DNA from: a virus
Reading direction: 5' to 3' (one strand)
IMG/VR virus record: IMGVR_UViG_3300025161_000009
Location: 1-53,777 of that record
Length of the DNA stretch: 53,777 nucleotides
Below, one piece after another: positions 1 to 53,777 of this stretch. Both the position numbers and the translations under genes were made by a program. The notes beneath the pieces are model-generated. The model saw only the letters and a program-made list of their open reading frames with translations, did no database searches and had not been told where the DNA came from. How positions within the stretch are numbered: position 1 is the stretch's first letter; each line of letters opens with the position of its first letter.

Positions 1-663
1 AGAGAAGGCATGTCTCCTCTCGACACAAGAGGGGCACCTTCCACAAGCAGGCATACTAAGACTACTCCCTTCATAGCAGGTCCATGTTAGGTGGTAGGGC
101 ACACCAATCTCAAGTCCTAACTTGACTATCTCCCACTTCATCCACCAAGAGAATGGAGTAATAAGACGTACTTTATGGTATGTCCCGATATAGATAGCAC
201 TGCCCATGGACCCAACAAACTCTGGGGTGCAGTCAGGATAAGCCCAATTCCGAGCATCCTCTGCATGGATCCCTGAGTAAACATACTCAGCATCTACAGT
301 CAAGGCGACAGCAGAAGCGATAGACAGGAAGATGGCATTTCTAAAGGGTACATAGGTGGGAGATACTCCAAAGGACTCTTCTATCTCCTTATAGGTCATG
401 TGAGGGTTAGGAAGCATCTCACCTACTAGAGTTGACTTAGCCCCTTGGAAGACCTTGGTATCAATTGAGATCTTCCGGTGGCTTTCTACATGGTAGTAGT
501 TGTTAATCATGTAGGCTGCCATTACCTCCCGCATCTTATGCTTCTGCCCGTAGTCAAAAGAGATAGTGGTTATGTCCCCAGGGTCAGTTCCATTAGCAAT
601 AAGGCTGCCTAGAACTGTGGCAGAGTCAAGCCCTCCAGATAGAAGTACTACCGCCTTAGCCAC
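1..663 (-). CDS. queC: QueC, 7-cyano-7-deazaguanine synthase (continues across window end)
   Basis: QueC converts 7-carboxy-7-deazaguanine to preQ0 using ATP and ammonia. Translation from a GTG at 663 begins MAKAVVLLSGGLDSAT, the N-type ATP-pyrophosphatase P-loop (SGGLDS). Near the window edge comes a four-cysteine zinc site, CYEG...CGRCPSCVERR. The GTG has a good ribosome site (GGGAGG) and overlaps the upstream transporter gene by 8 bp, so the pair is translationally coupled. The frame is still open at position 1. If position 53777 is joined to position 1, it continues for 11 codons (residues EDPIKY...) to a TGA at 53742. This gives about 232 residues, the normal QueC length, with the expected DPxxY C-terminus. 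Confidence 0.95.
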   Translation of the reverse strand, partial: MAKAVVLLSGGLDSATVLGSLIANGTDPGDITTISFDYGQKHKMREVMAAYMINNYYHVESHRKISIDTKVFQGAKSTLVGEMLPNPHMTYKEIEESFGVSPTYVPFRNAIFLSIASAVALTVDAEYVYSGIHAEDARNWAYPDCTPEFVGSMGSAIYIGTYHKVRLITPFSWWMKWEIVKLGLEIGVPYHLTWTCYEGSSLSMPACGRCPSCVERRHAFS

Positions 664-1231
664 CTGAAACCTCCCAAGGCATATAGACACCCCGGGTATG
701 GTCGATCTTCCGGATAGCCCAGACAACAGGCAAAGCGAGTAGGGTCATCCACATCTTCCCAACTACTTGCCCCAGTAGAAACTCAAGTGAGCCGAAAGCT
801 AAGAACAGGAAGACAGCAGAGTCAACTATAACTCCCACTGTGTTACTTGCGACTACTGCAAGGTACAAATTTTTCTTCTGGATGGGGGTGTAGACAACCA
901 GATCGAGCATCTCTGATACTAGGAATGCTCCACCTGATGCCAGAGCAATGGCAGGAGACAAAAAGGCAGATAGTACTGCACCTATAAGGATGGCAGCGCT
1001 TGACCACCCAGGTCCTTTACGCCTTTGCACAAGATCCCGTAAGGTAAAAGAAAGCCCCACTGCGAGTACTCCTGATGGAGCATACAACCCAAATCCAACA
1101 GGGATAACATAAGGGGGACCAGCCTCAGATGTAGGGGTACCTACATGAGTGATGAGGTAGTTGGCAAACCAGACAGTAGAAATGAAGAGTAGGAAGTAAA
1201 TCCAACCTTCAACATTCAGTTTCTTTTGCAT
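656..1231 (-). CDS. queuosine-precursor (preQ0) transporter, YhhQ/VUT family
   Basis: A 191-residue integral membrane protein with five to six hydrophobic segments. It resembles the VUT/YhhQ family, which imports queuosine precursors such as preQ0 and preQ1. Family-like features are the small-residue-rich segments (SPAIALASGGAFLVSEMLD) and a polar SNTVG segment before the last helices. Its place directly upstream of queC, with overlapping ends, supports a role in supplying 7-deazaguanine for phage DNA. The ATG at 1231 follows a GGAG site. The family assignment rests on composition, topology and context. A generic small transporter is the alternative, but the queC neighbourhood makes that less likely. 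Confidence 0.8.
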   Translation of the reverse strand: MQKKLNVEGWIYFLLFISTVWFANYLITHVGTPTSEAGPPYVIPVGFGLYAPSGVLAVGLSFTLRDLVQRRKGPGWSSAAILIGAVLSAFLSPAIALASGGAFLVSEMLDLVVYTPIQKKNLYLAVVASNTVGVIVDSAVFLFLAFGSLEFLLGQVVGKMWMTLLALPVVWAIRKIDHTRGVYMPWEVSGG

Positions 1232-1330
1232 GACAGTTCTCCTTCAGTTTTGAGATAGGTTATCTGAAATACTACTAGCTCGGGATTAGCGAGAAACCTT
1301 GATAATCTGCACCTCCGTAGAACAAAAGTT

Positions 1331-1404
1331 TGCCTGTAGGGTAGTTAAAGTTTGTAATAAAGCAAGCTTCCCACTCACCAATATTATCTTCTACCCTACA
1401 GGCA
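1331..1404. repeat. 14-bp perfect inverted repeat
   Basis: TGCCTGTAGGGTAG at 1331-1344 is matched by its exact reverse complement at 1391-1404. The 46-bp spacer is AT-rich. It may act as a long-range RNA stem in the transcript running toward the transporter gene, or as a protein-binding site. There is no U-tract typical of an intrinsic terminator. Confidence 0.65.
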
Positions 1405-1416
1405 TTAGGGTTGGCG

Positions 1417-1449
1417 CCAAGCAGTTAACAGGTCTTGTTACCTGCTTGG
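1417..1449. repeat. interrupted hairpin
   Basis: CCAAGCAG (1417-1424) pairs with CTGCTTGG (1442-1449). Inside, TAACA pairs with TGTTA after one mismatch, leaving a 5-nt loop. It lies 70 bp from the stop of the DUF669-like gene and could mark transcript processing or termination. Confidence 0.6.
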
Positions 1450-1517
1450 TTCTGCAAAGGGGGTTGAGCCTGGATCCAGTTTATACCGAACTAGGATGGG
1501 CTACCCCCTTGTGCATT

Positions 1518-2030
1518 CTAGCGGAACTTGGGCTTGTTATCCTTGTTGCCCTTGGAAGTAGGTTTTCTTGGAGTTTCCCCTGCAGATTTACTAGGAGTGG
1601 AACTAGGTTCAAAGGGAGGGTCCGACTCTAGGTAAAGTCGACTGACAGTGTTCTGGATTCTTCCATTCCTAATCTGGGTACCTACATCAGCAGTACAACC
1701 TAATCCAGCTAGCTGCGGGTAGATTAGAAAGTTAGTTTCCTCGTCAATCTCCAGGTCCAAGTCTACTGTCTCCTCGTCAATAACGCCTAGATCCAAGAAT
1801 TGCCGGTAAAGGTAGTACATAGATTTCTCAGTCAATCCATTAGTATACCATATCTTGCGCCCTGAGTACTCACCATCAGAGATAGTTAGTGTCCAGTTCA
1901 AATAGTAACTACCGGGCTTCTCGGATGACTCCCTTAGTTCTACAGATTCGATAGTCACAGGGTACTGCCCCTTAGGCAGGGGCTCAAACTCCTCAATACC
2001 TGAAAAGTCAAGATGAATAGTTGGGGACAT
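1518..2030 (-). CDS. DUF669-like recombination-associated protein
   Basis: 170 residues. The N-terminal 120 residues resemble the DUF669 family often found beside phage Sak4/RecA-like ATPases: an N-terminal acidic FSGIEEFEPLPKGQYPVTI start, then a beta-rich core with GRKIWYTNGLTEKS. The C-terminus is a Ser/Pro/Lys-rich disordered tail. It follows the Sak4-like gene by 10 bp in the same operon, which fits a single-strand DNA binding or annealing accessory role. The ATG at 2030 follows GGAGAAAC. The exact biochemical activity is not shown by the sequence. Confidence 0.6.
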   Translation of the reverse strand: MSPTIHLDFSGIEEFEPLPKGQYPVTIESVELRESSEKPGSYYLNWTLTISDGEYSGRKIWYTNGLTEKSMYYLYRQFLDLGVIDEETVDLDLEIDEETNFLIYPQLAGLGCTADVGTQIRNGRIQNTVSRLYLESDPPFEPSSTPSKSAGETPRKPTSKGNKDNKPKFR

Positions 2031-2040
2031 TTGTTTCTCC

Positions 2041-3012
2041 TTAGTTCTTACGGGTTGAGATAGTCATAGTTTTAGGCAGTTTAGTTTTAGACTTTTCTTC
2101 CTGTTGGGTCTCTTCTTGTGGGGTTTCTTCCTCCTTTTCTTCCTGTGGGGTTTCCACTTCTTCCACCTCTTTCTCTTGTGGGGTTTCCACTTCTTCTTCC
2201 TTAGAATTATAGGTCTGTGGAGTAGTATCTATTCTAAGGAGGTTGAGAATACTAGTGATAGTAGGATTCTCCAAATAGGAAGGGGCAATGACTCCATAGG
2301 GCATCCTCACTTTGGTGCGGATCTTTGCCTGGTTCTGGAGAAGTAAGTAGCGTGTTGTAACCAGGTTACCATCCTCATCCTGGGACTCCCCTAAAGCAAG
2401 GTAGGCGACCATCTCAAAGATTCCTGGAGCTTCATCTGCAAGGGCACCAGCAAGAGCAGGCTTCTTCACCCTGCCTTCCCGGGGGTCATCCTCATCTTTT
2501 GCCATACATGAGGCAAAGACATGAAGTGGGAGATCTCTGAACTTACGTAGTATCTTCCGCATTTGTACCAAGGCTATCCCGTAGTCCCCTTGCTCAAGCA
2601 GGTCTGGAATAGACCGGTTTCTAGTTGAGGATTCCAGTTGGTTGAGTAAAGCAAAGACATGAGACTCAGAAACTGAGTCAAGTCCCACTGAGTTGTATGG
2701 GTGCTTTCCAGACTTTAGCCAGTGGTAAGCATCATCAAAGTCAGACCAAGTCCGGATCTTGACAATGTCTATCTGAGGATTCCACCCGTCAAGGGTTGAG
2801 GTCCCACCCTCATAGTCAAGCAGTAACATGGGGTAAGTACGGGGATCATTCTGTGCAGTTCCGAGTAGATAGGTCTTCCCATGGCCAGATGGTCCAAAGA
2901 ACAAACATTTAGCGAGCCGGTTAGTTTCTGGGTGGGTCACCATAGGTATCTTAGAGACCCTCTCAGGAAGTGGATCCTGCTTTTTCTTACTAGAAATGGT
3001 TAGGGTAGTCAT
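2041..3012 (-). CDS. Sak4-like RecA-family ATPase (single-strand annealing/recombination)
   Basis: 323 residues with a RecA/AAA_24-type core: Walker A GPSGHGKT (about residues 40-47), LLLDYEGG and a Walker B-like VGLDSVS. This arrangement is typical of phage Sak4 proteins, which act in homologous recombination with an SSB-like partner. The last 60 residues are a low-complexity acidic repeat of ETPQE units, probably a flexible interaction tail. It sits between the Cas4/RecB-like nuclease and the DUF669-like gene, forming a recombination module with the RuvC-like resolvase further upstream. Confidence 0.75.
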   Translation of the reverse strand: MTTLTISSKKKQDPLPERVSKIPMVTHPETNRLAKCLFFGPSGHGKTYLLGTAQNDPRTYPMLLLDYEGGTSTLDGWNPQIDIVKIRTWSDFDDAYHWLKSGKHPYNSVGLDSVSESHVFALLNQLESSTRNRSIPDLLEQGDYGIALVQMRKILRKFRDLPLHVFASCMAKDEDDPREGRVKKPALAGALADEAPGIFEMVAYLALGESQDEDGNLVTTRYLLLQNQAKIRTKVRMPYGVIAPSYLENPTITSILNLLRIDTTPQTYNSKEEEVETPQEKEVEEVETPQEEKEEETPQEETQQEEKSKTKLPKTMTISTRKN

Positions 3013-3025
3013 TTATCCTCCAGGT

Positions 3026-4009
3026 TTAGTAATAAGAATTGGGTAGAAAATGGTTATTTAGTATATATTGATAATCCCCACCATCCTCCATAGCCTTACA
3101 GACTCCTAGAAAGACACAACTAGAACACCTGAAGGTAGAAGGTGATGGGTAAGCATGAGTAGTTGGGTCTTTGAGTATCTTCAGTATATCCTCTCCTTTT
3201 CTACGTGCTCTCGTCTCGAAATTGAGTAGCTCGTGCTCATTTCTAGTTGAACCATCCCGAGTAAAGAACTTCCCCCACCCCTGACTCTTAAGCATACTTA
3301 GAAAGTCAGAGTACTTCTCCTCCTCTAAACCTAATTCTTGGATTTTCTGGAGGTACAGGGTATAGATAGTTCTCTGGTCTTTATCCTTAGACAACTCTCC
3401 ATTCTTGAGAATCCTGGGTTCAGCAGGTAAGTCCTTGATGAGTACATTGTAGAGCACCCCAGCAGGGATCTCTCCATATAACTTCCATACCATGTAGGCA
3501 TACCCAGTTAACTGCTCGTCTACATCTAACCCTTTTAGGTCATAGGTAGAACTTGCTGTTTTATGGTCAACTACCCATAATCCATCAGACCTCTTGAGTA
3601 CTAGGTCTATCCTGCCTGAAAGGTTGAAAGTCGGTTGGGGGATAGTTACATACTTTTCAACTTCTACAACCTTACCCTGAAGGGGGTTCTCATAGTCATA
3701 GACAGAATAGTTTTGTACCATGCCTAGAGCCAGCTCCCCTAGTTCCTCCAGTTCTGGCCTAAAGGTCTCCCATGGAGTGAAAGTTTCGCTCATAGAAGAA
3801 AAAGACTTAGTAATGTATTCTTGCATAGACCTTAAAACTATGGGTAGGTCTTTCTTACCCTTATAGTATGTCTCAAGACCCTTATGGACAAGTGACCCCA
3901 ACCAGAAGTGGGATTGAGGTTTCTTGGGTGAGTATGTCTTGCTCAACCACCATTGGCGCCTGCAGTCTGAGAAGTACGACAGATCAGTAATGGATATCTT
4001 AGGCTTCAT
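3026..4009 (-). CDS. PD-(D/E)XK nuclease, Cas4/RecB-like with putative Fe-S cluster
   Basis: 327 residues of the PDDEXK_1/Cas4-RecB family. An N-terminal cysteine (SDCRRQWWLSK) is followed by the conserved GSLVHKGLE helix. The nuclease core is GRIDLVLKRSDG...VVDHKTASS (catalytic D...DxK). The C-terminus has FRCSSCVFLGVC. The one-plus-three cysteine arrangement is the one that holds a 4Fe-4S cluster in AddB and Cas4. The likely role is a 5'-3' exonuclease producing single strands for the neighbouring Sak4-like protein. Its start overlaps the end of the RuvC-like gene by 11 bp. Confidence 0.8.
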   Translation of the reverse strand: MKPKISITDLSYFSDCRRQWWLSKTYSPKKPQSHFWLGSLVHKGLETYYKGKKDLPIVLRSMQEYITKSFSSMSETFTPWETFRPELEELGELALGMVQNYSVYDYENPLQGKVVEVEKYVTIPQPTFNLSGRIDLVLKRSDGLWVVDHKTASSTYDLKGLDVDEQLTGYAYMVWKLYGEIPAGVLYNVLIKDLPAEPRILKNGELSKDKDQRTIYTLYLQKIQELGLEEEKYSDFLSMLKSQGWGKFFTRDGSTRNEHELLNFETRARRKGEDILKILKDPTTHAYPSPSTFRCSSCVFLGVCKAMEDGGDYQYILNNHFLPNSYY

Positions 4010-4400
4010 TTGATTCTCTCTTCAATTTAAGTAGGCACCAGAGGGCAATCCTAAAAGAATCTTTCTGGTGTTGGGTAGGTTCTCCCTCCCAGTCATTAGG
4101 GGCTTTGTAATTGATAACCAGTATATCGTTCTTCCAAGTACCTGGTAGAACCCATATAGCGTTAGGGAAGGTCTTCTTAATCCATTCTAGTACTCTTTCA
4201 AGTTTTAAGTTCATTTCTCCTTGGGTCGGTACAGGCACCTTCTCTATAACTACCTTGATTGAGTCATCCTGAGCATACTTGACTAGAATTGACTCTTCCA
4301 AGTCCTCCTCCAGTAAGTTGCCTGACTCAAGTATATCTCCATACTGAGTTACCAGACAGTAGCCTGTAGTTATACCAGGGTCAATTCCAAGGATAGGCAT
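3999..4400 (-). CDS. RuvC-like Holliday junction resolvase
   Basis: 133 residues with an RNase H-fold start, MPILGIDPGITTGYCLV (catalytic Asp7), then VVIEKVP (catalytic Glu) and a late acidic/histidine region, HQKDSFRIALW. This is the pattern of phage RuvC-family resolvases. It probably resolves branched DNA before packaging. It lies between the SNF2 helicase and the Cas4-like nuclease and overlaps the latter, consistent with one recombination operon. Confidence 0.75.
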   Translation of the reverse strand: MPILGIDPGITTGYCLVTQYGDILESGNLLEEDLEESILVKYAQDDSIKVVIEKVPVPTQGEMNLKLERVLEWIKKTFPNAIWVLPGTWKNDILVINYKAPNDWEGEPTQHQKDSFRIALWCLLKLKRESNEA

Positions 4401-4441
4401 GATTTTAGTCCTTTCATAGATAGGTGAGGTTATATTATAAA

Positions 4442-6082
4442 TTATTCTGGGCCAGTTTTCCTTAGTAAACTCTTAGTAGTTTCTGAGAATCCCAGACCTA
4501 GTAATAACTCTAATAGGTCTGAGTCAGTCAACTTTGAGAGGTCTAGTACCTTGCCTGCTAGGTTCATTTCTACTAAGTCATCTATTGTACCTGGGCACTT
4601 CAAGGTAACTACCACAGGGGAGTGCTTAAGACCCATCCTTTCTACCCTATGCACAGATTGGACAAAAGTGTCCATAGAGAACGTTCTATCTACATAAACC
4701 ATAGTGTGAGTACAGATAAGAGAGTTCAGCCCGTACTTGCCTACCTCAGATGACAATACAAGTATATCCAGTTCACCCCCTTGGTACTTACTAAGGTACT
4801 CATGCCTTTTCTTTTCTGGTGTCCCCCCATGGATATAGGCTGCACGGTACTTAGAAAGGTTCTGTATACCCTCGAGTAACTGGTTGCCTGTCCCTCTCCA
4901 ATGGACCCAGATGAGCATAGGAACCTCAAGGCTTTCTGTGTCAAGAAGTTCTAGTATTGCATCTACCTTACAAGAATGATTGGTGAAACCTGTCCCCAAG
5001 TTTACTGGAGAACTAACTGCCTGTTGGAGCCTGGTCAACTTTGCTATACGGGTAGACATTGATAATCCCTTTGCCTGAAGTGCCTCAATCAGATCATACT
5101 GGATCTCCGAATATACATCTTTCTGTTGCTTGTCCATCTCAAGCTCGTAGGTCTCATAGAGAACCTTAGGTAGATCTACAACCTCTCTAAGGTTACGGAC
5201 AAACATTAGATCCCGGAATTCTGACTTGAAGTCAATCTCATGCTTGGATCCAATAATTTCCTTACCCCAGACAGTCTCCTTAATATTACAGAAAAAGTGT
5301 ATAAAGCGCCAGTAGGATAGGAAGGCGTTAGGCTCAAGTAGCTTGAATTGAGAATATAGATCCTCAACAGACCTGGTAATGGGTAACCCAGATAGTTCCC
5401 ATACCCTACCCGATCTCTGGCAGACCTTTGAGATGGACTTGAAGCGGAGTGTCTTACGATTCTTTACCAGTACTGACTCATCAAGTATTACAAGATCCCA
5501 TGCCTGGGTGTAGGCTAAGGTATTCCTAGTAACTGTGTCATAGTTGGTAACTACCCAACCTTCAAGAGGAATTGGATCTCTACTCCTGAGTACACTAACA
5601 GTTATCCCACCCCATTCTCTGCATTGAGACACCCAAGTAGGCAGTAGAGTTAGGGGTGAGATGATTAGTACCCTTTGGAACCCTAGTACTTGTGCCGCAA
5701 CTATAGAACAGGCTGATTTTCCAAGCCCAGGTGATAGTGCAAGTAAAGCTCCATGCAGGGGTGAGGACACCAGATAAGTCACTGCCTCTTTTTGGTGCCT
5801 TAGTAACTTCTCCCACTTAGGATGGTTGTTCTGGTTGCAATCTTTAGGCTCAAATCCCCAGTCCTGGAACCTACTTTTTGACTCTTCAGTAACAGTCACT
5901 GCATCCCTAAAGGTTGATAATAGTCGGGAGGCATACAGGTACACCCCAGGGAATCTCCAGAGGTGTGTCCGTATCTTCCTGCCTCCCAACCCTGGTAAGA
6001 TCCCATCCTCATTTCTTAAGTAGAGACCCTCAGAATACAGTAACCAGCCTACACCTGGTCTGTACTCAAGTTTCGCTGGCAT
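4442..6082 (-). CDS. SNF2-family DEAD/H-box helicase
   Basis: About 546 residues, superfamily 2, SNF2/Rad54 type. Motif I is LSPGLGKSAC, motif II DESVLVKN (DESx), motif III SGLPITR. The helicase C half contains WVHWRGT, YIHGGTPEKKR, LSSEVGKYGLNS and a motif VI-like QSVHRVERMG. Such proteins remodel or translocate on DNA during phage replication or recombination. The chosen ATG at 6082 follows GGAGG at the right spacing; an in-frame GTG at 6088 is less likely. Its start overlaps the preceding small gene by 17 bp. Confidence 0.85.
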   Translation of the reverse strand: MPAKLEYRPGVGWLLYSEGLYLRNEDGILPGLGGRKIRTHLWRFPGVYLYASRLLSTFRDAVTVTEESKSRFQDWGFEPKDCNQNNHPKWEKLLRHQKEAVTYLVSSPLHGALLALSPGLGKSACSIVAAQVLGFQRVLIISPLTLLPTWVSQCREWGGITVSVLRSRDPIPLEGWVVTNYDTVTRNTLAYTQAWDLVILDESVLVKNRKTLRFKSISKVCQRSGRVWELSGLPITRSVEDLYSQFKLLEPNAFLSYWRFIHFFCNIKETVWGKEIIGSKHEIDFKSEFRDLMFVRNLREVVDLPKVLYETYELEMDKQQKDVYSEIQYDLIEALQAKGLSMSTRIAKLTRLQQAVSSPVNLGTGFTNHSCKVDAILELLDTESLEVPMLIWVHWRGTGNQLLEGIQNLSKYRAAYIHGGTPEKKRHEYLSKYQGGELDILVLSSEVGKYGLNSLICTHTMVYVDRTFSMDTFVQSVHRVERMGLKHSPVVVTLKCPGTIDDLVEMNLAGKVLDLSKLTDSDLLELLLGLGFSETTKSLLRKTGPE

Positions 6083-6269
6083 TCCCACCTCCTACCCGAT
6101 TACCAGTAACCAGGTTGATAAGCTCGAACTCTGAAAACTTGACACACTCAGGGTATTTTACTTCAATCTCAGTGAATGAGTTTTCTACCTCCTTAAGTAG
6201 AACCTCAGGGTCTGGAGTAGTCTCCCTAGTCACATCTACCCAAACTTTTACTTGGATTATTCCTAACAT
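6066..6269 (-). CDS. small hypothetical protein (67 aa)
   Basis: The ATG at 6269 (MLGIIQVKVWVDVTRET) follows AAGGAGG with good spacing, so I prefer it to an upstream start at 6359 that would overlap the previous gene by 79 bp. The product is a compact mixed alpha/beta protein without recognisable motifs and ends in a Gly/Asn-rich stretch. It overlaps the SNF2 helicase start, which suggests coupling to it. Function not recognised. Confidence 0.6.
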   Translation of the reverse strand: MLGIIQVKVWVDVTRETTPDPEVLLKEVENSFTEIEVKYPECVKFSEFELINLVTGNRVGGGNASET

Positions 6270-6280
6270 TAAAATCCTCC

Positions 6281-6556
6281 TTATTCTATTCTCTTCCATC
6301 TCATAATAACTGCTAAAAGGGCTCCTATAACCTGTAGAGCAGATAAAGGACCAAACCAAACCTTCCTTCCCTTTCTCAGGGCTACTGCATTTACAAGTTC
6401 AGAGCATACTTCACAGGTCCTCTCCTGAACCTCAAGTGGCTGTTGCTTGTACCACTCTAACATAGCCTCCTGCAAGGGAGAGTTCTCTCTATCAGACCCA
6501 TGGGTCATCAAGGCATGGTGGACCTTCTTAGGGTCATATAAGTCAGTAGTTCCCAT
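6281..6556 (-). CDS. hypothetical protein with C-terminal hydrophobic segment (91 aa)
   Basis: The N-terminal two thirds are soluble and charged, with a CEVC pair at about residues 48-51. The last 25 residues form a probable membrane helix (LSALQVIGALLAVIM) followed by basic residues. This could be a tail-anchored membrane protein. It is spaced 11 bp from the following small gene and 10 bp from the zinc-ribbon gene before it. Function not recognised. Confidence 0.6.
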   Translation of the reverse strand: MGTTDLYDPKKVHHALMTHGSDRENSPLQEAMLEWYKQQPLEVQERTCEVCSELVNAVALRKGRKVWFGPLSALQVIGALLAVIMRWKRIE

Positions 6557-6566
6557 TTGTATTCTC

Positions 6567-7211
6567 CTAAGGGATTTCTGATTCCAAGGTAGAAATGACT
6601 GACTCTGCCTCAGATGCTATTTCATCTACCTGGGATTCTAGTTCTGAGAGTTCACATTCATACTCCAACTGAGCATCCAAGTACTCCTGTTTACTACTGA
6701 AGCCATCAACCTTGGGGGGTAAAGGTTCCTCGAGGTAGCTCAGTTCCTCCAAAAGTTCCTTAAGGTCTGAGATAGCAGATTCTATAGAAGAGGCAAAAGC
6801 CTCACAGTTATCTGCTTTTTCTCTTATCTCATCAATAGTAGGAGAACCTGGGAAGTACTCCTCCTGGTTATCAGCCGATTGGTAGTACTCCTCACCAACA
6901 GTGGTAACCTGGGGGGCAAGTTCCTCAAGTGTAGAAATGACCTCTTCTAGCTTATCTTTCAAACTGTCTAAGGAGTACCCTGACGGGTCAAAGGCAATAT
7001 CCCTAATTTCTTCTTCCACTCCATAGAGTATAGATAACTTCTCACTGGTTGTAAGTTCTGAGGGTCTAGGATAATGGGACAGGCACCTGACCACCTTGGG
7101 GCCATATCTAGGCTCAGCATAATAGTAGCCCTCTCCAACATTGATAATCCTACCACATCTACCGCAGGTATGGGGCTTTCTACTTTTAGATACTTTATAG
7201 ACCTTAGGCAT
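6567..7211 (-). CDS. zinc-ribbon and coiled-coil protein (214 aa)
   Basis: The N-terminus has HTCGRCGRIINVGEGYYYAE, a CxxC knuckle that may pair with a later Cys/His (VRCLSHYPR) to bind zinc. The rest is very acidic and helical, with heptad-like stretches (about residues 70-214), and probably forms coiled coils. The ATG at 7211 follows AGGAGG. A terminator-like hairpin (7233-7271) separates it from the DUF932 gene upstream. The function is unknown; a nucleic-acid-binding or scaffold role is plausible. Confidence 0.65.
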   Translation of the reverse strand: MPKVYKVSKSRKPHTCGRCGRIINVGEGYYYAEPRYGPKVVRCLSHYPRPSELTTSEKLSILYGVEEEIRDIAFDPSGYSLDSLKDKLEEVISTLEELAPQVTTVGEEYYQSADNQEEYFPGSPTIDEIREKADNCEAFASSIESAISDLKELLEELSYLEEPLPPKVDGFSSKQEYLDAQLEYECELSELESQVDEIASEAESVISTLESEIP

Positions 7212-7232
7212 CTCTAGCCTCCTAGAAAAGAG

Positions 7233-7271
7233 GTTGAGGAGGTCCTTGAAGGCAGTAAAGACCTCCTCAAC
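7233..7271 (-). terminator. probable intrinsic terminator after DUF932 gene
   Basis: A 12-bp perfect stem, GTTGAGGAGGTC (7233-7244) with GACCTCCTCAAC (7260-7271) and a 15-nt loop. Read on the minus strand it is followed by CTCTTTTCT. It lies 11 bp past the DUF932 stop. The U-run is short, so termination is likely but may be partial. Confidence 0.65.
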
Positions 7272-7281
7272 TATAGGGTAA

Positions 7282-8307
7282 CTACGAGTATTTGGCGTAG
7301 TTTTCTACAACAGAGTAAGCACGCTCCTTAACACTAGCCCGGTCTCCAAAGAGAGAGTTGATAAGGCGGGTAGACTCATCCTTACCTGTAGGGCGATAAT
7401 CCTCCCACTCGACAACTGCATTGTAAAAACCCCATCCTGTACCATCTGCAGCTGGGTGGTCCATACCAGTTCCCTTACCATGGAACAGTTCCAGTACTGC
7501 CTCACGGGAGCGCTCAGTGGCCCTCACATAGTACTCATAATCAATCATTCTCCGCTGAACTATCTCCTCAGGGGCATCTTCTCTAGGAGGCTTGGGATCT
7601 GGGTAGATTTCAGTTACCATTTGCCCTACTTGGACAGAGTTAGGCATAAAGCTAGCAAACATCTCAAAAGCCTGCTTAAGTGTATCAACCTTCTGGACAG
7701 AACGCTCATATAATCCAGTCATCCAGGACTTGAGTCGTTCTTGAGCAGTTGAGTCATGCACAACTCTGTAGACCTCAGAAGATGACCTCTTAGCAGCAAT
7801 AAGGGTATTCTGGCAAACCACCCGGACAGGTGTGATCCGGATTTGAATGGCTGACCACCCAGTATAGGGAGAAACTACCAGCATGTAGGTCTCTACAGGA
7901 TCCCCCTTAATGTCAATTTCTGGTAACTTAGTAGTTAGGAAGAGGGTTTCACCGAACCCGAGTGCACCGATTGTCTCCACAGGTTGAGTAACCGAGTAGT
8001 CGTAGGTCTCACAGACCTGTAAGGGGGTCACTAATTGGTATTCAGGCCCCACTATGCCTAGGACCCTTTCTTCTGGGTCATCTGGAACTGGGGTGCGGAC
8101 AATCGCCCGGCTAGAGACCTTACTATACCTAGCCTTATTATTACCCTGCATCTTTTGGACAAAAAGATCCCGTAGTTCAATGTCATAGGGGGTTATCCTG
8201 GAGAACGCCTCAACAGCGCCCAGGGGCTCCTCAGATACCATACCCAAACCGTGCCAGGCAGGTTGTCTTAAAGAATAGAAACGGTTGTTAAACAGATTAG
8301 CGGACAT
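7282..8307 (-). CDS. DUF932 family phage/plasmid-like protein
   Basis: 341 residues matching the DUF932 (TIGR03299-like) pattern. The N-terminus is MSANLFNNRFYSLRQPAWHG, then TPYDIELRDLF, IVGPEYQLV, an ITPVRVVCQNTL core and HDSTAQERL, followed by a helical C-terminus. The family is common in phages and plasmids, usually near recombination or replication genes; its biochemical activity is not established. It is followed by a hairpin terminator. An ATTATCAA site lies just upstream of its ribosome site (8329-8336). Confidence 0.8.
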   Translation of the reverse strand: MSANLFNNRFYSLRQPAWHGLGMVSEEPLGAVEAFSRITPYDIELRDLFVQKMQGNNKARYSKVSSRAIVRTPVPDDPEERVLGIVGPEYQLVTPLQVCETYDYSVTQPVETIGALGFGETLFLTTKLPEIDIKGDPVETYMLVVSPYTGWSAIQIRITPVRVVCQNTLIAAKRSSSEVYRVVHDSTAQERLKSWMTGLYERSVQKVDTLKQAFEMFASFMPNSVQVGQMVTEIYPDPKPPREDAPEEIVQRRMIDYEYYVRATERSREAVLELFHGKGTGMDHPAADGTGWGFYNAVVEWEDYRPTGKDESTRLINSLFGDRASVKERAYSVVENYAKYS

Positions 8308-8337
8308 GGATTTGCTCCCCTTTCTTTGTTGATAATT

Positions 8338-8556
8338 TTAGATATCCGGAGTACTACACCCCTGGATAATCTTCACAGTATAACCAGATGCCTCATAAGA
8401 GAGCATCAGACCGATTGAAAGTCCTTGAGGTAAAGGGATGGATTTCTCCCCTTTATCTGGGACTAGGGAGTTAAGATTTGTGATAGTCACAGTACCTTTC
8501 TCCTCATTACAGAACAGTTTCCATTTAGGACCTTCTTTGTTATTCCATGCTACCAT
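8338..8556 (-). CDS. small hypothetical protein (72 aa)
   Basis: A beta-rich small protein (KLFCNEEKGTVTITNLNSLV...) with no recognisable motif. Its ATG follows TAGGAGG. It lies in a run of short genes between DUF932 and the SWIM protein. Function unknown. Confidence 0.6.
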   Translation of the reverse strand: MVAWNNKEGPKWKLFCNEEKGTVTITNLNSLVPDKGEKSIPLPQGLSIGLMLSYEASGYTVKIIQGCSTPDI

Positions 8557-8603
8557 TCTAACCTCCTACTTTGAGATTTACTGACTAGACCTAGTCATAT
8601 TGG

Positions 8604-8636
8604 TACCTTTGAGGGAGTAATATTCACTCAAAGGTA
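8604..8636 (-). terminator. hairpin between small genes (possible terminator)
   Basis: TACCTTTGAG (8604-8613) pairs with CTCAAAGGTA (8627-8636), with a 13-nt AT-rich loop. A second dyad, GACTAG/CTAGTC, lies beside it at 8583-8596. No clear U-tract follows on the minus strand, so it may be an operator or attenuator instead. Confidence 0.45.
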
Positions 8637-8645
8637 TGGATATAA

Positions 8646-8933
8646 CTACATCTCATTGGGGTAACGTCCCCCAGGCAGATTGTACCGGTCCTTAAATTCC
8701 TGGAAGACCTCTGGGAATGCCTTGCTCAACTTCTCTAGGTTGTCTGTGTCTGCTACTCTCATAGCTGCCATAATTAAAGTATAGAACTCGTTGCCTGACA
8801 ATCTACTGACATCCCTCACAATACTTCTGGACCCTAAGTATTCGAGTAGAAACCTAGGCATAGCTAATCTCCTTCTAGTAACCTCTTTAATCCAATCATC
8901 ATTACTCTCTGGTTCATTCTTTATTATAATCAC
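8646..8933 (-). CDS. small hypothetical protein (95 aa)
   Basis: Mostly helical and charged (NEPESNDDWIKEVTRRRLAMPRFLLEYLGS...). No domain recognised. It is tightly spaced after the preceding gene (3 bp), and a hairpin follows its stop codon. Confidence 0.6.
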   Translation of the reverse strand: MIIIKNEPESNDDWIKEVTRRRLAMPRFLLEYLGSRSIVRDVSRLSGNEFYTLIMAAMRVADTDNLEKLSKAFPEVFQEFKDRYNLPGGRYPNEM

Positions 8934-8935
8934 CT

Positions 8936-9247
8936 CTACTCCTTCCTATGGGGTTTTCCATCTATGATCCACTTATTATGCTTTGTGGGGTCATGTTTAA
9001 TGTCATGGAGGTCCCCTCTTTCCTGAAAGCGCTTTCCTTCTCTAACTGCCTTGGACATATTTCTTTGGAGCCTCCGAGAGTACAAATTAGAAAACTTGGG
9101 ACCCCATGGTAACCTATATCTGGGTACAAGGGCTCCATCTGCAATAGCGCACCCTAGGCACTCAAAAGTCTTCCAGGAAGTTCCATCCCAGAATACCCCA
9201 AAATCTCCTCCTGGGGGCTTGCTCCATTCCCCTGGTTTATGTGTCAT
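8936..9247 (-). CDS. small hypothetical protein (103 aa)
   Basis: The start is ATG at 9247 (MTHKPGEWSKPPGG), preceded by GAGGAGG, rather than an in-frame start at 9301. The product has a CLGC pair near residue 37 and a basic middle region (RRLQRNMSKAVREGKR), so nucleic-acid binding is possible. It overlaps the end of the upstream gene by 11 bp. Function not recognised. Confidence 0.55.
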   Translation of the reverse strand: MTHKPGEWSKPPGGDFGVFWDGTSWKTFECLGCAIADGALVPRYRLPWGPKFSNLYSRRLQRNMSKAVREGKRFQERGDLHDIKHDPTKHNKWIIDGKPHRKE

Positions 9248-9554
9248 GACAGACCTCCTCATCTGGTAACTTGATTGAGATGCCAATGTAGGACTTTCCA
9301 TAGTGCTTGGGGTAGTAGATCTTTACCTTGCACCCAGGCAGGTTCCTTTCAGTCCAACTAGCTAGTACATAGATGAGACAGACAGCAAAGTCCACCTTGT
9401 GGAGGGCAACTTCTATTCTTAGGCACCGGCGGGTCCGGTAGTGGCGTCCAGAGGAGTCTAGGTCCTTGTGGACGTCTTGGTAGATCAGGCAAGTACCTGA
9501 GGTAAAACCCAGACCCCTGGCATACTGGCGTACTGGTTTAAAAGTGTAGGTCAT
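9237..9554 (-). CDS. small hypothetical protein (105 aa)
   Basis: A compact beta-rich protein with a basic, Arg-rich N-terminal half. Its ATG overlaps the TGA of the SWIM-protein gene (ATGA), so translation is coupled. No motif recognised. Confidence 0.55.
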   Translation of the reverse strand: MTYTFKPVRQYARGLGFTSGTCLIYQDVHKDLDSSGRHYRTRRCLRIEVALHKVDFAVCLIYVLASWTERNLPGCKVKIYYPKHYGKSYIGISIKLPDEEVCHDT

Positions 9555-9919
9555 TCTGTCCCAGCCTTTCTTGAGGTGAGTAGCACCCCATCTCCAAGGT
9601 TTATAATGGGTCTGTGCTGGCGCTTTGCTTGCTCTTCATCTGTCCAAGCAGAAGTAGATCGCTGTTTCTGCTTCTCACGGTAGGCAACAACCGCCTGGAC
9701 ATGAGAACAGGCAGACCTTATGTCATGGTCAGGTCTGTACTGACCCCATGGGCAGGAGCAAGTAGCACCCTCGCCTGAAGACAGTACCACAACCCAGTAA
9801 ATACTCCCTGAGGTGCCTGAGATAACCTTGTAGACATTAGCCCCGTTCTCAGGTACTGGGCAAACTGCATGGGTTCTTCCTTTTTTATAAAGTTGTTTAG
9901 CTTGCTTGATAGTTTTCAT
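9551..9919 (-). CDS. SWIM zinc-finger protein (122 aa)
   Basis: Contains a SWIM-type zinc motif, CSCPWGQYRPDHDIRSACSH (CxC...CxH), at about residues 67-86, preceded by a typical two-strand segment (YWVVVLSSGEG). SWIM domains bind DNA or proteins and occur in phage accessory proteins. The C-terminus is basic and Gln/Arg-rich. A 340-bp hairpin-rich non-coding region lies upstream of its ATG, so its mRNA may carry a structured leader. Confidence 0.75.
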   Translation of the reverse strand: MKTIKQAKQLYKKGRTHAVCPVPENGANVYKVISGTSGSIYWVVVLSSGEGATCSCPWGQYRPDHDIRSACSHVQAVVAYREKQKQRSTSAWTDEEQAKRQHRPIINLGDGVLLTSRKAGTE

Positions 9920-10259
9920 AGGACGCTCCCCGGTAGTAATATCCTAAACTAAACAAGGTTAGAATCCTGGGGGGTTACGCTCCGGGTCTACCTTGTCACT
10001 CATGTACCCCCTGCCATTTGGCAGTTCAGTTCCCACTAGACAAGTGTCCCTGTACCCTGCGAGTGGTACACCCCAGGTTGATAATGTAGTAGTACCCCCG
10101 GGTGGGGAACCTCATTTCTGAGGTTCCCCCGCTTAGGAGGCGGGAGTCACTGGGTGACTCCTGGGTGCCGGGGAAGAATCGAACTTCCCGTTACTCACCC
10201 TGAGGGTTTTTCCAGAACAGCACCCAGCAGCCACCCAATGGGTGCCTGCCTTGATAAAA
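9920..10259 (-). ncRNA. hairpin-rich non-coding region (candidate structured RNA)
   Basis: 340 bp without a credible gene. Local structures include CTGCC/GGCAG (about 10008-10021), GTACC/GGTAC (about 10050-10068), an 11-bp stem GGGGAACCTCA/TGAGGTTCCCC with a 4-nt loop (10104-10129), CCCGC/GCGGG with loop TTAGGAG on the plus strand (10128-10144), GGAGTCAC/GTGACTCC (10143-10161) and a tRNA-like fold (10163-10225). It also holds one ATTATCAA site (10078). The density of stable stems suggests a folded transcript. Minus strand is inferred from the tRNA-like part and the surrounding genes. Confidence 0.55.
10163..10225 (-). tRNA. tRNA-like structure lacking a full cloverleaf
   Basis: Read on the minus strand, GGTGCTG pairs with CGGCACC as a 7-bp acceptor-like stem. 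It stacks on a canonical T-arm (GGGAAG, loop TTCGATT, CTTCCC). Only about 28 nt separate the acceptor 5' strand from the T-arm, which is too short for both a D-arm and an anticodon arm. A weak stem (CTGG...TCAG) may replace the anticodon arm. No CCA follows. This is a degenerate tRNA or a tRNA mimic rather than a standard tRNA. Confidence 0.35.
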
Positions 10260-10481
10260 TTATTCTATTGGGTGAACCTTGACAGATCCCAGAAAAGCAT
10301 CTCCTGTGCCATCCACAAACTGGTCTGCCTTCTGGCATGTTCTAAAAGACATCTGAGCCGCTGCACAGACAACCCGCAAGTCCTCAATAAATTCTGAGTA
10401 CTCAGGGGTCCCAAGTTTAGGACCCCACTTGTGGGCAAAGTCAATTACTGCTACTCCCATAGGATAGTACTTCTCCTTCAT
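10260..10481 (-). CDS. small hypothetical protein (73 aa)
   Basis: The ATG at 10481 (MKEKYYPMGVAVIDFAHKWG) is preceded by GAGGAG at good spacing; a GTG nine bases upstream overlaps the previous stop. A small helical protein without a recognised domain. It directly follows the paralogous gene at 10487 and precedes the hairpin-rich region. Confidence 0.6.
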   Translation of the reverse strand: MKEKYYPMGVAVIDFAHKWGPKLGTPEYSEFIEDLRVVCAAAQMSFRTCQKADQFVDGTGDAFLGSVKVHPIE

Positions 10482-10486
10482 TTCTA

Positions 10487-11161
10487 TCACTCCTCTTCAG
10501 TTAGGTTGGCAAGTTCTTCAAGTTTCTGTATCCATGGATCAAAGGCTGACTGGTCAAGTCCTCTTTCTCCTGCCTTACTCAATGCCTCGATAAGTTTCTT
10601 AGCAGAACTTGAGATCTCCCGGCGCCCGTAGTTCCTAGTAACCTTCCTGGTATGCGCCTCAGCCCGATCTTTTACCTCCTGGATCCTCTTTGCAACCTCC
10701 TTGTCTGCACCCAGCCGCTTGAGGATACCAGTAATGGTCATGACCCCGATTCTCCTCTCCCAGGATGACCCTTCATAGGGTTTCCGTTTGGTCCAGATAG
10801 CGTCTATTGCACTACCCAACTCTGGACCCAGGTGGATGTATCCATGCTTGAAGTCCCCTGCTTCTACAAGTGCATAGAGGGTTACTGGTTTCCTTGGGGG
10901 TTGCAGTTTCTTTAGGTCTTCTACTGCTTTCTTCTCCTCAGGGGTAAGCTCATCCTCCGAGTACCAGAAGTAGAGCTCACGACCGATAACAGCCTCGAGT
11001 GCATCCCACTTCTCTTCCCATGCCTTGCCTGCCTCAGGGTCAATGTAGACCTGGTCACTGCGGTCTACCAGACTCCACTTGTTGGTATTATAGGGGTTAT
11101 TCAGTACAAAGTTTACCATGTCTTCAATAGAATTAAATTCAACAGACTTGTTTCTAGCCAT
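10487..11161 (-). CDS. paralogue 2 of the Toprim-flanking gene pair (224 aa)
   Basis: Clearly homologous to the product at 12778-13419. Shared blocks are an N-terminal EFNSIEDMVNFVLNNP (compare EFNTTDDIINYLIENP), DPEAGKAWEEKWDALE (compare DPEAGNAWTEEYNAMQ), a LGPELGSAIDAIWTKR block and ILKRLGADKE (compare ILKRLGLDSG). The C-terminus is a charged helix. No family recognised. It is translated from an mRNA with a structured leader (11162-11263) matching the leader of its paralogue, and follows the Toprim gene. The genes probably act with that protein. Confidence 0.75.
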   Translation of the reverse strand: MARNKSVEFNSIEDMVNFVLNNPYNTNKWSLVDRSDQVYIDPEAGKAWEEKWDALEAVIGRELYFWYSEDELTPEEKKAVEDLKKLQPPRKPVTLYALVEAGDFKHGYIHLGPELGSAIDAIWTKRKPYEGSSWERRIGVMTITGILKRLGADKEVAKRIQEVKDRAEAHTRKVTRNYGRREISSSAKKLIEALSKAGERGLDQSAFDPWIQKLEELANLTEEE

Positions 11162-11263
11162 TTTACACCTCCTAAGTGTAATAAAAAGTAGGTTATACCG
11201 GCTTCACACCGGCACAGGGTGGATTTCTCCACCCTTCACAGGTCTGCCTGCCTGTTACAGGTC
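11162..11263 (-). promoter_or_regulatory. structured leader A (paired with leader B), RBS in hairpin loop
   Basis: The mRNA leader carries, in order: CCTGTAACAGG, CCTGTGAAG, a 7-bp variable stem (plus arms GGGTGGA 11217-11223 and TCCACCC 11228-11234), CCTGT, a CCGG...CCGG hairpin (11198-11212) with loop TGTGAAG, and a 6-bp hairpin (11163-11181) whose loop TTAGGAG is the Shine-Dalgarno. Leader B has the same order, with compensatory base changes in the variable stem and in the RBS hairpin. ACAGG can pair with either flanking CCTGT, so alternative folds are possible. Confidence 0.75.
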
Positions 11264-12754
11264 TTACCAGGTAATAGCCTCATTGGCCAGTTTGTCCAGA
11301 AGTTCTACTTGGGATTCTCTTACCCAGTCAACCATTCTCTGGGTCCTAAGTTCACTAGAGAATGGCCTCCAGACGGTTCCCCACCCTCTAGTTGCTGCTT
11401 CCTCTAGATGAGCTTTAAGATCATCAGGGGTAGGATCTTCTTCCTCGTCCTCCCAATCTGACTCGTGACCCTCAACCACATCTTCAAGTGCCTGCTCTAC
11501 CTTGCGCTCGAACTCTGCCTTGATAGCATTCAGTCGGTCAAACTCCCTTAGAAGTCCCTGGTAGTAGTGGTTCCTGTTGATAATCTCTGAGGTAACCATA
11601 TTTACTGCCTTCCTACTATCTGCAGTGCACTCCTCACGTAACTTGGATACAATATACTCAAATGGAACCACCCGCATAAGGGCATCAGCTATCAAGGTGT
11701 AGTAATCCCGGGTTCTAAGTGCTTCAACTTCAAACCCGTGAGGTGTGCTATCCTTGGACAAGCTCACTGGATCACCACATTCTGGACAATGGTGACCATC
11801 CCTGCCTTCAATTGAAAACTCAGTTCTACAGTTCTGGCAAGTTGACTTGTAGATCGCCTTCACCTCAGCCCAGTCTTGGTACCCTTTGTTACTAACCTTG
11901 ATGCTGTACCAGGCATCTTCCCAGGTGCGTCCAACATTCAGAACATCTTCTGGTTCAATCCCTATCCGTGCCTCGTAGATGTAATCTGAGTAGCGGGTGC
12001 ACTGCTCACCAAAGGTAGGACCGATGACTGCCTCACCATCATAGTCGTAGTCACTAATGTGAAGTACGACTAGAGGTGTGCCCGTAGTAAACGGGTTATT
12101 CCATTCTGACCAACCAAACGCCTCACGCAGGACTTTCTCAATCGCTGCCTTGCTGCTCTTGCCCTTACCTGAGTAAAGTGCTCTAGCACCAATTGCCTCT
12201 GCCGCTGCCTTGAAGTCCTCAAAGAGTGAGTCCTTTTCCACGCAGATCATCAGATTTAGCCCCTCGAATAGAGGTCTCCAGATCCTTTCAACCATCCGGG
12301 AAGCATCCTCGACCCATAAGTCCTTGTAAGTCACTTCCCCAGAGTCAACCAGTTCTGCATAAGTCTGGCTCAACCGGGATACCCAGTCATCATCCGTGAT
12401 CTCTTTGACACCTTGGGAGTTGACAATGTAGTCACCCAATTGCATCGCTAGGGGTTGAGCAACTTCTGACTTGAAGTAACTGTACCAATGACGGCGTAGT
12501 GCCTTGGGTCTTCCATCGCCCTCAGGGCCCCCTTGTTTATCGAATACTGCCATCTGGCAGATAACTGCCACTCTGCAAACTGCTACCCGGTTGAAGCCAG
12601 GTAGTGACTTGTACTTCTCAACAAAGTCAGAATCCTTGAGTGCCCTGGTAACTGGATTGTAGAGTCCTGTATGAAATCCATCCCATGCACCTGGTATCTC
12701 AGAGAGAAGTCTGCGTCCAAAGTTATCTAATTGGTTATACCAACTGGTAGTCAT
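11264..12754 (-). CDS. Spo11/TopoVI-A-like Toprim protein with zinc ribbon (496 aa)
   Basis: The N-terminal region has KALRRHWYSYFKSE (about residues 84-97), resembling the catalytic-tyrosine motif of topoisomerase VI A/Spo11 (Tyr91 or Tyr93). A Toprim domain follows: CVEKDSLFEDF (Glu173) and HISDYDYDG (Asp235, Asp237, Asp239). A zinc ribbon sits inside or just after it, C306xxC309 and C323xxC326, and the C-terminus is an acidic coiled segment. TopoVI-A/Spo11 proteins cleave both DNA strands through the tyrosine. No B subunit (GHKL ATPase) is visible in the window. It is flanked by two paralogous genes with matching RNA leaders. A DNA-cleaving or nicking role in replication or recombination is inferred. 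Confidence 0.7.
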   Translation of the reverse strand: MTTSWYNQLDNFGRRLLSEIPGAWDGFHTGLYNPVTRALKDSDFVEKYKSLPGFNRVAVCRVAVICQMAVFDKQGGPEGDGRPKALRRHWYSYFKSEVAQPLAMQLGDYIVNSQGVKEITDDDWVSRLSQTYAELVDSGEVTYKDLWVEDASRMVERIWRPLFEGLNLMICVEKDSLFEDFKAAAEAIGARALYSGKGKSSKAAIEKVLREAFGWSEWNNPFTTGTPLVVLHISDYDYDGEAVIGPTFGEQCTRYSDYIYEARIGIEPEDVLNVGRTWEDAWYSIKVSNKGYQDWAEVKAIYKSTCQNCRTEFSIEGRDGHHCPECGDPVSLSKDSTPHGFEVEALRTRDYYTLIADALMRVVPFEYIVSKLREECTADSRKAVNMVTSEIINRNHYYQGLLREFDRLNAIKAEFERKVEQALEDVVEGHESDWEDEEEDPTPDDLKAHLEEAATRGWGTVWRPFSSELRTQRMVDWVRESQVELLDKLANEAITW

Positions 12755-12777
12755 CTCTGCCTCCTAAGCAAGAAATT

Positions 12778-13419
12778 TTACTCGTCTTCTAGGTTTTCTG
12801 GATTGGTCAGTGAAAATTCCAGAGTTAGTCCTAAGTTCCTAGCCTTCTCGACCTCAAGGAGTAGCTCGGCATAAAGGTTCCGTATCCGGGCCCTTTGAGC
12901 ATTCCGCAAATCTTTCTTCTGAGTAGCCTCGATCTTCTCCTGGGACTCTTTCAATTTCTCAGACAGTCCAGAATCCAACCCCAGTCGCTTCAGGATACTT
13001 GGAAGGGTCATTGCCTGGGACCGCTTTGTCCAGAAACTGTCAATCAAGGCTCCTAACTCATCAGACAGGTTAATCACTATCGGCCGGTACATAGTAGCTT
13101 CTGAATGTTCTAAACGGTAATGAGTAACCTCGTGCTTTGCAGGCATCCTCTGGACCAGTTGAGACAACTGGTTGCGCTCCTCTTCAGTTAACTCAGTATC
13201 CCAAGACCACAGAAAGCGCTTACTACCGTCTGGTCCAGGAGGCAGGTTGTCTTGCATTGCGTTGTATTCTTCAGTCCAAGCATTGCCTGCCTCTGGGTCT
13301 TTCCATTCCATAGAGTGGTAGGTGAGTACCTTCCACTTCATCTCAGAACGGGAAGGGTTCTCAATCAGGTAGTTGATAATGTCATCAGTTGTATTGAATT
13401 CTTTCGGTTTAGTAATCAT
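12778..13419 (-). CDS. paralogue 1 of the Toprim-flanking gene pair (213 aa)
   Basis: The start is ATG at 13419 (MITKPKEFNTTDDIINYLIENP), directly after the AGGAGG held in the leader-B hairpin; an upstream in-frame start at 13500 lies inside that RNA structure. Homologous to the 10487-11161 product over most of its length, including the DPEAGNAW block, NLSDELGALIDSFWTKR and ILKRLGLDSG. It ends in a basic helix. Not assigned to a family. Its place before the Toprim gene, with the copy after it, points to gene duplication around that gene. Confidence 0.75.
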   Translation of the reverse strand: MITKPKEFNTTDDIINYLIENPSRSEMKWKVLTYHSMEWKDPEAGNAWTEEYNAMQDNLPPGPDGSKRFLWSWDTELTEEERNQLSQLVQRMPAKHEVTHYRLEHSEATMYRPIVINLSDELGALIDSFWTKRSQAMTLPSILKRLGLDSGLSEKLKESQEKIEATQKKDLRNAQRARIRNLYAELLLEVEKARNLGLTLEFSLTNPENLEDE

Positions 13420-13530
13420 CTCACACCTCCTAAGTGTGGAATAGAATTTGCCGGCTTCACACCGGAACAGGCAAGAGGAGTAATTTCCTCTTACCTTCAC
13501 AGGGTACTGCCTGTTACAGGTAATAAGAAA
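13420..13530 (-). promoter_or_regulatory. structured leader B, RBS in hairpin loop
   Basis: Same architecture as leader A. The RBS hairpin is CACAC/GTGTG with loop TTAGGAG (13422-13438). The CCGG hairpin at 13451-13465 has the identical loop. The variable stem AAGAGGA/TCCTCTT (13473-13479 and 13486-13492) replaces GGGTGGA/TCCACCC, keeping all seven pairs. CCTGTAACAGGCAG precedes it, and AACAGGCA can pair over 8 bp with TGCCTGTT, closing the variable stem. It most likely controls translation of the downstream paralogue. Confidence 0.75.
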
Positions 13531-13540
13531 TTGCCGTTTA

Positions 13541-13865
13541 GGATCCTATGATCCAAGGTGGGTGCTCGACTAGCAGGAGTTGCCCATTTACTACGCCCAG
13601 AACCGTTCTGGTCTGCCACTAGCGCTTGTAGCCAACCTTTCTGGCTACCTAGTGCACCTTTCAATTACTTTACTCCGTCTGCCCACCCAAACGTAAGTTC
13701 AGACCTTGCCTTTGAGGTAGGTCCTCCCTGCTACCAGCACCCTTGTGCTTTTTACCCCTCAGACCATATTCTGTGCCCATATCTGGTCTTCTAGACTGGT
13801 GCCTTGCCCCAGGTTGTACCCGTCAGGCTCGCTTACAGTAAGAGGGGGGTTTCAGGTGGTTTGTT
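13541..13865 (-). ncRNA. second hairpin-rich intergenic region (candidate structured RNA)
   Basis: No credible gene. Stems include GGATC/GATCC (13541-13554), CCAGAA/TTCTGG (13597-13611), a long helix of CACTAG/CTAGTG (13617-13622 and 13649-13654) stacked on GTAGCCA/TGGCTAC (13628-13634 and 13642-13648), AGCAC/GTGCT (about 13736-13749) and GACCA/TGGTC (about 13761-13787). With leader B it would make a 5' UTR of over 400 nt, or a separate small RNA. Strand inferred from the surrounding genes. Confidence 0.5.
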
Positions 13866-14015
13866 AAGGTTCAGAAAAACAGTAGGTTATATATATGATA
13901 TTTGAAATACCTATTTAGTATATTAAAGTCCGATTAATCTAAGATTAGAAAATTCTAATATTTTAATCTAATCACCCCTAAAAGCTTAGAGCAAGATTAG
14001 AAAATACTTGAAAGA
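13866..14015 (-). promoter_or_regulatory. AT-rich region with flanking inverted repeat (promoter or origin candidate)
   Basis: A 150-bp AT-rich stretch, far richer than its surroundings, with repeated TAATCT/AGATTAG words and AAGATTAGAAAAT twice (about 13939 and 13993). It is bordered by a 12-bp inverted repeat, AAGGTTCAGAAA (13866-13877) and TTTCTGAACCTT (14029-14040, inside the next gene). It lies upstream of the long leader of the Toprim cluster. It could hold that operon's promoter or an unwinding element; the sequence does not decide. Confidence 0.4.
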
Positions 14016-14360
14016 TTAAAAACCCTCCTTTCTGAACCTTTTTTCCAGTGATTCCAAGGTAGTCCACCAAGTAAGACTTGTATCTAGTGACTGTATCTTT
14101 ACTTTAGTTCCTGATACAGCTAGAATGGTATACCTCTTGCCCGACTTGGAGTTCACCCAAGTAGACCCTACCATAGACATCCTGACATTAACCAATGGCT
14201 CAAACCTGTATATACAAGGACCATTAGACGGGGACAATCTCAACCAGTCAGAAGGTTGATAATCCTTCCTTGAGTACCTTACCAGAACCATAGTTCCATC
14301 AGGGGACACCCCAGAGATTACTGCCGGTCCTACTGGAGTAACTATAGATTTGCCAATCAA
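14016..14360 (-). CDS. small beta-barrel protein (KOW/SH3-like, 114 aa)
   Basis: Starts at a TTG (14360) preceded by AGGAG. Two similar beta-rich halves (KSIVTPVGPAVISGVSPDGTMVLVRY and GSTWVNSKSGKRYTILAVSGTKVKI) suggest tandem SH3/KOW-like barrels. The function is unknown. It is the first gene after the late-operon terminator and probably uses the promoter region at about 14445-14485. Confidence 0.55.
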   Translation of the reverse strand: MIGKSIVTPVGPAVISGVSPDGTMVLVRYSRKDYQPSDWLRLSPSNGPCIYRFEPLVNVRMSMVGSTWVNSKSGKRYTILAVSGTKVKIQSLDTSLTWWTTLESLEKRFRKEGF

Positions 14361-14373
14361 TGTCTACTCCTTT

Positions 14374-14443
14374 CTAAAGGGAAGGTCCTTTCATTTAATA
14401 ACACTTTATCCATATCCTAAAGGGAAGGCCCTTTCATCTAATA
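14374..14443 (-). repeat. two 27-bp direct repeats in a leader (operator-like)
   Basis: CTAAAGGGAAGGYCCTTTCAT is followed by a TTTAATAA or CTAATAAT tail at 14374-14400 and again at 14417-14443, differing at only a few bases. Each copy contains an AAAGG/CCTTT dyad. They lie between a TATAAT-like -10 and the TTG start of the next gene, a position suited to repressor binding or RNA control. Confidence 0.6.
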
Positions 14444-14452
14444 ATATAAAAT

Positions 14453-14485
14453 ATTATAACCTAGTAACCTTCTAGATACTTAAGA
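14453..14485 (-). promoter_or_regulatory. possible promoter (-10 TATAAT) for the leftward accessory operon
   Basis: On the minus strand a perfect TATAAT (14453-14458) is preceded at 19 bp by TTAAGT, a poor -35. It lies just downstream of the strong terminator that ends the tail operon, and upstream of the direct repeats and the 114-residue gene. The context is good; the -35 is weak. Confidence 0.4.
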
Positions 14486-14504
14486 GAGCAATTAGAATTT
14501 TATG

Positions 14505-14543
14505 AAAAAAGACCTCCCCTGAAGAAAAGTTCTAGGGGAGGTC
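14505..14543 (-). terminator. strong intrinsic terminator ending the late operon
   Basis: A 10-bp GC-rich stem, GACCTCCCCT (14511-14520) and AGGGGAGGTC (14534-14543), followed on the minus strand by six U residues (14505-14510). It lies 18 bp past the stop of the last tail/lysis-side gene. Confidence 0.9.
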
Positions 14544-14560
14544 AAACCTGGAGGGAGTAT

Positions 14561-14875
14561 TCACTTTGGACTCCTAGGAGGGGGTTTCCAACACGGAACG
14601 GCATCCAGACTTTTCAATTGGGTAGTTAGACTATCTATACCCTCATATAGTACATCCACAAGGTCCCTACAGTCCTTGAAGTCATTGAGGACGTCTCTCA
14701 ACTGGTCAACTGTAGTATCAGCAAGTAGGGCATACTTAGAAATGGTATCCAGATCTGCTTGTCTTATCTCCCTAGGGGTCATCCTAGCAGACTTATAGAC
14801 AAGTAAGAAGGTAAGAACCACAGAAAGTAGGGTTCCCAGTATTCCTCCCCAGTCCTTGATAATCTCAACGGTCAT
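14561..14875 (-). CDS. small membrane protein with coiled C-terminus (104 aa), holin-like
   Basis: The preferred start is MTVEIIKDWGG at 14875; an extended start at 14899 overlaps the previous gene further. One N-terminal membrane helix (LGTLLSVVLTFLLVYKSARM) is followed by a helical soluble tail. It forms a pair with the upstream three-helix membrane protein at the end of the tail operon. Such pairs are sometimes holin/antiholin or spanin-like, but another holin candidate sits next to the endolysin, so the role stays open. Confidence 0.6.
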   Translation of the reverse strand: MTVEIIKDWGGILGTLLSVVLTFLLVYKSARMTPREIRQADLDTISKYALLADTTVDQLRDVLNDFKDCRDLVDVLYEGIDSLTTQLKSLDAVPCWKPPPRSPK

Positions 14876-15179
14876 CCAAGGTAGTCCTTTTGACTGCAAT
14901 AATGGTAGAAGCGAAGATAAGGGCCAGGGTTATGGAGATAGCAGGTAGTACAAAGGTTGAGGAGAACTCCTTAGTAAATACAGTAACTGGAGGTTTCACT
15001 ATTACTAAGAAGTATAGCACCGCCCAGTAAAGCCCGATTATACTGTAAGCTAACCGTATCCATTTATACCCATTTAGACCCCCTTGTCTCATTAGGATAT
15101 ATAATCTTAACTGGTGGAAGAAAATCCCCAACCCTAGAACTACATTGATAATTCTTTGGAAGTCATCCAGAAGTTCCAT
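14865..15179 (-). CDS. small membrane protein with three helices (104 aa)
   Basis: Three hydrophobic segments at about residues 10-30, 44-62 and 76-96, with basic residues between them. No motif. It overlaps the next membrane-protein gene. A holin-like or superinfection-related role is possible; no family is recognised. Confidence 0.6.
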   Translation of the reverse strand: MELLDDFQRIINVVLGLGIFFHQLRLYILMRQGGLNGYKWIRLAYSIIGLYWAVLYFLVIVKPPVTVFTKEFSSTFVLPAISITLALIFASTIIAVKRTTLDDR

Positions 15180-15196
15180 TAACTTATCCTTTCTTT

Positions 15197-15928
15197 CTAA
15201 AAGGCTACAGATTGCCCGAATACCACTCCATTCAATCTAACTGCATAGATCCCAGTAACTTTAGACCATGTACCCCCTACAAAGTCCAGGGTGTCCCCGT
15301 TAGGGACAGATGTAGTTTTAGTTTGAGCAGTAGAAAGAGCAAAGGCAGAACTACTAGCAGTTGAACCTAACCCGAACCCGGCAGAGTTCTGGCATTGTAT
15401 GACCACCCAGTAAACCCCAGGGTCTAATACTACTGGTACACCCCCTACTACTAAACTAGTCCTAGTAGATGCAACTGAGGGGGTAAAGATCTCTTGAGTA
15501 CCCCGTAGTACTCTCCTTAGTGTATTCTCAGATGCATCTCCTAGATTAGTATCTTGGACATAGACATCCCAACACCACGCTCTTTCTACAGATGTATTGG
15601 TATTCCTTACAGAACAGGAGATCACCTTTAACTTTGAATTAACCTCAAAGGGAATAGCAATACTGCCTCCATTTGCAGGGAGTGTTAGAGTAGTCGTAAA
15701 AGCAGCAGATGGACTCCAGTGGGTAGGTAGGGAATATGGGTTCCATCCTCCAGGAGAGGTAGGGGAGGAAGTGCCTGAGATCTCAACCCATGAGGATTTA
15801 AGTGAACTATATACCCACATAGTGTCAGTATCAGTACAAAAAAAGGTAGACCCATCAGGTACAGGAGACATGGCAATTCTCTCTGAGTTAGTCCCTATAT
15901 AAGATGAGCTAGGTGTTACACTCTTCAT
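15197..15928 (-). CDS. tail fibre or receptor-binding-like protein (243 aa)
   Basis: The N-terminus (PSSSYIGTNSERIAMSPVPDGSTFFCTDTDTMWVYSSLKSSWVEIS) resembles the short adaptor repeat found in many phage fibre and base-plate proteins. The remainder is Ser/Thr-rich beta structure ending in GVYAV-type strands. It is the last structural gene of the tail module, after the lectin-like protein. Host recognition is likely but not proven. Confidence 0.6.
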   Translation of the reverse strand: MKSVTPSSSYIGTNSERIAMSPVPDGSTFFCTDTDTMWVYSSLKSSWVEISGTSSPTSPGGWNPYSLPTHWSPSAAFTTTLTLPANGGSIAIPFEVNSKLKVISCSVRNTNTSVERAWCWDVYVQDTNLGDASENTLRRVLRGTQEIFTPSVASTRTSLVVGGVPVVLDPGVYWVVIQCQNSAGFGLGSTASSSAFALSTAQTKTTSVPNGDTLDFVGGTWSKVTGIYAVRLNGVVFGQSVAF

Positions 15929-15931
15929 ACT

Positions 15932-16723
15932 CTAAACTCCATAAAGTGCCCGTGTCTGTTGATAATAGTTACTAATTACTGAGTCACTCAAGGCACTAGC
16001 ACATAAGTAGACAAGGCTCGCTCTACCTGTAAAAAGCCCCTGGGCACCATTTGAGTAAGCCCCTACATTCAACTGAGTTGTACTATTGAAAATAGATGCA
16101 GGGATTCCAACTAGGTTAGTAGTTTTTACCCCATTGACCCAGATTGCTAACTCAGAAGAGGGGGTAAACCTTCCTGTATAGAATATCCATGTACCCAAAG
16201 CAATTGGTTCTGTAGATGTAACAACTGTCGTAGCAGTTCCGTCTATGGATATCATAAACTGAGCCTGGTTAGAGGCACTTAGAGTTAGAAGGTATGATCT
16301 TTGGGCTATCAAGTTAGTCCACTTGCCTATTAGACCCTGAGATACATTCTGAGCACTCCTGTAAAACCAACCTCCTAGGGTTAATCCCTTGAGTGCTATA
16401 TATGACTCTGTACCCAGTATGTCTAAGCCTGCCTCATCTGACCGGGACAGAAAGTCTCCAACTCCATCAAAGGCAATATACGGTGCTAAACCTGCGGTAC
16501 CATAGACAGGATTACCATTGTAGGTAAGGGTTTTCCCCAAACCAGAGGAGTCTATGGCAGCCCCTGATGAGTCGACTGCTCCCATTGACCAGAAACCCCT
16601 AAGACCTGTCATCATTAGACCTGTAGGGATAGAGTTCTCACAGGCAAAGTTAGGCTCATACTTTCTCTGGAACTCCCCCTGGAGCATATCTAACATCTCA
16701 TCATTTCTACCTGAGTAGGGCAT
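15932..16723 (-). CDS. LamG/concanavalin-like tail protein (263 aa)
   Basis: Residues of about 40-260 form a LamG_3-type jelly roll: GLRGFWSMG, YIAFDGVGDFLSRS, TLGGWFYRS, ...LALGTWIFYTGRF..., ELAIWVNGVKT and LNVGAYSNG. These domains bind glycans. The first 30 residues may anchor it to the tail tip. It is adjacent to the tail tip gene at 16724-17881 and probably acts in host surface binding. Confidence 0.75.
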   Translation of the reverse strand: MPYSGRNDEMLDMLQGEFQRKYEPNFACENSIPTGLMMTGLRGFWSMGAVDSSGAAIDSSGLGKTLTYNGNPVYGTAGLAPYIAFDGVGDFLSRSDEAGLDILGTESYIALKGLTLGGWFYRSAQNVSQGLIGKWTNLIAQRSYLLTLSASNQAQFMISIDGTATTVVTSTEPIALGTWIFYTGRFTPSSELAIWVNGVKTTNLVGIPASIFNSTTQLNVGAYSNGAQGLFTGRASLVYLCASALSDSVISNYYQQTRALYGV

Positions 16724-17881
16724 TTAGTTTCCTCTAACTTGCAACTTTGCAATTATCTGCCTTAGTTTATCTTTCTGAGACCCCACAGTAGACCAGGACC
16801 AAGGGGCAGTGTACTGCACCTCTTCAATAAAGAAGTACCTAGGGTCAACTTCCATCTCACTTAGTGAGTCAGTTCCTCTACCTAGTAACCAGTCCTTGGT
16901 AAAGACCCACTCACCAGGCTCTAGATTCCAAGGCTCTACTTCCAATTGATTAGATGACTCTAGTAACTGGTTGTCGGTAATAGAATAAACGTACCGGCAG
17001 TCATACGGAGGAGGTGCCTTATAGTAGTAAACTTTTCTGTTAGCAAGAACTTTGAAAATATACCGCTCATTTGAGGAGTCACCTAGAGACACCAGTGTCT
17101 TAACAAGAGACTCCTCGGATCTGTCTTCATCTTCCCACTGAGGCACCTGTAATGGATTTGGAGCAATACTCCCAATGGTTAGTATAGAATTCGGGTCAGA
17201 GTTTATAATTTGAGTTAGTTTAGAAGATACTGAGGTCAACCCTCCTACTTTATAGTTGTATGGGTTGAATTTAAGGTACTCATAATACCCTTTTAGCCTA
17301 AGAGTTATTACAGGATCTACTACTCTGGGACTAAGGGACCCACTAACTCTAGGGTCCTTGAAGGCCCTTAAATAAGCATCCCTGTATCTCAGAGCATTAC
17401 TCTCAGTTACACCTCCCACAGAAAGCAACTTGGTTATTACCCCATACTTACTCTGGGAGGACAGATCAGAGTTGTAAGAAGTTCTAGTCCTAACCCCTAA
17501 AATAGGTGGATCAACAGATGTATCAATGGTAGAGTAGATTACTGAAACCCTATTAGCAATGGATGAGAGGGGTCCTCTTGACTGGCTTAAACCTCCTACT
17601 GAGATGTCTACTATATCCACAAAGCCATTGAAAATACAGTTAGCAGACGAGTCATATATTTCTATATCCCTACCAATACCAAGCTCAAACCAGTCCTCTA
17701 GGTCCACTTGAGAACAGTTCAAGGTGAGGGTAGCCTCTATCCAACCTCCTTGGGCAGACTTTTTATGGGAGTATCCAGTTATCTCATCTTTAAGTGTATA
17801 TAGAAAGGTACTACCCTGGAAGATAGGTATACTTACCGAGGCAGACAACCCGATGGATCGCCAAAGTGAGGGAGTTGTCAT
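16724..17881 (-). CDS. tail tip / base-plate protein (385 aa)
   Basis: A beta-rich N-terminus (about 100 residues; IPIFQGSTFLYTLKDEITGY...) followed by a mixed region with LYYKAPPPY-like segments. It resembles the hub-like tail proteins that follow the distal tail protein in siphophages. It overlaps the 882-residue tail gene by 4 bp. Assignment rests on position and general form. Confidence 0.55.
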   Translation of the reverse strand: MTTPSLWRSIGLSASVSIPIFQGSTFLYTLKDEITGYSHKKSAQGGWIEATLTLNCSQVDLEDWFELGIGRDIEIYDSSANCIFNGFVDIVDISVGGLSQSRGPLSSIANRVSVIYSTIDTSVDPPILGVRTRTSYNSDLSSQSKYGVITKLLSVGGVTESNALRYRDAYLRAFKDPRVSGSLSPRVVDPVITLRLKGYYEYLKFNPYNYKVGGLTSVSSKLTQIINSDPNSILTIGSIAPNPLQVPQWEDEDRSEESLVKTLVSLGDSSNERYIFKVLANRKVYYYKAPPPYDCRYVYSITDNQLLESSNQLEVEPWNLEPGEWVFTKDWLLGRGTDSLSEMEVDPRYFFIEEVQYTAPWSWSTVGSQKDKLRQIIAKLQVRGN

Positions 17882-20526
17882 CTGTTACCTCTCATTGAGA
17901 GATACTGGTACAATGCCCAATTCTGGATAGAAGACGGGTAGAAGGGGTAGGCGACCCAGTAGTCCCCTAAGTACTTACTGACCAAGAAGTACTGCTCTTG
18001 GTCAGAATTGGACTGGAGACCATTAAAGAGCGGGCTAATCCCTCTCCACTTGTAGAGTAACTCATTATCAACAGTAGAGAAAAGTGATGCTAGTATACTC
18101 TGCTTAGTCCAGATCGAGTCTGCCTGGGCATAAGAGTAGATAAAGGGGGTCCCAGAAGAAACTAGACCAAGGGAACCATATCTGTTTAAGGGTGAGACCC
18201 GTTGAGGGGAGTGGATCTCAAATGAGAACTCATCCACAGGTACTAATATAAGATCATAGAAAGTCAAGGCAGGAGCTCCAGACCCATTGATAATGGACAC
18301 CCCTACTATAATGCCTTGAGGAGAACTACCAGGTCTTTCTACTGGGGCTGGAGGAAGATCACAAACCCCTAATTCAACTAACTGGTAGGTTGTACCAACA
18401 GGGTAGATTGTCTTCACCTCGGCATAATAGTAAATCTGGTCCAGGGTATTCCCTAGTAGGTCATAGGTGGTCCCAGTAAAGAGCTGGAGAGTATTATTAG
18501 AAGCTGCCCCCCCATTCTTCAACCTCATAAAAACCCGGTACCTACCTATAAATGACGGCATCACTGGGGGTAGTATCCTCCAATACAAGGTACCACTACT
18601 AGGCCCTGCAGGGCTCCAGGTTAATGACTTGTTAACCGGAGAGTAGAGGTCAGGGTTGTTCGGAGTCCAACCTGACCCTGTATAAACAGGATATATAAAT
18701 GGGTTATCTGGGTTAGAACCAGGAGGTTCCTGTGCATTTAAGCACATCTGGAAGTACTCACCTCTAATTTTAGACCTAGTACCCATGATGACCCGGTGGT
18801 TCTGTAACTCAGCCTCAGCAAGTGCCCCTTTGGTATCTAGTATTGTCCGCTGGGGTACAATCTGGGTTCTAACCCTACAAGGGATATCCCCTTTGATGCT
18901 CTCTCCAGGTATATTAGTATTAGGCCAGATAGCAGAGTAAACCCTACCAAGTTGCTGGACAGGAGCAGTTGGAGTGCCCCCTACTGCAGTAACTCTAAAC
19001 CTAAGGGCATACCCAGTTACCCCATTAATAGTATCCTGAGCCCAAACTCCACCTGCTCCTGTCATGTTAGCTGTACTAAAGTAAACTCCACAGATTCCAG
19101 GGCTTTGAAGTTGTGAGGTTGTATCAGTATATGGAGCATTAGCCCCCAGATTTGCCCACAAACCTCCACCTCGTGAGAACTCCCATACTCCAGATAACTG
19201 AGTTCCAGGGATCAGGTTGAAAATAACATTGGGGAAGTGAGCCCCTCCTGATTCCCCATTCTCAGTCATAATGTAAAGTACATGCCCAATAGCAGGAACT
19301 GTAGGGAGTAAGGCTGTGGGGTATGTATTAATGAGATTGGCGGAGTACCCTACTCCATCAAAGTAGAAGAGATGGGTCAATTGGGACTGCCTGTGGAAGT
19401 TAGATATAATTGCCGACCCTTCAGTACAGGATGGAGTAGACCCAAAAAGCCTTTGGGAGGTTATATACTCAACTGTAAGGGTTGGTTCTGCATAAGATAT
19501 ATGCTCCAGGGCAGCAAATCTCTTTACCACTGGAGAAATTCCTGAGTCTCTAATGAATAAAACCAGGTTATTACCTGATGCCCACCCACCAAGGTTAACT
19601 ATCTCTTGGATAATCCCTTCTAAGCCTCCTAAGATTACTTTGTCCCCTGCCGTCAAAGTGGGCAGAGTAAACTCTTTGGATGCAGAAGTCAGTGTCCTCC
19701 CCATAAAATTAGCGTATGTAGAAAAGATGCTAGGAGTAGCATTAAGTTCCCCTCTAACAGTAACTGCGGTATCGCCCCCATCTGCCGATACCACTGTTGC
19801 TTTAAGGGTTATCCAGGCATTGATAATAGTCGCTCCCGGGGGTATCGTATTATTTCTAAACCGTATCCCTGTATGGTACTGGTCACCAGTCGAGCCTCCT
19901 ACAATAAGGTCTGGTAACCCAGTGAAGATCAAACCCCCACCACCTGTATTGACATAAGCATCATCTGCAGAATCAGTGGGGACAGTGGTTAACTCTCTAT
20001 AATTAAACCTTATCTGGGAAGCTCCTGTTTCTAGACAGGCAGGTGTAAAGGGAGGAGTATCATACCAGAAAGTATGTTCTATAGTGAGTACCAACCCTTC
20101 ATCTACATTGAATGGTTGGACAAAGGGATCAGAATCACTAGGTGTCTGGTAAGATTTAACAAGGGCATACCTAGAGTTAGTTTCGCATGAGCCCCTACAC
20201 TCTATAACCACTGGATCAGTTTGCCAGTTATTCCTCCAGTAACTCTCACCCTTTTCCAAGAGTCTCCTCAAGTCCTGGAGGAACTCTATCTTCTCATCTG
20301 TGGTAGACCCTTCTACCTGTAGTGTTAGGGTATCTACAATGTTCTCCCATGCCTTGAAGACTACTCGTGATCCCCACCCAGTAGGGGAAGACGCCCTTAC
20401 CCCTCCCCCTTTAGGGGTGGCTAAACTAGGGGACCACCCTAAGTACTTAAACCCAGGGGTTCCATCCTTACCTAGTAGGTCTATCGTAGTTTCAGAGTCA
20501 TAGATTCTAAGTATGTCAAAGGTCAT
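17878..20526 (-). CDS. large tail protein (distal tail/tail tip, 882 aa)
   Basis: The start is ATG at 20526 (MTFDILRIYDSETTIDLLG), preceded by GGAGGG. The first 170 residues resemble a distal-tail-like domain with the segment WENIVDTLTLQVEGSTTDEKIEFLQDLRRLLEKG. The rest contains several beta-rich domains, probably carbohydrate-binding or structural (about residues 200-400 and 600-760). Its position after the tape measure is typical of distal tail or tail-associated proteins. It has no visible protease or hydrolase motif. Confidence 0.65.
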   Translation of the reverse strand: MTFDILRIYDSETTIDLLGKDGTPGFKYLGWSPSLATPKGGGVRASSPTGWGSRVVFKAWENIVDTLTLQVEGSTTDEKIEFLQDLRRLLEKGESYWRNNWQTDPVVIECRGSCETNSRYALVKSYQTPSDSDPFVQPFNVDEGLVLTIEHTFWYDTPPFTPACLETGASQIRFNYRELTTVPTDSADDAYVNTGGGGLIFTGLPDLIVGGSTGDQYHTGIRFRNNTIPPGATIINAWITLKATVVSADGGDTAVTVRGELNATPSIFSTYANFMGRTLTSASKEFTLPTLTAGDKVILGGLEGIIQEIVNLGGWASGNNLVLFIRDSGISPVVKRFAALEHISYAEPTLTVEYITSQRLFGSTPSCTEGSAIISNFHRQSQLTHLFYFDGVGYSANLINTYPTALLPTVPAIGHVLYIMTENGESGGAHFPNVIFNLIPGTQLSGVWEFSRGGGLWANLGANAPYTDTTSQLQSPGICGVYFSTANMTGAGGVWAQDTINGVTGYALRFRVTAVGGTPTAPVQQLGRVYSAIWPNTNIPGESIKGDIPCRVRTQIVPQRTILDTKGALAEAELQNHRVIMGTRSKIRGEYFQMCLNAQEPPGSNPDNPFIYPVYTGSGWTPNNPDLYSPVNKSLTWSPAGPSSGTLYWRILPPVMPSFIGRYRVFMRLKNGGAASNNTLQLFTGTTYDLLGNTLDQIYYYAEVKTIYPVGTTYQLVELGVCDLPPAPVERPGSSPQGIIVGVSIINGSGAPALTFYDLILVPVDEFSFEIHSPQRVSPLNRYGSLGLVSSGTPFIYSYAQADSIWTKQSILASLFSTVDNELLYKWRGISPLFNGLQSNSDQEQYFLVSKYLGDYWVAYPFYPSSIQNWALYQYLSMRGNR

Positions 20527-20527
20527 T

Positions 20528-23080
20528 CTACCCTCCAAAGGCAAGAGAGACCCTAGAGTCTATAAGAGTAACCAGAGTAGAAATATCCACCCCTCCATTG
20601 ATAATCTGCCCTCCCATATTGAGGTTAACCACCTTAGTGGTAGAATAGGATGACATAGTTGGTACTTTTGTCGTAGGACCTAGAGATGGTACTACTGACT
20701 GAAAAGTAGTAGAAGTAGGTAGGACACCTCCAGGCAAGAGTTTTAATTTCTCTATAATCCCATCAATAAAGTCCTTTATGTCTTGAAGAAAGTTCTTCAA
20801 CCCTTCTACTGCTTTATTAACAGGTCCTAACACCCAGTTCTTAAAGTTAAGGAGGGCAGTAGAAAGAGCCCCTCCTACTATGGTTGCTATATCATCCAAC
20901 CAACCCCATAAAGTTTCTAGTACTGGGACAATAGTAGCACTGATATAATCCCATAGACTCTCAAGCGCTGGTTTAAGTGTGTCATACCAGAAATCTGAAA
21001 GTTTCTGCATAGCCAGGGTTAGTAAAACCCCAAGGAGATTCTCTAAACTCTGGAAGATAGGGATGACATATTTGTCCAGAAAGTCCCAAAGTGCATTGAG
21101 TGCCGGCTTAAGTACAGTGTTCCAAAAGTCTGCCACCTTCTGGATAGCTGGAGGGATATTATCTCTCAACCAGGTTACTACATCTATGAGTATGGGTATC
21201 ACGTAGGTCTTGATAAAACTCCAGATAGCATCTAAGGCAGGCTTCAACACGTTATTCCAGAAGTCAGATGCCTTTTGGATCGCTGGGGGTATCTGGTCTG
21301 CCAACCAGGCTACCACTTCCATAAAAGTGGGGATGAGGGAATCCCTGATAAATCCCCAAACTGCTTCAAGTGCAGGCTTCAATACATTTACCCAGAAGTT
21401 CTTTAGGTTCTCTATGACTGGGGGTAACTTTTCTTTCAACCAATTCCAGAGATCAGTTAGGATAGGTTTAAGAACTTCATTCCAAATCTTAATCGTGGTA
21501 TCCCTAATACCCCCAAAGTTAGAAGCCCAGGCAGCACCCAGAAGAGCTCCTGCAGCCACTATAAGAGTTATAGGAGAGAACAGAGAGGCTATCAAGGTGC
21601 CTAGTACAGGTAGTAAGGCAATAATCGCTTGGATTGTAGTTATTATCTTAGCCCCTGCTAGAACTACCCCAATGCCTGCTAGTGCCCCTAGAAATGTATT
21701 TATATTCTCAGAAACAAACTGGAAGGCTAGGGCAAGTTTTGCTCCTATAAAGTCCCATAACTCTACTAATATTGGTTGGAGTGTAGTCACCCAAAGTATT
21801 GATAATGTAGTAAAGGTAGGTTCTAGAGTACTCGTCCAAACATTAGACAGAAACTGGATCGCAACAGGGATCATGTTACCTAACCAGTCTACAAGTTTAG
21901 TAAGGACCCCACTGATAAAGTTAGTTAGTACGGGTATGAAGGACTCAATCGCTGGAACTGCATAGGTCAGGAAGACATCAGCAAACTTCTTTATCCCTGG
22001 GGTAAGTGACTTTACTACTGTTCCAATTAGCCCCATAATCGCAGTACCTAAAGGCTCCATTGAGATCTTTACCTCATTCATAGACATCTGCCAAAACTCA
22101 GCAAAGTCCATGGTCGCCTCCCCTGTCTTCATTATATTATCTTCAGTACTCATCAGGGCAGACGTAAGGTCTTCCAATTCTAACTTACCAGATCTAATTG
22201 CATTAGTTAACTCAATGCCTGAGCGGGAACCAAAGATCTCAGATGCAATAGATAAAGCCTCAGTCTCAGTAGCAGCACCTTTAATCATTTCTATAGACTC
22301 TGCAAAGGCTTCATTCATAGGCTTACCAGATTCCGCTAGTTTCTTAGTAGCCATCCGGAGTCCCATCATAACTGACCCTACATTAACACCTGCCTCTTCA
22401 AGCCCACCTAGTAAGGCAATGGATTCCTCGAACCCGAAACCCATTGACTTGAGTATAGGTCCAAAGTTGTCCATCTGGGAGAGTAAGGACCCAAAGTTGG
22501 CACCTGTCTTCTGGGATGCCACAAAAACCTTATCTAATGTCTTTGCGAGGTCCTCATTCTGGATATTCCAGTCCTGTGCTACCCCTGCAAGTGCTTTAGT
22601 ATTACTCTGGATAGATCCTCCTGTTAGTCTAGTAACCTCTAAAAGGGGCTCAGCAACATTCTTGAGAGCATCACCAGTGAGTTCCAATCTCTGGTACAGA
22701 CCACTAATGGCAATGGATGCAGTATTAGCATCTGTGGGGATATCAGTCATAACCTGCTTCATAACACCCCCAAAACCCTCTATCTCTTCTTCAGCCCCTC
22801 CTGTAGAAATAACCATTGAGTCAAAAGCCTCATCAAACTCTAAACCAACCTGGAGAGCCTGTTGCCCAAGGGCAACTAAAGCACCAATTGCTGCGGTAGT
22901 TATAACCCCAGCCATTCCTACTACTGCTAAACCAATACTATCAAAAGCACTTGATAATCTTCCGGCAATACTCTCTGTCTCATCCCCCATATCCTTTGTA
23001 GTATCCATGTACTCCTTTGACCCCCGGTCGAAGTCAGCCATGTCCATTACAGCAGCAAGACCTATCTCAGCAAGTCCCAT
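20528..23080 (-). CDS. tape measure protein (850 aa)
   Basis: A long helical protein with an N-terminal region rich in Ala, Gly and Met (VVGMAGVITTAAIGALVALG, a hydrophobic segment), the family-typical TEALSIASEIFGSRSGIELTNAIRSG block, and membrane-like segments near residue 470. The C-terminal half holds four to five tandem repeats of about 50 residues (units with PPAIQKxxDFWNxVLKPAL followed by WxFI). The length predicts a tail of about 125 nm at 1.5 angstrom per residue. Order relative to the chaperones is canonical. Confidence 0.9.
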   Translation of the reverse strand: MGLAEIGLAAVMDMADFDRGSKEYMDTTKDMGDETESIAGRLSSAFDSIGLAVVGMAGVITTAAIGALVALGQQALQVGLEFDEAFDSMVISTGGAEEEIEGFGGVMKQVMTDIPTDANTASIAISGLYQRLELTGDALKNVAEPLLEVTRLTGGSIQSNTKALAGVAQDWNIQNEDLAKTLDKVFVASQKTGANFGSLLSQMDNFGPILKSMGFGFEESIALLGGLEEAGVNVGSVMMGLRMATKKLAESGKPMNEAFAESIEMIKGAATETEALSIASEIFGSRSGIELTNAIRSGKLELEDLTSALMSTEDNIMKTGEATMDFAEFWQMSMNEVKISMEPLGTAIMGLIGTVVKSLTPGIKKFADVFLTYAVPAIESFIPVLTNFISGVLTKLVDWLGNMIPVAIQFLSNVWTSTLEPTFTTLSILWVTTLQPILVELWDFIGAKLALAFQFVSENINTFLGALAGIGVVLAGAKIITTIQAIIALLPVLGTLIASLFSPITLIVAAGALLGAAWASNFGGIRDTTIKIWNEVLKPILTDLWNWLKEKLPPVIENLKNFWVNVLKPALEAVWGFIRDSLIPTFMEVVAWLADQIPPAIQKASDFWNNVLKPALDAIWSFIKTYVIPILIDVVTWLRDNIPPAIQKVADFWNTVLKPALNALWDFLDKYVIPIFQSLENLLGVLLTLAMQKLSDFWYDTLKPALESLWDYISATIVPVLETLWGWLDDIATIVGGALSTALLNFKNWVLGPVNKAVEGLKNFLQDIKDFIDGIIEKLKLLPGGVLPTSTTFQSVVPSLGPTTKVPTMSSYSTTKVVNLNMGGQIINGGVDISTLVTLIDSRVSLAFGG

Positions 23081-23085
23081 CTGTA

Positions 23086-23379
23086 TTAACTCCTTCCTCT
23101 CCTCCTTTGGACTCTCTCCATCTCCTCCTTTTGCTTCTTCAAGTCATACGCTTCCATAGTAGATTTAGCCCTAGAAAATGCTATCATCATATATGGATCA
23201 TCCTCAGGAGGACACAACCCAAGTTCTGAGGGTTTAACCCCCCATTCCTGGGCGTAGGTCAAGTAGGAGAACATAGGGTCAAACCACCAGTCACCCTTAT
23301 CTAACTCTCTCCGAACCTCCTCCAGTGTTTTTCCGTTTATTGCCCGGTATCTTATGTTGAAAGGAGGACTCAAAGGCAT
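23086..23379 (-). CDS. tail assembly chaperone, downstream partner (97 aa)
   Basis: The second member of the usual chaperone pair between the major tail and tape measure genes. The sequence (YLTYAQEWGVKPSELGLCPPEDDPYMMIAFSR) resembles T-type chaperone parts. It overlaps the first chaperone gene by 83 bp in the +1 (or -2) frame. It has its own ATG and an AGAGG site, so it may be translated alone and also as a frameshift fusion. Confidence 0.65.
   Translation of the reverse strand: MPLSPPFNIRYRAINGKTLEEVRRELDKGDWWFDPMFSYLTYAQEWGVKPSELGLCPPEDDPYMMIAFSRAKSTMEAYDLKKQKEEMERVQRRRGRS
23297..23379 (-). other. chaperone gene overlap, candidate +1 frameshift window
   Basis: Both chaperone frames are open through 83 bp. 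The second frame is +1 (equally -2) to the first, so the common -1 slip does not apply. In the overlap the first frame reads TCC TCC TTT CAA; TTT followed by C would allow a +1 slip of tRNA-Phe. There is also an A-rich CGG AAA AAC site. No experiment supports either; independent initiation is possible. Confidence 0.4.
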
Positions 23380-23914
23380 TTATAACCTCTGGGTCCACTC
23401 CTTCAAGAGAAAGTCTCATAATAGCTATAGCACAGGCTTCTGCTACTGAGGGGGGAATAAGTACCTCAGTAAGCATGTAATGGACATACTTTTCTTCAGG
23501 GTCAGATGGTACCTTAAGACCGTCCCTCTCCTGTCTCTCCTCCCAACCGTCATTGGGGATCTCAAACTCAGTACCTCTAAGTATCAAAGTAGATAGCATT
23601 TGCCCTGCAGTCAACTGAGGAACCTGCTGGAGGACACCTTTGCACTCAAAGTACTCCTTTTTAACCTCTTCAGGAGCATCTAGAATAGTTGTATCATCAT
23701 AAGGTACAGGCTTAACCTCAACTCCAGGTGCCAAATTAGGTATCTCTGGAATGTAAGTAGGAAGGTCCACCTTATAACCCTGTCTCCTCAAGTCATCCTT
23801 GACTTTGTCCTCTGCAGCTCTAAGCCTAGCAGTGGATACTGCCTTTAACTTTATAACCCTTCCATCCGGTAGTTGGAATTCAGTGGGTACAGTAAACTGG
23901 TAAGGTATAGTCAT
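23297..23914 (-). CDS. tail assembly chaperone, first partner (205 aa)
   Basis: A G-type tail assembly chaperone by position and form: an N-terminal YQFTVPTEFQLPDGRVIKLKAV strand pair and a helical C-terminus ending in a basic tail (KRKNTGGGSERVR). The last 27 codons overlap the next gene. The ATG at 23914 follows GGGGAG. A 15-bp hairpin lies just before its ribosome site and may set the protein ratio to the major tail protein. Confidence 0.65.
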   Translation of the reverse strand: MTIPYQFTVPTEFQLPDGRVIKLKAVSTARLRAAEDKVKDDLRRQGYKVDLPTYIPEIPNLAPGVEVKPVPYDDTTILDAPEEVKKEYFECKGVLQQVPQLTAGQMLSTLILRGTEFEIPNDGWEERQERDGLKVPSDPEEKYVHYMLTEVLIPPSVAEACAIAIMRLSLEGVDPEVINAFESSFQHKIPGNKRKNTGGGSERVR

Positions 23915-23928
23915 CTTTTGCTCCCCGG

Positions 23929-23987
23929 GGCGTAAGGCAGGATGTCTCTTCTGTGGGGGAGCGCACCTGAGAATCCTGCCCTACGCC
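23929..23987 (-). promoter_or_regulatory. long hairpin between major tail and chaperone genes
   Basis: GGCGTAAGGCAGGAT (23929-23943) pairs with ATCCTGCCCTACGCC (23973-23987) with one mismatch in 15 pairs and a 29-nt loop. It fills the 90-bp gap between the abundant major tail protein gene and the chaperone gene, immediately before the latter's ribosome site. It may reduce transcription or stabilise the upstream mRNA 3' end. There is no U-tract, so it is not a classical terminator. Confidence 0.6.
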
Positions 23988-24004
23988 GATTGATAATAAT
24001 CTAC

Positions 24005-25498
24005 CTATACTATCCCTGCCTCGAGTATTACTCCCCTAGTACCATCATCATCCCCAACAGCAAAAACATGATTGGGATTACAGACAAGGAGATCATTCAG
24101 TCCATTAGGTCCTGTGTTAGGCTGGATAAGCTTCCAAGAATTACCACCGTCAATAGTCCTAAGGACTCTTCCAACTCCTCCAGTGATAACATGGATCATA
24201 TACCCATTCATCTCATCCCCTTCAGGGAAGGCAAATGCTCTAACTGACCCTGTACCAGCATTAGGGAAGTTATTCAGCCTAACCCAACTCCCACCTCCAT
24301 CATAAGACATGTAGTGGTGACCCCCAGATGTACCAGCACTCCACCGACTTCTACTGTGAACCTCGATATCCAGAATGTTATTACCTGAACCTGTAGCAGA
24401 TGCAGCCGTCCAGTTCACTCCTCCGTCAATAGTGTAGATAATGACATCTCCTGCTCCACCTGCTACACCGAACTTAGGTGAGAAGAAGTCGATGCAGTTT
24501 ATCTGAGCACCACCTGAGGCTACTAAAGCAGATGTCTGCTCTTCCCAAGTTAACCCACCATCTACAGACTTGTAAATTCTACCTGTGCTTGTGCCTACCC
24601 ACATCTGGTCAGCATCATAGATGCAAAGAGCATTAGGAGAGTTAACTGCCTCAGCATTAGTAGAACCTACATTGACTGGGGATGCCCAAGATGCTCCCAG
24701 GTTATCAGAGTAAGACATCTGGAGTGGGGTCCCAGCAAGGGTCATCCTAAAAGCAATTAGCCTAACTGTTCTAGCATCCAGCATAAAGGACTTTAGAGCA
24801 GTTATATTGAGATTCACCCCAAAGGGATCTGCAGCACTTGCCGCCCATGTTTGACCTCCATCCTGGGATACAAGGACATTTGCAGAAACTCCAGCCCCAG
24901 CATCACATCCAATAGCCATGGTATTACAGGGGTCTATAATCTGTTGGGAGCATCCCTCACCACAAGTAGAATACAGAGGGGAGGTTATGGCATTAAGATC
25001 AGTTACTTCCGTAGTAGACTTCTGGGAGGTCAGAATCTCCCATAGATCAACTCTAGGAGGTCTTGCTACTACCTCGTAGGATCTTAGCATCTCATCTGAA
25101 GAATCTCTCTGGGAGATATTAGAAACAGTATCATTCACCAAGTGAGCCTTGTGGACAACCTGTCCAGTAATCCAGTTAGCAAAGATCCCCTCATTTCCCT
25201 CACATCTCTGTAAAGCAAAAACAGTGAATGGGCAATTAGCCTGGTCTATCCAAGAAGCTGTCCGAGCATGCAGTCTCTCGATAGTGAAAGAGATCAAGTC
25301 AGGTGGAGAGGGCTTCTCTCCCAGGATCTGAAAAGCTCCCTTTCCATCCCTGCAGACAATAGGGTCAAACCCTCCACGGGGGTTAGAGATCTCGTCCAAC
25401 CCAGTACAAGTCCCTAGGTAGTAAACTTCCTTGCCCGGCTCAAACTGGATAAATAAACTCGTAGCAGTAGACAGTATTACCTTTTCCTCATCTGCCAT
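24005..25498 (-). CDS. major tail protein fused to BNR/Asp-box beta-propeller (497 aa)
   Basis: The position before the tail chaperones and tape measure, and an N-terminal domain of about 170 residues, suggest the tail tube protein. Residues of about 175-497 contain six Asp-boxes (S/TxDxGxxW type) at about 211, 264, 311, 356, 398 and 448, each about 45 residues apart, as in sialidase/Ycf48-like propellers. If both assignments hold, the tail would carry a propeller on every tube subunit, perhaps binding glycans. An unrelated propeller adhesin in the tail tube position is the alternative. Confidence 0.65.
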   Translation of the reverse strand: MADEEKVILSTATSLFIQFEPGKEVYYLGTCTGLDEISNPRGGFDPIVCRDGKGAFQILGEKPSPPDLISFTIERLHARTASWIDQANCPFTVFALQRCEGNEGIFANWITGQVVHKAHLVNDTVSNISQRDSSDEMLRSYEVVARPPRVDLWEILTSQKSTTEVTDLNAITSPLYSTCGEGCSQQIIDPCNTMAIGCDAGAGVSANVLVSQDGGQTWAASAADPFGVNLNITALKSFMLDARTVRLIAFRMTLAGTPLQMSYSDNLGASWASPVNVGSTNAEAVNSPNALCIYDADQMWVGTSTGRIYKSVDGGLTWEEQTSALVASGGAQINCIDFFSPKFGVAGGAGDVIIYTIDGGVNWTAASATGSGNNILDIEVHSRSRWSAGTSGGHHYMSYDGGGSWVRLNNFPNAGTGSVRAFAFPEGDEMNGYMIHVITGGVGRVLRTIDGGNSWKLIQPNTGPNGLNDLLVCNPNHVFAVGDDDGTRGVILEAGIV

Positions 25499-25510
25499 AG
25501 TATGCCTCCT

Positions 25511-25876
25511 TTATTCCTTAAACTGATTGATAATCTCAGAAAGAGTTAGACCTAAAACTCTCTGGATACAGGCCAGAGCAGGTATCCGCTTCTGGTAGAG
25601 ATCATCTAGTGAGAAGATACCCTCATTTCTAAACTCCATAGCTAACTGGTGGGGGTCAAAGGGTTTTACCTTAATATCCTCCCACCTAACCCCATAGGGA
25701 ATCCCTGCCTCAAGATCCTCAAGGGCAGCCTTTCCATCTTTGATAATACTACTAGGAATAACTACCCTAAGTAGACCCTTCTCAGATGAGTACTCAACTA
25801 GAGTTGACTTTCCCATCTTGTGGATAACCTTCACTCCAATTACTACAGATTTTCTCTCTTCCATACTAAGCTCCAT
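25511..25876 (-). CDS. small structural or tail completion-like protein (121 aa)
   Basis: Between the gp10-like tail completion gene and the major tail gene. The sequence begins with a beta-rich half (VVIGVKVIHKMGKSTLVEYSSEKG) and ends with a helical half. An internal ATG four codons in (25864) also has an adjacent GGAG. It overlaps the upstream gene by 11 bp. The role is inferred only from its place in the connector module. Confidence 0.5.
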   Translation of the reverse strand: MELSMEERKSVVIGVKVIHKMGKSTLVEYSSEKGLLRVVIPSSIIKDGKAALEDLEAGIPYGVRWEDIKVKPFDPHQLAMEFRNEGIFSLDDLYQKRIPALACIQRVLGLTLSEIINQFKE

Positions 25877-26390
25877 GCCCAGATACCTCTGCTATCTGTT
25901 TCATAACATCTGAACCCCAGATCTCAAATTCTTTCTGCCATTCCTCCCCCAGGATCTCAGACCAGCGCCTGGGCTCTATACCTGGGTGCATGACACCTTT
26001 AGCAGCAACAAGAAATCCACCAGTCTGACCAGGAACTGTCCGAGTTACTCCAGGGGAGGACCCAGCAGTGTACTCAGACATAAAGAATAGAAGACCCCTT
26101 TTGTTACTAGGCTTAGGGTTGATAGCATGGGGAGGTGTTCCCTCATCAAGCCACAACCACTTCTTAGCACCTTCAGATTCTGGGTCCTCAGGCTCTATGT
26201 CCATTCTCACCCAAGTTGCACCCACCTTGTAAGTCTTCTTCCAGACAGGTCTCTCACCCTGCCACCCCTCGGTAACTAGATTAAAGTCCTCAAGGATTAA
26301 CTGTCCCAACTCGTCAAAGGATTCTTTGAGTAGATCAAGCATCACTTGATCTCTATATGGCCCAGGTTTTATAGCCTTAAACCTAATCAT
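25866..26390 (-). CDS. HK97 gp10-like head-tail or tail completion protein (174 aa)
   Basis: Fits the HK97 gp10 family: helical N-terminus (DQVMLDLLKESFDELGQLILEDF), a basic/aromatic middle (WKKTYKVGATWVRM) and the family-typical ending with HPGIEPRRWSEILGEEWQKE. Such proteins complete the tail end for head joining. The position upstream of the major tail gene agrees. Confidence 0.75.
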   Translation of the reverse strand: MIRFKAIKPGPYRDQVMLDLLKESFDELGQLILEDFNLVTEGWQGERPVWKKTYKVGATWVRMDIEPEDPESEGAKKWLWLDEGTPPHAINPKPSNKRGLLFFMSEYTAGSSPGVTRTVPGQTGGFLVAAKGVMHPGIEPRRWSEILGEEWQKEFEIWGSDVMKQIAEVSGHGA

Positions 26391-26392
26391 CG

Positions 26393-26614
26393 CTACTGCA
26401 CCAACTCAAAGTCCTTCCCAAGTAGATAGATAGCATCCCTGACATCTACATACCTTGTAGTACGCTCAGTAAAAGGGTAGAAAGCATCAGTAAACTCTCC
26501 ATAGACATCATAAGGTGGGTCTACAACTTGGATAAGTTTGAGAAGACCTGCCTCCCCAAATCCAATGGATTTAGGCTTACCAGCTGGTTTCTTTTTAGTA
26601 CACCCACAAGTCAT
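26393..26614 (-). CDS. small hypothetical protein (73 aa)
   Basis: Starts with a Cys-containing MTCGCTKKK sequence. The rest is a mixed alpha/beta region (PYDVYGEFTDAFYPFTERTT). It lies between the head-tail connector and gp10-like genes, with overlapping or near-touching ends, and is likely a structural accessory protein. No family recognised. Confidence 0.5.
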   Translation of the reverse strand: MTCGCTKKKPAGKPKSIGFGEAGLLKLIQVVDPPYDVYGEFTDAFYPFTERTTRYVDVRDAIYLLGKDFELVQ

Positions 26615-27282
26615 GAGGTAACACTCCCACTTGTGTCATTTACTATAATCCGAGCAGCATTCCACTCAGTATGTGATTGCTCAGCCCACCCAATGGATGG
26701 GAAGAGGGCACCTGTTCCACCCTCACAGACATCTATCTCTCCATTCCGTATCTGTAGCAGCCTATCTTTAGCCATCTCAGCATATCTAGTCTTCTCATCT
26801 GCAGACAAACTAGGAGCACAGGGGCACTCATAGAACACCCGAGCAAGAACTATGTTTAGTTCAGCAAGGAAGTTTGCACCCCACGGGGACAGGCTACAGT
26901 CACAAGCACCAGCAGCACCTAAAGCAGCTTGGATATCCCCTGACGTTATATCCAGGTAATGCTCTATAGATGCCCTCTGGGCAGCATTCATAAAGACAAC
27001 CCTGTAGGTCTCACCATTATACCAGGTTACTCCAGTAGCAGTTATAGTAGTTTCTGTTATAGCAGTAATAAGCCCACTCAAGTTCCTAGTAAGATTGTAG
27101 AGTACCATCCCTACATTGGCACGTCCCCCCAATCTTAAGAAATCCTGGTTAGGGTCAGTTAGAAAGGCATTAGGTGGAGCAGGGAGAACTACTCCACCCA
27201 TGTCTACTCCAGAAACTAAAGCATGGGTACACCAAAAAGAGGCATACTGCCAAGCTTCTGCATACCTTCCAGTACAACCCAC
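26611..27282 (-). CDS. head-tail connector-like structural protein (223 aa)
   Basis: Placed directly upstream of the gp10-like cluster. The middle is helical (RASIEHYLDITSGDIQAALGAAGACDCSL, then NIVLARVFYECPCAP). Its size and place suit an adaptor or connector protein, but no family motif is decisive. Several cysteines (CTGRY, CDCS, CPCAP) are unusual for such proteins and might be paired or metal-bound. Confidence 0.5.
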   Translation of the reverse strand: MGCTGRYAEAWQYASFWCTHALVSGVDMGGVVLPAPPNAFLTDPNQDFLRLGGRANVGMVLYNLTRNLSGLITAITETTITATGVTWYNGETYRVVFMNAAQRASIEHYLDITSGDIQAALGAAGACDCSLSPWGANFLAELNIVLARVFYECPCAPSLSADEKTRYAEMAKDRLLQIRNGEIDVCEGGTGALFPSIGWAEQSHTEWNAARIIVNDTSGSVTS

Positions 27283-27286
27283 AGGG

Positions 27287-27490
27287 TCACTCCTCTACCT
27301 TCTTCTTCTTTGAGGGGTAGATCTTCTCAGCGATCTCCTTGGAGACAAGAGAGGCTAGCTCATCCTTCTTTGCCCCCTTTATATCTCCAGGAGTAACAAA
27401 CCCAGCCTCAAAAAGAACCTTGCACTCATCATAAGTAAGGTCTGGGAAGTACAGCTTCATCCCTTGATAATGTTTAGGTAACATATCCAC
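27287..27490 (-). CDS. small HhH-like protein (67 aa)
   Basis: Residues 10-50 (LYFPDLTYDECKVLFEAGF...DIKGAKKDELASLVSKEIAEK) look like a helix-hairpin-helix fold of the small phage head-module type; the C-terminus is a basic tail. It lies between the beta-helix protein and the connector-like gene. The role in head assembly is not known. Confidence 0.55.
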   Translation of the reverse strand: MDMLPKHYQGMKLYFPDLTYDECKVLFEAGFVTPGDIKGAKKDELASLVSKEIAEKIYPSKKKKVEE

Positions 27491-27492
27491 TC

Positions 27493-28488
27493 CTAGGTTG
27501 GGTTAGTAGTAGTAGGACCATTCATACAATGGTTGTTAATCCAGGCATCATTAGCATCTGCAGAGCAAAAGTCATTGTAGTCACCATTTGCCGGGACAGG
27601 CAGGAGGCAGGATAAGTAGTTATCTGCAACCATATTATAACCAGACCCAGCAGACGTATTTATCCCCTGGTTAGTAGCAAGAGCTCCACCTTGGGCATTG
27701 CTGTTATAAATATGGTTACCTACAATGAAGGACTGGGTTATCTCAGGAACTATGATGGCACCTGCCAGGCACTCTATAAACCAGTTATCCCGGATAATAC
27801 AGTATGCAGATGCAGTTCCTGCAGGGTTAGCATAGATAGCATAGGAGTCTAAACTTGCAAAGAGACAGTCAGATATCTCTGCAAACCAGACATAATCTAG
27901 CTCTATTCCGATATCTATATTGGAGTCAAAGGTGCAGTGTCTAACTATCAAGTTATCCCCAAAGGTGGTAACACCATTCCAAGATGAGAAGATTGCTCTA
28001 CCCCCTTTTGTTCCACCCTGGAAGGAGAAACCCTCAATGAGGCAGTCACAAGCAGTAACAGTAATACAGGTACCCGCACCTGCAGCAGTAACTGGCTCCC
28101 ATACCACACCCACAGTACCAGCAGGGGCTACCCCTACCAGTCTGACACCTGGAACATTAAGTACAACCTCCTCCCGGATGGGTAAAGCATACCCAAGGGA
28201 TGAGTCAGAGTACTGCCAGGCATTATTACCCATTACAGCTATAACATCCCCCCGGTAGGGTTGGCATAGAGCAATAGCCCGGGCAACAGTAACTAAGGGT
28301 GCAGAAGGAAGGGTCCCATCATTAGAATCTGAGGCATTAGGGTGGTTGGGGTCAACATAAAAGACTGCCCCAGAACTATGAGATCTAAGAACTAACTCTA
28401 CATCTGAGCCCTTAACACCCATCTGACCGGGGAACCACTGAGGGAGTCTAGTCAATGGTATTGGCCAAATAACGTTTCCACCAGGCAT
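27493..28488 (-). CDS. right-handed parallel beta-helix protein (331 aa)
   Basis: Begins with a segment AVFYVDPNHPNASDSNDGTLP...PLVTVARAIALC, the entry pattern of pectate-lyase-like beta helices. Repeated short strands with turn Asn/Asp residues follow (LIVRHCTFDSN, ISDCLFASLDSYAIYAN, IIRDNWFIECL, FIVGNHIYNSN). It sits in the head module between the major capsid and connector genes, so it may be a head fibre or decoration protein rather than a tail spike. A second such protein is encoded at 32492-34006. Confidence 0.75.
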   Translation of the reverse strand: MPGGNVIWPIPLTRLPQWFPGQMGVKGSDVELVLRSHSSGAVFYVDPNHPNASDSNDGTLPSAPLVTVARAIALCQPYRGDVIAVMGNNAWQYSDSSLGYALPIREEVVLNVPGVRLVGVAPAGTVGVVWEPVTAAGAGTCITVTACDCLIEGFSFQGGTKGGRAIFSSWNGVTTFGDNLIVRHCTFDSNIDIGIELDYVWFAEISDCLFASLDSYAIYANPAGTASAYCIIRDNWFIECLAGAIIVPEITQSFIVGNHIYNSNAQGGALATNQGINTSAGSGYNMVADNYLSCLLPVPANGDYNDFCSADANDAWINNHCMNGPTTTNPT

Positions 28489-28506
28489 AATAACCTCCTT
28501 TTACTT

Positions 28507-28776
28507 TCAAGGTAAATCCTGGGGAACCCACAGTGGAGGGGCATACCCAGGTTTTCTTGGATCTTTGATCTGGGGTGTAGGAGGAGCTCCTTGAAGAAGA
28601 GAGTTCACCTTTTGACGTAGTATCTCCTCCAAGAAAGCCGGTGTAGCTTGAGGGCCCCAAGCTGTAGGATCCGCTAGTCTATACCCAGTTGGGTTGGTTT
28701 TATCTGGGACTAACCCAAGAAGGGCAGCATGCTCAGGGCTGCCATGGGGTACATAATCTGGTTGGTTAGTAGTCAT
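28507..28776 (-). CDS. small Pro-rich protein after the major capsid gene (89 aa)
   Basis: Rich in Pro and Gly (HGSPEHAALLGLVPDKTNPTG..., TPQIKDPRKPGYAPP). Directly downstream of the major capsid gene. Could be a decoration or head-stabilising protein; no family recognised. Confidence 0.5.
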   Translation of the reverse strand: MTTNQPDYVPHGSPEHAALLGLVPDKTNPTGYRLADPTAWGPQATPAFLEEILRQKVNSLLQGAPPTPQIKDPRKPGYAPPLWVPQDLP

Positions 28777-28787
28777 AGTACTCTCCT

Positions 28788-29930
28788 TTAAGCCGCTGTT
28801 CCACTTGAGTAGTAGGCACCTCGGGCATCAAACAGATTACCCTGAGTACCGTCAATGTAGGTCCCCCACTCGTCATGGACTTTGACGACCACATTTCCAG
28901 TAGCAAAGTCACCCATAATAGGAGGAACTACCCCACCCCCACCCGTCAGAGAAGTGATACTCTCAATGTCTGAGCGCTTCCGCAGGAGTAAGGGGGCAGG
29001 CACACCCTGCCGGCGGGCGAGTACAAAGGGTACAATCCCATTTGCTCTCCAATCAGAAAAAGCCCACCAAGGCAGGTTAGGAGCTACTGCAGCAATAAAG
29101 GGATTCTCAATCGGAACAAAAGTCCCTTTCACTACGTTGACTGCATTGGTCGCCAGCTCAGGAACTAGGGTGCTATTCTGGATGGTCGCTACAGTATCAA
29201 CTAGACCTGAGGGGAAGACAATGTACCTAAGAGAAGCATTGATTGGCTCACCTCGGTCATTCAACCGCTGGTTGAAAGCCATCCGTGCCTCTGAGATCCG
29301 GGCGGTAGTCAACCGACCAGTGGTAGAGTATAAAGCACCTAAAGCAATCAAGCGGGCAACAGTCACAGCGTTGGTCATCATCCGAGAGACAAACTTCTCA
29401 AGGCTTCTCCGAGCAGCACGTCCCATTTCCATAGCGGTATCAGCAAAGTACCCCAAGTCGTCATTGACCAGTGCTTCCATTGAGAAGTCGAATTGCTTCT
29501 CAAACTTATAGACCCGGTACTGGCGCTTGGTAGCATCTACCATAGAACCAGGGCGAGCCTCGCCTTTCTCACCCACATATTCCAAGTCATCTAACCCAGC
29601 CCGGCGCTGGTAACGGGTGACTGTCATAAAGTTGGGTAGAGTATCTGGCTTTACTAGAGGCTCAAACTCAAAGCTCTTTTCTTGATAACCTGGAACCATT
29701 TGGCGCTGGACAAACTCTTGAAGGGCATAGGTAAAGTCTGCAGAGGTCATAACCTCTTGGAGTTTTGTCTCAGGGGTATCAAAGCCTCCATACTCGTTAA
29801 CAGTAACCCCGTTGAGGGCAGTATCCAGAAAGCGGTACATATCCTTAACCTCCTGGATCCTAGCCTCAGGGGCGATCCCTTCAAGCCTAGCAAGACGATA
29901 GTTCATAAGTAAAGACACGATTCTACGCAT
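28788..29930 (-). CDS. major capsid protein (380 aa, HK97 fold inferred)
   Basis: Follows the protease/scaffold and decoration-like genes. The N-terminal 90 residues are helical, with a possible delta-like segment; the body (EKQFDFSMEALVNDDLGYFADTA, RSLEKFVSRMMTN, LRYIVFPSGLVDTVATIQ, NPWWAFSD-like loops) resembles gpT/HK97-type major capsid proteins. Clean reading, with no internal frameshift. I rate the major capsid assignment high from gene order and length. Confidence 0.8.
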   Translation of the reverse strand: MRRIVSLLMNYRLARLEGIAPEARIQEVKDMYRFLDTALNGVTVNEYGGFDTPETKLQEVMTSADFTYALQEFVQRQMVPGYQEKSFEFEPLVKPDTLPNFMTVTRYQRRAGLDDLEYVGEKGEARPGSMVDATKRQYRVYKFEKQFDFSMEALVNDDLGYFADTAMEMGRAARRSLEKFVSRMMTNAVTVARLIALGALYSTTGRLTTARISEARMAFNQRLNDRGEPINASLRYIVFPSGLVDTVATIQNSTLVPELATNAVNVVKGTFVPIENPFIAAVAPNLPWWAFSDWRANGIVPFVLARRQGVPAPLLLRKRSDIESITSLTGGGGVVPPIMGDFATGNVVVKVHDEWGTYIDGTQGNLFDARGAYYSSGTAA

Positions 29931-29948
29931 AGTTCACCTCCAAAGAGA

Positions 29949-30536
29949 TTAGTAGTTGTCAGGCCAGAGCATGACAGTAACCAAAGTATAGACCAAGGAG
30001 TTAGCAACAGACTTTGGCCAGTCAGCCGCTGTATTAGGACCCCCAACATAAAAGTCAGGGTAGTCATCCTGGTCATAGAACAAGTACCCAGCAAGAGGGT
30101 TACTATTCCCTGCATCATTGAGTGGTGAGCGGGACAGTGTAACTCCTGCATCAAGGGCCACTGAGTCGTCAATATAGACTGGTTCTCCAATTGCTAAGGA
30201 CTGGTCAAAAGTAGCAGGAGACCCAGCACTGTAGGTCAGCACGTTAGCCACGTAGGCTTTAGCGCAGAACCCAGGGGCAAGATTAACCTGTGCGATAGAA
30301 GTACCAGAGTTATAGGTCATAACAACCCCAACCATGTTGATTGGACGCAGTGCTTTAGGTCCGATTGCCAAGAAAGGGTGCAAGCCATCAGCTAGATCAT
30401 CCTTATCTCCAGCATTATCAGACTCTGAGTTTGGCCCCTGAGGCCATAAGTCCGCAGCAAGAAAAGCACGGGATAAAATAGGACCAGAAGATGACTCCCA
30501 GTCTGTACCAAAGTAGAACTCAGCAGTATTAGGCAT
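29949..30536 (-). CDS. head decoration-like protein (195 aa)
   Basis: Lies between the protease/scaffold and the major capsid genes, the usual place of a decoration or stabilisation protein. Middle residues (VVMTYNSGTSIAQVNLAPGFCAKAYVANVLTYSAGSP) look like the small beta-barrel of decoration proteins. Ends in a hydrophobic strand. Identification rests mainly on position. Confidence 0.6.
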   Translation of the reverse strand: MPNTAEFYFGTDWESSSGPILSRAFLAADLWPQGPNSESDNAGDKDDLADGLHPFLAIGPKALRPINMVGVVMTYNSGTSIAQVNLAPGFCAKAYVANVLTYSAGSPATFDQSLAIGEPVYIDDSVALDAGVTLSRSPLNDAGNSNPLAGYLFYDQDDYPDFYVGGPNTAADWPKSVANSLVYTLVTVMLWPDNY

Positions 30537-30547
30537 AGTTTACCTCC

Positions 30548-32341
30548 TTATTTGACACCGAAAGCTCGGTCAATCTCTTCTAACCGTTGGACAATATCTT
30601 CCTCCTTAACCCCTTCAGGAGTAGAAGAAGAGCCTCCCACAGAAAAGGGTCTCCCTGAACCAGTAAGGGCCTTCAGGTACTCAACTTCCTTAGTTATAGC
30701 AGTACCGAGGTCTTCCTCAGTCTCATAGGACCCTTCTGCCAGTCGCTCCTGGGATACAGTCGGAAGCTTTGTCTCCCCTAATAACTTCTTAATAGTTTCT
30801 TTATCCAGCATAGTAGTATCTCCTTCAGTAATAGGTTCGTTAGGACTGGTACCATCCGGGAACCGCACCTGGGATCCCTCCTCGTTCTCAGATACCCTCA
30901 GTGCATGGCCACCTGCCCCTGCCCGGGTAACCCAGTCAACTGATTCCACATTAAGTATATCTAAAATCTTCTTGCCTTTTCTTCCTCCTTCCTCAAAGGT
31001 TGCCCTTTCTGCTACAGCGTCTGCAAGGATAGAGCATTCCATCTTTTCTAATAAACCTTTAGAATCCAGGTTGATAATCCTTTGGGCAAAACTGGGGTCA
31101 TGGACAGCAACCCTTACTATAGGAGCACCATCCGAGGTATAGCCCTTCACCCCAGTTATAGTAGAGACCCAAGTTCTAGTCGACTTCTCACCAGGCTTAT
31201 GGTCTGTCTCATACATCTTGGCCCCCACGAACTTCTCAACTGTCTTGTTTGAGGCAAGAAGTTCCTTGGAGTAATAGTGGTTATCTCTCTGGTTACCCCA
31301 ACCTGGTTTAATTAGAACCACGTCCATCTCCAGGGCATTAGGTTCGGGTTGAACCTCCCCAACAAGCACAGGTGATCCGTCAAAGCTCTCAGAAACTTTT
31401 TCTACAACTACCATAGGCTCAGGTTCGTTACTCTCAATACTAGGCTCAGGTTCAGGTTCATTACTCTCAGTACTAGATTCGGATTCAGCCTCTACCTCCA
31501 AGTCCTTCCATGTCTTTCTAAATGTCTCCCTAAGTGCCTTCACTTGAGATAAAATTGACTTAGGTAGGACCCTCTCAGATAGAAGGGCATCCAGTGCCTT
31601 AACGGCATTGATAACTGCAGACTTCACAGTAGCAGCCTCACCTGCCTCTGTCTGGATATTCTCTATCTCTTTAGGGATCATCTCAGAGTACTCATAAACT
31701 AGATTATATAGTAACTCAATCCTATCTAAATCTGAATCTTCAGGGTTACAGTACAAGACATTCCAAATTAAACTCTGAAACTCATTATTTATCTCTTTGA
31801 GCTCCTCTGCTAGGGTATTTAGTTTCTTGTAATTCTTAAGATCCCTGAATGTGATTATGGTCGATGGAATATACTCAATTTCTGTCTGCTCTGGACCAGT
31901 AAGGTACTCCTCTCCAACCTTTTTCTCCTCCCCACGCCAAGTAGTAGTCCCAGACCACTGGTCCTTCAACCAGGCACAGAGTACAGTTGGGTCATCAATG
32001 CCTTCTACATCCTGGAGTTTACTCACACAGGTAGTAACACTACCATCTGCCCAATCCCCAAAAGTATCAATGAGGTTCTGGACTCCTCCAACCTCAGAAA
32101 TTCCAAGTACCTCGTGCAACTTCTTTACCAGTAGAGACTTAGGTTTGTAACCCTTAGGAACCTCAGGGGCTTTCTCAGTTTTAACCTTTGTAGGCATCCC
32201 TTCACCTTCTTTCTGGTGTTTGAAGAACTGGACTTCCCTTTCCCGTTTCTTTGCTTCTTCAGGAGTATCATAAGGTCCACCCAGTTTCTTAGACCCATCT
32301 CTAGAATAAAGGTACCACTTACCAGAAATCTTCTTAATCAT
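30548..32341 (-). CDS. prohead protease/scaffold-like protein (597 aa)
   Basis: The N-terminal WYLYSRDGSKKLGGPYDTPEEA motif occurs at the start of many phage head proteins. A helical, acidic, coiled middle (about residues 160-320, with Glu/Ser/Pro repeats) fits a scaffold. The C-terminal third (about 335-500) contains ETDHKPGEKSTRTWV (a His candidate) and a VDWVTRAGAGGHAL block, as in prohead proteases. The remainder ends in a scaffold-like helical tail. The catalytic residues cannot be fixed. It starts at the left edge of the palindromic element (32345-32442). Confidence 0.65.
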   Translation of the reverse strand: MIKKISGKWYLYSRDGSKKLGGPYDTPEEAKKREREVQFFKHQKEGEGMPTKVKTEKAPEVPKGYKPKSLLVKKLHEVLGISEVGGVQNLIDTFGDWADGSVTTCVSKLQDVEGIDDPTVLCAWLKDQWSGTTTWRGEEKKVGEEYLTGPEQTEIEYIPSTIITFRDLKNYKKLNTLAEELKEINNEFQSLIWNVLYCNPEDSDLDRIELLYNLVYEYSEMIPKEIENIQTEAGEAATVKSAVINAVKALDALLSERVLPKSILSQVKALRETFRKTWKDLEVEAESESSTESNEPEPEPSIESNEPEPMVVVEKVSESFDGSPVLVGEVQPEPNALEMDVVLIKPGWGNQRDNHYYSKELLASNKTVEKFVGAKMYETDHKPGEKSTRTWVSTITGVKGYTSDGAPIVRVAVHDPSFAQRIINLDSKGLLEKMECSILADAVAERATFEEGGRKGKKILDILNVESVDWVTRAGAGGHALRVSENEEGSQVRFPDGTSPNEPITEGDTTMLDKETIKKLLGETKLPTVSQERLAEGSYETEEDLGTAITKEVEYLKALTGSGRPFSVGGSSSTPEGVKEEDIVQRLEEIDRAFGVK

Positions 32342-32344
32342 ACT

Positions 32345-32442
32345 AGCACTGTTATAATCTCAAGTTCCACTGTTAGAAGATACCTGTCACTGGTTACTTG
32401 CGCATATTACTCTGTAATATGCGCAAGTAAACAGTGCTTCCC
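32345..32442. repeat. palindromic element copy 1 (17-bp arms), upstream of protease gene
   Basis: Outer CACTG/CAGTG (32388-32392 and 32432-32436), one mismatch, then a perfect 17-bp arm pair: TTACTTGCGCATATTAC (32394-32410) and its complement (32414-32430), with a 3-nt loop. Preceded by CACTGTTAGAAGATACC (32368-32384) and followed by CTTCCC. The same arrangement, inverted, occurs at 44727-44775 with a different inner arm sequence. It fills the gap between the beta-helix and protease genes. Confidence 0.8.
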
Positions 32443-32491
32443 ATGGATCTTTGAATCCATTGTAACACAAAACTCAAGGGTTTTACTAACT
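32443..32491. other. short gap after palindromic element
   Basis: Contains ATGGATC/GAATCCAT, a short dyad (about 32442-32460), then AT-rich sequence up to the beta-helix stop codon. Nothing else seen. Confidence 0.4.
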
Positions 32492-34006
32492 TCACGGCGC
32501 ACAGCCTCCTACTATACTATTGGTATCCTGCCCAGTTCCAGCTACCCAGGCTGCTACTGTAGAATAGGTAGGTGCCCCCAGCTTGAATGAGATGGAATTA
32601 GTATCAAAGCAGTTGTAGTCGCTAGAAAGAAAGGCAGGAACTGAGGTTAGATAGATAGCAGAGGCAAACCCCAATCCAAAGACAACCCTAGAGAGGGTTA
32701 TAGACACCCCTGCATTAGTTCCATAAACTACCCTGGATGGACCTATGAATGAGGTTCCCCTTACATTAGAGTCAGTGACAGTGATTGTCCCAGCACCAGT
32801 ACTATAGATAATTAACGAGTTATCCAGAGAAGCATCAACATCTAAGTTAGAAACAGAAACAGTAGCACTACCAAAGTCTACTGCCCTTGATAATGTCCCA
32901 GTACATTTGAACCCATCTATAGTAGTAAGGATCCCCAAACTAGCCCCAAAAGTGGTATTGTGGACCCAACAGTTACTTATCACTAGAGAAGTAGCATTAG
33001 ACTGAGCGAATCCAATATGGATATTCTCACAGTATGAGTCAAGGTAGGTTATAGTACCAAAGTTACCACTGACGTTCCTATGCCCTGAGAACCCATTCAT
33101 ACCAAACTGCTTGGCAGACATTAAGCATCTACATCTAAGGAAGACTGAAGTCTCCCCAGATGGGCTATCATCATTGAGTACAAACATGGTAGCTGAGGCA
33201 AGATTGTAATATGCCTCCTGGGCTGTAACATCTACCAGGTTAGACCCTCTCCTTACATAGAGATTATGCTTATTCCCATAGGATGCTAGGCAACCTATAA
33301 CAGTAGAAAAAGGTCCTCCTCTTAAACTTCCGTCTTCATGCAGGTTACTCTTGGTATGGATTCCAATAAACTTGCAGTAAGACCTAGAGTACCCATCTAA
33401 CCCAAACTGCCTATGAGTATATTCATAGGTCTTTCCATCAACCCTTGGGTCAGTAGAACCAGTAGAGTGGATATATAAAGTGATGGTACCAGAGGACCCT
33501 GATGGATACATAGACCCTGGATTGGCATCACAGTTTGCTATACTAGACTGCCTAGTAAGATACTGGGAGTTAACATAGACATTTAACCATGACTTTCCAG
33601 GGAACCAAAGTGGGGTAATAACACATTGGTATACGTTAGTGTACCCACCAGTCTTTGTCCACTCACCTGGGGTAATGACATTAAGAGCATTCAGTATAGG
33701 AGGAGCACCAGAACCGTATGCCATGACAGTGCACCCATCCCCAGGGACGTCTAACTGTTCTCTCCACTCACTACCTCTAGCAAGCCCCACAGATTGGCCA
33801 GCACCCCAAACTGTCTCAACCTGAGCAATGGTTTGAAAGGCTTTATCTTTCGACTTGCCTGTATTAGAATCAGACCCATTCACTGAGTCTACATACCAGT
33901 CAAACTCTTCCTCTTGGACAATCGAGGTAGGGTAAAAACTTACAGGTCTAGTTTTCCTCAGTACTCGGTTACCTTTTGGGTCAACCCTTCTGGTTATCCC
34001 AAACAT
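32492..34006 (-). CDS. second beta-helix protein (504 aa), pectate-lyase-like
   Basis: Begins with DWYVDSVNGSDSNTGKSKDKAFQTIAQV, the common beta-helix entry motif, then many right-handed helix coils (IGCLASYGNKHNLYVRRG, VFLRCRCLMSAKQFGMNG, VVYGTNAGVSITLSRVVFG). No obvious catalytic Asp triad was found. It sits between the minor head block and the protease gene, unusual for a tail spike; a head fibre or surface adhesin is suggested. Confidence 0.7.
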   Translation of the reverse strand: MFGITRRVDPKGNRVLRKTRPVSFYPTSIVQEEEFDWYVDSVNGSDSNTGKSKDKAFQTIAQVETVWGAGQSVGLARGSEWREQLDVPGDGCTVMAYGSGAPPILNALNVITPGEWTKTGGYTNVYQCVITPLWFPGKSWLNVYVNSQYLTRQSSIANCDANPGSMYPSGSSGTITLYIHSTGSTDPRVDGKTYEYTHRQFGLDGYSRSYCKFIGIHTKSNLHEDGSLRGGPFSTVIGCLASYGNKHNLYVRRGSNLVDVTAQEAYYNLASATMFVLNDDSPSGETSVFLRCRCLMSAKQFGMNGFSGHRNVSGNFGTITYLDSYCENIHIGFAQSNATSLVISNCWVHNTTFGASLGILTTIDGFKCTGTLSRAVDFGSATVSVSNLDVDASLDNSLIIYSTGAGTITVTDSNVRGTSFIGPSRVVYGTNAGVSITLSRVVFGLGFASAIYLTSVPAFLSSDYNCFDTNSISFKLGAPTYSTVAAWVAGTGQDTNSIVGGCAP

Positions 34007-34014
34007 AAGACACC

Positions 34015-34485
34015 TTAGAATAAATAAGCAGTAATCTGGAGGGTTCCTGGGGTACCTACTGCACCTGACTCTCTTGCTCTAACCATCATCCGCTCAATGA
34101 CCGAGCCAAGGTGGATCACAAAGATAACAGATTCAACAGTAGCACCAGTTGCTTGGTAGGTTTGGTACTCACGCTGGACACGGGACCGGGTGTCTACACC
34201 TGCCACAACTCCACCCCCTGAGAAGATAAGTTCAGTTGACCACTGTTGAGCACCAGCAGGGACATCCACTGCAGACGCATAGATAGAGTACAGGGATTGC
34301 CAGTCAAAAGCTCCCCCTGCACCTCCACGGGTATAGGTGAAGACTAGAGCAACTTCTTGGGCTCCTGCCGTAACTATTTCTGTAGGAGTGGCATCCCAGG
34401 CACCAGCGGCAGGCAAGGCAGCCGATGCCCTTACAACGATAGGGTTTCTAAACCCTGGAGGGTTAGGTCTCACATTTGGAAGCAT
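34015..34485 (-). CDS. hypothetical structural protein (156 aa)
   Basis: Contains ASAALPAAGAWDATPTEI and a beta-rich core (VALVFTYTRGGAG, IFVIHLGSVIERMMV). Looks like a small beta-sandwich structural protein. It overlaps the previous gene by 23 bp and is 8 bp upstream of the beta-helix gene, so it may assemble with that protein. Function unknown. Confidence 0.55.
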   Translation of the reverse strand: MLPNVRPNPPGFRNPIVVRASAALPAAGAWDATPTEIVTAGAQEVALVFTYTRGGAGGAFDWQSLYSIYASAVDVPAGAQQWSTELIFSGGGVVAGVDTRSRVQREYQTYQATGATVESVIFVIHLGSVIERMMVRARESGAVGTPGTLQITAYLF

Positions 34486-34798
34486 TAGTGTTACCTCTCT
34501 TTTCTAGTATTGACTTGAACTGAAGTACCCGCCTTGAAGCTAGGAGTACCTCATCTCTAGGAACTATAATCTTAGTTATACCTTTGTTAGCTTCAAAGTA
34601 AAGGTCTATGTAGACTAGCATCCTTGATAAAATCTCCTTGACCTCTTGGGGCATAGTAGTATCTCTATGGAAGGCACCGATGACCCTCCCATCATAGTAA
34701 CCTATCTTAAAAGAGATTTCTGGGGAGTAATCAGAAGCATGGAAGTGCCATTGGTTTAGGTCTTGCCGATACTCCCAGTACCAGTCGTCTTGAGTCAA
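34463..34798 (-). CDS. hypothetical protein (111 aa)
   Basis: Starts MTQDDWYWEYRQDLNQWHFHASDY, very rich in Trp and Tyr, followed by helical segments (KEILSRMLVYIDLYFEAN). Its ATG overlaps the previous stop (ATGA). Position after the minor head protein suggests a structural accessory role. No family recognised. Confidence 0.5.
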   Translation of the reverse strand: MTQDDWYWEYRQDLNQWHFHASDYSPEISFKIGYYDGRVIGAFHRDTTMPQEVKEILSRMLVYIDLYFEANKGITKIIVPRDEVLLASRRVLQFKSILEKRGNTNASKCET

Positions 34799-34971
34799 GA
34801 TGGCTCCTCCTTTTCTCCCTCAGACCCTTTTGGGGCCTCAGGTTCACCCTTTAGTTGTCTGAGTATCTCATTATGGATCTTCAACTCATCCTTGTAACCA
34901 GGCAACTTCTTCATCCAGTCGTCATTTTCTACGGTGTTGTTTTTAATAACAACCTTCTTCTCCTCAGCCAT
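34795..34971 (-). CDS. small hypothetical protein (58 aa)
   Basis: The start is ATG at 34971 (MAEEKKVVIKNNTVENDDWMKKL), directly after the minor head stop and a GGAAGGA site; a longer frame from 35034 would run inside the minor head gene. A charged helical protein. Function unknown. Confidence 0.5.
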   Translation of the reverse strand: MAEEKKVVIKNNTVENDDWMKKLPGYKDELKIHNEILRQLKGEPEAPKGSEGEKEEPS

Positions 34972-34972
34972 T

Positions 34973-37900
34973 TTAGTCCTTCCTTGCCACAAAAGCAGTA
35001 AAATTCCCACCAAGGATAACCATCTCCCTCTCACTTAGACACCCAATACCAGACATAGCAGTAGAAAAGATGTTAGAAATAGGAACCTTTATACCAAGGG
35101 CTACATTCCCAAATATCTCAGTTGTACCAGGTCTGGTAGTCCAGGATTCTAAGCAGTTACCCTGGTACTCAACAAAGGTCCCAAAGTCCACATCTCCAGG
35201 GAAGTGGATACCTCGGTAAAGGTAAATCTCATCATCCCCCTTGTACCCCTGGGACTTGAAGAAGTCTTGAGTCTCATCATAAACTGCTCTAATAAACTTA
35301 TCATAAGCCCCAGTTTCCCTCCAAGTCTCCGCTGCCTCCCATTCCTCTAGAAGGTCCATCTTATCTGGTATCCAAGGTGCAAAGAGAGAGTCATACCTTC
35401 TAGTAGCACCCTCCATCCTCTGCATTGCCTCATTTGCTTCCTCAGTCATCCCTCTACTTAGATAATAGGAGGCATCATCCCCTGCCTTGACAATTTCTCT
35501 GACTAGCATAGCACCTTCTTCTACTGCTGCATACCTCTCTTTCTGCCACTCTGAGAGTTCCGTTCCAAAAAACTCAGATGCTGCTAGTTGGAGGTTGAGT
35601 GAGGCTGGGCTATTATCATTTGAAGATCCAGCCCAAGACTTTACCAGATGGTTACATGTTTCATAGTCTAAACCAGATCTGCCTGACAACCCCTTTATTA
35701 CCATATCTTTTGTCTTAGATGAGCCATATTCATCCATCCACCTGTGAGTAAGATCAAGGTGTTTCTGGTCCACTGGCCAGTACCCTGGACTAAACCTATT
35801 AGCTAGGACTTTAGCCCGGTCCTCAGCATTAAACATCTTTATCTGCCCTCTAGGAGTTTTGCCCCCTACCCCTCCTAGCTCCTTCTCCCTGTCTCTCAGA
35901 TCCCTGTAGAGTGCAGCTTTAGCCTCAATCTCATCCCTACTACCACTAGTATAAGAACTCACTCCTATCTTAGAAAAACCTCCACCAGGTGCTGACCCTC
36001 CATGCTGGCCAGGAATTCCATCATGCCCCCAATTGCCAGAAGTAGGTCCACCCTCGGATGTTATCTCTAGAGTAACTTTGATAAACTCAATGGGCTCATC
36101 CTCAAGGGCAACAGCCGGAAGAACCTCCTGTATTCTAGAGTACTCCTTGCATTGCTCAGGGGTGTAGTAGAACACAGATTCATCTTGACCCTGCACCATA
36201 CCCAACTTCCTGTAGAACCCCATAGCAGATTCTGCAGATACTAGTATCACCCCAGAGCCTGCCTTTGCCGCTCTGTCTACTATATCCTGCATAATTTGCC
36301 TACCCCATCCACTTTCACGGGTAGCAAGGTCCATGATCTCAATGTACTTACCATCAGGAATTCCCTCTCCAAAAGTGCTCTTTACCTTGTCTGGGCTCAA
36401 CTGCCTTATCTGGGCAACTGCTGCCAGTTTACCCTCGCTATCTACAATCGCCACCCCTTTAGCACCTTTGGACTTCCACCCAAAGGAGGTAGCCCGAGCA
36501 CCAATAGATGCCCGTTCACCCTCCCATCCCTTTACCTCCTCATGGAAGGCGTCTCCCTTAGGAGACCCGGGCTGGAAGGAGACTGGTTTGCCTGAACTAG
36601 CAGACCCTCCATGTTGTCCAGGTACTCCTAGGTGGCCAAAGTTACCAGAACCTTGACCACCTTCAGATAAACTGGAAGCATCTGACTCTCTCAACTGACC
36701 ATTGTATACTCCTGAGGCAGACAAGAACTCATCCCGGGTAGCCCGTATAATCCCCCTGCCTTCACTCTTTGAGTCATCTGCCTGCTCAAACCAAGATATC
36801 TCCTTGCCATCCTCAACCTTTATTCTGTCATCAAGTATAAGGTTCTGGAGACGCTTGAGCTCCTTTGTATTGAAGTACCCAGTCATTATAGCAACACTCT
36901 TATCTGGGAACTCTCTTACCCTGATAACCCCAGCCTTGAAGATCTTGTCTATTGCCCCCTTCATATTACCAGGTTCCTGGTCCTCCTTGGTCAGACCTAA
37001 TGCCTCGGGAGTTGAGGTATTCTTAATGTAGTTGAAGTGGTCCCCTTTTGCATCAATGAGTATCCCATCTGGATTTACTAGATATGCCTTTCCAATGCTA
37101 CTGGATGAAATCTCATCATAAGAACTAACTGCTCCTTCTATCTTGGGTGCAGACCCACCATGTTGACCAGGCACTCCCACATGGCCAAAGTTACCAGAAC
37201 CAGGACCACCTTCAAACAGAGACAGGTACCACAGCTCATGGGCAACCTCAGTAGCTTGGGGACCTGTGAAAATATCCCCATCAGGGTCAAGCAAGATATG
37301 CCGACAGCGGTACCCCTTGCACTCAAAGTTCTCATTCCCAGATTGCCCTGGGATTAGCCCATTCTCTACCCACCACCTGGCAGGATAGGTCTTCCCCTTG
37401 AGGTACTGGCATGTACTACAGGACTCCTCTCCATCTTCACCCCCAAAGGTCAAGGGCATCTCAAGTGCCCCCCGAACCCTTGCCTCAGAGTAAATACCAT
37501 CTAAGGTGTGGGTGTACCCCTCAGCCCTTGCCCAGATCCACTCTGCTACCTCATCTGGGTCTAATTCCCTCTTGAGTGACTTAAGGTCTTCCCACAGGCC
37601 GTCTGCATACCCTGACTCAGTTTCTATTCTACCTACTAACCAGGTAACTGCCTCATCCGGTATCTCCCCTCCCTTAGAATCTGCCCAGCCTGTATAGAAA
37701 GTTATGGTAAAGGCGTCATTAACAGCCCGGCGGAACTGGTTCCGGAAGCGGGTTATACTAGGATTTCCAGGGGAGGTCAAGTAGTCGAGCATAATATAAG
37801 ACAGAGTCTCTTGATACTCTAGCTTTATCTCTGATAACGATTGACCCAAAGAGAACTCCCCTGCCTTAGGGGCGAATCTCTCTAAAGGTCTTGAAAACTC

Positions 37901-39070
37901 CCGTAAGGATACACTCCCACCTAAAGTAGAAACTTTAGTTGCTAACATAAGAGCATCCCAAGTATCCTGGAGGTACCCATTAGTCCCATCCCACTCTATC
38001 TTGTCAGACTTAGGGAGTTTCCCCTGGTCATACAGATTCTGGAGCTTTCTAAGGGTTTTAGTGTCAATCCTCTCAGTTTCTAAGTTGAGATAACTGGGGC
38101 CTCCAGTAACCTTCACACTCCTTACCCTGATAAACCCAGCCCTCTCCACCTTAGTAAGGGGAGATCCCCTCCGTAGATCTTCTGGTTTCAATCCAAAGAC
38201 TTCAGGGTTCCCCCTCACAAAGTCCTCATGGTCACCCTCACCTTCAACCCCTGGTTGGTTTGTATCTACAAGCTGCCCTCCAGGGGCTATAAAATAAGAA
38301 GCAGAAGTAGCCCCTTTTAGATCTACTTTAGTTATCTGGTCAAAGGTCTCCTTATACTCTATAGAAACCGATCCAGGAGTGGATCCCCCTTGTTGCCCTA
38401 GTATCCCGGAATGCCCAAAGTTGCCAGATCCAGGGCCTCCCTCGGATAAATCCTCAGGGTCTATCAGACGGGGTTTCCACTGTCTCATCCCTCCCCCTAG
38501 GATGAGTATCTGTTGAGGAGAGAACACTCTAACCTCCCCAGGCATGACAATAGCATCATACCCAAGAGATCTCAATGCTCTAGAGTAATCCCCCATCAGA
38601 CCAGGGTCCAAACCCCTCTTCCCCATGTACTCTAGGACATCTGGGTTCTCCCACCCCCCATCAGTCAGGACATTATAGGGGTTAGATGAGAAGACCTTTA
38701 CCGCAACTACCATTCCATCATCCCCAGTATAGTCAGCAGCATACTTGGGGTCAAAAGAAAAAGAGATCCCCTCATCATCATTTAGTTCATCCGTGGACAC
38801 TTGGAAGCCTTGGTTGATAATATCCTTGTAGTGAGGAGACCCATGGTACAGAGTATCTTTTACCCTGCTCTTCTCTACGAACTTCTCTCCATCAGAGTCG
38901 AACCCATACCGGGTACCAGTAGGCAGTAACCTGCCCACTTTAGGTGGTCTAACAGGCATACCCCCAGTACCTGCTTTTGACCCTCCCTGCTCACCTGGGA
39001 TACCCTCATGCCCCCAGTTTCCAGAACCGGGGCCTCCTTCTACTAACTTTTGGTAGAGGCTCTCCCTCAT
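34973..39070 (-). CDS. giant multidomain minor head protein: two ART domains, MuF-like domain, GNAT (1365 aa)
   Basis: Five Gly-rich linkers of the GGPGSGNFGH type (residues about 11, 210, 620, 803 and 1006) separate distinct domains. Residues 65-193 resemble an ADP-ribosyltransferase of the polyvalent-protein type (LYHGSP, FDPKYAADY, GYDAIV). 236-375 and 645-790 are two related copies of an unknown domain. 375-617 is an SPP1-gp7/MuF-like minor head domain with CSTC and CKGYRCRH cysteines. 825-975 is a GNAT fold (VAIVDSEGKLAAVAQI, SGWGRQIMQDIVDRA, FYRKLGM). 1250-1360 is an R-S-ExE ART (Arg1286, Ser1309, Glu1347 and Glu1349). It follows the portal gene with a 4-bp overlap. Packaging and injection into the host are inferred. 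Confidence 0.8.
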   Translation of the reverse strand: MRESLYQKLVEGGPGSGNWGHEGIPGEQGGSKAGTGGMPVRPPKVGRLLPTGTRYGFDSDGEKFVEKSRVKDTLYHGSPHYKDIINQGFQVSTDELNDDEGISFSFDPKYAADYTGDDGMVVAVKVFSSNPYNVLTDGGWENPDVLEYMGKRGLDPGLMGDYSRALRSLGYDAIVMPGEVRVFSPQQILILGGGMRQWKPRLIDPEDLSEGGPGSGNFGHSGILGQQGGSTPGSVSIEYKETFDQITKVDLKGATSASYFIAPGGQLVDTNQPGVEGEGDHEDFVRGNPEVFGLKPEDLRRGSPLTKVERAGFIRVRSVKVTGGPSYLNLETERIDTKTLRKLQNLYDQGKLPKSDKIEWDGTNGYLQDTWDALMLATKVSTLGGSVSLREFSRPLERFAPKAGEFSLGQSLSEIKLEYQETLSYIMLDYLTSPGNPSITRFRNQFRRAVNDAFTITFYTGWADSKGGEIPDEAVTWLVGRIETESGYADGLWEDLKSLKRELDPDEVAEWIWARAEGYTHTLDGIYSEARVRGALEMPLTFGGEDGEESCSTCQYLKGKTYPARWWVENGLIPGQSGNENFECKGYRCRHILLDPDGDIFTGPQATEVAHELWYLSLFEGGPGSGNFGHVGVPGQHGGSAPKIEGAVSSYDEISSSSIGKAYLVNPDGILIDAKGDHFNYIKNTSTPEALGLTKEDQEPGNMKGAIDKIFKAGVIRVREFPDKSVAIMTGYFNTKELKRLQNLILDDRIKVEDGKEISWFEQADDSKSEGRGIIRATRDEFLSASGVYNGQLRESDASSLSEGGQGSGNFGHLGVPGQHGGSASSGKPVSFQPGSPKGDAFHEEVKGWEGERASIGARATSFGWKSKGAKGVAIVDSEGKLAAVAQIRQLSPDKVKSTFGEGIPDGKYIEIMDLATRESGWGRQIMQDIVDRAAKAGSGVILVSAESAMGFYRKLGMVQGQDESVFYYTPEQCKEYSRIQEVLPAVALEDEPIEFIKVTLEITSEGGPTSGNWGHDGIPGQHGGSAPGGGFSKIGVSSYTSGSRDEIEAKAALYRDLRDREKELGGVGGKTPRGQIKMFNAEDRAKVLANRFSPGYWPVDQKHLDLTHRWMDEYGSSKTKDMVIKGLSGRSGLDYETCNHLVKSWAGSSNDNSPASLNLQLAASEFFGTELSEWQKERYAAVEEGAMLVREIVKAGDDASYYLSRGMTEEANEAMQRMEGATRRYDSLFAPWIPDKMDLLEEWEAAETWRETGAYDKFIRAVYDETQDFFKSQGYKGDDEIYLYRGIHFPGDVDFGTFVEYQGNCLESWTTRPGTTEIFGNVALGIKVPISNIFSTAMSGIGCLSEREMVILGGNFTAFVARKD

Positions 39071-40734
39071 TCTCTAGAAACTCTCCTGTAGGCTTCCATA
39101 ACTCTCTGTCTGAACTCTAAGAAAGCCTCTTGGGCTTGGCGCTCCTTATGACCCTGCTCAGAAGGTCCAGTTTGAGCTTGAGTAGAACTACCCACACCGA
39201 AAGCCTCATCTGTAGTTAACTCTTTAGCATCTACTACGCCTAGAGTCTGTAGGATGAGATTCCAAGAGGTTGCCAGTATCTTCTTTGCCGTCTCCTCAGG
39301 CACCTTATCTGTGAGCAATGCCCCAACAGCCCCAGTTACCCCAGATACAAGCTGGGCAAGGTCTGTCTGGAGGAGCTTATCCGTTGAGATCTCAGCATCA
39401 TAGGTCTTATAATTTGCCCCATTGTACTCCTCTTGAGCCCACAATACAATCCTAACCATCTTGCGGAATTGGGCTGCCCAGAATTTCTGGTAGCGTGAGA
39501 ACTGCCGGTACATGGGGCTCTCCATGGATGAAGCTGTTGCTAACCGGTAGGCATCCCCAGCTCCCATCCAGTGTGGGTAGACCCCTCCCCCCAATCCTGC
39601 CATGAGCAGCAGTGCCTCCCCGTCTGTCTTTGCATCACCAGCAGACGTCCCTAAGTTCAGGTTAGAAAGTTCAGCGGACTGGTTCTCAAAGAAGGTAGAA
39701 CCTGCGACTGCTGGCGGGTTAGTCTCAAGAGAGTTAGCAGCAGAAAGGGCAGATTGCATCTTTGCCCTCATTGCCTCAACTGCCCTGGATCCCCCTTGAA
39801 CCTTCACCTTCCGGACAAACATAGCAACAGCAGCAGCTACAGCTGCTCTATCTTCTCTAAACTTCTTATGAGCCCGTGACCAAGGTGCCCCAGCAGACAT
39901 CAAAGGCCAACCTCGGTCCCCACCTTTCCGATTGTGGGCAATATGCAGGCAGAGTACTGTAGTATTCTCCCGCATCTGGTCCGCCCGGATGGCACCCCTA
40001 GGTAGGACCTTCTCAACCAAGGGTACTACCTCACCTGAGGAGGTTATATACTCCTCGTCTAGAGCCCCTGAGCACACCGCTAACCAGTCTGGGTAGTAAA
40101 GCTCCTTGAACTCTCCTGAGGTAGTATTGTACGATCTATGATAAAACAGAACCTGGTCCTTGTCATCTGGGTGGGTTATAATCTCAGTTATTTCCTTGGT
40201 ATCTACCTCTCTCAAGGTTGCCTTACCATCGAGGGTAGAGATAAAAAAGAGTAAGAACTTCTCTCCATCTACTAGGATATCTTCAGACATAAACTGCAGT
40301 GAGTCATCTGCAAGGATGGGTTGGTTCCGGTCTGCTTTCCAGAACTCATTCCAGGGTTCCTGAGCATCCTCATCTACAGGAGAGATAGCAATATTCTCTC
40401 CAAACCCAAAGTTAGTCCACAACCAGACGATCCACTGGGAGATAACGTCATACCGGAAGAGGCGCCTGCACTCATCAACTGCTCTGAGTCGCTCCCCCTC
40501 AGAACCCTCAAGGGTATTATACCCTACAGACCCCACCAAGTCGTAGCCCATAGAGTTTATAAAGTCTTGGAGCAATGCAGAGTCAATCTCACGTAGTTGG
40601 GCAAGCAAGACATCTGGGGTCATCAGATAGGGACCTTCCATGTAGGCTTCATAGAGCTTCCGAGTGGCCGCCTCAAGGCGAGCCTTCTCTTTACCCAGTA
40701 TTAGCTCAGTCAATCGTTCTCTGATAGTTACCAT
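39067..40734 (-). CDS. portal protein (555 aa)
   Basis: Between the large terminase and minor head genes, the standard portal position. Features include an N-terminal acidic helical start, the segment YDVISQWIVWLWTNFGFGENIAI, a beta-rich wing region (FLLFFISTLDGKATLREVDTKEI) and long C-terminal helices. The length fits the SPP1/phage_portal family. No protease domain is fused. It starts 2 bp after the terminase stop. Confidence 0.8.
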   Translation of the reverse strand: MVTIRERLTELILGKEKARLEAATRKLYEAYMEGPYLMTPDVLLAQLREIDSALLQDFINSMGYDLVGSVGYNTLEGSEGERLRAVDECRRLFRYDVISQWIVWLWTNFGFGENIAISPVDEDAQEPWNEFWKADRNQPILADDSLQFMSEDILVDGEKFLLFFISTLDGKATLREVDTKEITEIITHPDDKDQVLFYHRSYNTTSGEFKELYYPDWLAVCSGALDEEYITSSGEVVPLVEKVLPRGAIRADQMRENTTVLCLHIAHNRKGGDRGWPLMSAGAPWSRAHKKFREDRAAVAAAVAMFVRKVKVQGGSRAVEAMRAKMQSALSAANSLETNPPAVAGSTFFENQSAELSNLNLGTSAGDAKTDGEALLLMAGLGGGVYPHWMGAGDAYRLATASSMESPMYRQFSRYQKFWAAQFRKMVRIVLWAQEEYNGANYKTYDAEISTDKLLQTDLAQLVSGVTGAVGALLTDKVPEETAKKILATSWNLILQTLGVVDAKELTTDEAFGVGSSTQAQTGPSEQGHKERQAQEAFLEFRQRVMEAYRRVSRE

Positions 40735-40736
40735 AG

Positions 40737-42056
40737 TTAGTACTCCACTCCAATCCTTACTGGGTTATAGATAATCTGCTCCTGGTCCTCCACAGGTGAC
40801 CCCAGTAACCCCGTCACCATGTACCGCAGGCAGTCCAAGAGATGGAAGCTTTCTTTGTTCTCTATTGCATCAGTCGGCATAGAGTTCTTGTCCACAACAC
40901 GCCGGTAGGTACCAATCTCTGAGAGTAAACCGATACAGCCTTTATGGATAAACAAGACCCGGGAGCGGAACAGTTGAGATACTCTGTCAATGCCTGCCCA
41001 AACGTCAGTAACCCCAGGTGCCTCAAGGGGTAAACCCCAACCTGACCAGTCTACTCTAGCCTGGCGTTCTGAGGGACCCCCACCAAACCAGCGCCAGATT
41101 GTCTCATCCCGTGAGAGGTCTAGTATGTTCTGGACATGCCCACCTGTGGTAAGCCCATACGGCTGCATGTACTCCCGGTAGATATGCAGGGTCCCATTCT
41201 GAGGGTCATAGGCTCCCCACAGACAAGCCACATAGGCACCCAGAGGGTCAATGCCGACTACTCTTGGCCAAGTGAGGGGTGGTACAAAGGAGTCAATAGT
41301 ATTATACTCCTCATCAAAGCTCTCATAGATGGCACCCTCAGGTACCACCCACAAGCCCTCAAGGAGCCTTGCCCTCCGGTTGCCAGACAGCTTCCCTAGA
41401 ACTGCTAAGGTCCTATTCCCGGCAGATGTCCATGCCTGCCTTTCCTCATCCCACAACATGGGGTTATCCTTGTGCTTGCTATGGAGTAGAGTTAGGTCCC
41501 CCTGCCTAGACTTAGACAGGATCCAGTGGGTTGGAGCAGACGGGTTGCAGTCCCCAATCAGCTGGGGATAGAGAATATTACCAGCACGCCCAGTGGCACG
41601 GGTTGAGAGCACCTCCCACTCAGCTAGGGACAGCTCCTCACACTGGTTGACATAGATCAAGTCCCTTTCTGAAGAGAGCACCTTGTCCGGGTTGTCCATC
41701 CCACCTACCCAGACCTGAGACCCGTTGGGGTAGTTATAAAGTTCAGGCTTGGACCCACCAAGCATAACTACCCGAGTCCCCCTCCCAAGCACCTTCTTGG
41801 AGTATGTCTGAAGAACAGACCCTGCCATACTCCGGTACGTCTTGCGGACAATAGCAATCTGGGCTCCTGGGTACTTCCAGGCAATAGCATCCAACTTGTG
41901 GAGGCAGGCCAGAGTCTTACCCGTCTCGGAAGGTCCCTCAATCACAACCTGCTGGTCATGGTTAGACCAGAGCTCCTTGGCTGCCCCTTTTGGGCGGTAT
42001 GCCCCAGGGACATTTGAGTCATCAGGTAACTCAGCCAAGATAAAAGAGGTCTTCAA
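40737..42056 (-). CDS. terL: terminase large subunit (439 aa)
   Basis: An ATPase domain with Walker A EGPSETGKTLACLHKL (about residues 39-54), a Walker B-like LIYVNQCEE and a nuclease half (VVGIDPLGA, HLLDCLRYM). The length of 439 residues is typical of the PBSX/XtmB type. This motor cuts and packs the DNA and probably does headful packaging, given the circular map. It follows the endolysin gene, an uncommon order. Confidence 0.9.
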   Translation of the reverse strand: MKTSFILAELPDDSNVPGAYRPKGAAKELWSNHDQQVVIEGPSETGKTLACLHKLDAIAWKYPGAQIAIVRKTYRSMAGSVLQTYSKKVLGRGTRVVMLGGSKPELYNYPNGSQVWVGGMDNPDKVLSSERDLIYVNQCEELSLAEWEVLSTRATGRAGNILYPQLIGDCNPSAPTHWILSKSRQGDLTLLHSKHKDNPMLWDEERQAWTSAGNRTLAVLGKLSGNRRARLLEGLWVVPEGAIYESFDEEYNTIDSFVPPLTWPRVVGIDPLGAYVACLWGAYDPQNGTLHIYREYMQPYGLTTGGHVQNILDLSRDETIWRWFGGGPSERQARVDWSGWGLPLEAPGVTDVWAGIDRVSQLFRSRVLFIHKGCIGLLSEIGTYRRVVDKNSMPTDAIENKESFHLLDCLRYMVTGLLGSPVEDQEQIIYNPVRIGVEY

Positions 42057-42070
42057 GGGTCCACCTCAAG

Positions 42071-43108
42071 TCAAGTAGGTTCCATGTACCGGACAGCTTT
42101 CTTTATACAGACATACCGGCCCTTGAAGGGGCCATCCAAGATAAGCCCCCAAGCATCAGTACCATCTATGTCCCCTAAAGCCACTACTTCACCTGGAGGG
42201 AGCGACCCTACTTTAGGGTGGTATTGGCCAGGTCCAGCTTTTACTTCCAGGTGAAGTACTCCAGGCTTGACCCTGAAGTAGAATGGGGTTAGACTAGGAG
42301 CCTGGGAAGGGGTCCCTAGTAAGGAGGCAGCGGGCTCAAGCAGATCATAGCGGTTTTTAGCCACGACAGAGTCTAAAGACCAAAACCAGAACATCTCAAT
42401 ACCCAGCTGGCTTATACCCGTCTGTATAAAGTTGGCTATATCCGCTGGAGTAGGAGACCAAGAGGGAGTGGAATACATAGCACCTAGGGGCTCCTGGGGT
42501 AGAACCCTAATGTCATCATACTCTGAGACGGACTTAAGTAACTGGCTCCCAGGGTTATGAGCCCCCACCCAGTAGCACTGTTGGGCAACATGGGTCATCC
42601 TATCTGCCCTAAGGAACTCCTTCCAAGGGAGAGTAGGGTGGGCTGTGGGGTACCGGTAGGAGCACATGCCGACTGGGTGCCCACTAGGGAGACCCTTTAG
42701 CCCCTCCATGTAGGTCTTAGCAGATGAGTAACGGTAAGGGGAGGTCTTCCATCCTGCTCCTGCAGCCTCCTCAATGTCCAGTTTAAGTGACCTAAGACCT
42801 AGCGTCTTAACCCGCTCAACTGCTACTTTAGCCTGAGTACCAGGAGACACAGCCGGGAGCGAGTATGGGTAGATCCATCCATGGACCTCAATACCACCCT
42901 CCTCAAGTGTCTTGATCCAGACACCCTTGAGGTAGGAGTCATTACCAGTCTGTTTCCCTTTGGCATCCACCTGGTTGAACTTGAAGGTACCATCTGCTAC
43001 CTTGACACAGAGGGCAGAGATATTGTAGGTACTGCATAACATGAGTAACTGGTCGAGGGGAAGGCAGTCCTGGATATGCCAGACAAACAAGCCATACTTA
43101 GCAGTCAA
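42071..43108 (-). CDS. endolysin: GH25-like TIM barrel with C-terminal SH3-like domain (345 aa)
   Basis: The barrel region (residues 1-270) begins YGLFVWHIQDCLPLDQLL and contains SLKLDIEEAAGAG, similar to the acidic strand motif of GH25 lysozymes, then GMCSYRYPT and MFWFWSLDSV. The last 70 residues (FRVKPGVLHLEVKAGPGQY...GEVVALGDIDGTDAWGLI) form an SH3-like wall-binding domain. It overlaps the holin-like gene as ATGA, giving a lysis cassette. Specificity is not shown. Confidence 0.7.
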   Translation of the reverse strand: MTAKYGLFVWHIQDCLPLDQLLMLCSTYNISALCVKVADGTFKFNQVDAKGKQTGNDSYLKGVWIKTLEEGGIEVHGWIYPYSLPAVSPGTQAKVAVERVKTLGLRSLKLDIEEAAGAGWKTSPYRYSSAKTYMEGLKGLPSGHPVGMCSYRYPTAHPTLPWKEFLRADRMTHVAQQCYWVGAHNPGSQLLKSVSEYDDIRVLPQEPLGAMYSTPSWSPTPADIANFIQTGISQLGIEMFWFWSLDSVVAKNRYDLLEPAASLLGTPSQAPSLTPFYFRVKPGVLHLEVKAGPGQYHPKVGSLPPGEVVALGDIDGTDAWGLILDGPFKGRYVCIKKAVRYMEPT

Positions 43109-43536
43109 CTCTCTCCTCCAGTCGGCATCCCATCAGAAGGGGCATCTCCCCCAGGGGGCACACCCACCCTCTTGAGTAGAGGTACTGCACTTGCTGGTAT
43201 CACCCCAATGGTCTGAAGGTTACCCAGGATCCCTCCTACTGCAGCAAGAGCAATCGAGCCCCAGGCTATCTTTGCCGCTCCTGCCGTAAAGATCAAGAAG
43301 GTCTCGTACCCTGGGATATCTCTCACAACTTCAGGAGGTATGAGTGGAACTAACTCAAGGACCAACCACCCCAGCAACTTTGGAGCATAAAATGCCAAGA
43401 AGTCTGGTAACTTCTTCAGCTCAAAGTCCTTAGTAACAAAGATGGCTACTGCTACCCCCAGGATGAGCTGGACAAAGATCAACCCCAGAGTCACCCACAA
43501 GTAGGGCAGCATGCCTTGGACAAGAGAAATAAACAT
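43105..43536 (-). CDS. holin-like membrane protein (143 aa)
   Basis: Three hydrophobic segments (about residues 10-35, 45-65 and 78-105) and a flexible Pro/Gly-rich cytoplasmic tail (VPPGGDAPSDGMPTGGES). It precedes the endolysin with overlapping stop and start, as usual for a holin. The family is not fixed. Confidence 0.65.
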   Translation of the reverse strand: MFISLVQGMLPYLWVTLGLIFVQLILGVAVAIFVTKDFELKKLPDFLAFYAPKLLGWLVLELVPLIPPEVVRDIPGYETFLIFTAGAAKIAWGSIALAAVGGILGNLQTIGVIPASAVPLLKRVGVPPGGDAPSDGMPTGGES

Positions 43537-43572
43537 TGTCTAAACTCCTTTCCCTAACTAAAAAGGGGTACT

Positions 43573-44145
43573 TCAGAGGTCCTCATACCGGACACCCTGA
43601 ACTACCTTTACAATGACATCTCCTAAGTCCTGGAGGTCTATAGTCTCCCCCCACAGCTTTAGGTGTTTACCCAGTATCTCTAGAGCCTTCTGGGCGTCAT
43701 ACAGCTCAAAGGTGAACTTCCCCTTATCCCAACCTACTTTCTTAATCAGATACCCCTTCTCCTTGACTAGGTCCCAATTTACTTCCCTGCCGACTACCTG
43801 CACCGTACCATCTGGTTGGATCTCAAGGACCTCCTTGAAGAAGTCGGCAATGTTAGCAGTAGCCTGCTCAGATAGCCTATGCAGTATCGAGGGCCCAGAA
43901 AGTACCTGGTTAGCAAGCTCTTGGTCAATGATCTCCCGGATATGGGGTTTACCAAGATAAAGAGAAGACAGGGATCTAGCCCTCTCAGGAGTAGTCGCCC
44001 CAGCCTCATAAGCTGCCTTTACTCCATTCAGAGTCTTCAAGTAGGCTAGCACGAACTTCTTCTCCCTACCTGTTAGTGGGACCATCTTTGTCTCCCCAGT
44101 ATGGGGATCCCGGTGGGGCTTCTTCCAGTTAGAAAGGCTTAGCAC
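43573..44145 (-). CDS. terminase small subunit (190 aa)
   Basis: Starts at GTG 44145 after AGGAGG. The N-terminal helix-turn-helix region (LTGREKKFVLAYLKTLNGVKAAYEAGAT, YLGKPHIREIIDQEL) and the block DAQKALEILGKHLKLW match Terminase_2/XtmA. It recognises the packaging site and loads the large subunit. It lies before the lysis genes and then the large subunit, so two lysis genes separate the small and large terminase subunits. Confidence 0.85.
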   Translation of the reverse strand: MLSLSNWKKPHRDPHTGETKMVPLTGREKKFVLAYLKTLNGVKAAYEAGATTPERARSLSSLYLGKPHIREIIDQELANQVLSGPSILHRLSEQATANIADFFKEVLEIQPDGTVQVVGREVNWDLVKEKGYLIKKVGWDKGKFTFELYDAQKALEILGKHLKLWGETIDLQDLGDVIVKVVQGVRYEDL

Positions 44146-44202
44146 AGAAGTACCTCCTAGGGTAATTATAACATACCTTGGGCAGTAAAAAGGGATAAAT
44201 TT

Positions 44203-44688
44203 TCAGTCCTCAGGTAGAGAGACAGCTGTCCACCCGTCCCACCACTCCAGGGTACCATTAAGTAACTTCAAGGCGGTCCTGTACTTCATACCAACTTTCT
44301 TGCAGACCTCCCGTATTTGGTCAGACGTCTTGAGGGGTCCATAGATATCCCCCACAGGGGACTCCAGGTAGTACTCTAACTCAGGAGGCTTCCAAGGGAT
44401 AGCATCCATCAAGTCAAACTCATCTGCCTTCCGCCACCCTTTCGAACTCTGGTACTCCCCCTTATCTACAGACCTCATGTTGTTAGGTTCCAACCCGAAC
44501 TCTCTACAGAAAGCAGCCAGGTTAGTGATAGGTCCATACACTACCCCATCAGGGGAGACAAACCCTTTCCACACCTTCTGGTGGATCTTTGCCATCTTCT
44601 CTGCAAAGGCTCTGGACCTCCTTGGGATGGACCTTTTAGGTCTTTTCTTTAGGTCCCAATCTGGCTCAGTTCTATAAAGTTTTTCCAT
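44203..44688 (-). CDS. NUMOD-like DNA-binding repeat protein (161 aa)
   Basis: Two copies of a motif about 55 residues long: SPDGVVYGPITNLAAFCREFGL and SPVGDIYGPLKTSDQIREVCKK, each followed by a W/GWR-type end. This resembles NUMOD1-like helix-turn-helix modules of phage homing endonucleases, but there is no nuclease motif (HNH or GIY-YIG). The N-terminus is basic (KKRPKRSIPRRSRAFAEK). It is the first gene after the palindromic element and may regulate the late unit or bind packaging DNA. Confidence 0.6.
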   Translation of the reverse strand: MEKLYRTEPDWDLKKRPKRSIPRRSRAFAEKMAKIHQKVWKGFVSPDGVVYGPITNLAAFCREFGLEPNNMRSVDKGEYQSSKGWRKADEFDLMDAIPWKPPELEYYLESPVGDIYGPLKTSDQIREVCKKVGMKYRTALKLLNGTLEWWDGWTAVSLPED

Positions 44689-44702
44689 TTCTACCTCCTT
44701 CT

Positions 44703-44843
44703 AACACTGGTAACTCCTTACCCTAACACTGTTTACCCGTTTGTATTACATAGTAATACAAACGGGTAACCAGTGACAGGTATCTTCTAACAGTGCTTCT
44801 TGAGATTCTAACAGTGCTAATCCACTGTTAGAAGATACCCCTA
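44703..44843. repeat. palindromic element copy 2 plus CACTGTT/AACAGTG words
   Basis: CACTG (44727-44731), mismatch, 17-bp arms TTACCCGTTTGTATTAC (44733-44749) and complement (44753-44769) with 3-nt loop, mismatch, CAGTG (44771-44775). It is the inverted counterpart of copy 1 at 32345-32442. It is followed by GGTATCTTCTAACAGTG (44779-44795) and its inverted copy (44823-44839). Further AACACTG words lie at 44703 and 44725. It is upstream of the NUMOD-like and terminase genes. Confidence 0.8.
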
Positions 44844-44967
44844 AAAACTGAGGAGATTTCACCAGATTTAATCTTGATCTAACCTTCACTGTCATAAAAT
44901 ACCCGTCACTGGTAAAATATTTTCTTACTAAACTCCCAGGTAAACAGTGCTTCCCTCTAATCTGTCT
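44844..44967. repeat. AT-rich gap with degenerate third copy of the palindromic element
   Basis: GTCACTGG (44905-44912) and CAGTGCTTCCC (44945-44955) match the flanks of copy 1, but the inner part is AT-rich and no longer forms a long hairpin. No gene was seen here. Confidence 0.55.
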
Positions 44968-45357
44968 CTAATCTTGCCTTATAACTACAGGTAAATACTG
45001 ATAACTGCAGTCTAAAGGGTATGGTACATTCCCCGGGCTTACTACCCCCATACCACCCTGGATGGCTACCCAAGCATCCTTTACATACCACCCTGGGTAT
45101 GGGGGAGTTCTAAACTCAGCCTTAAGGTACCCAGCACCATCTCTAGCTAGTAGCACCTGAACCTCTAAGGGGTACCCCTCTAACAAAACTGCCCCAGGTA
45201 AATTAGGGTCAGGCAAGAAATTCTCATACCGTAAAATGGCCGAGTTACAGGTACCCTGGACGACCAGAACCCTCGCTGGTTTAGCCACTTCCCCCATGAC
45301 AGGTTGGGGGCTCAACACAGCCCAGATAAGCAATATGACGAGCATTCTAACCTTCAT
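44968..45357 (-). CDS. secreted small protein (129 aa)
   Basis: N-terminal signal peptide (MKVRMLVILLIWAVLSPQPVMG, cleavage likely after a small residue near 22-24). The remainder is a mature domain of about 100 residues, mostly beta (VLVVQGTCNSAILRYENFL, EVQVLLARDGAGYLKAEF), ending in YLPVVIRQD. No lipobox cysteine at the cleavage site. A periplasmic or cell-surface role during infection is inferred. Family unknown. Confidence 0.6.
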   Translation of the reverse strand: MKVRMLVILLIWAVLSPQPVMGEVAKPARVLVVQGTCNSAILRYENFLPDPNLPGAVLLEGYPLEVQVLLARDGAGYLKAEFRTPPYPGWYVKDAWVAIQGGMGVVSPGNVPYPLDCSYQYLPVVIRQD

Positions 45358-45578
45358 TTTACTCTCCTAAAGACAACCCCTGGTGGGGGGTCGCATGCTT
45401 TTCTTGCCTCCTTGAAGCTGCCTTTCCACCCAGAGCGGGAGACTCTCCCCTTAGTATACGAGTATACCCATTGAGAATAAACCTGGCCAAAGACACTACC
45501 ATAATCTACAGCTACCAGTTTTATAGTGGCTTTATACCCTGGAGCAGTAGCTACCCAGCATGCGCCAATCTCATCCAT
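45354..45578 (-). CDS. small hypothetical protein (74 aa)
   Basis: A small soluble protein with aromatic and basic residues (YSQWVYSYTKGRVSRSGWKGSFKEARKACDPP). Its stop overlaps the start of the secreted-protein gene by 4 bp. No domain recognised. Confidence 0.5.
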   Translation of the reverse strand: MDEIGACWVATAPGYKATIKLVAVDYGSVFGQVYSQWVYSYTKGRVSRSGWKGSFKEARKACDPPPGVVFRRVK

Positions 45579-45586
45579 TTTAGATT

Positions 45587-45715
45587 TTACTCTCCTAGTA
45601 TGAAGTCTAAGATAATTAAGCTCAAGATCACCAAAGACCCCAGGAGTACTCCCAGTAGGCTGAGAGCAAACATAAGAAAGCGAGTGACCAGATGATAAGA
45701 GTCAGTAAGATACAT
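45587..45715 (-). CDS. tiny membrane protein (42 aa)
   Basis: MYLTDSYHLVTRFLMFALSL starts a frame dominated by one long hydrophobic helix of leucines, isoleucines and valines. It starts 9 bp after the previous stop; its end merges with the ribosome site of the next gene. The ribosome site before the ATG is weak. The frame is too short for a firm call. Confidence 0.4.
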   Translation of the reverse strand: MYLTDSYHLVTRFLMFALSLLGVLLGSLVILSLIILDFILGE

Positions 45716-45724
45716 CTTGCTAGC

Positions 45725-45937
45725 TCACTTAGTAACTCTCTCATGGCGGTTCTTGCCCCTTAGCCTCTTAGTTACCCTCTTGTAGGTTCCCTCAGATTTC
45801 TGGATCTTCTCAACATGTAGTGCTGCAGACCTGAGCTCATTCCCAAGCGCTCTCGCCTCTGATGGCGCTAGCGCTATAGTAATGCCATCTATAAGCAGGA
45901 AGATCTTGTCTTCTACTACAGAAACTCTTGGTTTCAT
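45725..45937 (-). CDS. small hypothetical protein (70 aa)
   Basis: N-terminal beta segment (RVSVVEDKIFLLIDGITIAL) and a helical, very basic C-terminus (KSEGTYKRVTKRLRGKNRHERVTK). It overlaps the upstream gene by 4 bp. Possible nucleic-acid binding; no family recognised. Confidence 0.5.
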   Translation of the reverse strand: MKPRVSVVEDKIFLLIDGITIALAPSEARALGNELRSAALHVEKIQKSEGTYKRVTKRLRGKNRHERVTK

Positions 45938-46185
45938 AACCGGTTTACCTCCTCATTCAGGCCATCCACAAAGTCAAAGAGTGGCTTGAGTACCTTGTTG
46001 GCTAGAAAGGCCCCAAAGTGCCTTCCCTGGATCCTAGCTTTAGATGGGGGTTCCATCTCTACATCATCCCCAAACCAGGTTCTGGTAATCATGCCCTGCA
46101 TCTTTTCAAAAGCATCTTGAAGTATATAGAACATGATGCTAACTTGCCTCCAATCTTTTAAGGTTTTAGGGGTATTCTGCCCCAT
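45934..46185 (-). CDS. small hypothetical protein (83 aa from ATG 46185)
   Basis: I prefer the ATG at 46185 (MGQNTPKTLKDWRQVSIMF) because a longer start at 46293 would overlap the primase-helicase gene by 71 bp. Upstream lies an AAACAGTGCTTCTTAAGATT word (46191-46210) of the dispersed repeat family. The protein is mostly helical and acidic. Its ribosome site is weak. Function unknown. Confidence 0.5.
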   Translation of the reverse strand: MGQNTPKTLKDWRQVSIMFYILQDAFEKMQGMITRTWFGDDVEMEPPSKARIQGRHFGAFLANKVLKPLFDFVDGLNEEVNRL

Positions 46186-46190
46186 TGAAT

Positions 46191-46210
46191 AAACAGTGCT
46201 TCTTAAGATT
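46191..46210. repeat. single AACAGTGCTTCTT word of the palindromic-element family
   Basis: Matches 44789-44807 with one difference. It lies between the primase-helicase stop and the next start. It shows the repeat is not confined to the large elements. Confidence 0.5.
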
Positions 46211-46222
46211 AATTTAAGATTC

Positions 46223-48052
46223 TCAGTGGAGCCTGTATAGACGTTTTCCAGGCTTTCCTGGCCCTCCCTTCTGAATGATACAGTCGATCTCACCAGACTC
46301 TTGGAGGTCCTTGAGGACCTTCCTAACTAAAAAGTCGCTGGCAGATACTACAGAAAGCAGTTCCTCAGAAGTTACTCCCTCATCTATCCTAGCCAGCACC
46401 TGGAGTATCTTAGTTTTTAGATCACCAGAGTCCTCTTTCTTTTTTACCTCTGGGTAGTACCCATTGGCTAAATCTGGGAATCTATACGCCCAGTAAGTAG
46501 GTTGTGAGCTCTTGAACTCCCCCATGACCTCTACCCATCCATCTGGGTCTGGTTCTTCTCCTTTCAGGTAAAGGGATGACTCGCTGAAGGCATGGAAGGC
46601 GATTGAGCCATAAGAACGCTTACCTATATCTGCACCTCCCTTAGACCTATGGTGGACCAAGATTACCGCTGCTTGGTAATCTCGCTGGATCCTAGACGCC
46701 ACAGAAAAGACCGTCTCGGATACTTCAGATGCCTTGTACTCGTCAATCCCCAACAACATCCGTAGTATGGGGTCAAAGAAGACTGCCCGTATTCTTCCAT
46801 GGATACTGGCCACCCGATCTAGGTAGTCAAACAGCAACTGGGACCCATCTGGTGTAAAGAGAAACTCACGGGTGAGGTCCAAGTAGAAGGGTATGCCCCG
46901 TTCTGGGAACTGGATGTGGGGTATTGATAATCTCCCTCCCAGACCCTTGCTCAACATGATCTTAACTAACCTATCCTGGAGCAAGAAGTTTGGGTCTTCT
47001 TTAGGGACAAAGACCACTGCTCCGGGATCTGGCGCCTCAAAGGTACCTAAAAAGCGAGTGCCAGATGCCACGGACAAGGCTAAGTCTAAAGCCAACCAGG
47101 ATTTATACATCTTGGGAGCACCAGCAATTACTCCAATAGTCCCAGATAGCCAGACATCTTTCACAAGCCAATCCTCTTCTGTTTGCTGGGACCCCAAGAA
47201 CTCATCAAGGGTCACAAAAGACACAGGTGTTGTGGTAGGTTCAGGTATGAGTTCTAGGATGGTTTTTAAAGCAAGGTCCGTGTCTCTACATCTCAGCCAG
47301 AAGTCCCGCAGGTCTTTTTCTCCAGTTAGGGGGTTGACCAACTTTTGGGTTGGGAAGGGTAAAAACTTCAGCCCCACAGCCAGACAATCTTTGGACAGTT
47401 TCTCCTCTCCCTCTCGCCCTCCTTTATCTGCATCTAGCACAGCCACTACCTCACGGACACCTAGCTCCTTCAAAGAGGCTAGTGCACCCTCTAGAGGCGT
47501 GGAGGCTCCTTTAGTCATAGCATAGGCTACCAGCCCAAGGTGCCTTAGTACTCCTGTGTCTGACTCTCCTTCACATAGGAATATCCTCGAGGTTACCTCC
47601 TTTGGGTAGGGCCATAGGGGAGGGGATCCCCAGCCTGGAGGGTCCCAGTTGAACTCTTTGCTGCCAGCCTGCCTTAACTTTCGTACCTTAAGGTTCTCCC
47701 AAGTAAAGGCTACTGAGTTCTCCTCGAATGCTACTCCCCATACCTCCCATTCAATAGCCGGTATCCCGGTATAAGCTTCCCACCAAGATCTAGAATCCTG
47801 GGTTATACGGGTAGACACTTTCTTTATAGTAATCCTAGGTTTCTCTTGGGACCCACCTAGGCATTCTAGGATATGTTCATAGGAGCACCCAGCAAAGCAG
47901 TGGACAAGTACATCTCCATTAGAGGTGGGAGAAATTGAGAGCGAGGCTTTCAGGTCATCATGCCCGGGGCACAAAGCCATATACTCATCTCCTACCTTGG
48001 TGACCCCGTCTAGTTGACTTAGCCACCACTGGAGATCTCTTTTCTCCTTCAC
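46223..48052 (-). CDS. primase-helicase: zinc ribbon, Toprim, RepA-like ATPase (609 aa)
   Basis: Residues 28-56 form a CHC2-like zinc site (CPGHDD...HCFAGC). Toprim motifs are CEGES (Glu161) and LDADKGG (Asp207, Asp209). The second half is an AAA_25/RepA-like ATPase with Walker A AGAPKMYKSW (about 310-319), Walker B RAVFFDPIL (about 422-430) and VHHRSKGG. The last 65 residues look like a winged helix. It primes and unwinds phage DNA for the family-A polymerase. Starts at a GTG overlapping the upstream XRE regulator stop. Confidence 0.85.
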   Translation of the reverse strand: MKEKRDLQWWLSQLDGVTKVGDEYMALCPGHDDLKASLSISPTSNGDVLVHCFAGCSYEHILECLGGSQEKPRITIKKVSTRITQDSRSWWEAYTGIPAIEWEVWGVAFEENSVAFTWENLKVRKLRQAGSKEFNWDPPGWGSPPLWPYPKEVTSRIFLCEGESDTGVLRHLGLVAYAMTKGASTPLEGALASLKELGVREVVAVLDADKGGREGEEKLSKDCLAVGLKFLPFPTQKLVNPLTGEKDLRDFWLRCRDTDLALKTILELIPEPTTTPVSFVTLDEFLGSQQTEEDWLVKDVWLSGTIGVIAGAPKMYKSWLALDLALSVASGTRFLGTFEAPDPGAVVFVPKEDPNFLLQDRLVKIMLSKGLGGRLSIPHIQFPERGIPFYLDLTREFLFTPDGSQLLFDYLDRVASIHGRIRAVFFDPILRMLLGIDEYKASEVSETVFSVASRIQRDYQAAVILVHHRSKGGADIGKRSYGSIAFHAFSESSLYLKGEEPDPDGWVEVMGEFKSSQPTYWAYRFPDLANGYYPEVKKKEDSGDLKTKILQVLARIDEGVTSEELLSVVSASDFLVRKVLKDLQESGEIDCIIQKGGPGKPGKRLYRLH

Positions 48053-48279
48053 GGGTCTAGGCAGTCAGGCTGAGTGTCTTCACCTAGTGCCGTAGGTAGT
48101 ACATCAGGGGGCAAAACTCCTTCCTTGCTTAGTTCTCTATGCAGCTTTTCATAATCAGACAACCTCGCTCTCAGGCCATTTTCTATTTGAGATATCTTTG
48201 GTTGAGACATACCTGCCCGCCTACCCAGTTCTGCTTGGGATAATCCAGCTAGGAGCCTGTAGAACCTTAAAACCCTCAT
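48049..48279 (-). CDS. XRE-family helix-turn-helix regulator (76 aa)
   Basis: A short Cro/C1-type HTH: FYRLLAGLSQAELGRRAGMSQPKISQIENGLRARLSDYEKL, with the recognition helix around SQPKISQIE. No dimerisation or sensor domain beyond a short tail. It is directly upstream of the primase-helicase. It could be the repressor-like factor reading one of the repeated sites in this genome; this link is only inference. Confidence 0.8.
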   Translation of the reverse strand: MRVLRFYRLLAGLSQAELGRRAGMSQPKISQIENGLRARLSDYEKLHRELSKEGVLPPDVLPTALGEDTQPDCLDP

Positions 48280-48294
48280 TGTACCCTACCTTTC

Positions 48295-48540
48295 TTAGTT
48301 AGATCCCAAGTATAGTAGTATAAGCAGTATGCTAGCAACCAGGAATCCTGCCCGTTTGAGTGCCTTGAGAATAGACAGCTTAGTGCCTATGGGGAATTCC
48401 CCGTGCTCATAGTAAGTCATGGTTTCTCCATTGGGCAGCTTGGCAACCCTATGGCTTCCTTTGCCCATCCGGATCTCACACCCTTGGCCCTCTAGTAGTT
48501 TTGTAACATCTTTGCCTGTTTTAATCCTGGTCTTCTTCAT
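48295..48540 (-). CDS. HicA-like protein with C-terminal hydrophobic segment (81 aa)
   Basis: MKKTRIKTGKDVTKLLEGQG then EIRMGKGSHRVAKLPNGETMTYYEHGEFPIGTKLSILK matches the HicA mRNA interferase fold (dsRBD-like) with the key G-S-H. The C-terminus is LVASILLILLYLGSN, a membrane-like helix not usual for HicA. The start is ATG at 48540; a start at 48570 lies within the overlapping gene. No HicB antitoxin was recognised beside it. Confidence 0.6.
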   Translation of the reverse strand: MKKTRIKTGKDVTKLLEGQGCEIRMGKGSHRVAKLPNGETMTYYEHGEFPIGTKLSILKALKRAGFLVASILLILLYLGSN

Positions 48541-48721
48541 AGGTGCCCTCCATGTAGTAGATCTCTTCAAGGTCCTTATTGGTGACTACTTTATAGGTCC
48601 CTGAGACGGATCTATCATACCCCATAGCCTCAACCTTATCTAAAATCTCATCCCACAAGGCATCTGCTTCTGCCTGTGTCATACCTTCTATTTGGAACTG
48701 AAAGTAAGCGTACTTATCCAT
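48521..48721 (-). CDS. small hypothetical protein (66 aa)
   Basis: An acidic, small alpha/beta protein (MDKYAYFQFQIEGMTQAEADALWDEI..., ending EGTYEEDQD). It overlaps the HicA-like start by 20 bp, which suggests coupling. It does not show a clear HicB fold, but an antitoxin role cannot be excluded. Confidence 0.5.
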   Translation of the reverse strand: MDKYAYFQFQIEGMTQAEADALWDEILDKVEAMGYDRSVSGTYKVVTNKDLEEIYYMEGTYEEDQD

Positions 48722-48730
48722 AGTTTCACC

Positions 48731-49000
48731 TCAGTTTAGCATGTCTAACTTTTTAGTAATAACGAAAGCGGGGTTACCACTAAGGTTGGTGAGCGTAACA
48801 GGTCCAGACCCGGCCAGCCTTAGTGACTCTAAGATTGCCTTCTCTCCTAAGCCATGTAGTCGCAAGAATTGAACTACAGAACTCTCATGTTTGAGTAATA
48901 GTAATCTAGTCTCAAAGAAGGCGTCCAGTTCTACTCCCCTCTTAGACAGTAAGACCAAAGGGCTTTTTAGAATAATCTTTTCTAGTAAATAAGCTTTCAT
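48731..49000 (-). CDS. hypothetical protein (89 aa)
   Basis: Contains alternating hydrophobic helices (KAYLLEKIILKSPLVLLSKRG, SSVVQFLRLHGLGEKAILESL). It lies in the replication block, 3 bp downstream of the DNA polymerase gene, and is not a known polymerase accessory protein. Function unknown. Confidence 0.5.
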   Translation of the reverse strand: MKAYLLEKIILKSPLVLLSKRGVELDAFFETRLLLLKHESSVVQFLRLHGLGEKAILESLRLAGSGPVTLTNLSGNPAFVITKKLDMLN

Positions 49001-49003
49001 AGT

Positions 49004-51481
49004 CTATCCCTCCCATTTCTTAAGATGCCCCCAGCGGTCCCCCCATTCTAAGTCTACCTTGAAGGGTATCTCCCCAGGGTCAATAATCTGAATAGTTTCC
49101 ATAGTTTTAACCATCAGTGGGGCAACTTGGGGGACAAGTTCCTCCTTGCAGAGAACCATGATAGAGTCATGCACTAAGAATAGTATCCAGGCACCCTCTT
49201 TAGGAAGAAGAGCATGGAGCCTTACTGCAGAGTCCAGGTTGATATCCGATGCCAACCCCTGGATGGGAGTATTGACAGAACGCCTTTCTACGTCCCCTCT
49301 GTTCTTGTAGAAGATAAAGGGGAAGCGCCTACGCCTGCCTGTTGCTGATTCTACATACTTGTACTTATGGACAAACTCGTGCTGCTTCCTAATCCACTCC
49401 TTGAACCCAGGAGTACTATCTAGGATACCTTCTAGTATTTCCTCAGCCTGTTTTAGTGTCCAGGACTGGTTATACTCAGTTGCGAGTATCCTTGCCTCAA
49501 TACCCTCCACAAGAGATTTGGCACCACGTCCATAGAGTACCCCGAACCTGAGACACTTAGCAGCATACCGCTCACCTTTTGAGATCTGGTCTGCAGGCTT
49601 ACCAAAGACAAAGCTAGCAGATTCTGCATGGATATCTCTACCATCCTTGAAAATCTGGATCATGGTAGGATCTTGGGAGTAGAAGGCACCCACCCTAAGT
49701 TCGAGTTGAGAATAGTCTGCTAGCAGTAACTTGTACCCCGGGGGTGCGATATAGGCATCTCGGATTAGTGGCCCCATCAGCAAGGGTTGGTTTTGAGGGT
49801 TAGGGTCTCGGTAGGCTATCCGCCCTGTGTCTGTCCCATGGATCAAGACGTCAGGTCTAACCCTCCCATCTGGGTCTAGCCGGTTGAGCACACCCTCAAG
49901 GTAGGTTGAGATGACTACTCCAACCTGCCTGTAGTTTATGAGTGTCTCAATAAACTCACGGACCTCAGGTGACCAGTCATGCCCTCCTTTCTCAAGTTCA
50001 AGCGACAGTTCTGTCTTACCTGTAGAGGGGACCATAAAGCCCATGTCTTTGAGAACCTTCTTTACCTGGACATGGGAGCCTGGGTTGAAAGAAGGCACCC
50101 CATGAGCCTCAGCTATACGGGTAAGCGTCTCCTTGAGTGAGGCATGCTCAACCTTCTTCTCTGCAAGGAGCTCCTCCATGTAAGGGACATCTATTGGGAT
50201 GCCTGTCTTTTCTACCTCGCAGAACATTCTTGCCGCAGGGATAAGTTGCCTTTCAACTAGAGTTAGTAACTTAGGTGACTCCATCGGGAGTTCTTGATAA
50301 AGGTCTTTATACAACCTGAGTGTGAAGTAGACATCCAATGCCTGGTACTCATACATGGTCTGGTAGTCCCGCTCCTCCTCCGGCAGTTTGAAGAACTTCT
50401 TGAAGTCAAACCCATAGTGAGTATCATAGCGGACCCTAACTTGGGTCTTAAGGCTAGAAATGGAGTAACTCCTGCCTTTAGGGGCTTCTATACTGGGGTC
50501 ATCTCCTCCTATCCCCCTCTCATCCTGGGCATACTGCATTAGCATAGTATCTGCTATCCTTGGGGGCTGGATCTCCTCCTCCAACCACTTTTGGAGGAAC
50601 TGGAGATCGAACTTGAAATTGTGCATAACGAGGAGGTGCTTGTCAGATTTAAGTAGCCTCTTTACTGCACTCTTTACTTCAGGGTCCTGGGCACTACTAA
50701 AAGGTATGATGGCTGAGTATCCGATTAGGTTGGCCTCGTCAAGAAACACCCCAAACCCTAATGATATAGGTTGGTCATAGTAGTATGAGAACCCGGTAGT
50801 TTCTAAGTCGCAGGAGACAACAGGGAACTCATCCAGTGTATCTAGCAGGTTGATAATCTCTCCCTTCTCAGTACAGATAGCCACCTCAACCTGGGTAGGC
50901 TCCATAGGAGTATCCCTTGTAGCAAGTTTATAGGTATCAGATGCAAAGTCACGGAACAAGTCCCATCCCCGTAGTACCGCAGAAGGGTGGTAAGTTGCTA
51001 CTCCAAAGGCTTTGTAAGGCACTTCTACTAGATCCTCTTCACCTAAGACGGTCTGCATACCAAACTCTATCCATTGCCCCATGCCCTGGTTCTCTGAGAT
51101 CTTAGCAATCTTTCCAGGTGAGATCATTGCTTGAAGAGCAGTGCCTCCTAACATGAGTATCTTCCTAGGATTGACATCCATCAGTTCATTAATCAACCTA
51201 CCATTGCAAGCAAGTACTGCTTTAGGAGTGGGAGTAGCATTATCTGGAGGTCTGCACAGGCAGGCATTAGTGTAGTAGACCTCATTGGGGTCAATTCCTA
51301 CTGCCTTCAAAGTGTCCCTCAAGAGCTTTCCAGACTCACCTACAAAGGGCTTTCCCTGGAGTACCTCATTCCTGCCTGGGGCCTCACCTAAAGCAACTAT
51401 CCCGCCCTTCCTTCCGTACCCTAGAACAGGCGGACAGTCCCTCAGGGGACACTTCTCACAACCTGAGTAGTTATCTATCAT
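49004..51481 (-). CDS. uracil-DNA glycosylase fused to family-A DNA polymerase (825 aa)
   Basis: Residues 1-195 are a family-4 UDG: CEKC near the N-terminus, ALGEAPGRNE (30-39), GKPFVGESG, TNACLCRPP and YHPSAVL (164-170). Residues 220-380 form a 3'-5' exonuclease (CDLETTG with Asp225/Glu227, then MHNFKFDLQFL). Residues of about 400-825 are the polymerase, with ADYSQLELRV, AAKCLRFGVLYGRG and FLVHDSIMVL (motif C His-Asp). Both halves look intact. It replicates phage DNA while the UDG part probably removes uracil. The ATG overlaps the upstream stop (ATGA). Confidence 0.85.
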   Translation of the reverse strand: MIDNYSGCEKCPLRDCPPVLGYGRKGGIVALGEAPGRNEVLQGKPFVGESGKLLRDTLKAVGIDPNEVYYTNACLCRPPDNATPTPKAVLACNGRLINELMDVNPRKILMLGGTALQAMISPGKIAKISENQGMGQWIEFGMQTVLGEEDLVEVPYKAFGVATYHPSAVLRGWDLFRDFASDTYKLATRDTPMEPTQVEVAICTEKGEIINLLDTLDEFPVVSCDLETTGFSYYYDQPISLGFGVFLDEANLIGYSAIIPFSSAQDPEVKSAVKRLLKSDKHLLVMHNFKFDLQFLQKWLEEEIQPPRIADTMLMQYAQDERGIGGDDPSIEAPKGRSYSISSLKTQVRVRYDTHYGFDFKKFFKLPEEERDYQTMYEYQALDVYFTLRLYKDLYQELPMESPKLLTLVERQLIPAARMFCEVEKTGIPIDVPYMEELLAEKKVEHASLKETLTRIAEAHGVPSFNPGSHVQVKKVLKDMGFMVPSTGKTELSLELEKGGHDWSPEVREFIETLINYRQVGVVISTYLEGVLNRLDPDGRVRPDVLIHGTDTGRIAYRDPNPQNQPLLMGPLIRDAYIAPPGYKLLLADYSQLELRVGAFYSQDPTMIQIFKDGRDIHAESASFVFGKPADQISKGERYAAKCLRFGVLYGRGAKSLVEGIEARILATEYNQSWTLKQAEEILEGILDSTPGFKEWIRKQHEFVHKYKYVESATGRRRRFPFIFYKNRGDVERRSVNTPIQGLASDINLDSAVRLHALLPKEGAWILFLVHDSIMVLCKEELVPQVAPLMVKTMETIQIIDPGEIPFKVDLEWGDRWGHLKKWEG

Positions 51482-51870
51482 GGCTTCTCCTTTGGGTTCT
51501 TCTTACAAACTCCAGAATCAGAAGGTCTTGATAATCCAAAGTACGCCCTTACCTTGAGCCCACAGTACTCACATCTATAAGTTTCGGTTAGATCTGAATG
51601 GGTTACTAGGTTATCTCTAACCCACTTATGAGGTCCAAAACTCTCATTTGGGTTAGCCCCTGCATATTTTATCTTGCCTCCAGGCAAAGTTATAGTATAA
51701 CCCAGTCCAGGGAATCTGGTACAGACACTCTTTAGCCAGTATACTGCCTCAGAAGGTGTCTGAAAAACCCTCACTGTACCCTTAGTAGTATAGAAGTAGT
51801 CTCTAGAGTCCTCATCCTGTAGGGCATATTTGCCTTTATATGGTACTACTTTTACCTTGATACTAGTCAT
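51478..51870 (-). CDS. small protein with C-terminal zinc motif (130 aa)
   Basis: The start is ATG at 51870 (MTSIKVKVVPYKGKYALQDEDS) following GGAGGG; a longer upstream start at 51909 is less likely. The N-terminal half is beta-rich. The C-terminus has CEYCGLKVRAYFGLSRPSDS with a later Cys-Lys-Lys, a likely zinc knuckle. It overlaps the polymerase ATG. Function unknown; a role beside the polymerase is possible. Confidence 0.55.
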   Translation of the reverse strand: MTSIKVKVVPYKGKYALQDEDSRDYFYTTKGTVRVFQTPSEAVYWLKSVCTRFPGLGYTITLPGGKIKYAGANPNESFGPHKWVRDNLVTHSDLTETYRCEYCGLKVRAYFGLSRPSDSGVCKKNPKEKP

Positions 51871-52036
51871 TACTATCACCCTCCAGATACAAGAAGATAC
51901 CAAAACCAATACTAGGAGACAGAAGGCATACTAGTAATGGTTTCATCCCCAAGGATACTAGAACTAGACCTACAAAGGTAACTGAAACTAGTATCTTGAA
52001 GTAAACCTTCAAATTGTCCCACCAGCTTTCCTCCAT
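51863..52036 (-). CDS. tiny two-helix membrane protein (57 aa)
   Basis: MEESWWDNLKVYFKILVSVT is followed by two hydrophobic stretches (VTFVGLVLVSLG and PLLVCLLSPSIGFGIFLYL). The ATG at 52036 is immediately before the DpdA stop region; the stop overlaps the next gene's start by 8 bp. A small single-operon membrane protein with unknown role, matching a second one at 52840-53016. Confidence 0.5.
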   Translation of the reverse strand: MEESWWDNLKVYFKILVSVTFVGLVLVSLGMKPLLVCLLSPSIGFGIFLYLEGDSND

Positions 52037-52843
52037 TTATACAACTCCATTAGTTATAGAGTCAAAGATGCTAGTATTATGCCTAGCTATCTCCAGCCCC
52101 TCAGGGGTAAACTCATAGTGAAAGTAGTTCTCAGGGCGCCTCGGGTACTCAGGTACTACAGAAGTCACAGGATCCAAGGCAATCTGGGAGGTAGCATAGA
52201 CAAGAGGCTTAGCAGAGTCAATAGAACGGATTCTACCACCAAAGTCCTCTGCTATCTTTTTATATGCCCACAGATCACGCCCCCACCCAAGGAGATGGAT
52301 ATCTGCATGGTAGTAGTCAGCCCAAGGGATTACATAGTCTTTGATAATCCGGTAAAGACCCCCATCAAATATCTCATAGTCTTTTGAGACCCCTAGAGTT
52401 ATTCCCTTACTTAGAAGTAAGGGAGATTCCCTTCTTACCATCTCTATAACAAGCCCCAAGGTATGTAGGCATGCAGAGAAGTCCTCCTCATCCTTACCTT
52501 GGGGGACAAGCATCCAGTGATAAGGGTACAGCGACTTTGTCAGTTCCAGGAATGAGTTAAGAGCCATAGTTGAGGTAGCTAGTCCGTCAAAGAGCTTGTC
52601 TGGTATAACGATCTCTGATGCCCCTACCTGAGGTGCTAACTCAAGTAATCTCTGGATAGGTTGCCCCACCTTAAACTCATGGGCAGAGTTGTCCAAGATA
52701 ATGTGAGACCCATTTTCTGACTCTGACTTGTAAAACTCTCTATAGTCAGATGATAACTCTACCAGGTGGGCAAGGATAAGGTGGTAGTCCCTACCTTTTG
52801 CTAACTCAAGGTGCTTGATAGGGGGGATTATAGTGGATTTCAT
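52037..52843 (-). CDS. dpdA: DpdA-like 7-deazaguanine DNA transglycosylase (268 aa)
   Basis: A TGT-superfamily enzyme that would exchange guanine in DNA for a 7-deazaguanine base. Visible features: an ILDNSAHEF segment (Asp51), a TIM-barrel strand order, HADIHLLGWGRDLW, and SIDSAKPLVYA near the end, all fitting the TGT/DpdA group. The ATG at 52843 overlaps the upstream stop as ATGA; a start at 52879 is less likely. It lacks the zinc-binding tail of tRNA TGT, which favours the DNA-type short phage forms. The adjacent queC and queF genes support the assignment. Whether it uses preQ0 or preQ1 is not shown. Confidence 0.8.
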   Translation of the reverse strand: MKSTIIPPIKHLELAKGRDYHLILAHLVELSSDYREFYKSESENGSHIILDNSAHEFKVGQPIQRLLELAPQVGASEIVIPDKLFDGLATSTMALNSFLELTKSLYPYHWMLVPQGKDEEDFSACLHTLGLVIEMVRRESPLLLSKGITLGVSKDYEIFDGGLYRIIKDYVIPWADYYHADIHLLGWGRDLWAYKKIAEDFGGRIRSIDSAKPLVYATSQIALDPVTSVVPEYPRRPENYFHYEFTPEGLEIARHNTSIFDSITNGVV

Positions 52844-53016
52844 AGCCCCTCCAGTAAAGGTATTCTGAGTACAACCCATATAGTTAGGATGCTCCCAACT
52901 ATACCAGCAATGAAAAGAACCACCTGGAGTTTCTTAGTAGGCATAAAGGGGGATACCAGTAGCATACTAAATGATAGGAACCCAAAGGCAAGTAGTAGTA
53001 CTAAAGTTTCTAACAT
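52840..53016 (-). CDS. tiny two-helix membrane protein (58 aa)
   Basis: MLETLVLLLAFGFLSFSMLL and a second helix (LQVVLFIAGIVGSILTIWVV), with MPTKK between. The start is ATG at 53016 after AAGGAG. It is placed between the MazG-like gene and dpdA; its TGA overlaps the dpdA ATG. Role unknown, perhaps with the transporter. Confidence 0.5.
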   Translation of the reverse strand: MLETLVLLLAFGFLSFSMLLVSPFMPTKKLQVVLFIAGIVGSILTIWVVLRIPLLEGL

Positions 53017-53020
53017 GTTG

Positions 53021-53302
53021 TCATTTCTCCTTAACTTTGATATAAGCAAGTAGGAACCCAGCATAGTTCAGAATATCCTGTGCCTCTTCAACTACCTTGT
53101 TTAGGTTCCCAGCCATCTCGTACCCTACAGAACGGGCTGCCTTAGTAAAGATAATTCCTAGTAGGTCTTGTTCTCCGTGAGGCCACATAGCAGTTATGGG
53201 GAGAAATGAATTCTCCCCATTCTCAGACTGCTCAGTGACCCTACTCATTGCTCTCTCGATCTCATCTCTGAAGACCTTGAGAAAAGTAGCGTCATCTACC
53301 AT
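53021..53302 (-). CDS. MazG-like helical protein (93 aa)
   Basis: The C-terminal EEAQDILNYAGFLLAYIKVK segment resembles the acidic helix of MazG/all-alpha NTP pyrophosphatases and related DUF1599-type proteins. The N-terminal half has DEIERAMSRVTEQS and a TAMWPHGEQDLLGI loop. A nucleotide-cleaning role before DNA synthesis would fit the operon but is only inferred. The ATG follows GGGGGA. Confidence 0.5.
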   Translation of the reverse strand: MVDDATFLKVFRDEIERAMSRVTEQSENGENSFLPITAMWPHGEQDLLGIIFTKAARSVGYEMAGNLNKVVEEAQDILNYAGFLLAYIKVKEK

Positions 53303-53310
53303 TCTTCCCC

Positions 53311-53745
53311 CTAAATCTCTAGTGTGAGGTTCTGGACAAGATCTAAATAGCGACTGGCAACTACTGTTATGGCGATTCCACCTCTTGGCTTGAATACTCC
53401 AGTCACTTTTACATGGACAGGGGCAACCTCCTTCATAAAAAAGTCAGCAATCTCATTGATAATCTTCTCATGGAATGCCCTTTCATTTCTGAAGGACCAC
53501 AAGTACAGTTTCCAGGACTTGGACTCTACAATCTTTTCTACTGGGGAGTACTCAACAGTGATAGAAGCAAAGTCGGGTTGCCCAGTTACTGGACACAGGC
53601 AAGTAAACTCGTCTGAATGAAGGGTGATGGTACAGTGTTTACCAAACGCTGGGTTAGGGAAGCATTCTATCTGCTTCATAGGCTCAAGAACCTTATTACC
53701 TAGTATAGTTAGAGTGGGGTATTCAGGGTTTATGGCATTGCTCAT
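53311..53745 (-). CDS. queF: QueF, NADPH-dependent 7-cyano-7-deazaguanine reductase
   Basis: 144 residues, the short QueF type. The catalytic centre is TCLCPVTGQPDFA (Cys51, Asp58). The NADPH-binding QueF motif ESKSWK is at 74-79, followed by LYLWSFRNE, FHEKIINEI (His92, Glu93) and a PRGG loop. It reduces the nitrile of preQ0 to the aminomethyl of preQ1. The intact QueF motif favours true reduction over the archaeal QueF-like amidinotransferase. The ATG overlaps the queC TGA (ATGA) when the window ends are joined. Confidence 0.93.
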   Translation of the reverse strand: MSNAINPEYPTLTILGNKVLEPMKQIECFPNPAFGKHCTITLHSDEFTCLCPVTGQPDFASITVEYSPVEKIVESKSWKLYLWSFRNERAFHEKIINEIADFFMKEVAPVHVKVTGVFKPRGGIAITVVASRYLDLVQNLTLEI

Positions 53746-53777
53746 CTTAAATTCTCCTTGTACTTTATAGGATCTTC
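53742..53777 (-). CDS. queC: QueC C-terminal 11 codons (completion of the gene at 1-663)
   Basis: Reading from 53777 downward gives GAAGATCCTATAAAG and further codons (EDPIKYKENLR, then TGA 53744-53742). Joined to the open frame ending at position 1 (CVERRHAFS), it gives a normal QueC C-terminus with DPxxY. This supports circularity or circular permutation of the molecule. Confidence 0.85.
   Translation of the reverse strand, partial: EDPIKYKENLR

Follow-up and report, generated by a model that had tools for sequence, protein, structure and literature searches.

Judged from sequence comparison, a leader of which two related phages together carry three copies, ahead of unrelated genes, is a real, structured and selected module of this phage lineage, and it very probably works as an RNA switch for translation start. 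That it acts in cis on translation start, and does so for a small number of the lineage's accessory genes, appears reasonably probable. Two of the copies, leaders A and B, lie in the stretch of DNA that was analysed (the window), the IMG/VR virus record IMGVR_UViG_3300025161_000009 from an uncultured bacteriophage, 53,777 bases long. The third, leader C, was found in a relative.

Leaders A and B are both on the minus strand, which holds nearly all plausible genes of the window (Table 1). Leader A begins 1 nt past the stop codon of the gene at 11264-12754 and stands within a run of same-strand genes, a setting that fits translation control better than a promoter alone. Upstream of leader B, about 490 nt carry no assigned gene. 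The first-pass annotation had described the two copies; their location stands, but the last nine or so bases that it assigned to leader B (to 13530) are not conserved. All the blocks that it named are present in both copies, namely CCTGTAACAGG, CCTGTGAAGG, a variable stem, the CCGG-TGTGAAG-CCGG hairpin and the hairpin with a TTAGGAG loop; the variable stem, given there as 7 bp, exists but is longer, with 8 bp in A and 11 in B. Over 92 aligned bases the identity of the two leaders is 88%, whereas that of the coding sequences which follow them is 50%, and 37% at third codon positions. The alignment score of A against B is 48.5; 1000 shuffles averaged -7.5 (sd 4.2) and did not score above 9. The length differences are found mainly in the variable stem and in the spacer ahead of the ribosome site. 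On these sequence measures, the leader is under stronger conservation than the coding sequence behind it.

Table 1. Coordinates of the leaders, their hairpins, neighbouring genes and candidate partner RNAs (window positions unless another record is named).
Feature	Position	Strand	Description
P0001	10487-11161	minus	224 aa, function not assigned; paralogue of P0002, behind leader A
P0002	12778-13419	minus	213 aa, function not assigned; paralogue of P0001, behind leader B
P0003 (middle gene)	11264-12754	minus	496 aa, Toprim-like motif by eye only
Leader A	11162-11262	minus	Model R1, 107 bits, training copy; ends at P0001 ATG
Leader A hairpin 1	11251-11261	minus	CCTG-TAA-CAGG; invariant in A, B and C
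Leader A variable stem	11216-11235	minus	AGGGTGGA-GAAA-TCCACCCT
Leader A CCGG hairpin	11198-11212	minus	CCGG-TGTGAAG-CCGG
Leader A ribosome-site hairpin	11163-11181	minus	TTACAC-TTAGGAG-GTGTAA
Leader B	13420-13521	minus	Precedes P0002; model R1, 105 bits, training copy
Leader B hairpin 1	13510-13520	minus	CCTG-TAA-CAGG
Leader B variable stem	13469-13496	minus	AGGTAAGAGGA-AATTAC-TCCTCTTGCCT
Leader B CCGG hairpin	13451-13465	minus	CCGG-TGTGAAG-CCGG
Leader B ribosome-site hairpin	13422-13438	minus	CACAC-TTAGGAG-GTGTG
Middle-gene ribosome-site hairpin	12757-12771	minus	TTGC-TTAGGAG-GCAG; without upstream leader
Leader C	Relative contig L175, 6607-6710	minus	Found by pattern scan
Candidate complementary hairpin	10129-10143	minus	CCGC-CTCCTAA-GCGG; loop is the exact complement of TTAGGAG; speculative partner
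tRNA-like element	10162-10226	minus	9-bp acceptor-like stem, T-arm-like hairpin, very short middle; directly upstream of the candidate hairpin
Anaya intergenic RNA	Anaya 59682-60066 (L226 9682-10066)		About 385 nt, no annotation in Anaya

The genes behind leaders A and B had been called paralogous, and this is borne out by 33% identity over 206 aa (E = 8e-33). Neither P0001 nor P0002 matched a Pfam or PHROG family, and the structure model of P0001 (pLDDT 80) gave zero matches in a fold search. The description of the gene between them as a Toprim gene holds in part: P0003 carries a Toprim-like motif, CVEKD...SDYDYDG, seen by eye, but Pfam Toprim was not matched. Its zinc-finger matches were weak and all below the cut-off, and its structure model was too poor for use. 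Protein searches with P0002 and P0003 in cultured phages and viral contigs found no relative, nor did the alignment of P0001 with P0002 in viral contigs and genome contigs, and by the search used, 50 records with a related terminase had none of the three proteins. Elsewhere on the minus strand, a uracil-DNA glycosylase (UDG) domain is fused to a family A DNA polymerase (49004-51481), and QueF (53311-53745) and a Vut_1-type transporter (656-1231) point to 7-deazaguanine metabolism.

Leader C was obtained by scanning IMG/VR viral contigs with the pattern CTGTAACAG-N4..14-CTGTGAAGG, which gave four matches, three of them chance matches and one a full leader. The contig that carries it is collinear with the window, and many of its proteins are roughly 50-65% identical to those of the window (for example, 62% for the DNA polymerase and 66% for a DUF932 protein). 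Leader C is 85% identical to leader A, and the three copies are about equally alike in pairwise comparison. It keeps ACCTGTAACAGGCAG, CCTGTGAAGG, CCTGTGCCGG and the second CCGG, and it differs in the variable stem (AGGCTGCA/TGCAGCCT), in the loop of the CCGG hairpin and in the ribosome-site stem, which reads TGC-TTAGGAG-GCA. Within its variable stem there is also a second ribosome-site-like loop, TTAGGAGG (L175 6635-6690, minus strand), that is absent in A and B. On the coding strand of the window, CTTAGGAGG is found at three ribosome sites and once more inside a coding frame; the 19.6-kb relative has it at two ribosome sites. As a separate observation, the octamer ATTATCAA is found 30 times on the coding (minus) strand of the window and once on the other strand, and 16 times in the pieces L175 and L180 of the relative, every time on the coding strand; it sits both within genes and between them, and is polar and over-represented, with no role assigned.

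The first-pass annotation had proposed a functional RNA fold from changes on both sides of the stems, a proposal against which a homologue with non-covarying stems would speak. In leader C, pairing is kept with two-sided changes in both the variable stem and the ribosome-site hairpin. All three leaders are more stable than their dinucleotide shuffles, with folding z-scores of -3.6 (A), -4.3 (B) and -3.0 (C). For the pair counts, stems were trimmed by hand to equal length and loops were cut or replaced; so treated, the 8-bp variable stem is paired in 24 of 24 cells over A, B and C and shows two-sided changes in four of its eight pairs, a level reached in 4 of 500 shuffles. Shifting the partner strand by sliding removes this signal. 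The ribosome-site hairpin was followed over five starts that carry CTTAGGAGG: those behind leaders A and B, that of the middle gene, and those of two L175 genes. Here 92% of cells are paired, four of five pairs change on both sides, and the covariation score was reached in 1 of 500 shuffles. A looser feature, a hairpin of at least 4 bp around the Shine-Dalgarno, is common, being found at 17 of 65 starts. The RNAalifold consensus of the leaders contains seven pairs changed on both sides; neither hairpin 1 nor the CCGG stem varies over the three copies, so these two carry no covariation signal. Two of the three full leaders served to derive the structure, and the paired changes of leader C provide independent support for the RNA fold. 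With few sequences and hand-trimmed stems, this amounts at sequence level to strong support rather than proof.

These paired changes also bear on two readings in which the hairpins would be without a role as RNA. The likeness of the leaders could come from recent gene conversion or recombination without function, as A, B and C are about equally alike while the genes behind them differ. This is highly improbable, since the differences between copies preserve the structure, including stem length and paired changes, and leader C is 85% kept in a phage at 50-65% protein identity. Alternatively, the leader could be a phage promoter or operator acting as DNA, with incidental hairpins. The 100-bp repeats ahead of few genes fit such an element, and a role of the conserved blocks in DNA binding or as a promoter would be conceivable too; however, the variable stem keeps its pairing and not its sequence, the ribosome-site hairpin has paired changes as well, and a promoter scan found sigma-70-type sites in the region at chance level. 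The extended start-associated sequences (ESAS) of cluster K phages, for which this kind of action was proposed, are reported as likely protein-binding DNA sites (PMC3203893) and with putative SigA-type promoters, which they overlap (PMC11373665). Even with this precedent, a DNA element is distinctly unlikely.

The remaining alternatives accept the RNA fold and differ in what would act on it. The first-pass annotation had suggested an autoregulatory leader, that is, P0001 and P0002 would bind the leaders of their own mRNAs, and both window leaders do stand ahead of paralogues. An autoregulatory leader would be expected before one protein family only, yet leader C precedes a 107-aa gene in which no similarity to P0001 or P0002 was detected. 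No relative of the two was found in the L175 contig either; this contig covers its phage incompletely, and a paralogue may be located elsewhere in that phage. Autoregulation by the paralogues is consequently improbable. A riboswitch, in which the upstream domain would bind a small metabolite and switch the ribosome-site hairpin, would agree with the compact, highly conserved core and the peripheral stem of variable length, and the invariant CCTGT blocks permit alternative pairings. It is nevertheless quite unlikely, given downstream genes without metabolic annotation, no match in Rfam, and a leader pattern that recovered no copy from 84,980 bacterial and archaeal genomes (43 matches, none with the remaining leader). 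The suggested response to 7-deazaguanine found no backing, as the leaders are not ahead of the deazaguanine genes of the window, and a ligand response in general is possible but unsupported.

The statement that the leader belongs to no known family agrees with the Rfam comparison, in which no family was reached at gathering scores. The best weak match, for leader B, was L20-Deltaproteobacteria, which scored 15.9 bits (E = 3.6) where the cut-off is 42.8. The cis-regulatory families of Rfam, such as riboswitches and ribosomal protein leaders, likewise have 5' leaders that are structured and place the Shine-Dalgarno within or close to a hairpin, but the window leaders do not reach the gathering cut-off of their covariance models. 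Further searches returned no additional copy: no credible match came from a blastn search of cultured phages with leaders A and C, an exact search for the CCGG hairpin found 85 viral contigs, none with the other blocks of the leader, and model R1 did not find the leader in 37 records other than that of leader C. The three matches to a pattern with both TGTGAAG blocks were rejected as chance. From its sequence, the leader is best read as a translational control element; it is new as an RNA family and belongs with the start-associated elements of phages, which are known only loosely.

The closest known elements are the Start-Associated Sequences (SAS) of cluster K mycobacteriophages, with the consensus GGGATAGGAGCCC (Pope 2011, PMC3203893). 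Similarly to the window element, SAS are conserved exactly at the ribosome site, a few bases upstream of the start codon, in several genes that belong to different families; a 3-bp stem closing a 7-nt loop that contains AGGAG can be drawn for them. They differ in sequence and stem: the window sites (ACACTTAGGAGGTGT, GCTTAGGAGGC) do not match the 13-bp consensus within two deviations, and three sites in the window and two in the 19.6-kb relative compare with 11-19 copies per genome. The SAS stem is nearly invariant with weak covariation (57 G-C outer pairs, 2 two-sided changes and 9 broken pairs in the cluster K genomes examined), whereas the ribosome-site stem of the window covaries. ESAS resemble the upstream domain in being a second conserved element just 5' of a subset of the ribosome-site elements, but they consist of two imperfect inverted repeats of 17 bp, and the changes in these repeats do not support pairing as RNA (PMC3203893). 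The upstream domain is about 80 nt long, is built of hairpins and of different blocks in a set order, and has covarying RNA stems; a likeness to ESAS in sequence was not noted. By the defining features compared, the window element is therefore neither SAS nor ESAS, although in position and reuse it is SAS-like. In cluster EF Microbacterium phages, the available parts of two reports describe SAS/ESAS-like motifs, GGGAAAGGACCCC (PMC7302621) and GGGAAGGAACCC (PMC12859693), with a repeated ribosome-site motif, GGG...CCC ends and a weakly conserved upstream element; as given there, the motif is unrelated in sequence to that of the window and RNA covariation is not reported for it.

Under the preferred reading, a cis-acting leader that controls translation start, an upstream domain of hairpin 1, conserved CCTGT blocks, the variable-length stem and the CCGG hairpin would be followed by the small hairpin, which would offer the Shine-Dalgarno in a 7-nt loop (UUAGGAG) a few bases 5' of the start codon. 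The position fits such control because the leader ends in the Shine-Dalgarno and the start codon. The module would gate ribosome access, and the acting factor would be common to all copies, encoded by the phage or its host and not the product of the downstream gene. Reuse ahead of unrelated genes fits a common factor and a gene-independent control module.

The least certain step is that this factor may be a phage RNA (10060-10260) whose loop CUCCUAA would close the ribosome-site loop by loop-loop pairing. On its coding strand, the window has a single occurrence of CCTCCTAAG, which is complementary to the ribosome-site loops with CTTAGGAGG. In both the window and L175, an intergenic minus-strand region contains the tRNA-like element followed by CCGCCTCCTAAGC; the L175 copy is located around 7270, the contig end falls within its tRNA-like part, and cis pairing of its CCGCCTCCTAAGC stretch with the next ribosome site is possible as well. 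ARAGORN calls no tRNA at 10162-10226, the tRNA-Sec score of 17 bits is below the cut-off, and the 5' end of the element presumably recalls the start of a tmRNA. Chance complementarity of 10-11 nt to intergenic RNA is also seen at the ribosome sites of three other window genes, and length by itself therefore does not make the partner RNA significant. From sequence complementarity, the intergenic RNA with CCTCCTAAG could be a trans-acting partner of the leaders, which is speculative.

The authors of the SAS report left open whether phage or host RNA or protein is bound, and described that K1 phages have single SAS copies in reverse orientation that do not lie at gene starts (PMC3203893). In Anaya, this copy (59870-59882) lies in the loop of a hairpin, GCGCGG-CCTCCTATCC-CCGCGC, complementary to the Anaya SAS and located in a 385-nt intergenic gap. 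The intergenic RNA is present in 181 mycobacteriophage records, and among nine aligned intergenic RNAs the SAS-complementary loop is found only in Anaya, Niklas and Amelie. A partner RNA as a general rule of cluster K was rejected, since the loop is lost in other subclusters, and in Ekdilam and Unicorn, though SAS is unchanged. The K1 parallel is suggestive only. The full scheme, in which a phage RNA with a tRNA-like domain would kiss the UUAGGAG loops of several phage genes through CUCCUAA as a set-wise translation switch, with the upstream leader tuning or recruiting it and K1 phages such as Anaya having an independent version, is rather unlikely.

Start-associated sequences of phages were already known in 2011, but no mechanism has been established for them. 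A separate lineage with covarying stems in both the ribosome-site element and its extension makes an action as RNA directly testable. If the complementary phage RNA were indeed the partner, the result would be a phage switch, built of RNA, that controls the translation of genes as a set.

What the first reader, a model, noticed from the sequence alone, without database searches (positions are those of the whole stretch)
34973..39070. Giant minor head protein with two ADP-ribosyltransferase domains, a GNAT domain and linker repeats
The protein joins a MuF-like head domain to an N-terminal ART-like domain, two copies of an unknown domain, a GNAT domain and a C-terminal R-S-ExE ART (Arg1286, Ser1309, Glu1347/1349). 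Five GGPGSGNFGH-type linkers mark the joints. This is the pattern called polyvalent proteins, thought to be carried in the head and injected. The specific order and two ARTs on one capsid protein make a good target for a new host-takeover system.
Basis: partly seen in the sequence, partly recalled or inferred. Interest (0 to 1): 0.8.

Follow-up and report, generated by a model that had tools for sequence, protein, structure and literature searches.

The report
Phage effector polyprotein with cut-site junctions
A large viral head protein looks like a string of separate host-attacking enzymes joined by a repeated 20-residue junction, and comparison of about 140 uncultured phages suggests each phage's own head-maturation protease cuts the string at these junctions, which would make the junction a widely shared packaging-and-release device for injected phage effectors.

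Summary
The 1365-aa ORF (34973-39070, minus strand) directly follows the portal gene and carries five copies of a 20-aa sequence, GGPGSGNFGHxGxPGxxGGS, at its module joints. The C-terminal R-S-ExE domain belongs to a family of 23 such modules, 15 of which match Pfam DRAT. GNAT is supported; the N-terminal ART and the MuF domain are weaker.

The junction is the main result. It occurs in 351 distinct copies in about 137 phage contig clusters, up to 11 in one contig. The residue just before GG (P1) is constant within a phage (0.80 between copies with unrelated flanks; 0.18 expected) but differs between phages (D, K, L/A, R, E), and its codons are not copied. In phages whose capsid gene was found, the capsid's own propeptide boundary mostly shows the same residue class. 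N-terminal propeptides are shared between unrelated cargo proteins of one phage.

Best explanation: the protein is a polyprotein of injected effectors, targeted into the prohead and cut at X|GG by the head protease. In this phage the sites read (L/I)xE, T4-like. The 'giant protein with two ARTs' would then be a precursor. Cleavage is inferred, not shown.

The parts
34973..39070 (-). P0001, 1365-aa polyprotein ORF
39038..39070 (-). Short N-terminal propeptide MRESLYQKLVE (res 1-11), like the capsid-targeting sequences of T4 internal proteins; predicted cut E11|G12
   Evidence: sequence; shared propeptides in other linker phages; T4 precedent PMC9026906
38978..39037 (-). Junction 1, LVE|GGPGSGNWGHEGIPGEQGGS (res 12-31)
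38441..38977 (-). Module 1: ART-PolyVal-like domain (LYHGS motif), res 32-210
   Evidence: ART-PolyVal E 0.001, below cut-off
38381..38440 (-). Junction 2, LSE|GGPGSGNFGHSGILGQQGGS (res 211-230)
37211..38380 (-). Module 2: unknown domain X1 (about res 245-400) plus MuF-like domain (about res 401-620)
37151..37210 (-). Junction 3, LFE|GGPGSGNFGHVGVPGQHGGS (res 621-640)
36662..37150 (-). Module 3: unknown domain X2, paralogue of X1 (res 641-803)
36602..36661 (-). Junction 4, LSE|GGQGSGNFGHLGVPGQHGGS (res 804-823)
36053..36601 (-). Module 4: GNAT acetyltransferase domain (res 824-1006)
   Evidence: PF00583 above its cut-off
35993..36052 (-). Junction 5, TSE|GGPTSGNWGHDGIPGQHGGS (res 1007-1026); lacks L/I at P3
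34976..35992 (-). Module 5: helical region plus DRAT-like R-S-ExE ADP-ribosyltransferase (res 1027-1365)
39067..40734 (-). Portal protein gene, directly upstream, overlapping start/stop
   Evidence: phrog_10963 E 2.2e-27
30548..32341 (-). Predicted head-maturation protease with scaffold (possible catalytic His in TDHK and Ser in ECSILAD); predicted cutter of the junctions
   Evidence: phrog_29592 match, gene order, conserved H and S regions in sister phage
28788..29930 (-). Major capsid protein; predicted propeptide boundary KLQE|VMTSADF, sister phage HLAE|VMTSGDF

Best explanation
P0001 is a precursor polyprotein of effectors that the phage carries in its head and injects. Its short N-terminal peptide and/or its MuF domain bring it into the prohead (inferred). 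The phage's head-maturation serine protease then cuts it at X|GG, immediately before each GGPGSGNFGHxGxPGxxGGS junction, with the same P1 specificity that it uses to trim the major capsid protein; here this is (L/I)xE| (inferred from comparison). This would free an ART-PolyVal-like ART, X1-MuF, X2, a GNAT and a DRAT-like ART as separate proteins, each starting with the junction peptide, ready to be ejected with the DNA. Modules can be exchanged at the junctions (shown by comparison for the sister phage).
For: (1) 351 unique copies of the junction in 137 contig clusters; one ORF of 2650 aa has ten copies. (2) P1 is the same within a phage in 0.80 of copy pairs with unrelated flanks, against 0.18 in permutations (0 of 1000); P2 0.14, P3 0.29. 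(3) Synonymous codons at P1 are as varied as codon usage predicts (0.47 observed, 0.47 expected), so this is selection on protein, not DNA copying. (4) The MCP propeptide boundary shows the same P1 class: TRFD|SAEDA with RRFD|GG; FRAL|GPL with PRAL|GG; LRTL|SPL with IRTL|GG; FVSR|A with V-x-R|GG; PVK|A with PVK|GG; LSE|T with LFE|GG. (5) In the window lineage the MCP becomes conserved exactly after LQE| / LAE|, and 4 of 5 junctions are LxE|. T4 gp21 is reported to cut after L/I-X-E, and T4 internal proteins carry a 10-residue capsid-targeting sequence (PMC9026906). (6) Propeptides are shared within a phage between proteins with unrelated cargo. (7) All 89 linker ORFs lie on the MCP strand and 85 are upstream of it, median 4.3 kb. 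(8) Modules include ART toxin, zeta toxin, DRAT, GNAT, Ntox50 and CdiA_C families. (9) The sister phage has the same MuF and junction but a different cargo.
Against: No cleavage product or virion protein has been observed; all evidence is comparative. MCP cleavage sites are predicted, not measured, and were first noticed by eye. A class-blind scan of single MCPs is weak: the own class wins in 14 of 35 MCPs (label permutation p 0.0008), and individual z-scores are small. In G016 and L005 no matching MCP site is evident. Junction 5 has T, not L/I, at P3. The 20 conserved residues after the cut are not explained by a protease that reads P3-P1. A minority of phages have mixed P1 residues (L010, L084, L022).
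Confidence: 0.75

Rival explanations
1. The junction is only a flexible recombination-friendly linker: modules stay fused and act as one large polyvalent protein.
For: Gly-rich sequence at module joints; cargo swaps at joints; 366 non-redundant modules in 178 families, 140 of them singletons.
Against: A flexible linker needs no fixed His, Asn/His-aromatic or RPG residues. P1 constancy within a phage and saturated synonymous codons show protein-level selection, not DNA homology for recombination. Many copies lie at the N-terminus of single-module proteins after a short propeptide, where there is nothing to link.
Confidence: 0.12
2. The junction is primarily a binding or packaging tag recognised by a head component, and the P1 residue is part of that contact, not a cut site.
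For: 20 residues are nearly invariant across phages with different proteases and capsids; tag-bearing ORFs lie in the head gene block.
Against: The tag's conserved part is universal while P1 is phage-specific and matches the capsid's own propeptide boundary, which fits a protease better than a binding site.
Confidence: 0.1
3. The junctions are cut by a host protease or by self-cleavage, not by the head protease.
For: The GG after the cut and the invariant His could suggest autoprocessing; cleavage timing is unknown.
Against: P1 varies by phage (D, K, L/A, R, E) together with the capsid boundary; neither a host protease nor a conserved self-cleaving motif predicts that.
Confidence: 0.03

Closest known systems
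Polyvalent proteins of phages and conjugative elements (Iyer et al. 2017, PMC5512222)
   Same: Multidomain effector proteins encoded with virion genes; ART, GNAT and MuF fusions; proposed to be injected.
   Different: The main text has no mention of a linker. Here each module is bounded by one conserved junction that is predicted to be cut by the head protease.
T4 internal proteins and Alt: capsid-targeting sequence removed by prohead protease gp21 (PMC9026906)
   Same: Short N-terminal propeptide, cut after L/I-X-E, protein carried in the head and ejected; Alt is an ART.
   Different: T4 internal proteins are single proteins without the GG junction. Here several effectors are strung in one ORF, and the same junction occurs with five P1 classes and several capsid/protease types.
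phiKZ / SPN3US ejection proteins cut by a gp21-like protease (PMC9026906)
   Same: Head proteins processed after a short Glu motif by the head protease.
   Different: No shared 20-aa junction or multi-effector polyprotein is described in the parts read.
MuF polymorphic toxins of temperate phages (Jamet et al. 2017, PMC5576092)
   Same: MuF-like head domain fused to variable toxin domains, including ARTs.
   Different: No cleavage or linker is discussed there. Here cargo also rides on portal-like ORFs, propeptides and other proteins, and the junction motif is constant.
DraT (dinitrogenase reductase ADP-ribosyltransferase, PF07357)
   Same: The C-terminal module and relatives match the DRAT profile over the R-S-ExE core.
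   Different: Sub-threshold for the window copy alone (19.3 bits against 25); head-gene context; target unknown.

Membership tests
Polyvalent proteins | Two or more conflict-related domains in one polypeptide encoded with virion/packaging genes | tested here: met
   GNAT and DRAT-like ART supported, N-ART weakly; ORF between portal and capsid genes
Polyvalent proteins | Packaged in the virion and injected | not testable with these tools
   needs virion proteomics and ejection assay
MuF (Phage_Mu_F) head proteins | Profile match to the MuF domain | tested here: inconclusive
   no Pfam PF04233 match; hhalign to linker-phage MuF profile E 0.02 with the Cys motif aligned
MuF (Phage_Mu_F) head proteins | Gene directly downstream of portal | tested here: met
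   portal 39067-40734 overlaps the P0001 start; same order in sister phage
DraT-like / R-S-E ADP-ribosyltransferases (C-terminal module) | Conserved Arg, Ser and Glu (ExE) triad in homologues | tested here: met
   R1286, S1309, E1349 nearly invariant in 23 sequences
DraT-like / R-S-E ADP-ribosyltransferases (C-terminal module) | Profile match above family cut-off | tested here: inconclusive
   window copy 19.3 bits against 25; 15 of 23 relatives match at E <= 0.01, best 2.6e-13
DraT-like / R-S-E ADP-ribosyltransferases (C-terminal module) | ART fold | tested here: inconclusive
   good model (pLDDT 84.8) but no significant Foldseek hit; ART toxins 5urp, 2j3x and 8s2n appear among weak hits
ART-PolyVal (N-terminal module) | Profile match | tested here: inconclusive
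   E 0.001, 20.3 bits, cut-off 31.2, nearly full-length
GNAT acetyltransferase | Profile match above cut-off | tested here: met
   PF00583 23.0 bits against 20.7 for the segment alone; sub-threshold in the whole protein
T4-type prohead-protease substrate with capsid-targeting propeptide | L/I-X-E before the cut site | tested here: met
   4 of 5 junctions LxE|GG, the fifth TSE|GG; motif from PMC9026906
T4-type prohead-protease substrate with capsid-targeting propeptide | Phage encodes a head-maturation protease | tested here: inconclusive
   597-aa protein upstream of MCP, weak phrog match, conserved His and Ser regions in sister; no Pfam protease match
T4-type prohead-protease substrate with capsid-targeting propeptide | Cleavage and head incorporation observed | not testable with these tools
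   needs mass spectrometry of virions

The most novel reading that the evidence does not exclude
GGPGSGNFGHxGRPGxxGGS is a universal cargo tag of tailed phages: whatever protease, capsid or host a phage has, each freed effector keeps the same 20-residue N-terminal peptide, which does a second job after cleavage, such as guiding ejection through portal and tail or holding the effector with the DNA. Phages could then trade effectors freely, having only to adapt the residue before the cut.
Probability: 0.35. Interest if true: 0.9.

Novelty: new variant of a known kind. Interest (0 to 1): 0.78.

Why it matters
If true, a single sequence signature lists the injected effectors of many uncultured phages and marks the ends of each mature effector. 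It links two known ideas, polyvalent injected proteins and head-protease maturation, into one processing system. It gives a cheap read-out of head-protease specificity (the residue before GG) and suggests a portable signal for loading proteins into phage heads. It also makes 'how do phages package and release many different effectors' directly testable.

Tried and rejected
Close homologues of the whole protein: none in INPHARED or IMG/VR. PHROGs: no family for P0001. Single-sequence fold of the N-terminal ART failed (pLDDT 34.5) and was not searched. PDB searches with the C-ART model were dominated by its helices; no significant hit. Sequence search of the PDB found no ART relative for either ART. 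DNA-level copying of the linker as the cause of P1 constancy: rejected, synonymous codons are not shared. Capsid families PF25209 and PF05065 and protease S78 were found in few linker phages, so capsids were collected by profile search instead. A blind class scan of capsid N-termini was only weakly decisive. Searches for isolated phages with the junction: none found; Faecalibacterium phage FP_Brigit and Bacteroides phage Versailles lack it in the regions read. The motif text is absent from the held open-access papers; subscription papers were not searched.
Full report
What is in the window. The window is a whole IMG/VR virus record of 53,777 bases. The ORF at 34973-39070 (minus strand) encodes 1365 aa and its start overlaps the stop of the portal gene. 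Terminase lies upstream; downstream come a predicted protease-scaffold protein, the major capsid protein and the tail genes. The protein has five copies of a 20-residue sequence, GGPGSGN[FW]GHxGxPGxxGGS, starting at residues 12, 211, 621, 804 and 1007.

Domains. The C-terminal module has 22 homologous segments in other phages that carry the same junction. Fifteen of the 23 match Pfam DRAT, the ADP-ribosyltransferase of dinitrogenase reductase. A confident model was obtained (pLDDT 84.8), but fold searches were filled by its helical part and are inconclusive. The GNAT domain passes its Pfam cut-off when the segment is scanned alone. The N-terminal ART rests on a sub-threshold ART-PolyVal match (E 0.001). 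X1 and X2 are paralogues (E 2.7e-5) with no other detected relatives. The MuF assignment rests on position, a weak profile match and a 49% identical sister domain.

The junction is a widespread element. They hold 351 unique copies in 137 clusters; the reversed-DNA control gave one. Several positions (the His, and Gly at three places) are essentially invariant. In whole bacterial genomes with a hit it occurs only once or twice, with zero control hits. Named hosts are mostly Clostridia, with single cases in other phyla and in one Methanothrix MAG. Single contigs carry up to 11 copies; one ORF of 2650 aa has ten. Of 150 modules scanned, the commonest Pfam families are ADP-ribosylating toxins, zeta toxin, DRAT, MuF and GNAT, with Ntox50, CdiA_C and ART-PolyVal among the rest.

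The residue before GG. The key finding is that P1 is constant within a phage and different between phages: D, K, L/A, R or E. Counting only pairs of copies with unrelated sequence on both sides (777 pairs, 81 phages), P1 agrees in 0.80 of pairs (0.87 if L and A are merged); random reassignment gives 0.18 with s.d. 0.03, and none of 1000 permutations reaches the observed value. P2 agrees in 0.14 and P3 in 0.29. Codons at P1 are no more alike than codon usage predicts, so this is not recent copying of DNA. This is what a phage-specific protease specificity would leave.

Match to capsid maturation. In the phages whose major capsid protein could be found, the boundary between variable propeptide and conserved capsid core mostly shows the same P1 class as the junctions. 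D class: TRFD|SAEDASVFF next to junctions RRFD|GG. L/A class: FRAL|GPLQDKAQ with PRAL|GG, LRTL|SPLSDKAQ with IRTL|GG, FRAA|SPL with RVA/RHA/RTA|GG. R class: FVSR|A, FVGR|A and FVAR|A in all five capsid sequences. K class: MPVK|ANEL with PPVK|GG. E class: a T4-like capsid with LSE|TSF and a gp21-like protease next to LFE|GG. In the window and its sister phage the capsid alignment becomes conserved exactly after KLQE| and HLAE|. These sites are predictions and were first seen by eye. A blind scan of single capsids supports the association only modestly (14 of 35, permutation p 0.0008), and two L/A-class capsids (G016, L005) show no clear site.

Targeting. Many junctions follow a short N-terminal peptide. 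Within a phage these peptides are similar between proteins whose downstream parts are unrelated: mean local score 20.7 against 12.6 between phages; 15% of pairs score 30 or more against 0.3%. An example is ...YTLIKDISSEVLTILFE| and close variants in three proteins of one phage. This resembles the capsid-targeting sequence of T4 internal proteins, of which 10 residues suffice and which gp21 removes after L/I-X-E (PMC9026906), and the packaging signal of P1 DarB within its first 30 residues (PMC9024508). The window's own propeptide, MRESLYQKLVE|, has 11 residues.

Modularity. The sister phage (contig of L204) has the same MuF domain and an IGE|GG junction, but then a different cargo with a JAB-like HNHP motif (Pfam gave no match for it). 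All 89 junction ORFs in loci with a capsid gene lie on its strand and 85 lie upstream of it.

Mechanism, with status. Shown: the repeated junction, its conservation, P1 constancy, head-gene context, effector-type domains. Inferred: entry into the prohead through the propeptide and/or MuF domain; cleavage at X|GG by the head protease; ejection of the separate effectors; enzymatic activity. Unexplained: why the 20 residues after the cut are the same in phages with different proteases. This is the most novel open point and may mean that the peptide has a second role.

Novelty. Polyvalent injected proteins and head-protease processing of ejected proteins are both known. A shared junction that combines them into a cleavable effector polyprotein was not found in the papers held. 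I rate it a new variant of a known kind with high interest.

Noticed in passing
L157:3262-11211 (minus): One 2650-aa ORF with ten R|GG junctions, the longest effector string seen.
   Followed up: partly
L131:679-9840 (minus): ORF of about 3050 aa carrying at least three DRAT-like ART segments.
   Followed up: no
L187:8184-11330 (plus): Portal-like ORF with an apparent intein insert (Hint and HNH-like motifs).
   Followed up: no
L168:2018-3232 and 4670-5893 (minus): Two tandem paralogous major capsid proteins in one phage, both with FVSR|A at the N-terminus.
   Followed up: partly
window 27493-28488, 32492-34006, 24005-25498 (minus): A right-handed beta-helix protein, a further beta-helix-like protein and a BNR-repeat protein encoded inside the head/tail gene block.
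   Followed up: no
L204:7763-8290 (plus): Cargo of the sister phage contains HNHP...S..D, a JAB/MPN-peptidase-like motif; no Pfam match.
   Followed up: partly
L028 (Methanothrix MAG contig): Junction-bearing ORFs on a contig binned to an archaeon; could be an archaeal virus or misbinning.
   Followed up: no

Follow-up and report, generated by a model that had tools for sequence, protein, structure and literature searches.

The 7-deazaguanine operon of a lytic tailed phage has probably moved from de novo synthesis of its precursor to salvage, and would yield DNA carrying dPreQ1. The genome, referred to here as the window, is the whole 53,777-base stretch of IMG/VR record IMGVR_UViG_3300025161_000009. 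It carries genes for a YhhQ-type transporter, QueC, QueF and a DpdA-like transglycosylase, and FolE, QueD and QueE are absent. The operon most likely serves to swap guanines in the phage DNA for a 7-deazaguanine-type base that evades host enzymes. The setting recurs in separate lineages, and the phage appears to trade biosynthesis of an anti-restriction base for uptake, in which case modification would depend on precursor released by the host or by neighbours.

The break in the record falls inside queC. The record is a circular permutation, because QueC runs through the join, its TGA overlapping the ATG of QueF. The record encodes a terminase, portal, head protease, tape measure, primase, helicase and DNA polymerase A, and no integrase was noticed among the subset of window ORFs scanned; it is thus likely to be the full genome of a lytic tailed phage. 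An artefact of an incomplete window was ruled out by the reading of QueC through the join and by the presence of packaging, tail and replication genes. Across the join, the gene order is YhhQ-QueC-QueF-ORF93-small membrane protein-DpdA-small membrane protein, with all genes on the minus strand, overlaps between YhhQ and QueC and between QueC and QueF, and plausible Shine-Dalgarno sequences before YhhQ, QueF, ORF93 and DpdA (Table 1). A sequence-only reading had proposed an operon of DpdA-like, QueF, QueC and transporter genes across 52037-53777 and 1-1231, and this is confirmed by family matches and the circular reading. No preQ1 riboswitch or other element was matched in an Rfam search.

Table 1. 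Positions of the operon genes, the borders of the conserved block and related features in other contigs.
Sequence	Position	Strand	Feature	Basis
Window	1518..3012	-	SSB-like (2030-1518) and ATPase (3012-2041), left border of conserved block	Order kept in relatives
Window	656..1231	-	YhhQ/QPTR-type transporter, 191 aa, 'short' subfamily	PF02592
Window	1..663	-	QueC 5' part, GTG start at 663	PF06508, TIGR00364
Window	53742..53777	-	QueC 3' end (EDPIKYKENLR-stop), TGA overlapping QueF start	Circular translation
Window	53311..53745	-	QueF, NADPH-dependent preQ0 reductase, unimodular type II	TIGR03139
Window	53021..53302	-	ORF93, small helical protein	Conserved in relatives
Window	52840..53016 (ORF opens at 53064)	-	Small membrane protein, 58 aa	Hydropathy
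Window	52037..52843 (ORF 52879-52037, likely start 52843)	-	DpdA-like DNA-guanine transglycosylase, 268 aa	Fold and profile
Window	51863..52036	-	Second small hydrophobic protein, 57 aa	Translation
Window	49004..51481	-	DNA polymerase A, right border of conserved block	PF00476, PF03167, PF01612
L107	7315-8004		Cysteine-rich CxxCxxCC-like protein
L109	4557-5249		Cysteine-rich CxxCxxCC-like protein
L011	9218-9934, 9915-10643		Cysteine-rich CxxCxxCC-like proteins
L334	10528-11262		Cysteine-rich CxxCxxCC-like protein
L334	6134-6469		Short protein between QueF and YhhQ	By eye
L097	5297-6501		YhhQ and DpdA-motif protein
L098	7049-8528		YhhQ and DpdA-motif protein
L104	12527-14226		YhhQ and DpdA-motif protein
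L099	5001-6162		YhhQ and DpdA-motif protein
L196	3-1193		Bacterial DpdA-like protein	21.9 bits

QueF scores 138.2 bits against TIGR03139 (type II preQ0 reductase, cut-off 86.9). In the alignment to the solved QueF 4f8b (E 8e-27), the CPxTGQPDF, ESKSxKLY (NADPH motif) and FHE motifs are all intact, the catalytic Cys and Asp are present, and the protein classes as a unimodular preQ0 reductase. Identity as a QueF-like archaeosine synthase was rejected, the match to 5jyx (E 2e-4) being far weaker. The earlier prediction of preQ1-type DNA from intact reductase motifs stands as a prediction, although QueF alone is no proof of dPreQ1. QueC matches PF06508 with 181 bits and TIGR00364 above the cut-off, and includes the signature motifs (PMC13329287) SGGLDS (P-loop), YGQKH, VPFRN and YPDC as well as CxxCxxC-type zinc cysteines; YxQxHxxE occurs as YGQKHxxR, differing in the last position. 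Co-acquisition of QueC with YhhQ from bacteria was also rejected, as the window QueC is related at 59% to that of phage contig L010 and at no more than 38% to alphaproteobacterial QueCs.

The DpdA-like protein has no curated TGT or DpdA match in Pfam or NCBIfam and matches only PHROGs of unknown function. A profile built from 40 of its relatives matches the solved DNA-guanine transglycosylase 7ui4 (E 1e-4) in the HLLG and IDSxxP segments, and an AlphaFold2 model from a 45-sequence alignment (pLDDT 96.5) matches tRNA-guanine transglycosylases, including a preQ1 complex (Foldseek E 2e-7; VIA Z 16.5 over 230 residues). Of the two proteins whose families were to be checked by profile, QueF is recognised directly; DpdA is missed by Pfam and NCBIfam and is reached through its own-family profile and its TGT fold. 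Residues D51, N52, E56, P81, D82, Q115, H183, G186 and D209 are invariant in the family, and their order, as judged from sequence rather than by superposition, appears to resemble that of the TGT catalytic motifs. We consider the protein a probable DpdA-type transglycosylase that would work like DpdA. Its family lies near QueC in most of the 80 contigs found with QueC. A 2023 paper on further phage 7-deazaguanines, cited by others, may name this subfamily. A search for the host via related genomes did not find the DpdA clade in the genome collection. The neighbouring DNA polymerase A includes an N-terminal domain of the uracil-DNA-glycosylase family (PF03167, 92 bits) with a cysteine-rich start, and the N-terminus in L010 is similar.

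The transporter scores 46.5 bits against PF02592 (cut-off 27.2) and 47.3 against TIGR00697, slightly below the cut-off of 50.95, and matches PHROG 4899 with an E of 1e-36. No solved relative was found by sequence. It is related at 53% to Rhizobium phage proteins, and its 'short' subfamily is also found on alphaproteobacterial chromosomes.

Two small membrane proteins and a MazG-like protein had been described as interleaved with these genes. The small hydrophobic proteins were found, the one upstream of DpdA with two hydrophobic stretches, but the MazG label for ORF93 is unsupported, with no match in Pfam, PHROGs or NCBIfam. ORF93 is retained in the Que operon of L010, L019, L107 and L109. Its only Pfam hint is a weak, sub-threshold one in relatives, to PF07659 ('nucleotide modification associated domain 1'), and its structure model reaches a pLDDT of only 73.

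Six-frame searches of the window gave no match to FolE (PF01227), QueD (PF01242), QueE (PF04055, radical SAM) or FolE2 (PF02649), and positive controls in known genomes were detected. Early genes hidden elsewhere in the window are thereby ruled out, and the absence of FolE, QueD and QueE, noted previously, is borne out and extends to FolE2. That CDG must then come from the host, or preQ0/preQ1 by import, was a reasonable deduction, and it is strengthened by relatives that have the full pathway and by the association of the loss with YhhQ.

Viral contigs were scanned first with QueC (80 loci) and next with the DpdA subclade (45 loci); most of the relatives are fragments. The recurring order is ATPase, SSB-like, Que genes, DpdA and PolA. 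This block is spanned in 70 dereplicated viral-contig clusters, nearly all with QueD and QueE, and this retention excludes chance. FolE, QueD and QueE are all absent in three of four clusters with YhhQ (the window, L011 and the L107 group) versus none of 66 without it. The chance that three all-absent clusters would all fall among the four with YhhQ, computed by hand, is 4/54,740, a figure that takes no account of kinship among clusters or of the test having been prompted by the window itself. L127, considered as a loss without YhhQ, was ruled out, as the full contig carries QueD, QueE and FolE.

The arrangements form a stepwise series (full pathway; full pathway with transporter; no early genes; no QueC) that makes the role of phage YhhQ testable. 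In L010, the closest relative, there is no YhhQ, and QueD-QueE-FolE are placed between ORF93 and DpdA. L019 contains YhhQ together with the full pathway and is possibly an intermediate state. In L107 and L109, YhhQ, QueF and DpdA are left and QueC has also gone. A further scan was led by the other YhhQ subfamily, not that of the window, so that some relatives were ascertained through YhhQ. Among its contigs with this DpdA family, L334/L335 and L361 contain YhhQ, QueC and QueF, L341 and L344 contain YhhQ and QueC, and L348 contains YhhQ only; none of these includes FolE, QueD or QueE within the stretch read. YhhQ does not force the loss, since it coexists with a full pathway in L019 and in the Queuovirinae.

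In YhhQ-bearing phages with a reduced pathway, a cysteine-rich CxxCxxCC-like protein is encoded directly upstream of DpdA (Table 1); it is absent from the window, and one L011 copy matches PF03692 above the cut-off. The short protein between QueF and YhhQ in L334 looks like a degenerate QueF/T-fold paralogue. A further viral contig, L317, has QueF and YhhQ with no QueC, QueD, QueE, FolE or recognised DpdA at the locus.

In a well-supported PolA tree, the window pairs with L010, and L011 lies outside L019 and the L107 group. A larger DpdA tree requires seven changes for YhhQ and seven for QueE, and the trees place early-gene losses on several separate branches. Supported independent pairs agree in 4 of 4 cases, too few for significance (p 0.125). 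By blastp, the YhhQ of the window shows almost no similarity to the L011/L019 type, the two being unrelated subfamilies; at least two acquisitions of YhhQ are therefore probable. We read these patterns as suggesting that de novo synthesis was repeatedly replaced by salvage in separate lineages. We found no published description of a YhhQ-linked loss of the early arm.

Under the salvage explanation, YhhQ would provide the infected cell with an imported 7-deazaguanine precursor, or supplement the host supply. QueC would turn any CDG/ADG into preQ0, QueF would reduce preQ0 to preQ1 with NADPH, and DpdA would exchange guanines in the phage DNA for preQ1. The resulting dPreQ1 would block host restriction enzymes. 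FolE, QueD and QueE would have become dispensable after precursor import and then been lost.

Import of preQ0 or preQ1 would make QueC superfluous, yet the window and most of the reduced relatives keep it, which hints at a possible unrecognised transport substrate. A sub-case of salvage, its likelihood overlapping with that of salvage at large, is therefore tentatively considered, namely that the short YhhQ imports CDG or 7-amido-7-deazaguanine rather than preQ0 and that QueC is the first enzyme after uptake. YhhQ and QueC occur without the early arm in the window, L011, L334, L341, L344 and L361. Bacterial relatives of the window YhhQ are widespread, mostly in Alphaproteobacteria (281 genome stretches), and in 51 of 80 genomic loci the gene is no more than 3 kb from queC. 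All 23 tested genomes with YhhQ near queC contain TGT, and the QueCs tested are canonical. By one six-sequence profile, QueE has no match in 15 of the 23 and a strong match in only 7, and this reliance on a single profile weakens the case for bacterial QueE absence. A PTPS (QueD-family) domain is lacking altogether in six of the 23, and of the other QueD-like matches that were examined, most scored weakly with the phage QueD profile. Taken together, these features suggest, as a hypothesis, that a substrate of QueC (CDG or the amide) is imported. If true, this would also account for bacteria that have YhhQ and QueC in the absence of QueE, and YhhQ-QueC-QueF-DpdA would be a complete QueC-dependent salvage route, its first two steps common to many Alphaproteobacteria. 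However, CDG/ADG transport by the YhhQ family is not reported in PMC11130926 or PMC5372724. Nor could this route cover all cases, as the L011-type YhhQ differs in subfamily and L107 has no QueC; retention of QueF without QueC in L107 and L109 fits preQ0 as the cargo of their YhhQ type. In several of the YhhQ-queC genomes, weak second TGT-domain matches were also seen.

The main rival to salvage, which we judge rather unlikely, is that CDG is made by host FolE, QueD and QueE and drawn toward preQ1 by phage QueC and QueF, with YhhQ a minor supplement; the early genes would then have been lost through host supply and not through import. The retention of QueC and QueF while the early arm was lost as a unit is in keeping with this, as is the presence of the Q pathway in most hosts of DpdA phages (PMC6884629). 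However, host supply alone does not predict that the triple loss occurs only together with YhhQ, and QueC is lost too in L107 and L109. Very improbable is a role in raising preQ1 for host tRNA queuosine during infection, with DpdA acting on tRNA or irrelevant: DpdA has a TGT fold and boosting of Q has been proposed for phages without DpdA (PMC6884629), but in nearly all relatives the family is found next to genes for DNA polymerase and replication, the profile links the protein, only 268 aa long, to a DNA-guanine transglycosylase and not to tRNA TGTs, and others have found DNA to be modified in the DpdA phages they tested (PMC6884629).

Salvage leading to dPreQ1 can be set beside known systems. 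Phage DNA with 7-deazaguanines, DpdA and QueF-dependent dPreQ1 are established, and YhhQ has been reported in phages with the remark that it has no correlation with any phage group (PMC6884629). One operon of Streptococcus phage Dp-1 (NC_015274) combines, as in the window, QueF and QueC with a queuosine-precursor transporter and a transglycosylase. Dp-1 differs in that QueD, QueE and FolE are present too, the transporter carries the annotation QueT rather than YhhQ, and the transglycosylase has been described as a DpdA of the 9g type (PMC6884629). dPreQ1 was measured in Dp-1 DNA (PMC6884629). Systems likened to that of the window also occur in Seuratvirus, Enterobacter phage EC151, Queuovirinae such as Vibrio phage VpKK5, and Aminobacter phage Erebus. 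In these phages, an ATPase and a DUF669/SSB-like gene are followed shortly by YhhQ, then deazaguanine genes, DpdA and a polymerase (PMC8310023). Unlike the window, these have the full FolE-QueD-QueE-QueC set and no QueF was seen, and their DpdA is unmatched by the window-family profile. EC151, with its full pathway, has a YhhQ proposed to increase preQ0 (PMC8310023).

The closest named DpdA relatives (28-29%), in Bacillus phage BSP7 and Weizmannia phage Youna2, also lie beside DNA polymerase A with QueC present, but these phages have the full pathway, and QueF and YhhQ are not annotated. DpdA-only phages (group 3, PMC6884629) may likewise use exogenous precursors, and some phages carry YhhQ; group 3 differs from the window in having neither QueC nor QueF. 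In Rhizobium, Pseudanabaena and Mycobacterium phages, YhhQ is accompanied by a 200-230 aa protein with DpdA-like motifs (DNG, PD, DS) that is unmatched by the DpdA profile, and no pathway genes were found by profile in the four stretches concerned (L097, L098, L104 and L099). A bacterial DpdA-like protein is encoded near chromosomal YhhQ and QueC in Rubellimicrobium roseum (L196).

Follow-up and report, generated by a model that had tools for sequence, protein, structure and literature searches.

The 53,777-base virus record analysed here (the window, meaning the whole stretch; G+C 46.6%) is very probably a nearly complete unit of a circular genome map, opened within queC and lacking about 12 bases at the opening, most likely packaged by a headful mechanism and carrying one operon that runs across the join. 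The unit appears to be that of a tailed bacteriophage, and the place of opening would probably have no biological meaning. This is an ordinary way of recording a phage genome, and recognizing it is useful for judging completeness. Closing the circle turns a record that has no end repeats into a nearly complete genome and brings together a DNA-modification operon whose parts seem separate in the record.

The queC reading frame across the two ends

The sequence-only reading had proposed that queC is cut at position 1 and is completed in frame from position 53,777 by 11 codons containing DPIKY, with its TGA forming an ATGA overlap with queF. Translation of the frame bore this out. The minus-strand frame runs from GTG at 663 to 1 and then from 53777 to 53742 as a single frame of 232 residues, ending RRHAFSEDPIKYKENLR followed by TGA; the codons added beyond position 1 encode EDPIKYKENLR, and the TGA at 53744-53742 overlaps the queF ATG (53745) as ATGA. 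Comparison of the joined protein with QueC proteins, which had been suggested as a check, gave a match to Pfam QueC PF06508 over almost the whole model (positions 1-208 of 210, E 7e-54). The two parts of the gene are:

1..663, minus strand: first 221 codons of queC, cut by the record start (GTG start at 663; assigned by frame and by the PF06508 match of the joined protein)
53742..53777, minus strand: last 11 codons of queC and TGA, placed beyond position 1 once the map is circularised, with probably 12 bases missing in between

A chance match had been called very unlikely, and this held in part. Among 107,434 continuation points on both strands, 130 reached DPxxY in the first residues before meeting any stop codon. 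In 37 of these a stop followed within 19 codons, and only two also had ATGA at that stop, probably the same real site at two codon offsets. By profile, however, the directly joined tail was unexceptional. Scored on a QueC profile made from the relatives (69 viral, 15 cellular), the window being left out, 800 of 61,571 stop-free continuations outscored the direct join, and random tails came up to the score of the direct join in 30 of 2000 draws. When four unknown residues were placed at the join, only 2 of the 61,571 continuations scored higher, both of them queC's own NWAYPDC core, and the places that beat or equalled the real one in the exhaustive scan were those two and the real site. Random tails that carried four unknown residues came up to the real score in 2 of 3000 draws. 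The join is real, and the most fitting reading is that it keeps the frame but lacks about 12 bases.

Bases probably missing at the join

A seamless join was at first accepted, and was then rejected on the spacing of conserved residues, on the profile peak described below and on the exhaustive scan. In 62 of the 69 distinct viral relatives, drawn from the best 80 of 85 loci, DP starts exactly at position +6 counted from the F that is conserved in the C-x2-C-x2-C-x2-R-x3-F region, and the other seven have D at the same place. The motif was found in 15 of 16 cellular relatives, all 15 with DP at +6, and was not found in the frame of the remaining one (L160). In the joined window D stands at F+2, with the shortfall exactly at the join. 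The profile score, calculated with 0 to 8 inserted unknown residues, showed a single clear peak at four (301.6 bits, compared with 292.6 at zero). From DP to the stop there are eight codons both in the window and in the relative L003, and both stops overlap the queF start. These sequence comparisons suggest that the record probably lacks 12 bases, or four codons of queC, between its ends. Candidate causes would be assembly, trimming or a local coverage hole. A cut gene should thus be checked against the residue spacing of its relatives before a circle is declared seamless.

Gene order in relatives

Viral contigs were scanned with the joined QueC, and the best 80 of 85 loci were used. A scan by QueF alone gave no confirmed relative among viral contigs, and synteny was therefore taken from the QueC relatives. 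In 62 of these best 80 of 85 loci, homologues of left-end genes lay upstream of queC and homologues of right-end genes downstream, contiguously and on the same strand; nine other loci showed the left-end side only, eight the right-end side only, and one neither. The genes concerned are:

7282-8307 and 3999-4400: two left-end genes with homologues upstream of queC
4442-6088: left-end helicase, homologues upstream of queC
3026-4009: left-end exonuclease, homologues upstream of queC
2041-3012: left-end Sak4-like gene, homologues upstream of queC
1518-2030: left-end SSB-like gene, homologues upstream of queC
right end: queF, 53021-53302, the DpdA-like gene, 51478-51909, the polymerase and the primase, homologues downstream of queC

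Three IMG/VR relatives, L002 (19.6 kb), L003 (21.8 kb record) and L010 (53.65 kb record), whose QueC is 59%, 51% and 48% identical to that of the window, have the same early-gene order as the window through queC and dpdA to the polymerase. In L003 the transporter, queC and queF overlap directly in that order, as the join predicts. Two extra genes separate queC and queF in L002, and queF lies upstream of queC in L010; adjacency of queC and queF is thus not universal. Cysteine-rich ORFs lie between the queC/queF genes and dpdA in L010 (11127-11813) and L003 (about 11218-12643), with homologues in two other related records (G003 and G007) and none detected in the window.

A search with the terminase large subunit (TerL) of the window at E 0.001 gave no match in 18 related records, and structural genes could therefore not be used for placing the openings of these records. 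L002, L003 and L010, the first two of which are fragments, gave no TerL match at this threshold.

Taken as sequence evidence, the in-frame queC join and the synteny in 62 of the best 80 of 85 loci place the two record ends as neighbours on a circular phage genome map, as had been proposed. The earlier estimate of a unit of roughly 53.8 kb stands insofar as the record is close to one full unit and is a nearly complete genome; the seamless join probably does not stand, and the unit would be 12 bases longer (about 53.79 kb).

Two other readings of the join were weighed against this one. That the ends are not adjacent, the record being a linear fragment and the in-frame match a coincidence, would agree with the direct tail scoring below 800 other places, but it is contradicted by the conserved gene order and the ATGA coupling, and the tail is the best in the whole window, queC's own core excepted, once four residues are allowed; we give this reading almost no weight. 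That the circle is seamless and the QueC of this phage has a genuine four-residue deletion is improbable, though considerably less so. The frame is kept, the alignment shows another small length difference in the window QueC 16-19 codons upstream, and the C-terminal tail differs in E. coli and B. subtilis QueC, for which the PDB alignments end ahead of the tail. Against this, the six-residue spacing is found in 84 of 84 motif-bearing relatives, and a deletion would need to coincide precisely with a record end that is arbitrary. Since a unique deletion at that very place is less likely than a loss of bases from the record, the deficit was read as belonging to the record.

End repeats and completeness

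There was no exact end match of 5-399 bases in the window, and the outer 2 kb at its two ends had no 14-mer in common. The window record therefore lacks the end overlap that is a sign of circular assembly; this is a property of the record rather than of the map, but it sets the window apart from many relatives and counts against the preferred reading. So does the result that no scanned viral contig spanned the join itself when gaps of 0-30 bases were allowed, in a collection that may omit records very near the window. Of 31 related records in which both ends were read (29 QueC-bearing records longer than 40 kb and two found by TerL), 15 had an identical sequence of 22-127 bases at the two ends or close to them, and in nine of the 15 it was 123-127 bases long. 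The CheckV report attributes repeats of k-mer-like lengths to the assembly of templates that are circular or of genomes that replicate as concatemers (PMC8116208). The opening point varies among related records, with queC at 16.4, 20.8, 26.0 and 32.8 kb in G005, G007, G012 and G014, respectively. As described in the same report, the repeat-based test of CheckV seeks repeats of at least 20 bp (PMC8116208), and a repeat-based closure test would leave the window record unclosed.

Terminase and packaging

Headful packaging had been presented as fitting the circular map, and as a consequence of the map it does not follow: fixed terminal repeats and cohesive ends also give circular maps, and a circular map alone does not show headful packaging. 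We therefore turn to the terminase genes, which are:

40737..42056, minus strand: large terminase subunit (phrog_2, E 2.8e-19)
43573..44145, minus strand: small terminase subunit (phrog_51, E 3.5e-19), 9.6 kb from the join

The closest TerL in the phage collection was that of Thermobifida phage P1312 (33% over 90%), and the Streptomyces cluster BG phages YDN12, TP1604 and Xkcd426 gave 34-36% over 67-69%. In a 17-row TerL tree the window fell in a five-row clade (96/97) with P1312, YDN12, Xkcd426 and Dagobah, on a long branch of the kind about which the tree program warns. P1312 was described by its authors as a 60,284-bp circular assembly with P22-like headful packaging, for which circularly permuted terminal redundancy was inferred and cohesive ends were excluded by a cooling test (PMC4569894). 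Its G+C is 65.9%, compared with 46.6% in the window, and its packaging, unlike that of the window, is backed by restriction patterns. All cluster BG genomes are circularly permuted according to their description (PMC5511901); these phages differ from the window in hosts, in gene content and in their linear record convention. Cluster BP phages, more distant TerL kin, are likewise given as circularly permuted (PMC9583777). Dagobah is recorded with a short 1-kb DTR, that is, fixed terminal repeats (PMC7650747), and the passages of PMC11536984 on the BG-like phage Geonosis state no genome ends. The clade thus leans towards headful packaging yet includes a phage with fixed repeats.

With moderate confidence, we favour headful packaging on these sequence relationships. 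Most likely, the phage DNA would be linear and circularly permuted, packed by a headful terminase, and reads from many permuted molecules would overlap to give a circle. The same circle could instead come from molecules with fixed ends, either direct terminal repeats that the assembler collapsed or cohesive ends that became joined in replicating DNA, with the record opened arbitrarily elsewhere. CheckV's authors note that circular maps arise from concatemers as well (PMC8116208), and Dagobah of the same clade has its 1-kb DTR; the closest kin, P1312, and the third-scoring kin, cluster BG, are however headful or circularly permuted according to their authors, and we consider fixed ends the less likely arrangement, though one of appreciable probability. 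Far less probable is that the record ends are themselves physical ends, formed by a cohesive-end site within queC whose 12-base 3' overhang was removed by end repair before sequencing. Abutting ends with a 12-base deficit and no repeat are what a trimmed 3' overhang would leave, and, if this were true, queC would be broken in the virion and whole only after the injected genome circularises, tying DNA modification to circularisation. The site, however, lies 9.6 kb from the small terminase gene and within a coding gene, 62 of the best 80 of 85 loci run through the region unbroken, and no cluster of contig ends was found at the queC/queF border, where only 1 of these 80 loci ends at most 600 bases downstream of the queC match. 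In the TerL tree, moreover, the window stood apart from the 3' cos phages HK97 and PSA, on long branches. The HNH label of the ORF at 44203-44688 was not used as a cos sign: the match is confined to residues 36-87, which on inspection look like a DNA-binding rather than a catalytic part.

A probable operon across the join and predicted DNA modification

Under the preferred reading of a circular map with a short deficit, the genes near the two ends form a single run, which comprises the two parts of queC given above and the following features:

1232..1517, minus strand: 286-base gap upstream of the transporter, set by ORF limits, a possible operon start
656..1231, minus strand: putative queuosine-precursor transporter (PF02592, E 7e-12, above cut-off), with an 8-base overlap with the queC start
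53311..53745, minus strand: queF of the preQ1 synthase type (TIGR03139, E 1e-40, above cut-off; PF14489, E 3e-28)
53021..53302, minus strand: 93-residue protein without a Pfam match, found downstream of queF or queC in relatives (68% in L002, 44% in L010)
52840..53064, minus strand: small ORF of 74 residues, overlapping its neighbours
52037..52879, minus strand: DpdA-like transglycosylase, assigned by fold match only

Because of the overlaps, the short gaps and the same transporter-queC-queF order in L003, the transporter, queC, queF, the two small genes and dpdA likely form one operon across the join, in agreement with what had been read from the two ends, and synteny gives this further support. 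The operon perhaps starts in the gap at 1232-1517. A search of that gap for promoter-like sites on the minus strand gave none, and promoter and terminator scans at both ends gave numbers of sites similar to those in shuffled sequences, within about one standard deviation.

The transporter scored 47.3 bits against TIGR00697, just under the cut-off of 50.95, and also matched phrog_4899, whose function is not annotated. The DpdA-like protein had no sequence match in Pfam, NCBIfam or PDB; its AlphaFold model (pLDDT 91.6) had tRNA-guanine transglycosylases as the best PDB folds (E 8.6e-8, TM 0.5-0.6), and the modelled fold suggests that the protein may exchange guanine in DNA. Of the components of preQ1-type modification, QueC and QueF are both present, and the DpdA transglycosylase is recognized by its fold only. 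FolE, QueD and QueE were not detected in the window at E 0.01 (tblastn with L002 and L010 proteins), so that QueC would depend on a host-made precursor; L002 and L010 carry all three, unlike the window. G002, which holds L003, also lacks FolE, QueD and QueE.

Streptococcus phage Dp-1, like the window, groups genes for QueF, QueC, a transglycosylase and a queuosine transporter in a single cluster, and its QueC is 43% identical to that of the window; the Dp-1 cluster also holds QueD, QueE and FolE, and its gene order differs. According to the published account, Dp-1 DNA carries dPreQ1 (PMC6884629). By analogy, the joined operon should serve to introduce a 7-deazaguanine, probably preQ1, into the DNA of the phage.

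Other features of the window

No tRNA genes were found in the record by ARAGORN. Two 93-base elements, 32344-32436 and 44727-44819, are 82% alike in inverted orientation, each forming a near-perfect hairpin in the gap just upstream of a minus-strand gene. The ORFs at 10487-11161 and 12778-13500 look paralogous by eye. They have in common a leader and ribosome-site region, repeated at 11159-11218 and 13417-13471, and lie on either side of a 496-residue ORF which contains DYDYDGE, presumably a TOPRIM-like motif. A 1365-residue ORF (34973-39070) has five copies of a 66-base repeat encoding a GGPGSGNxGHxG-type motif. The gene at 49004-51481 encodes a single protein that combines a family A DNA polymerase with a 3'-5' exonuclease domain and, at its N terminus, a uracil-DNA-glycosylase-like domain.
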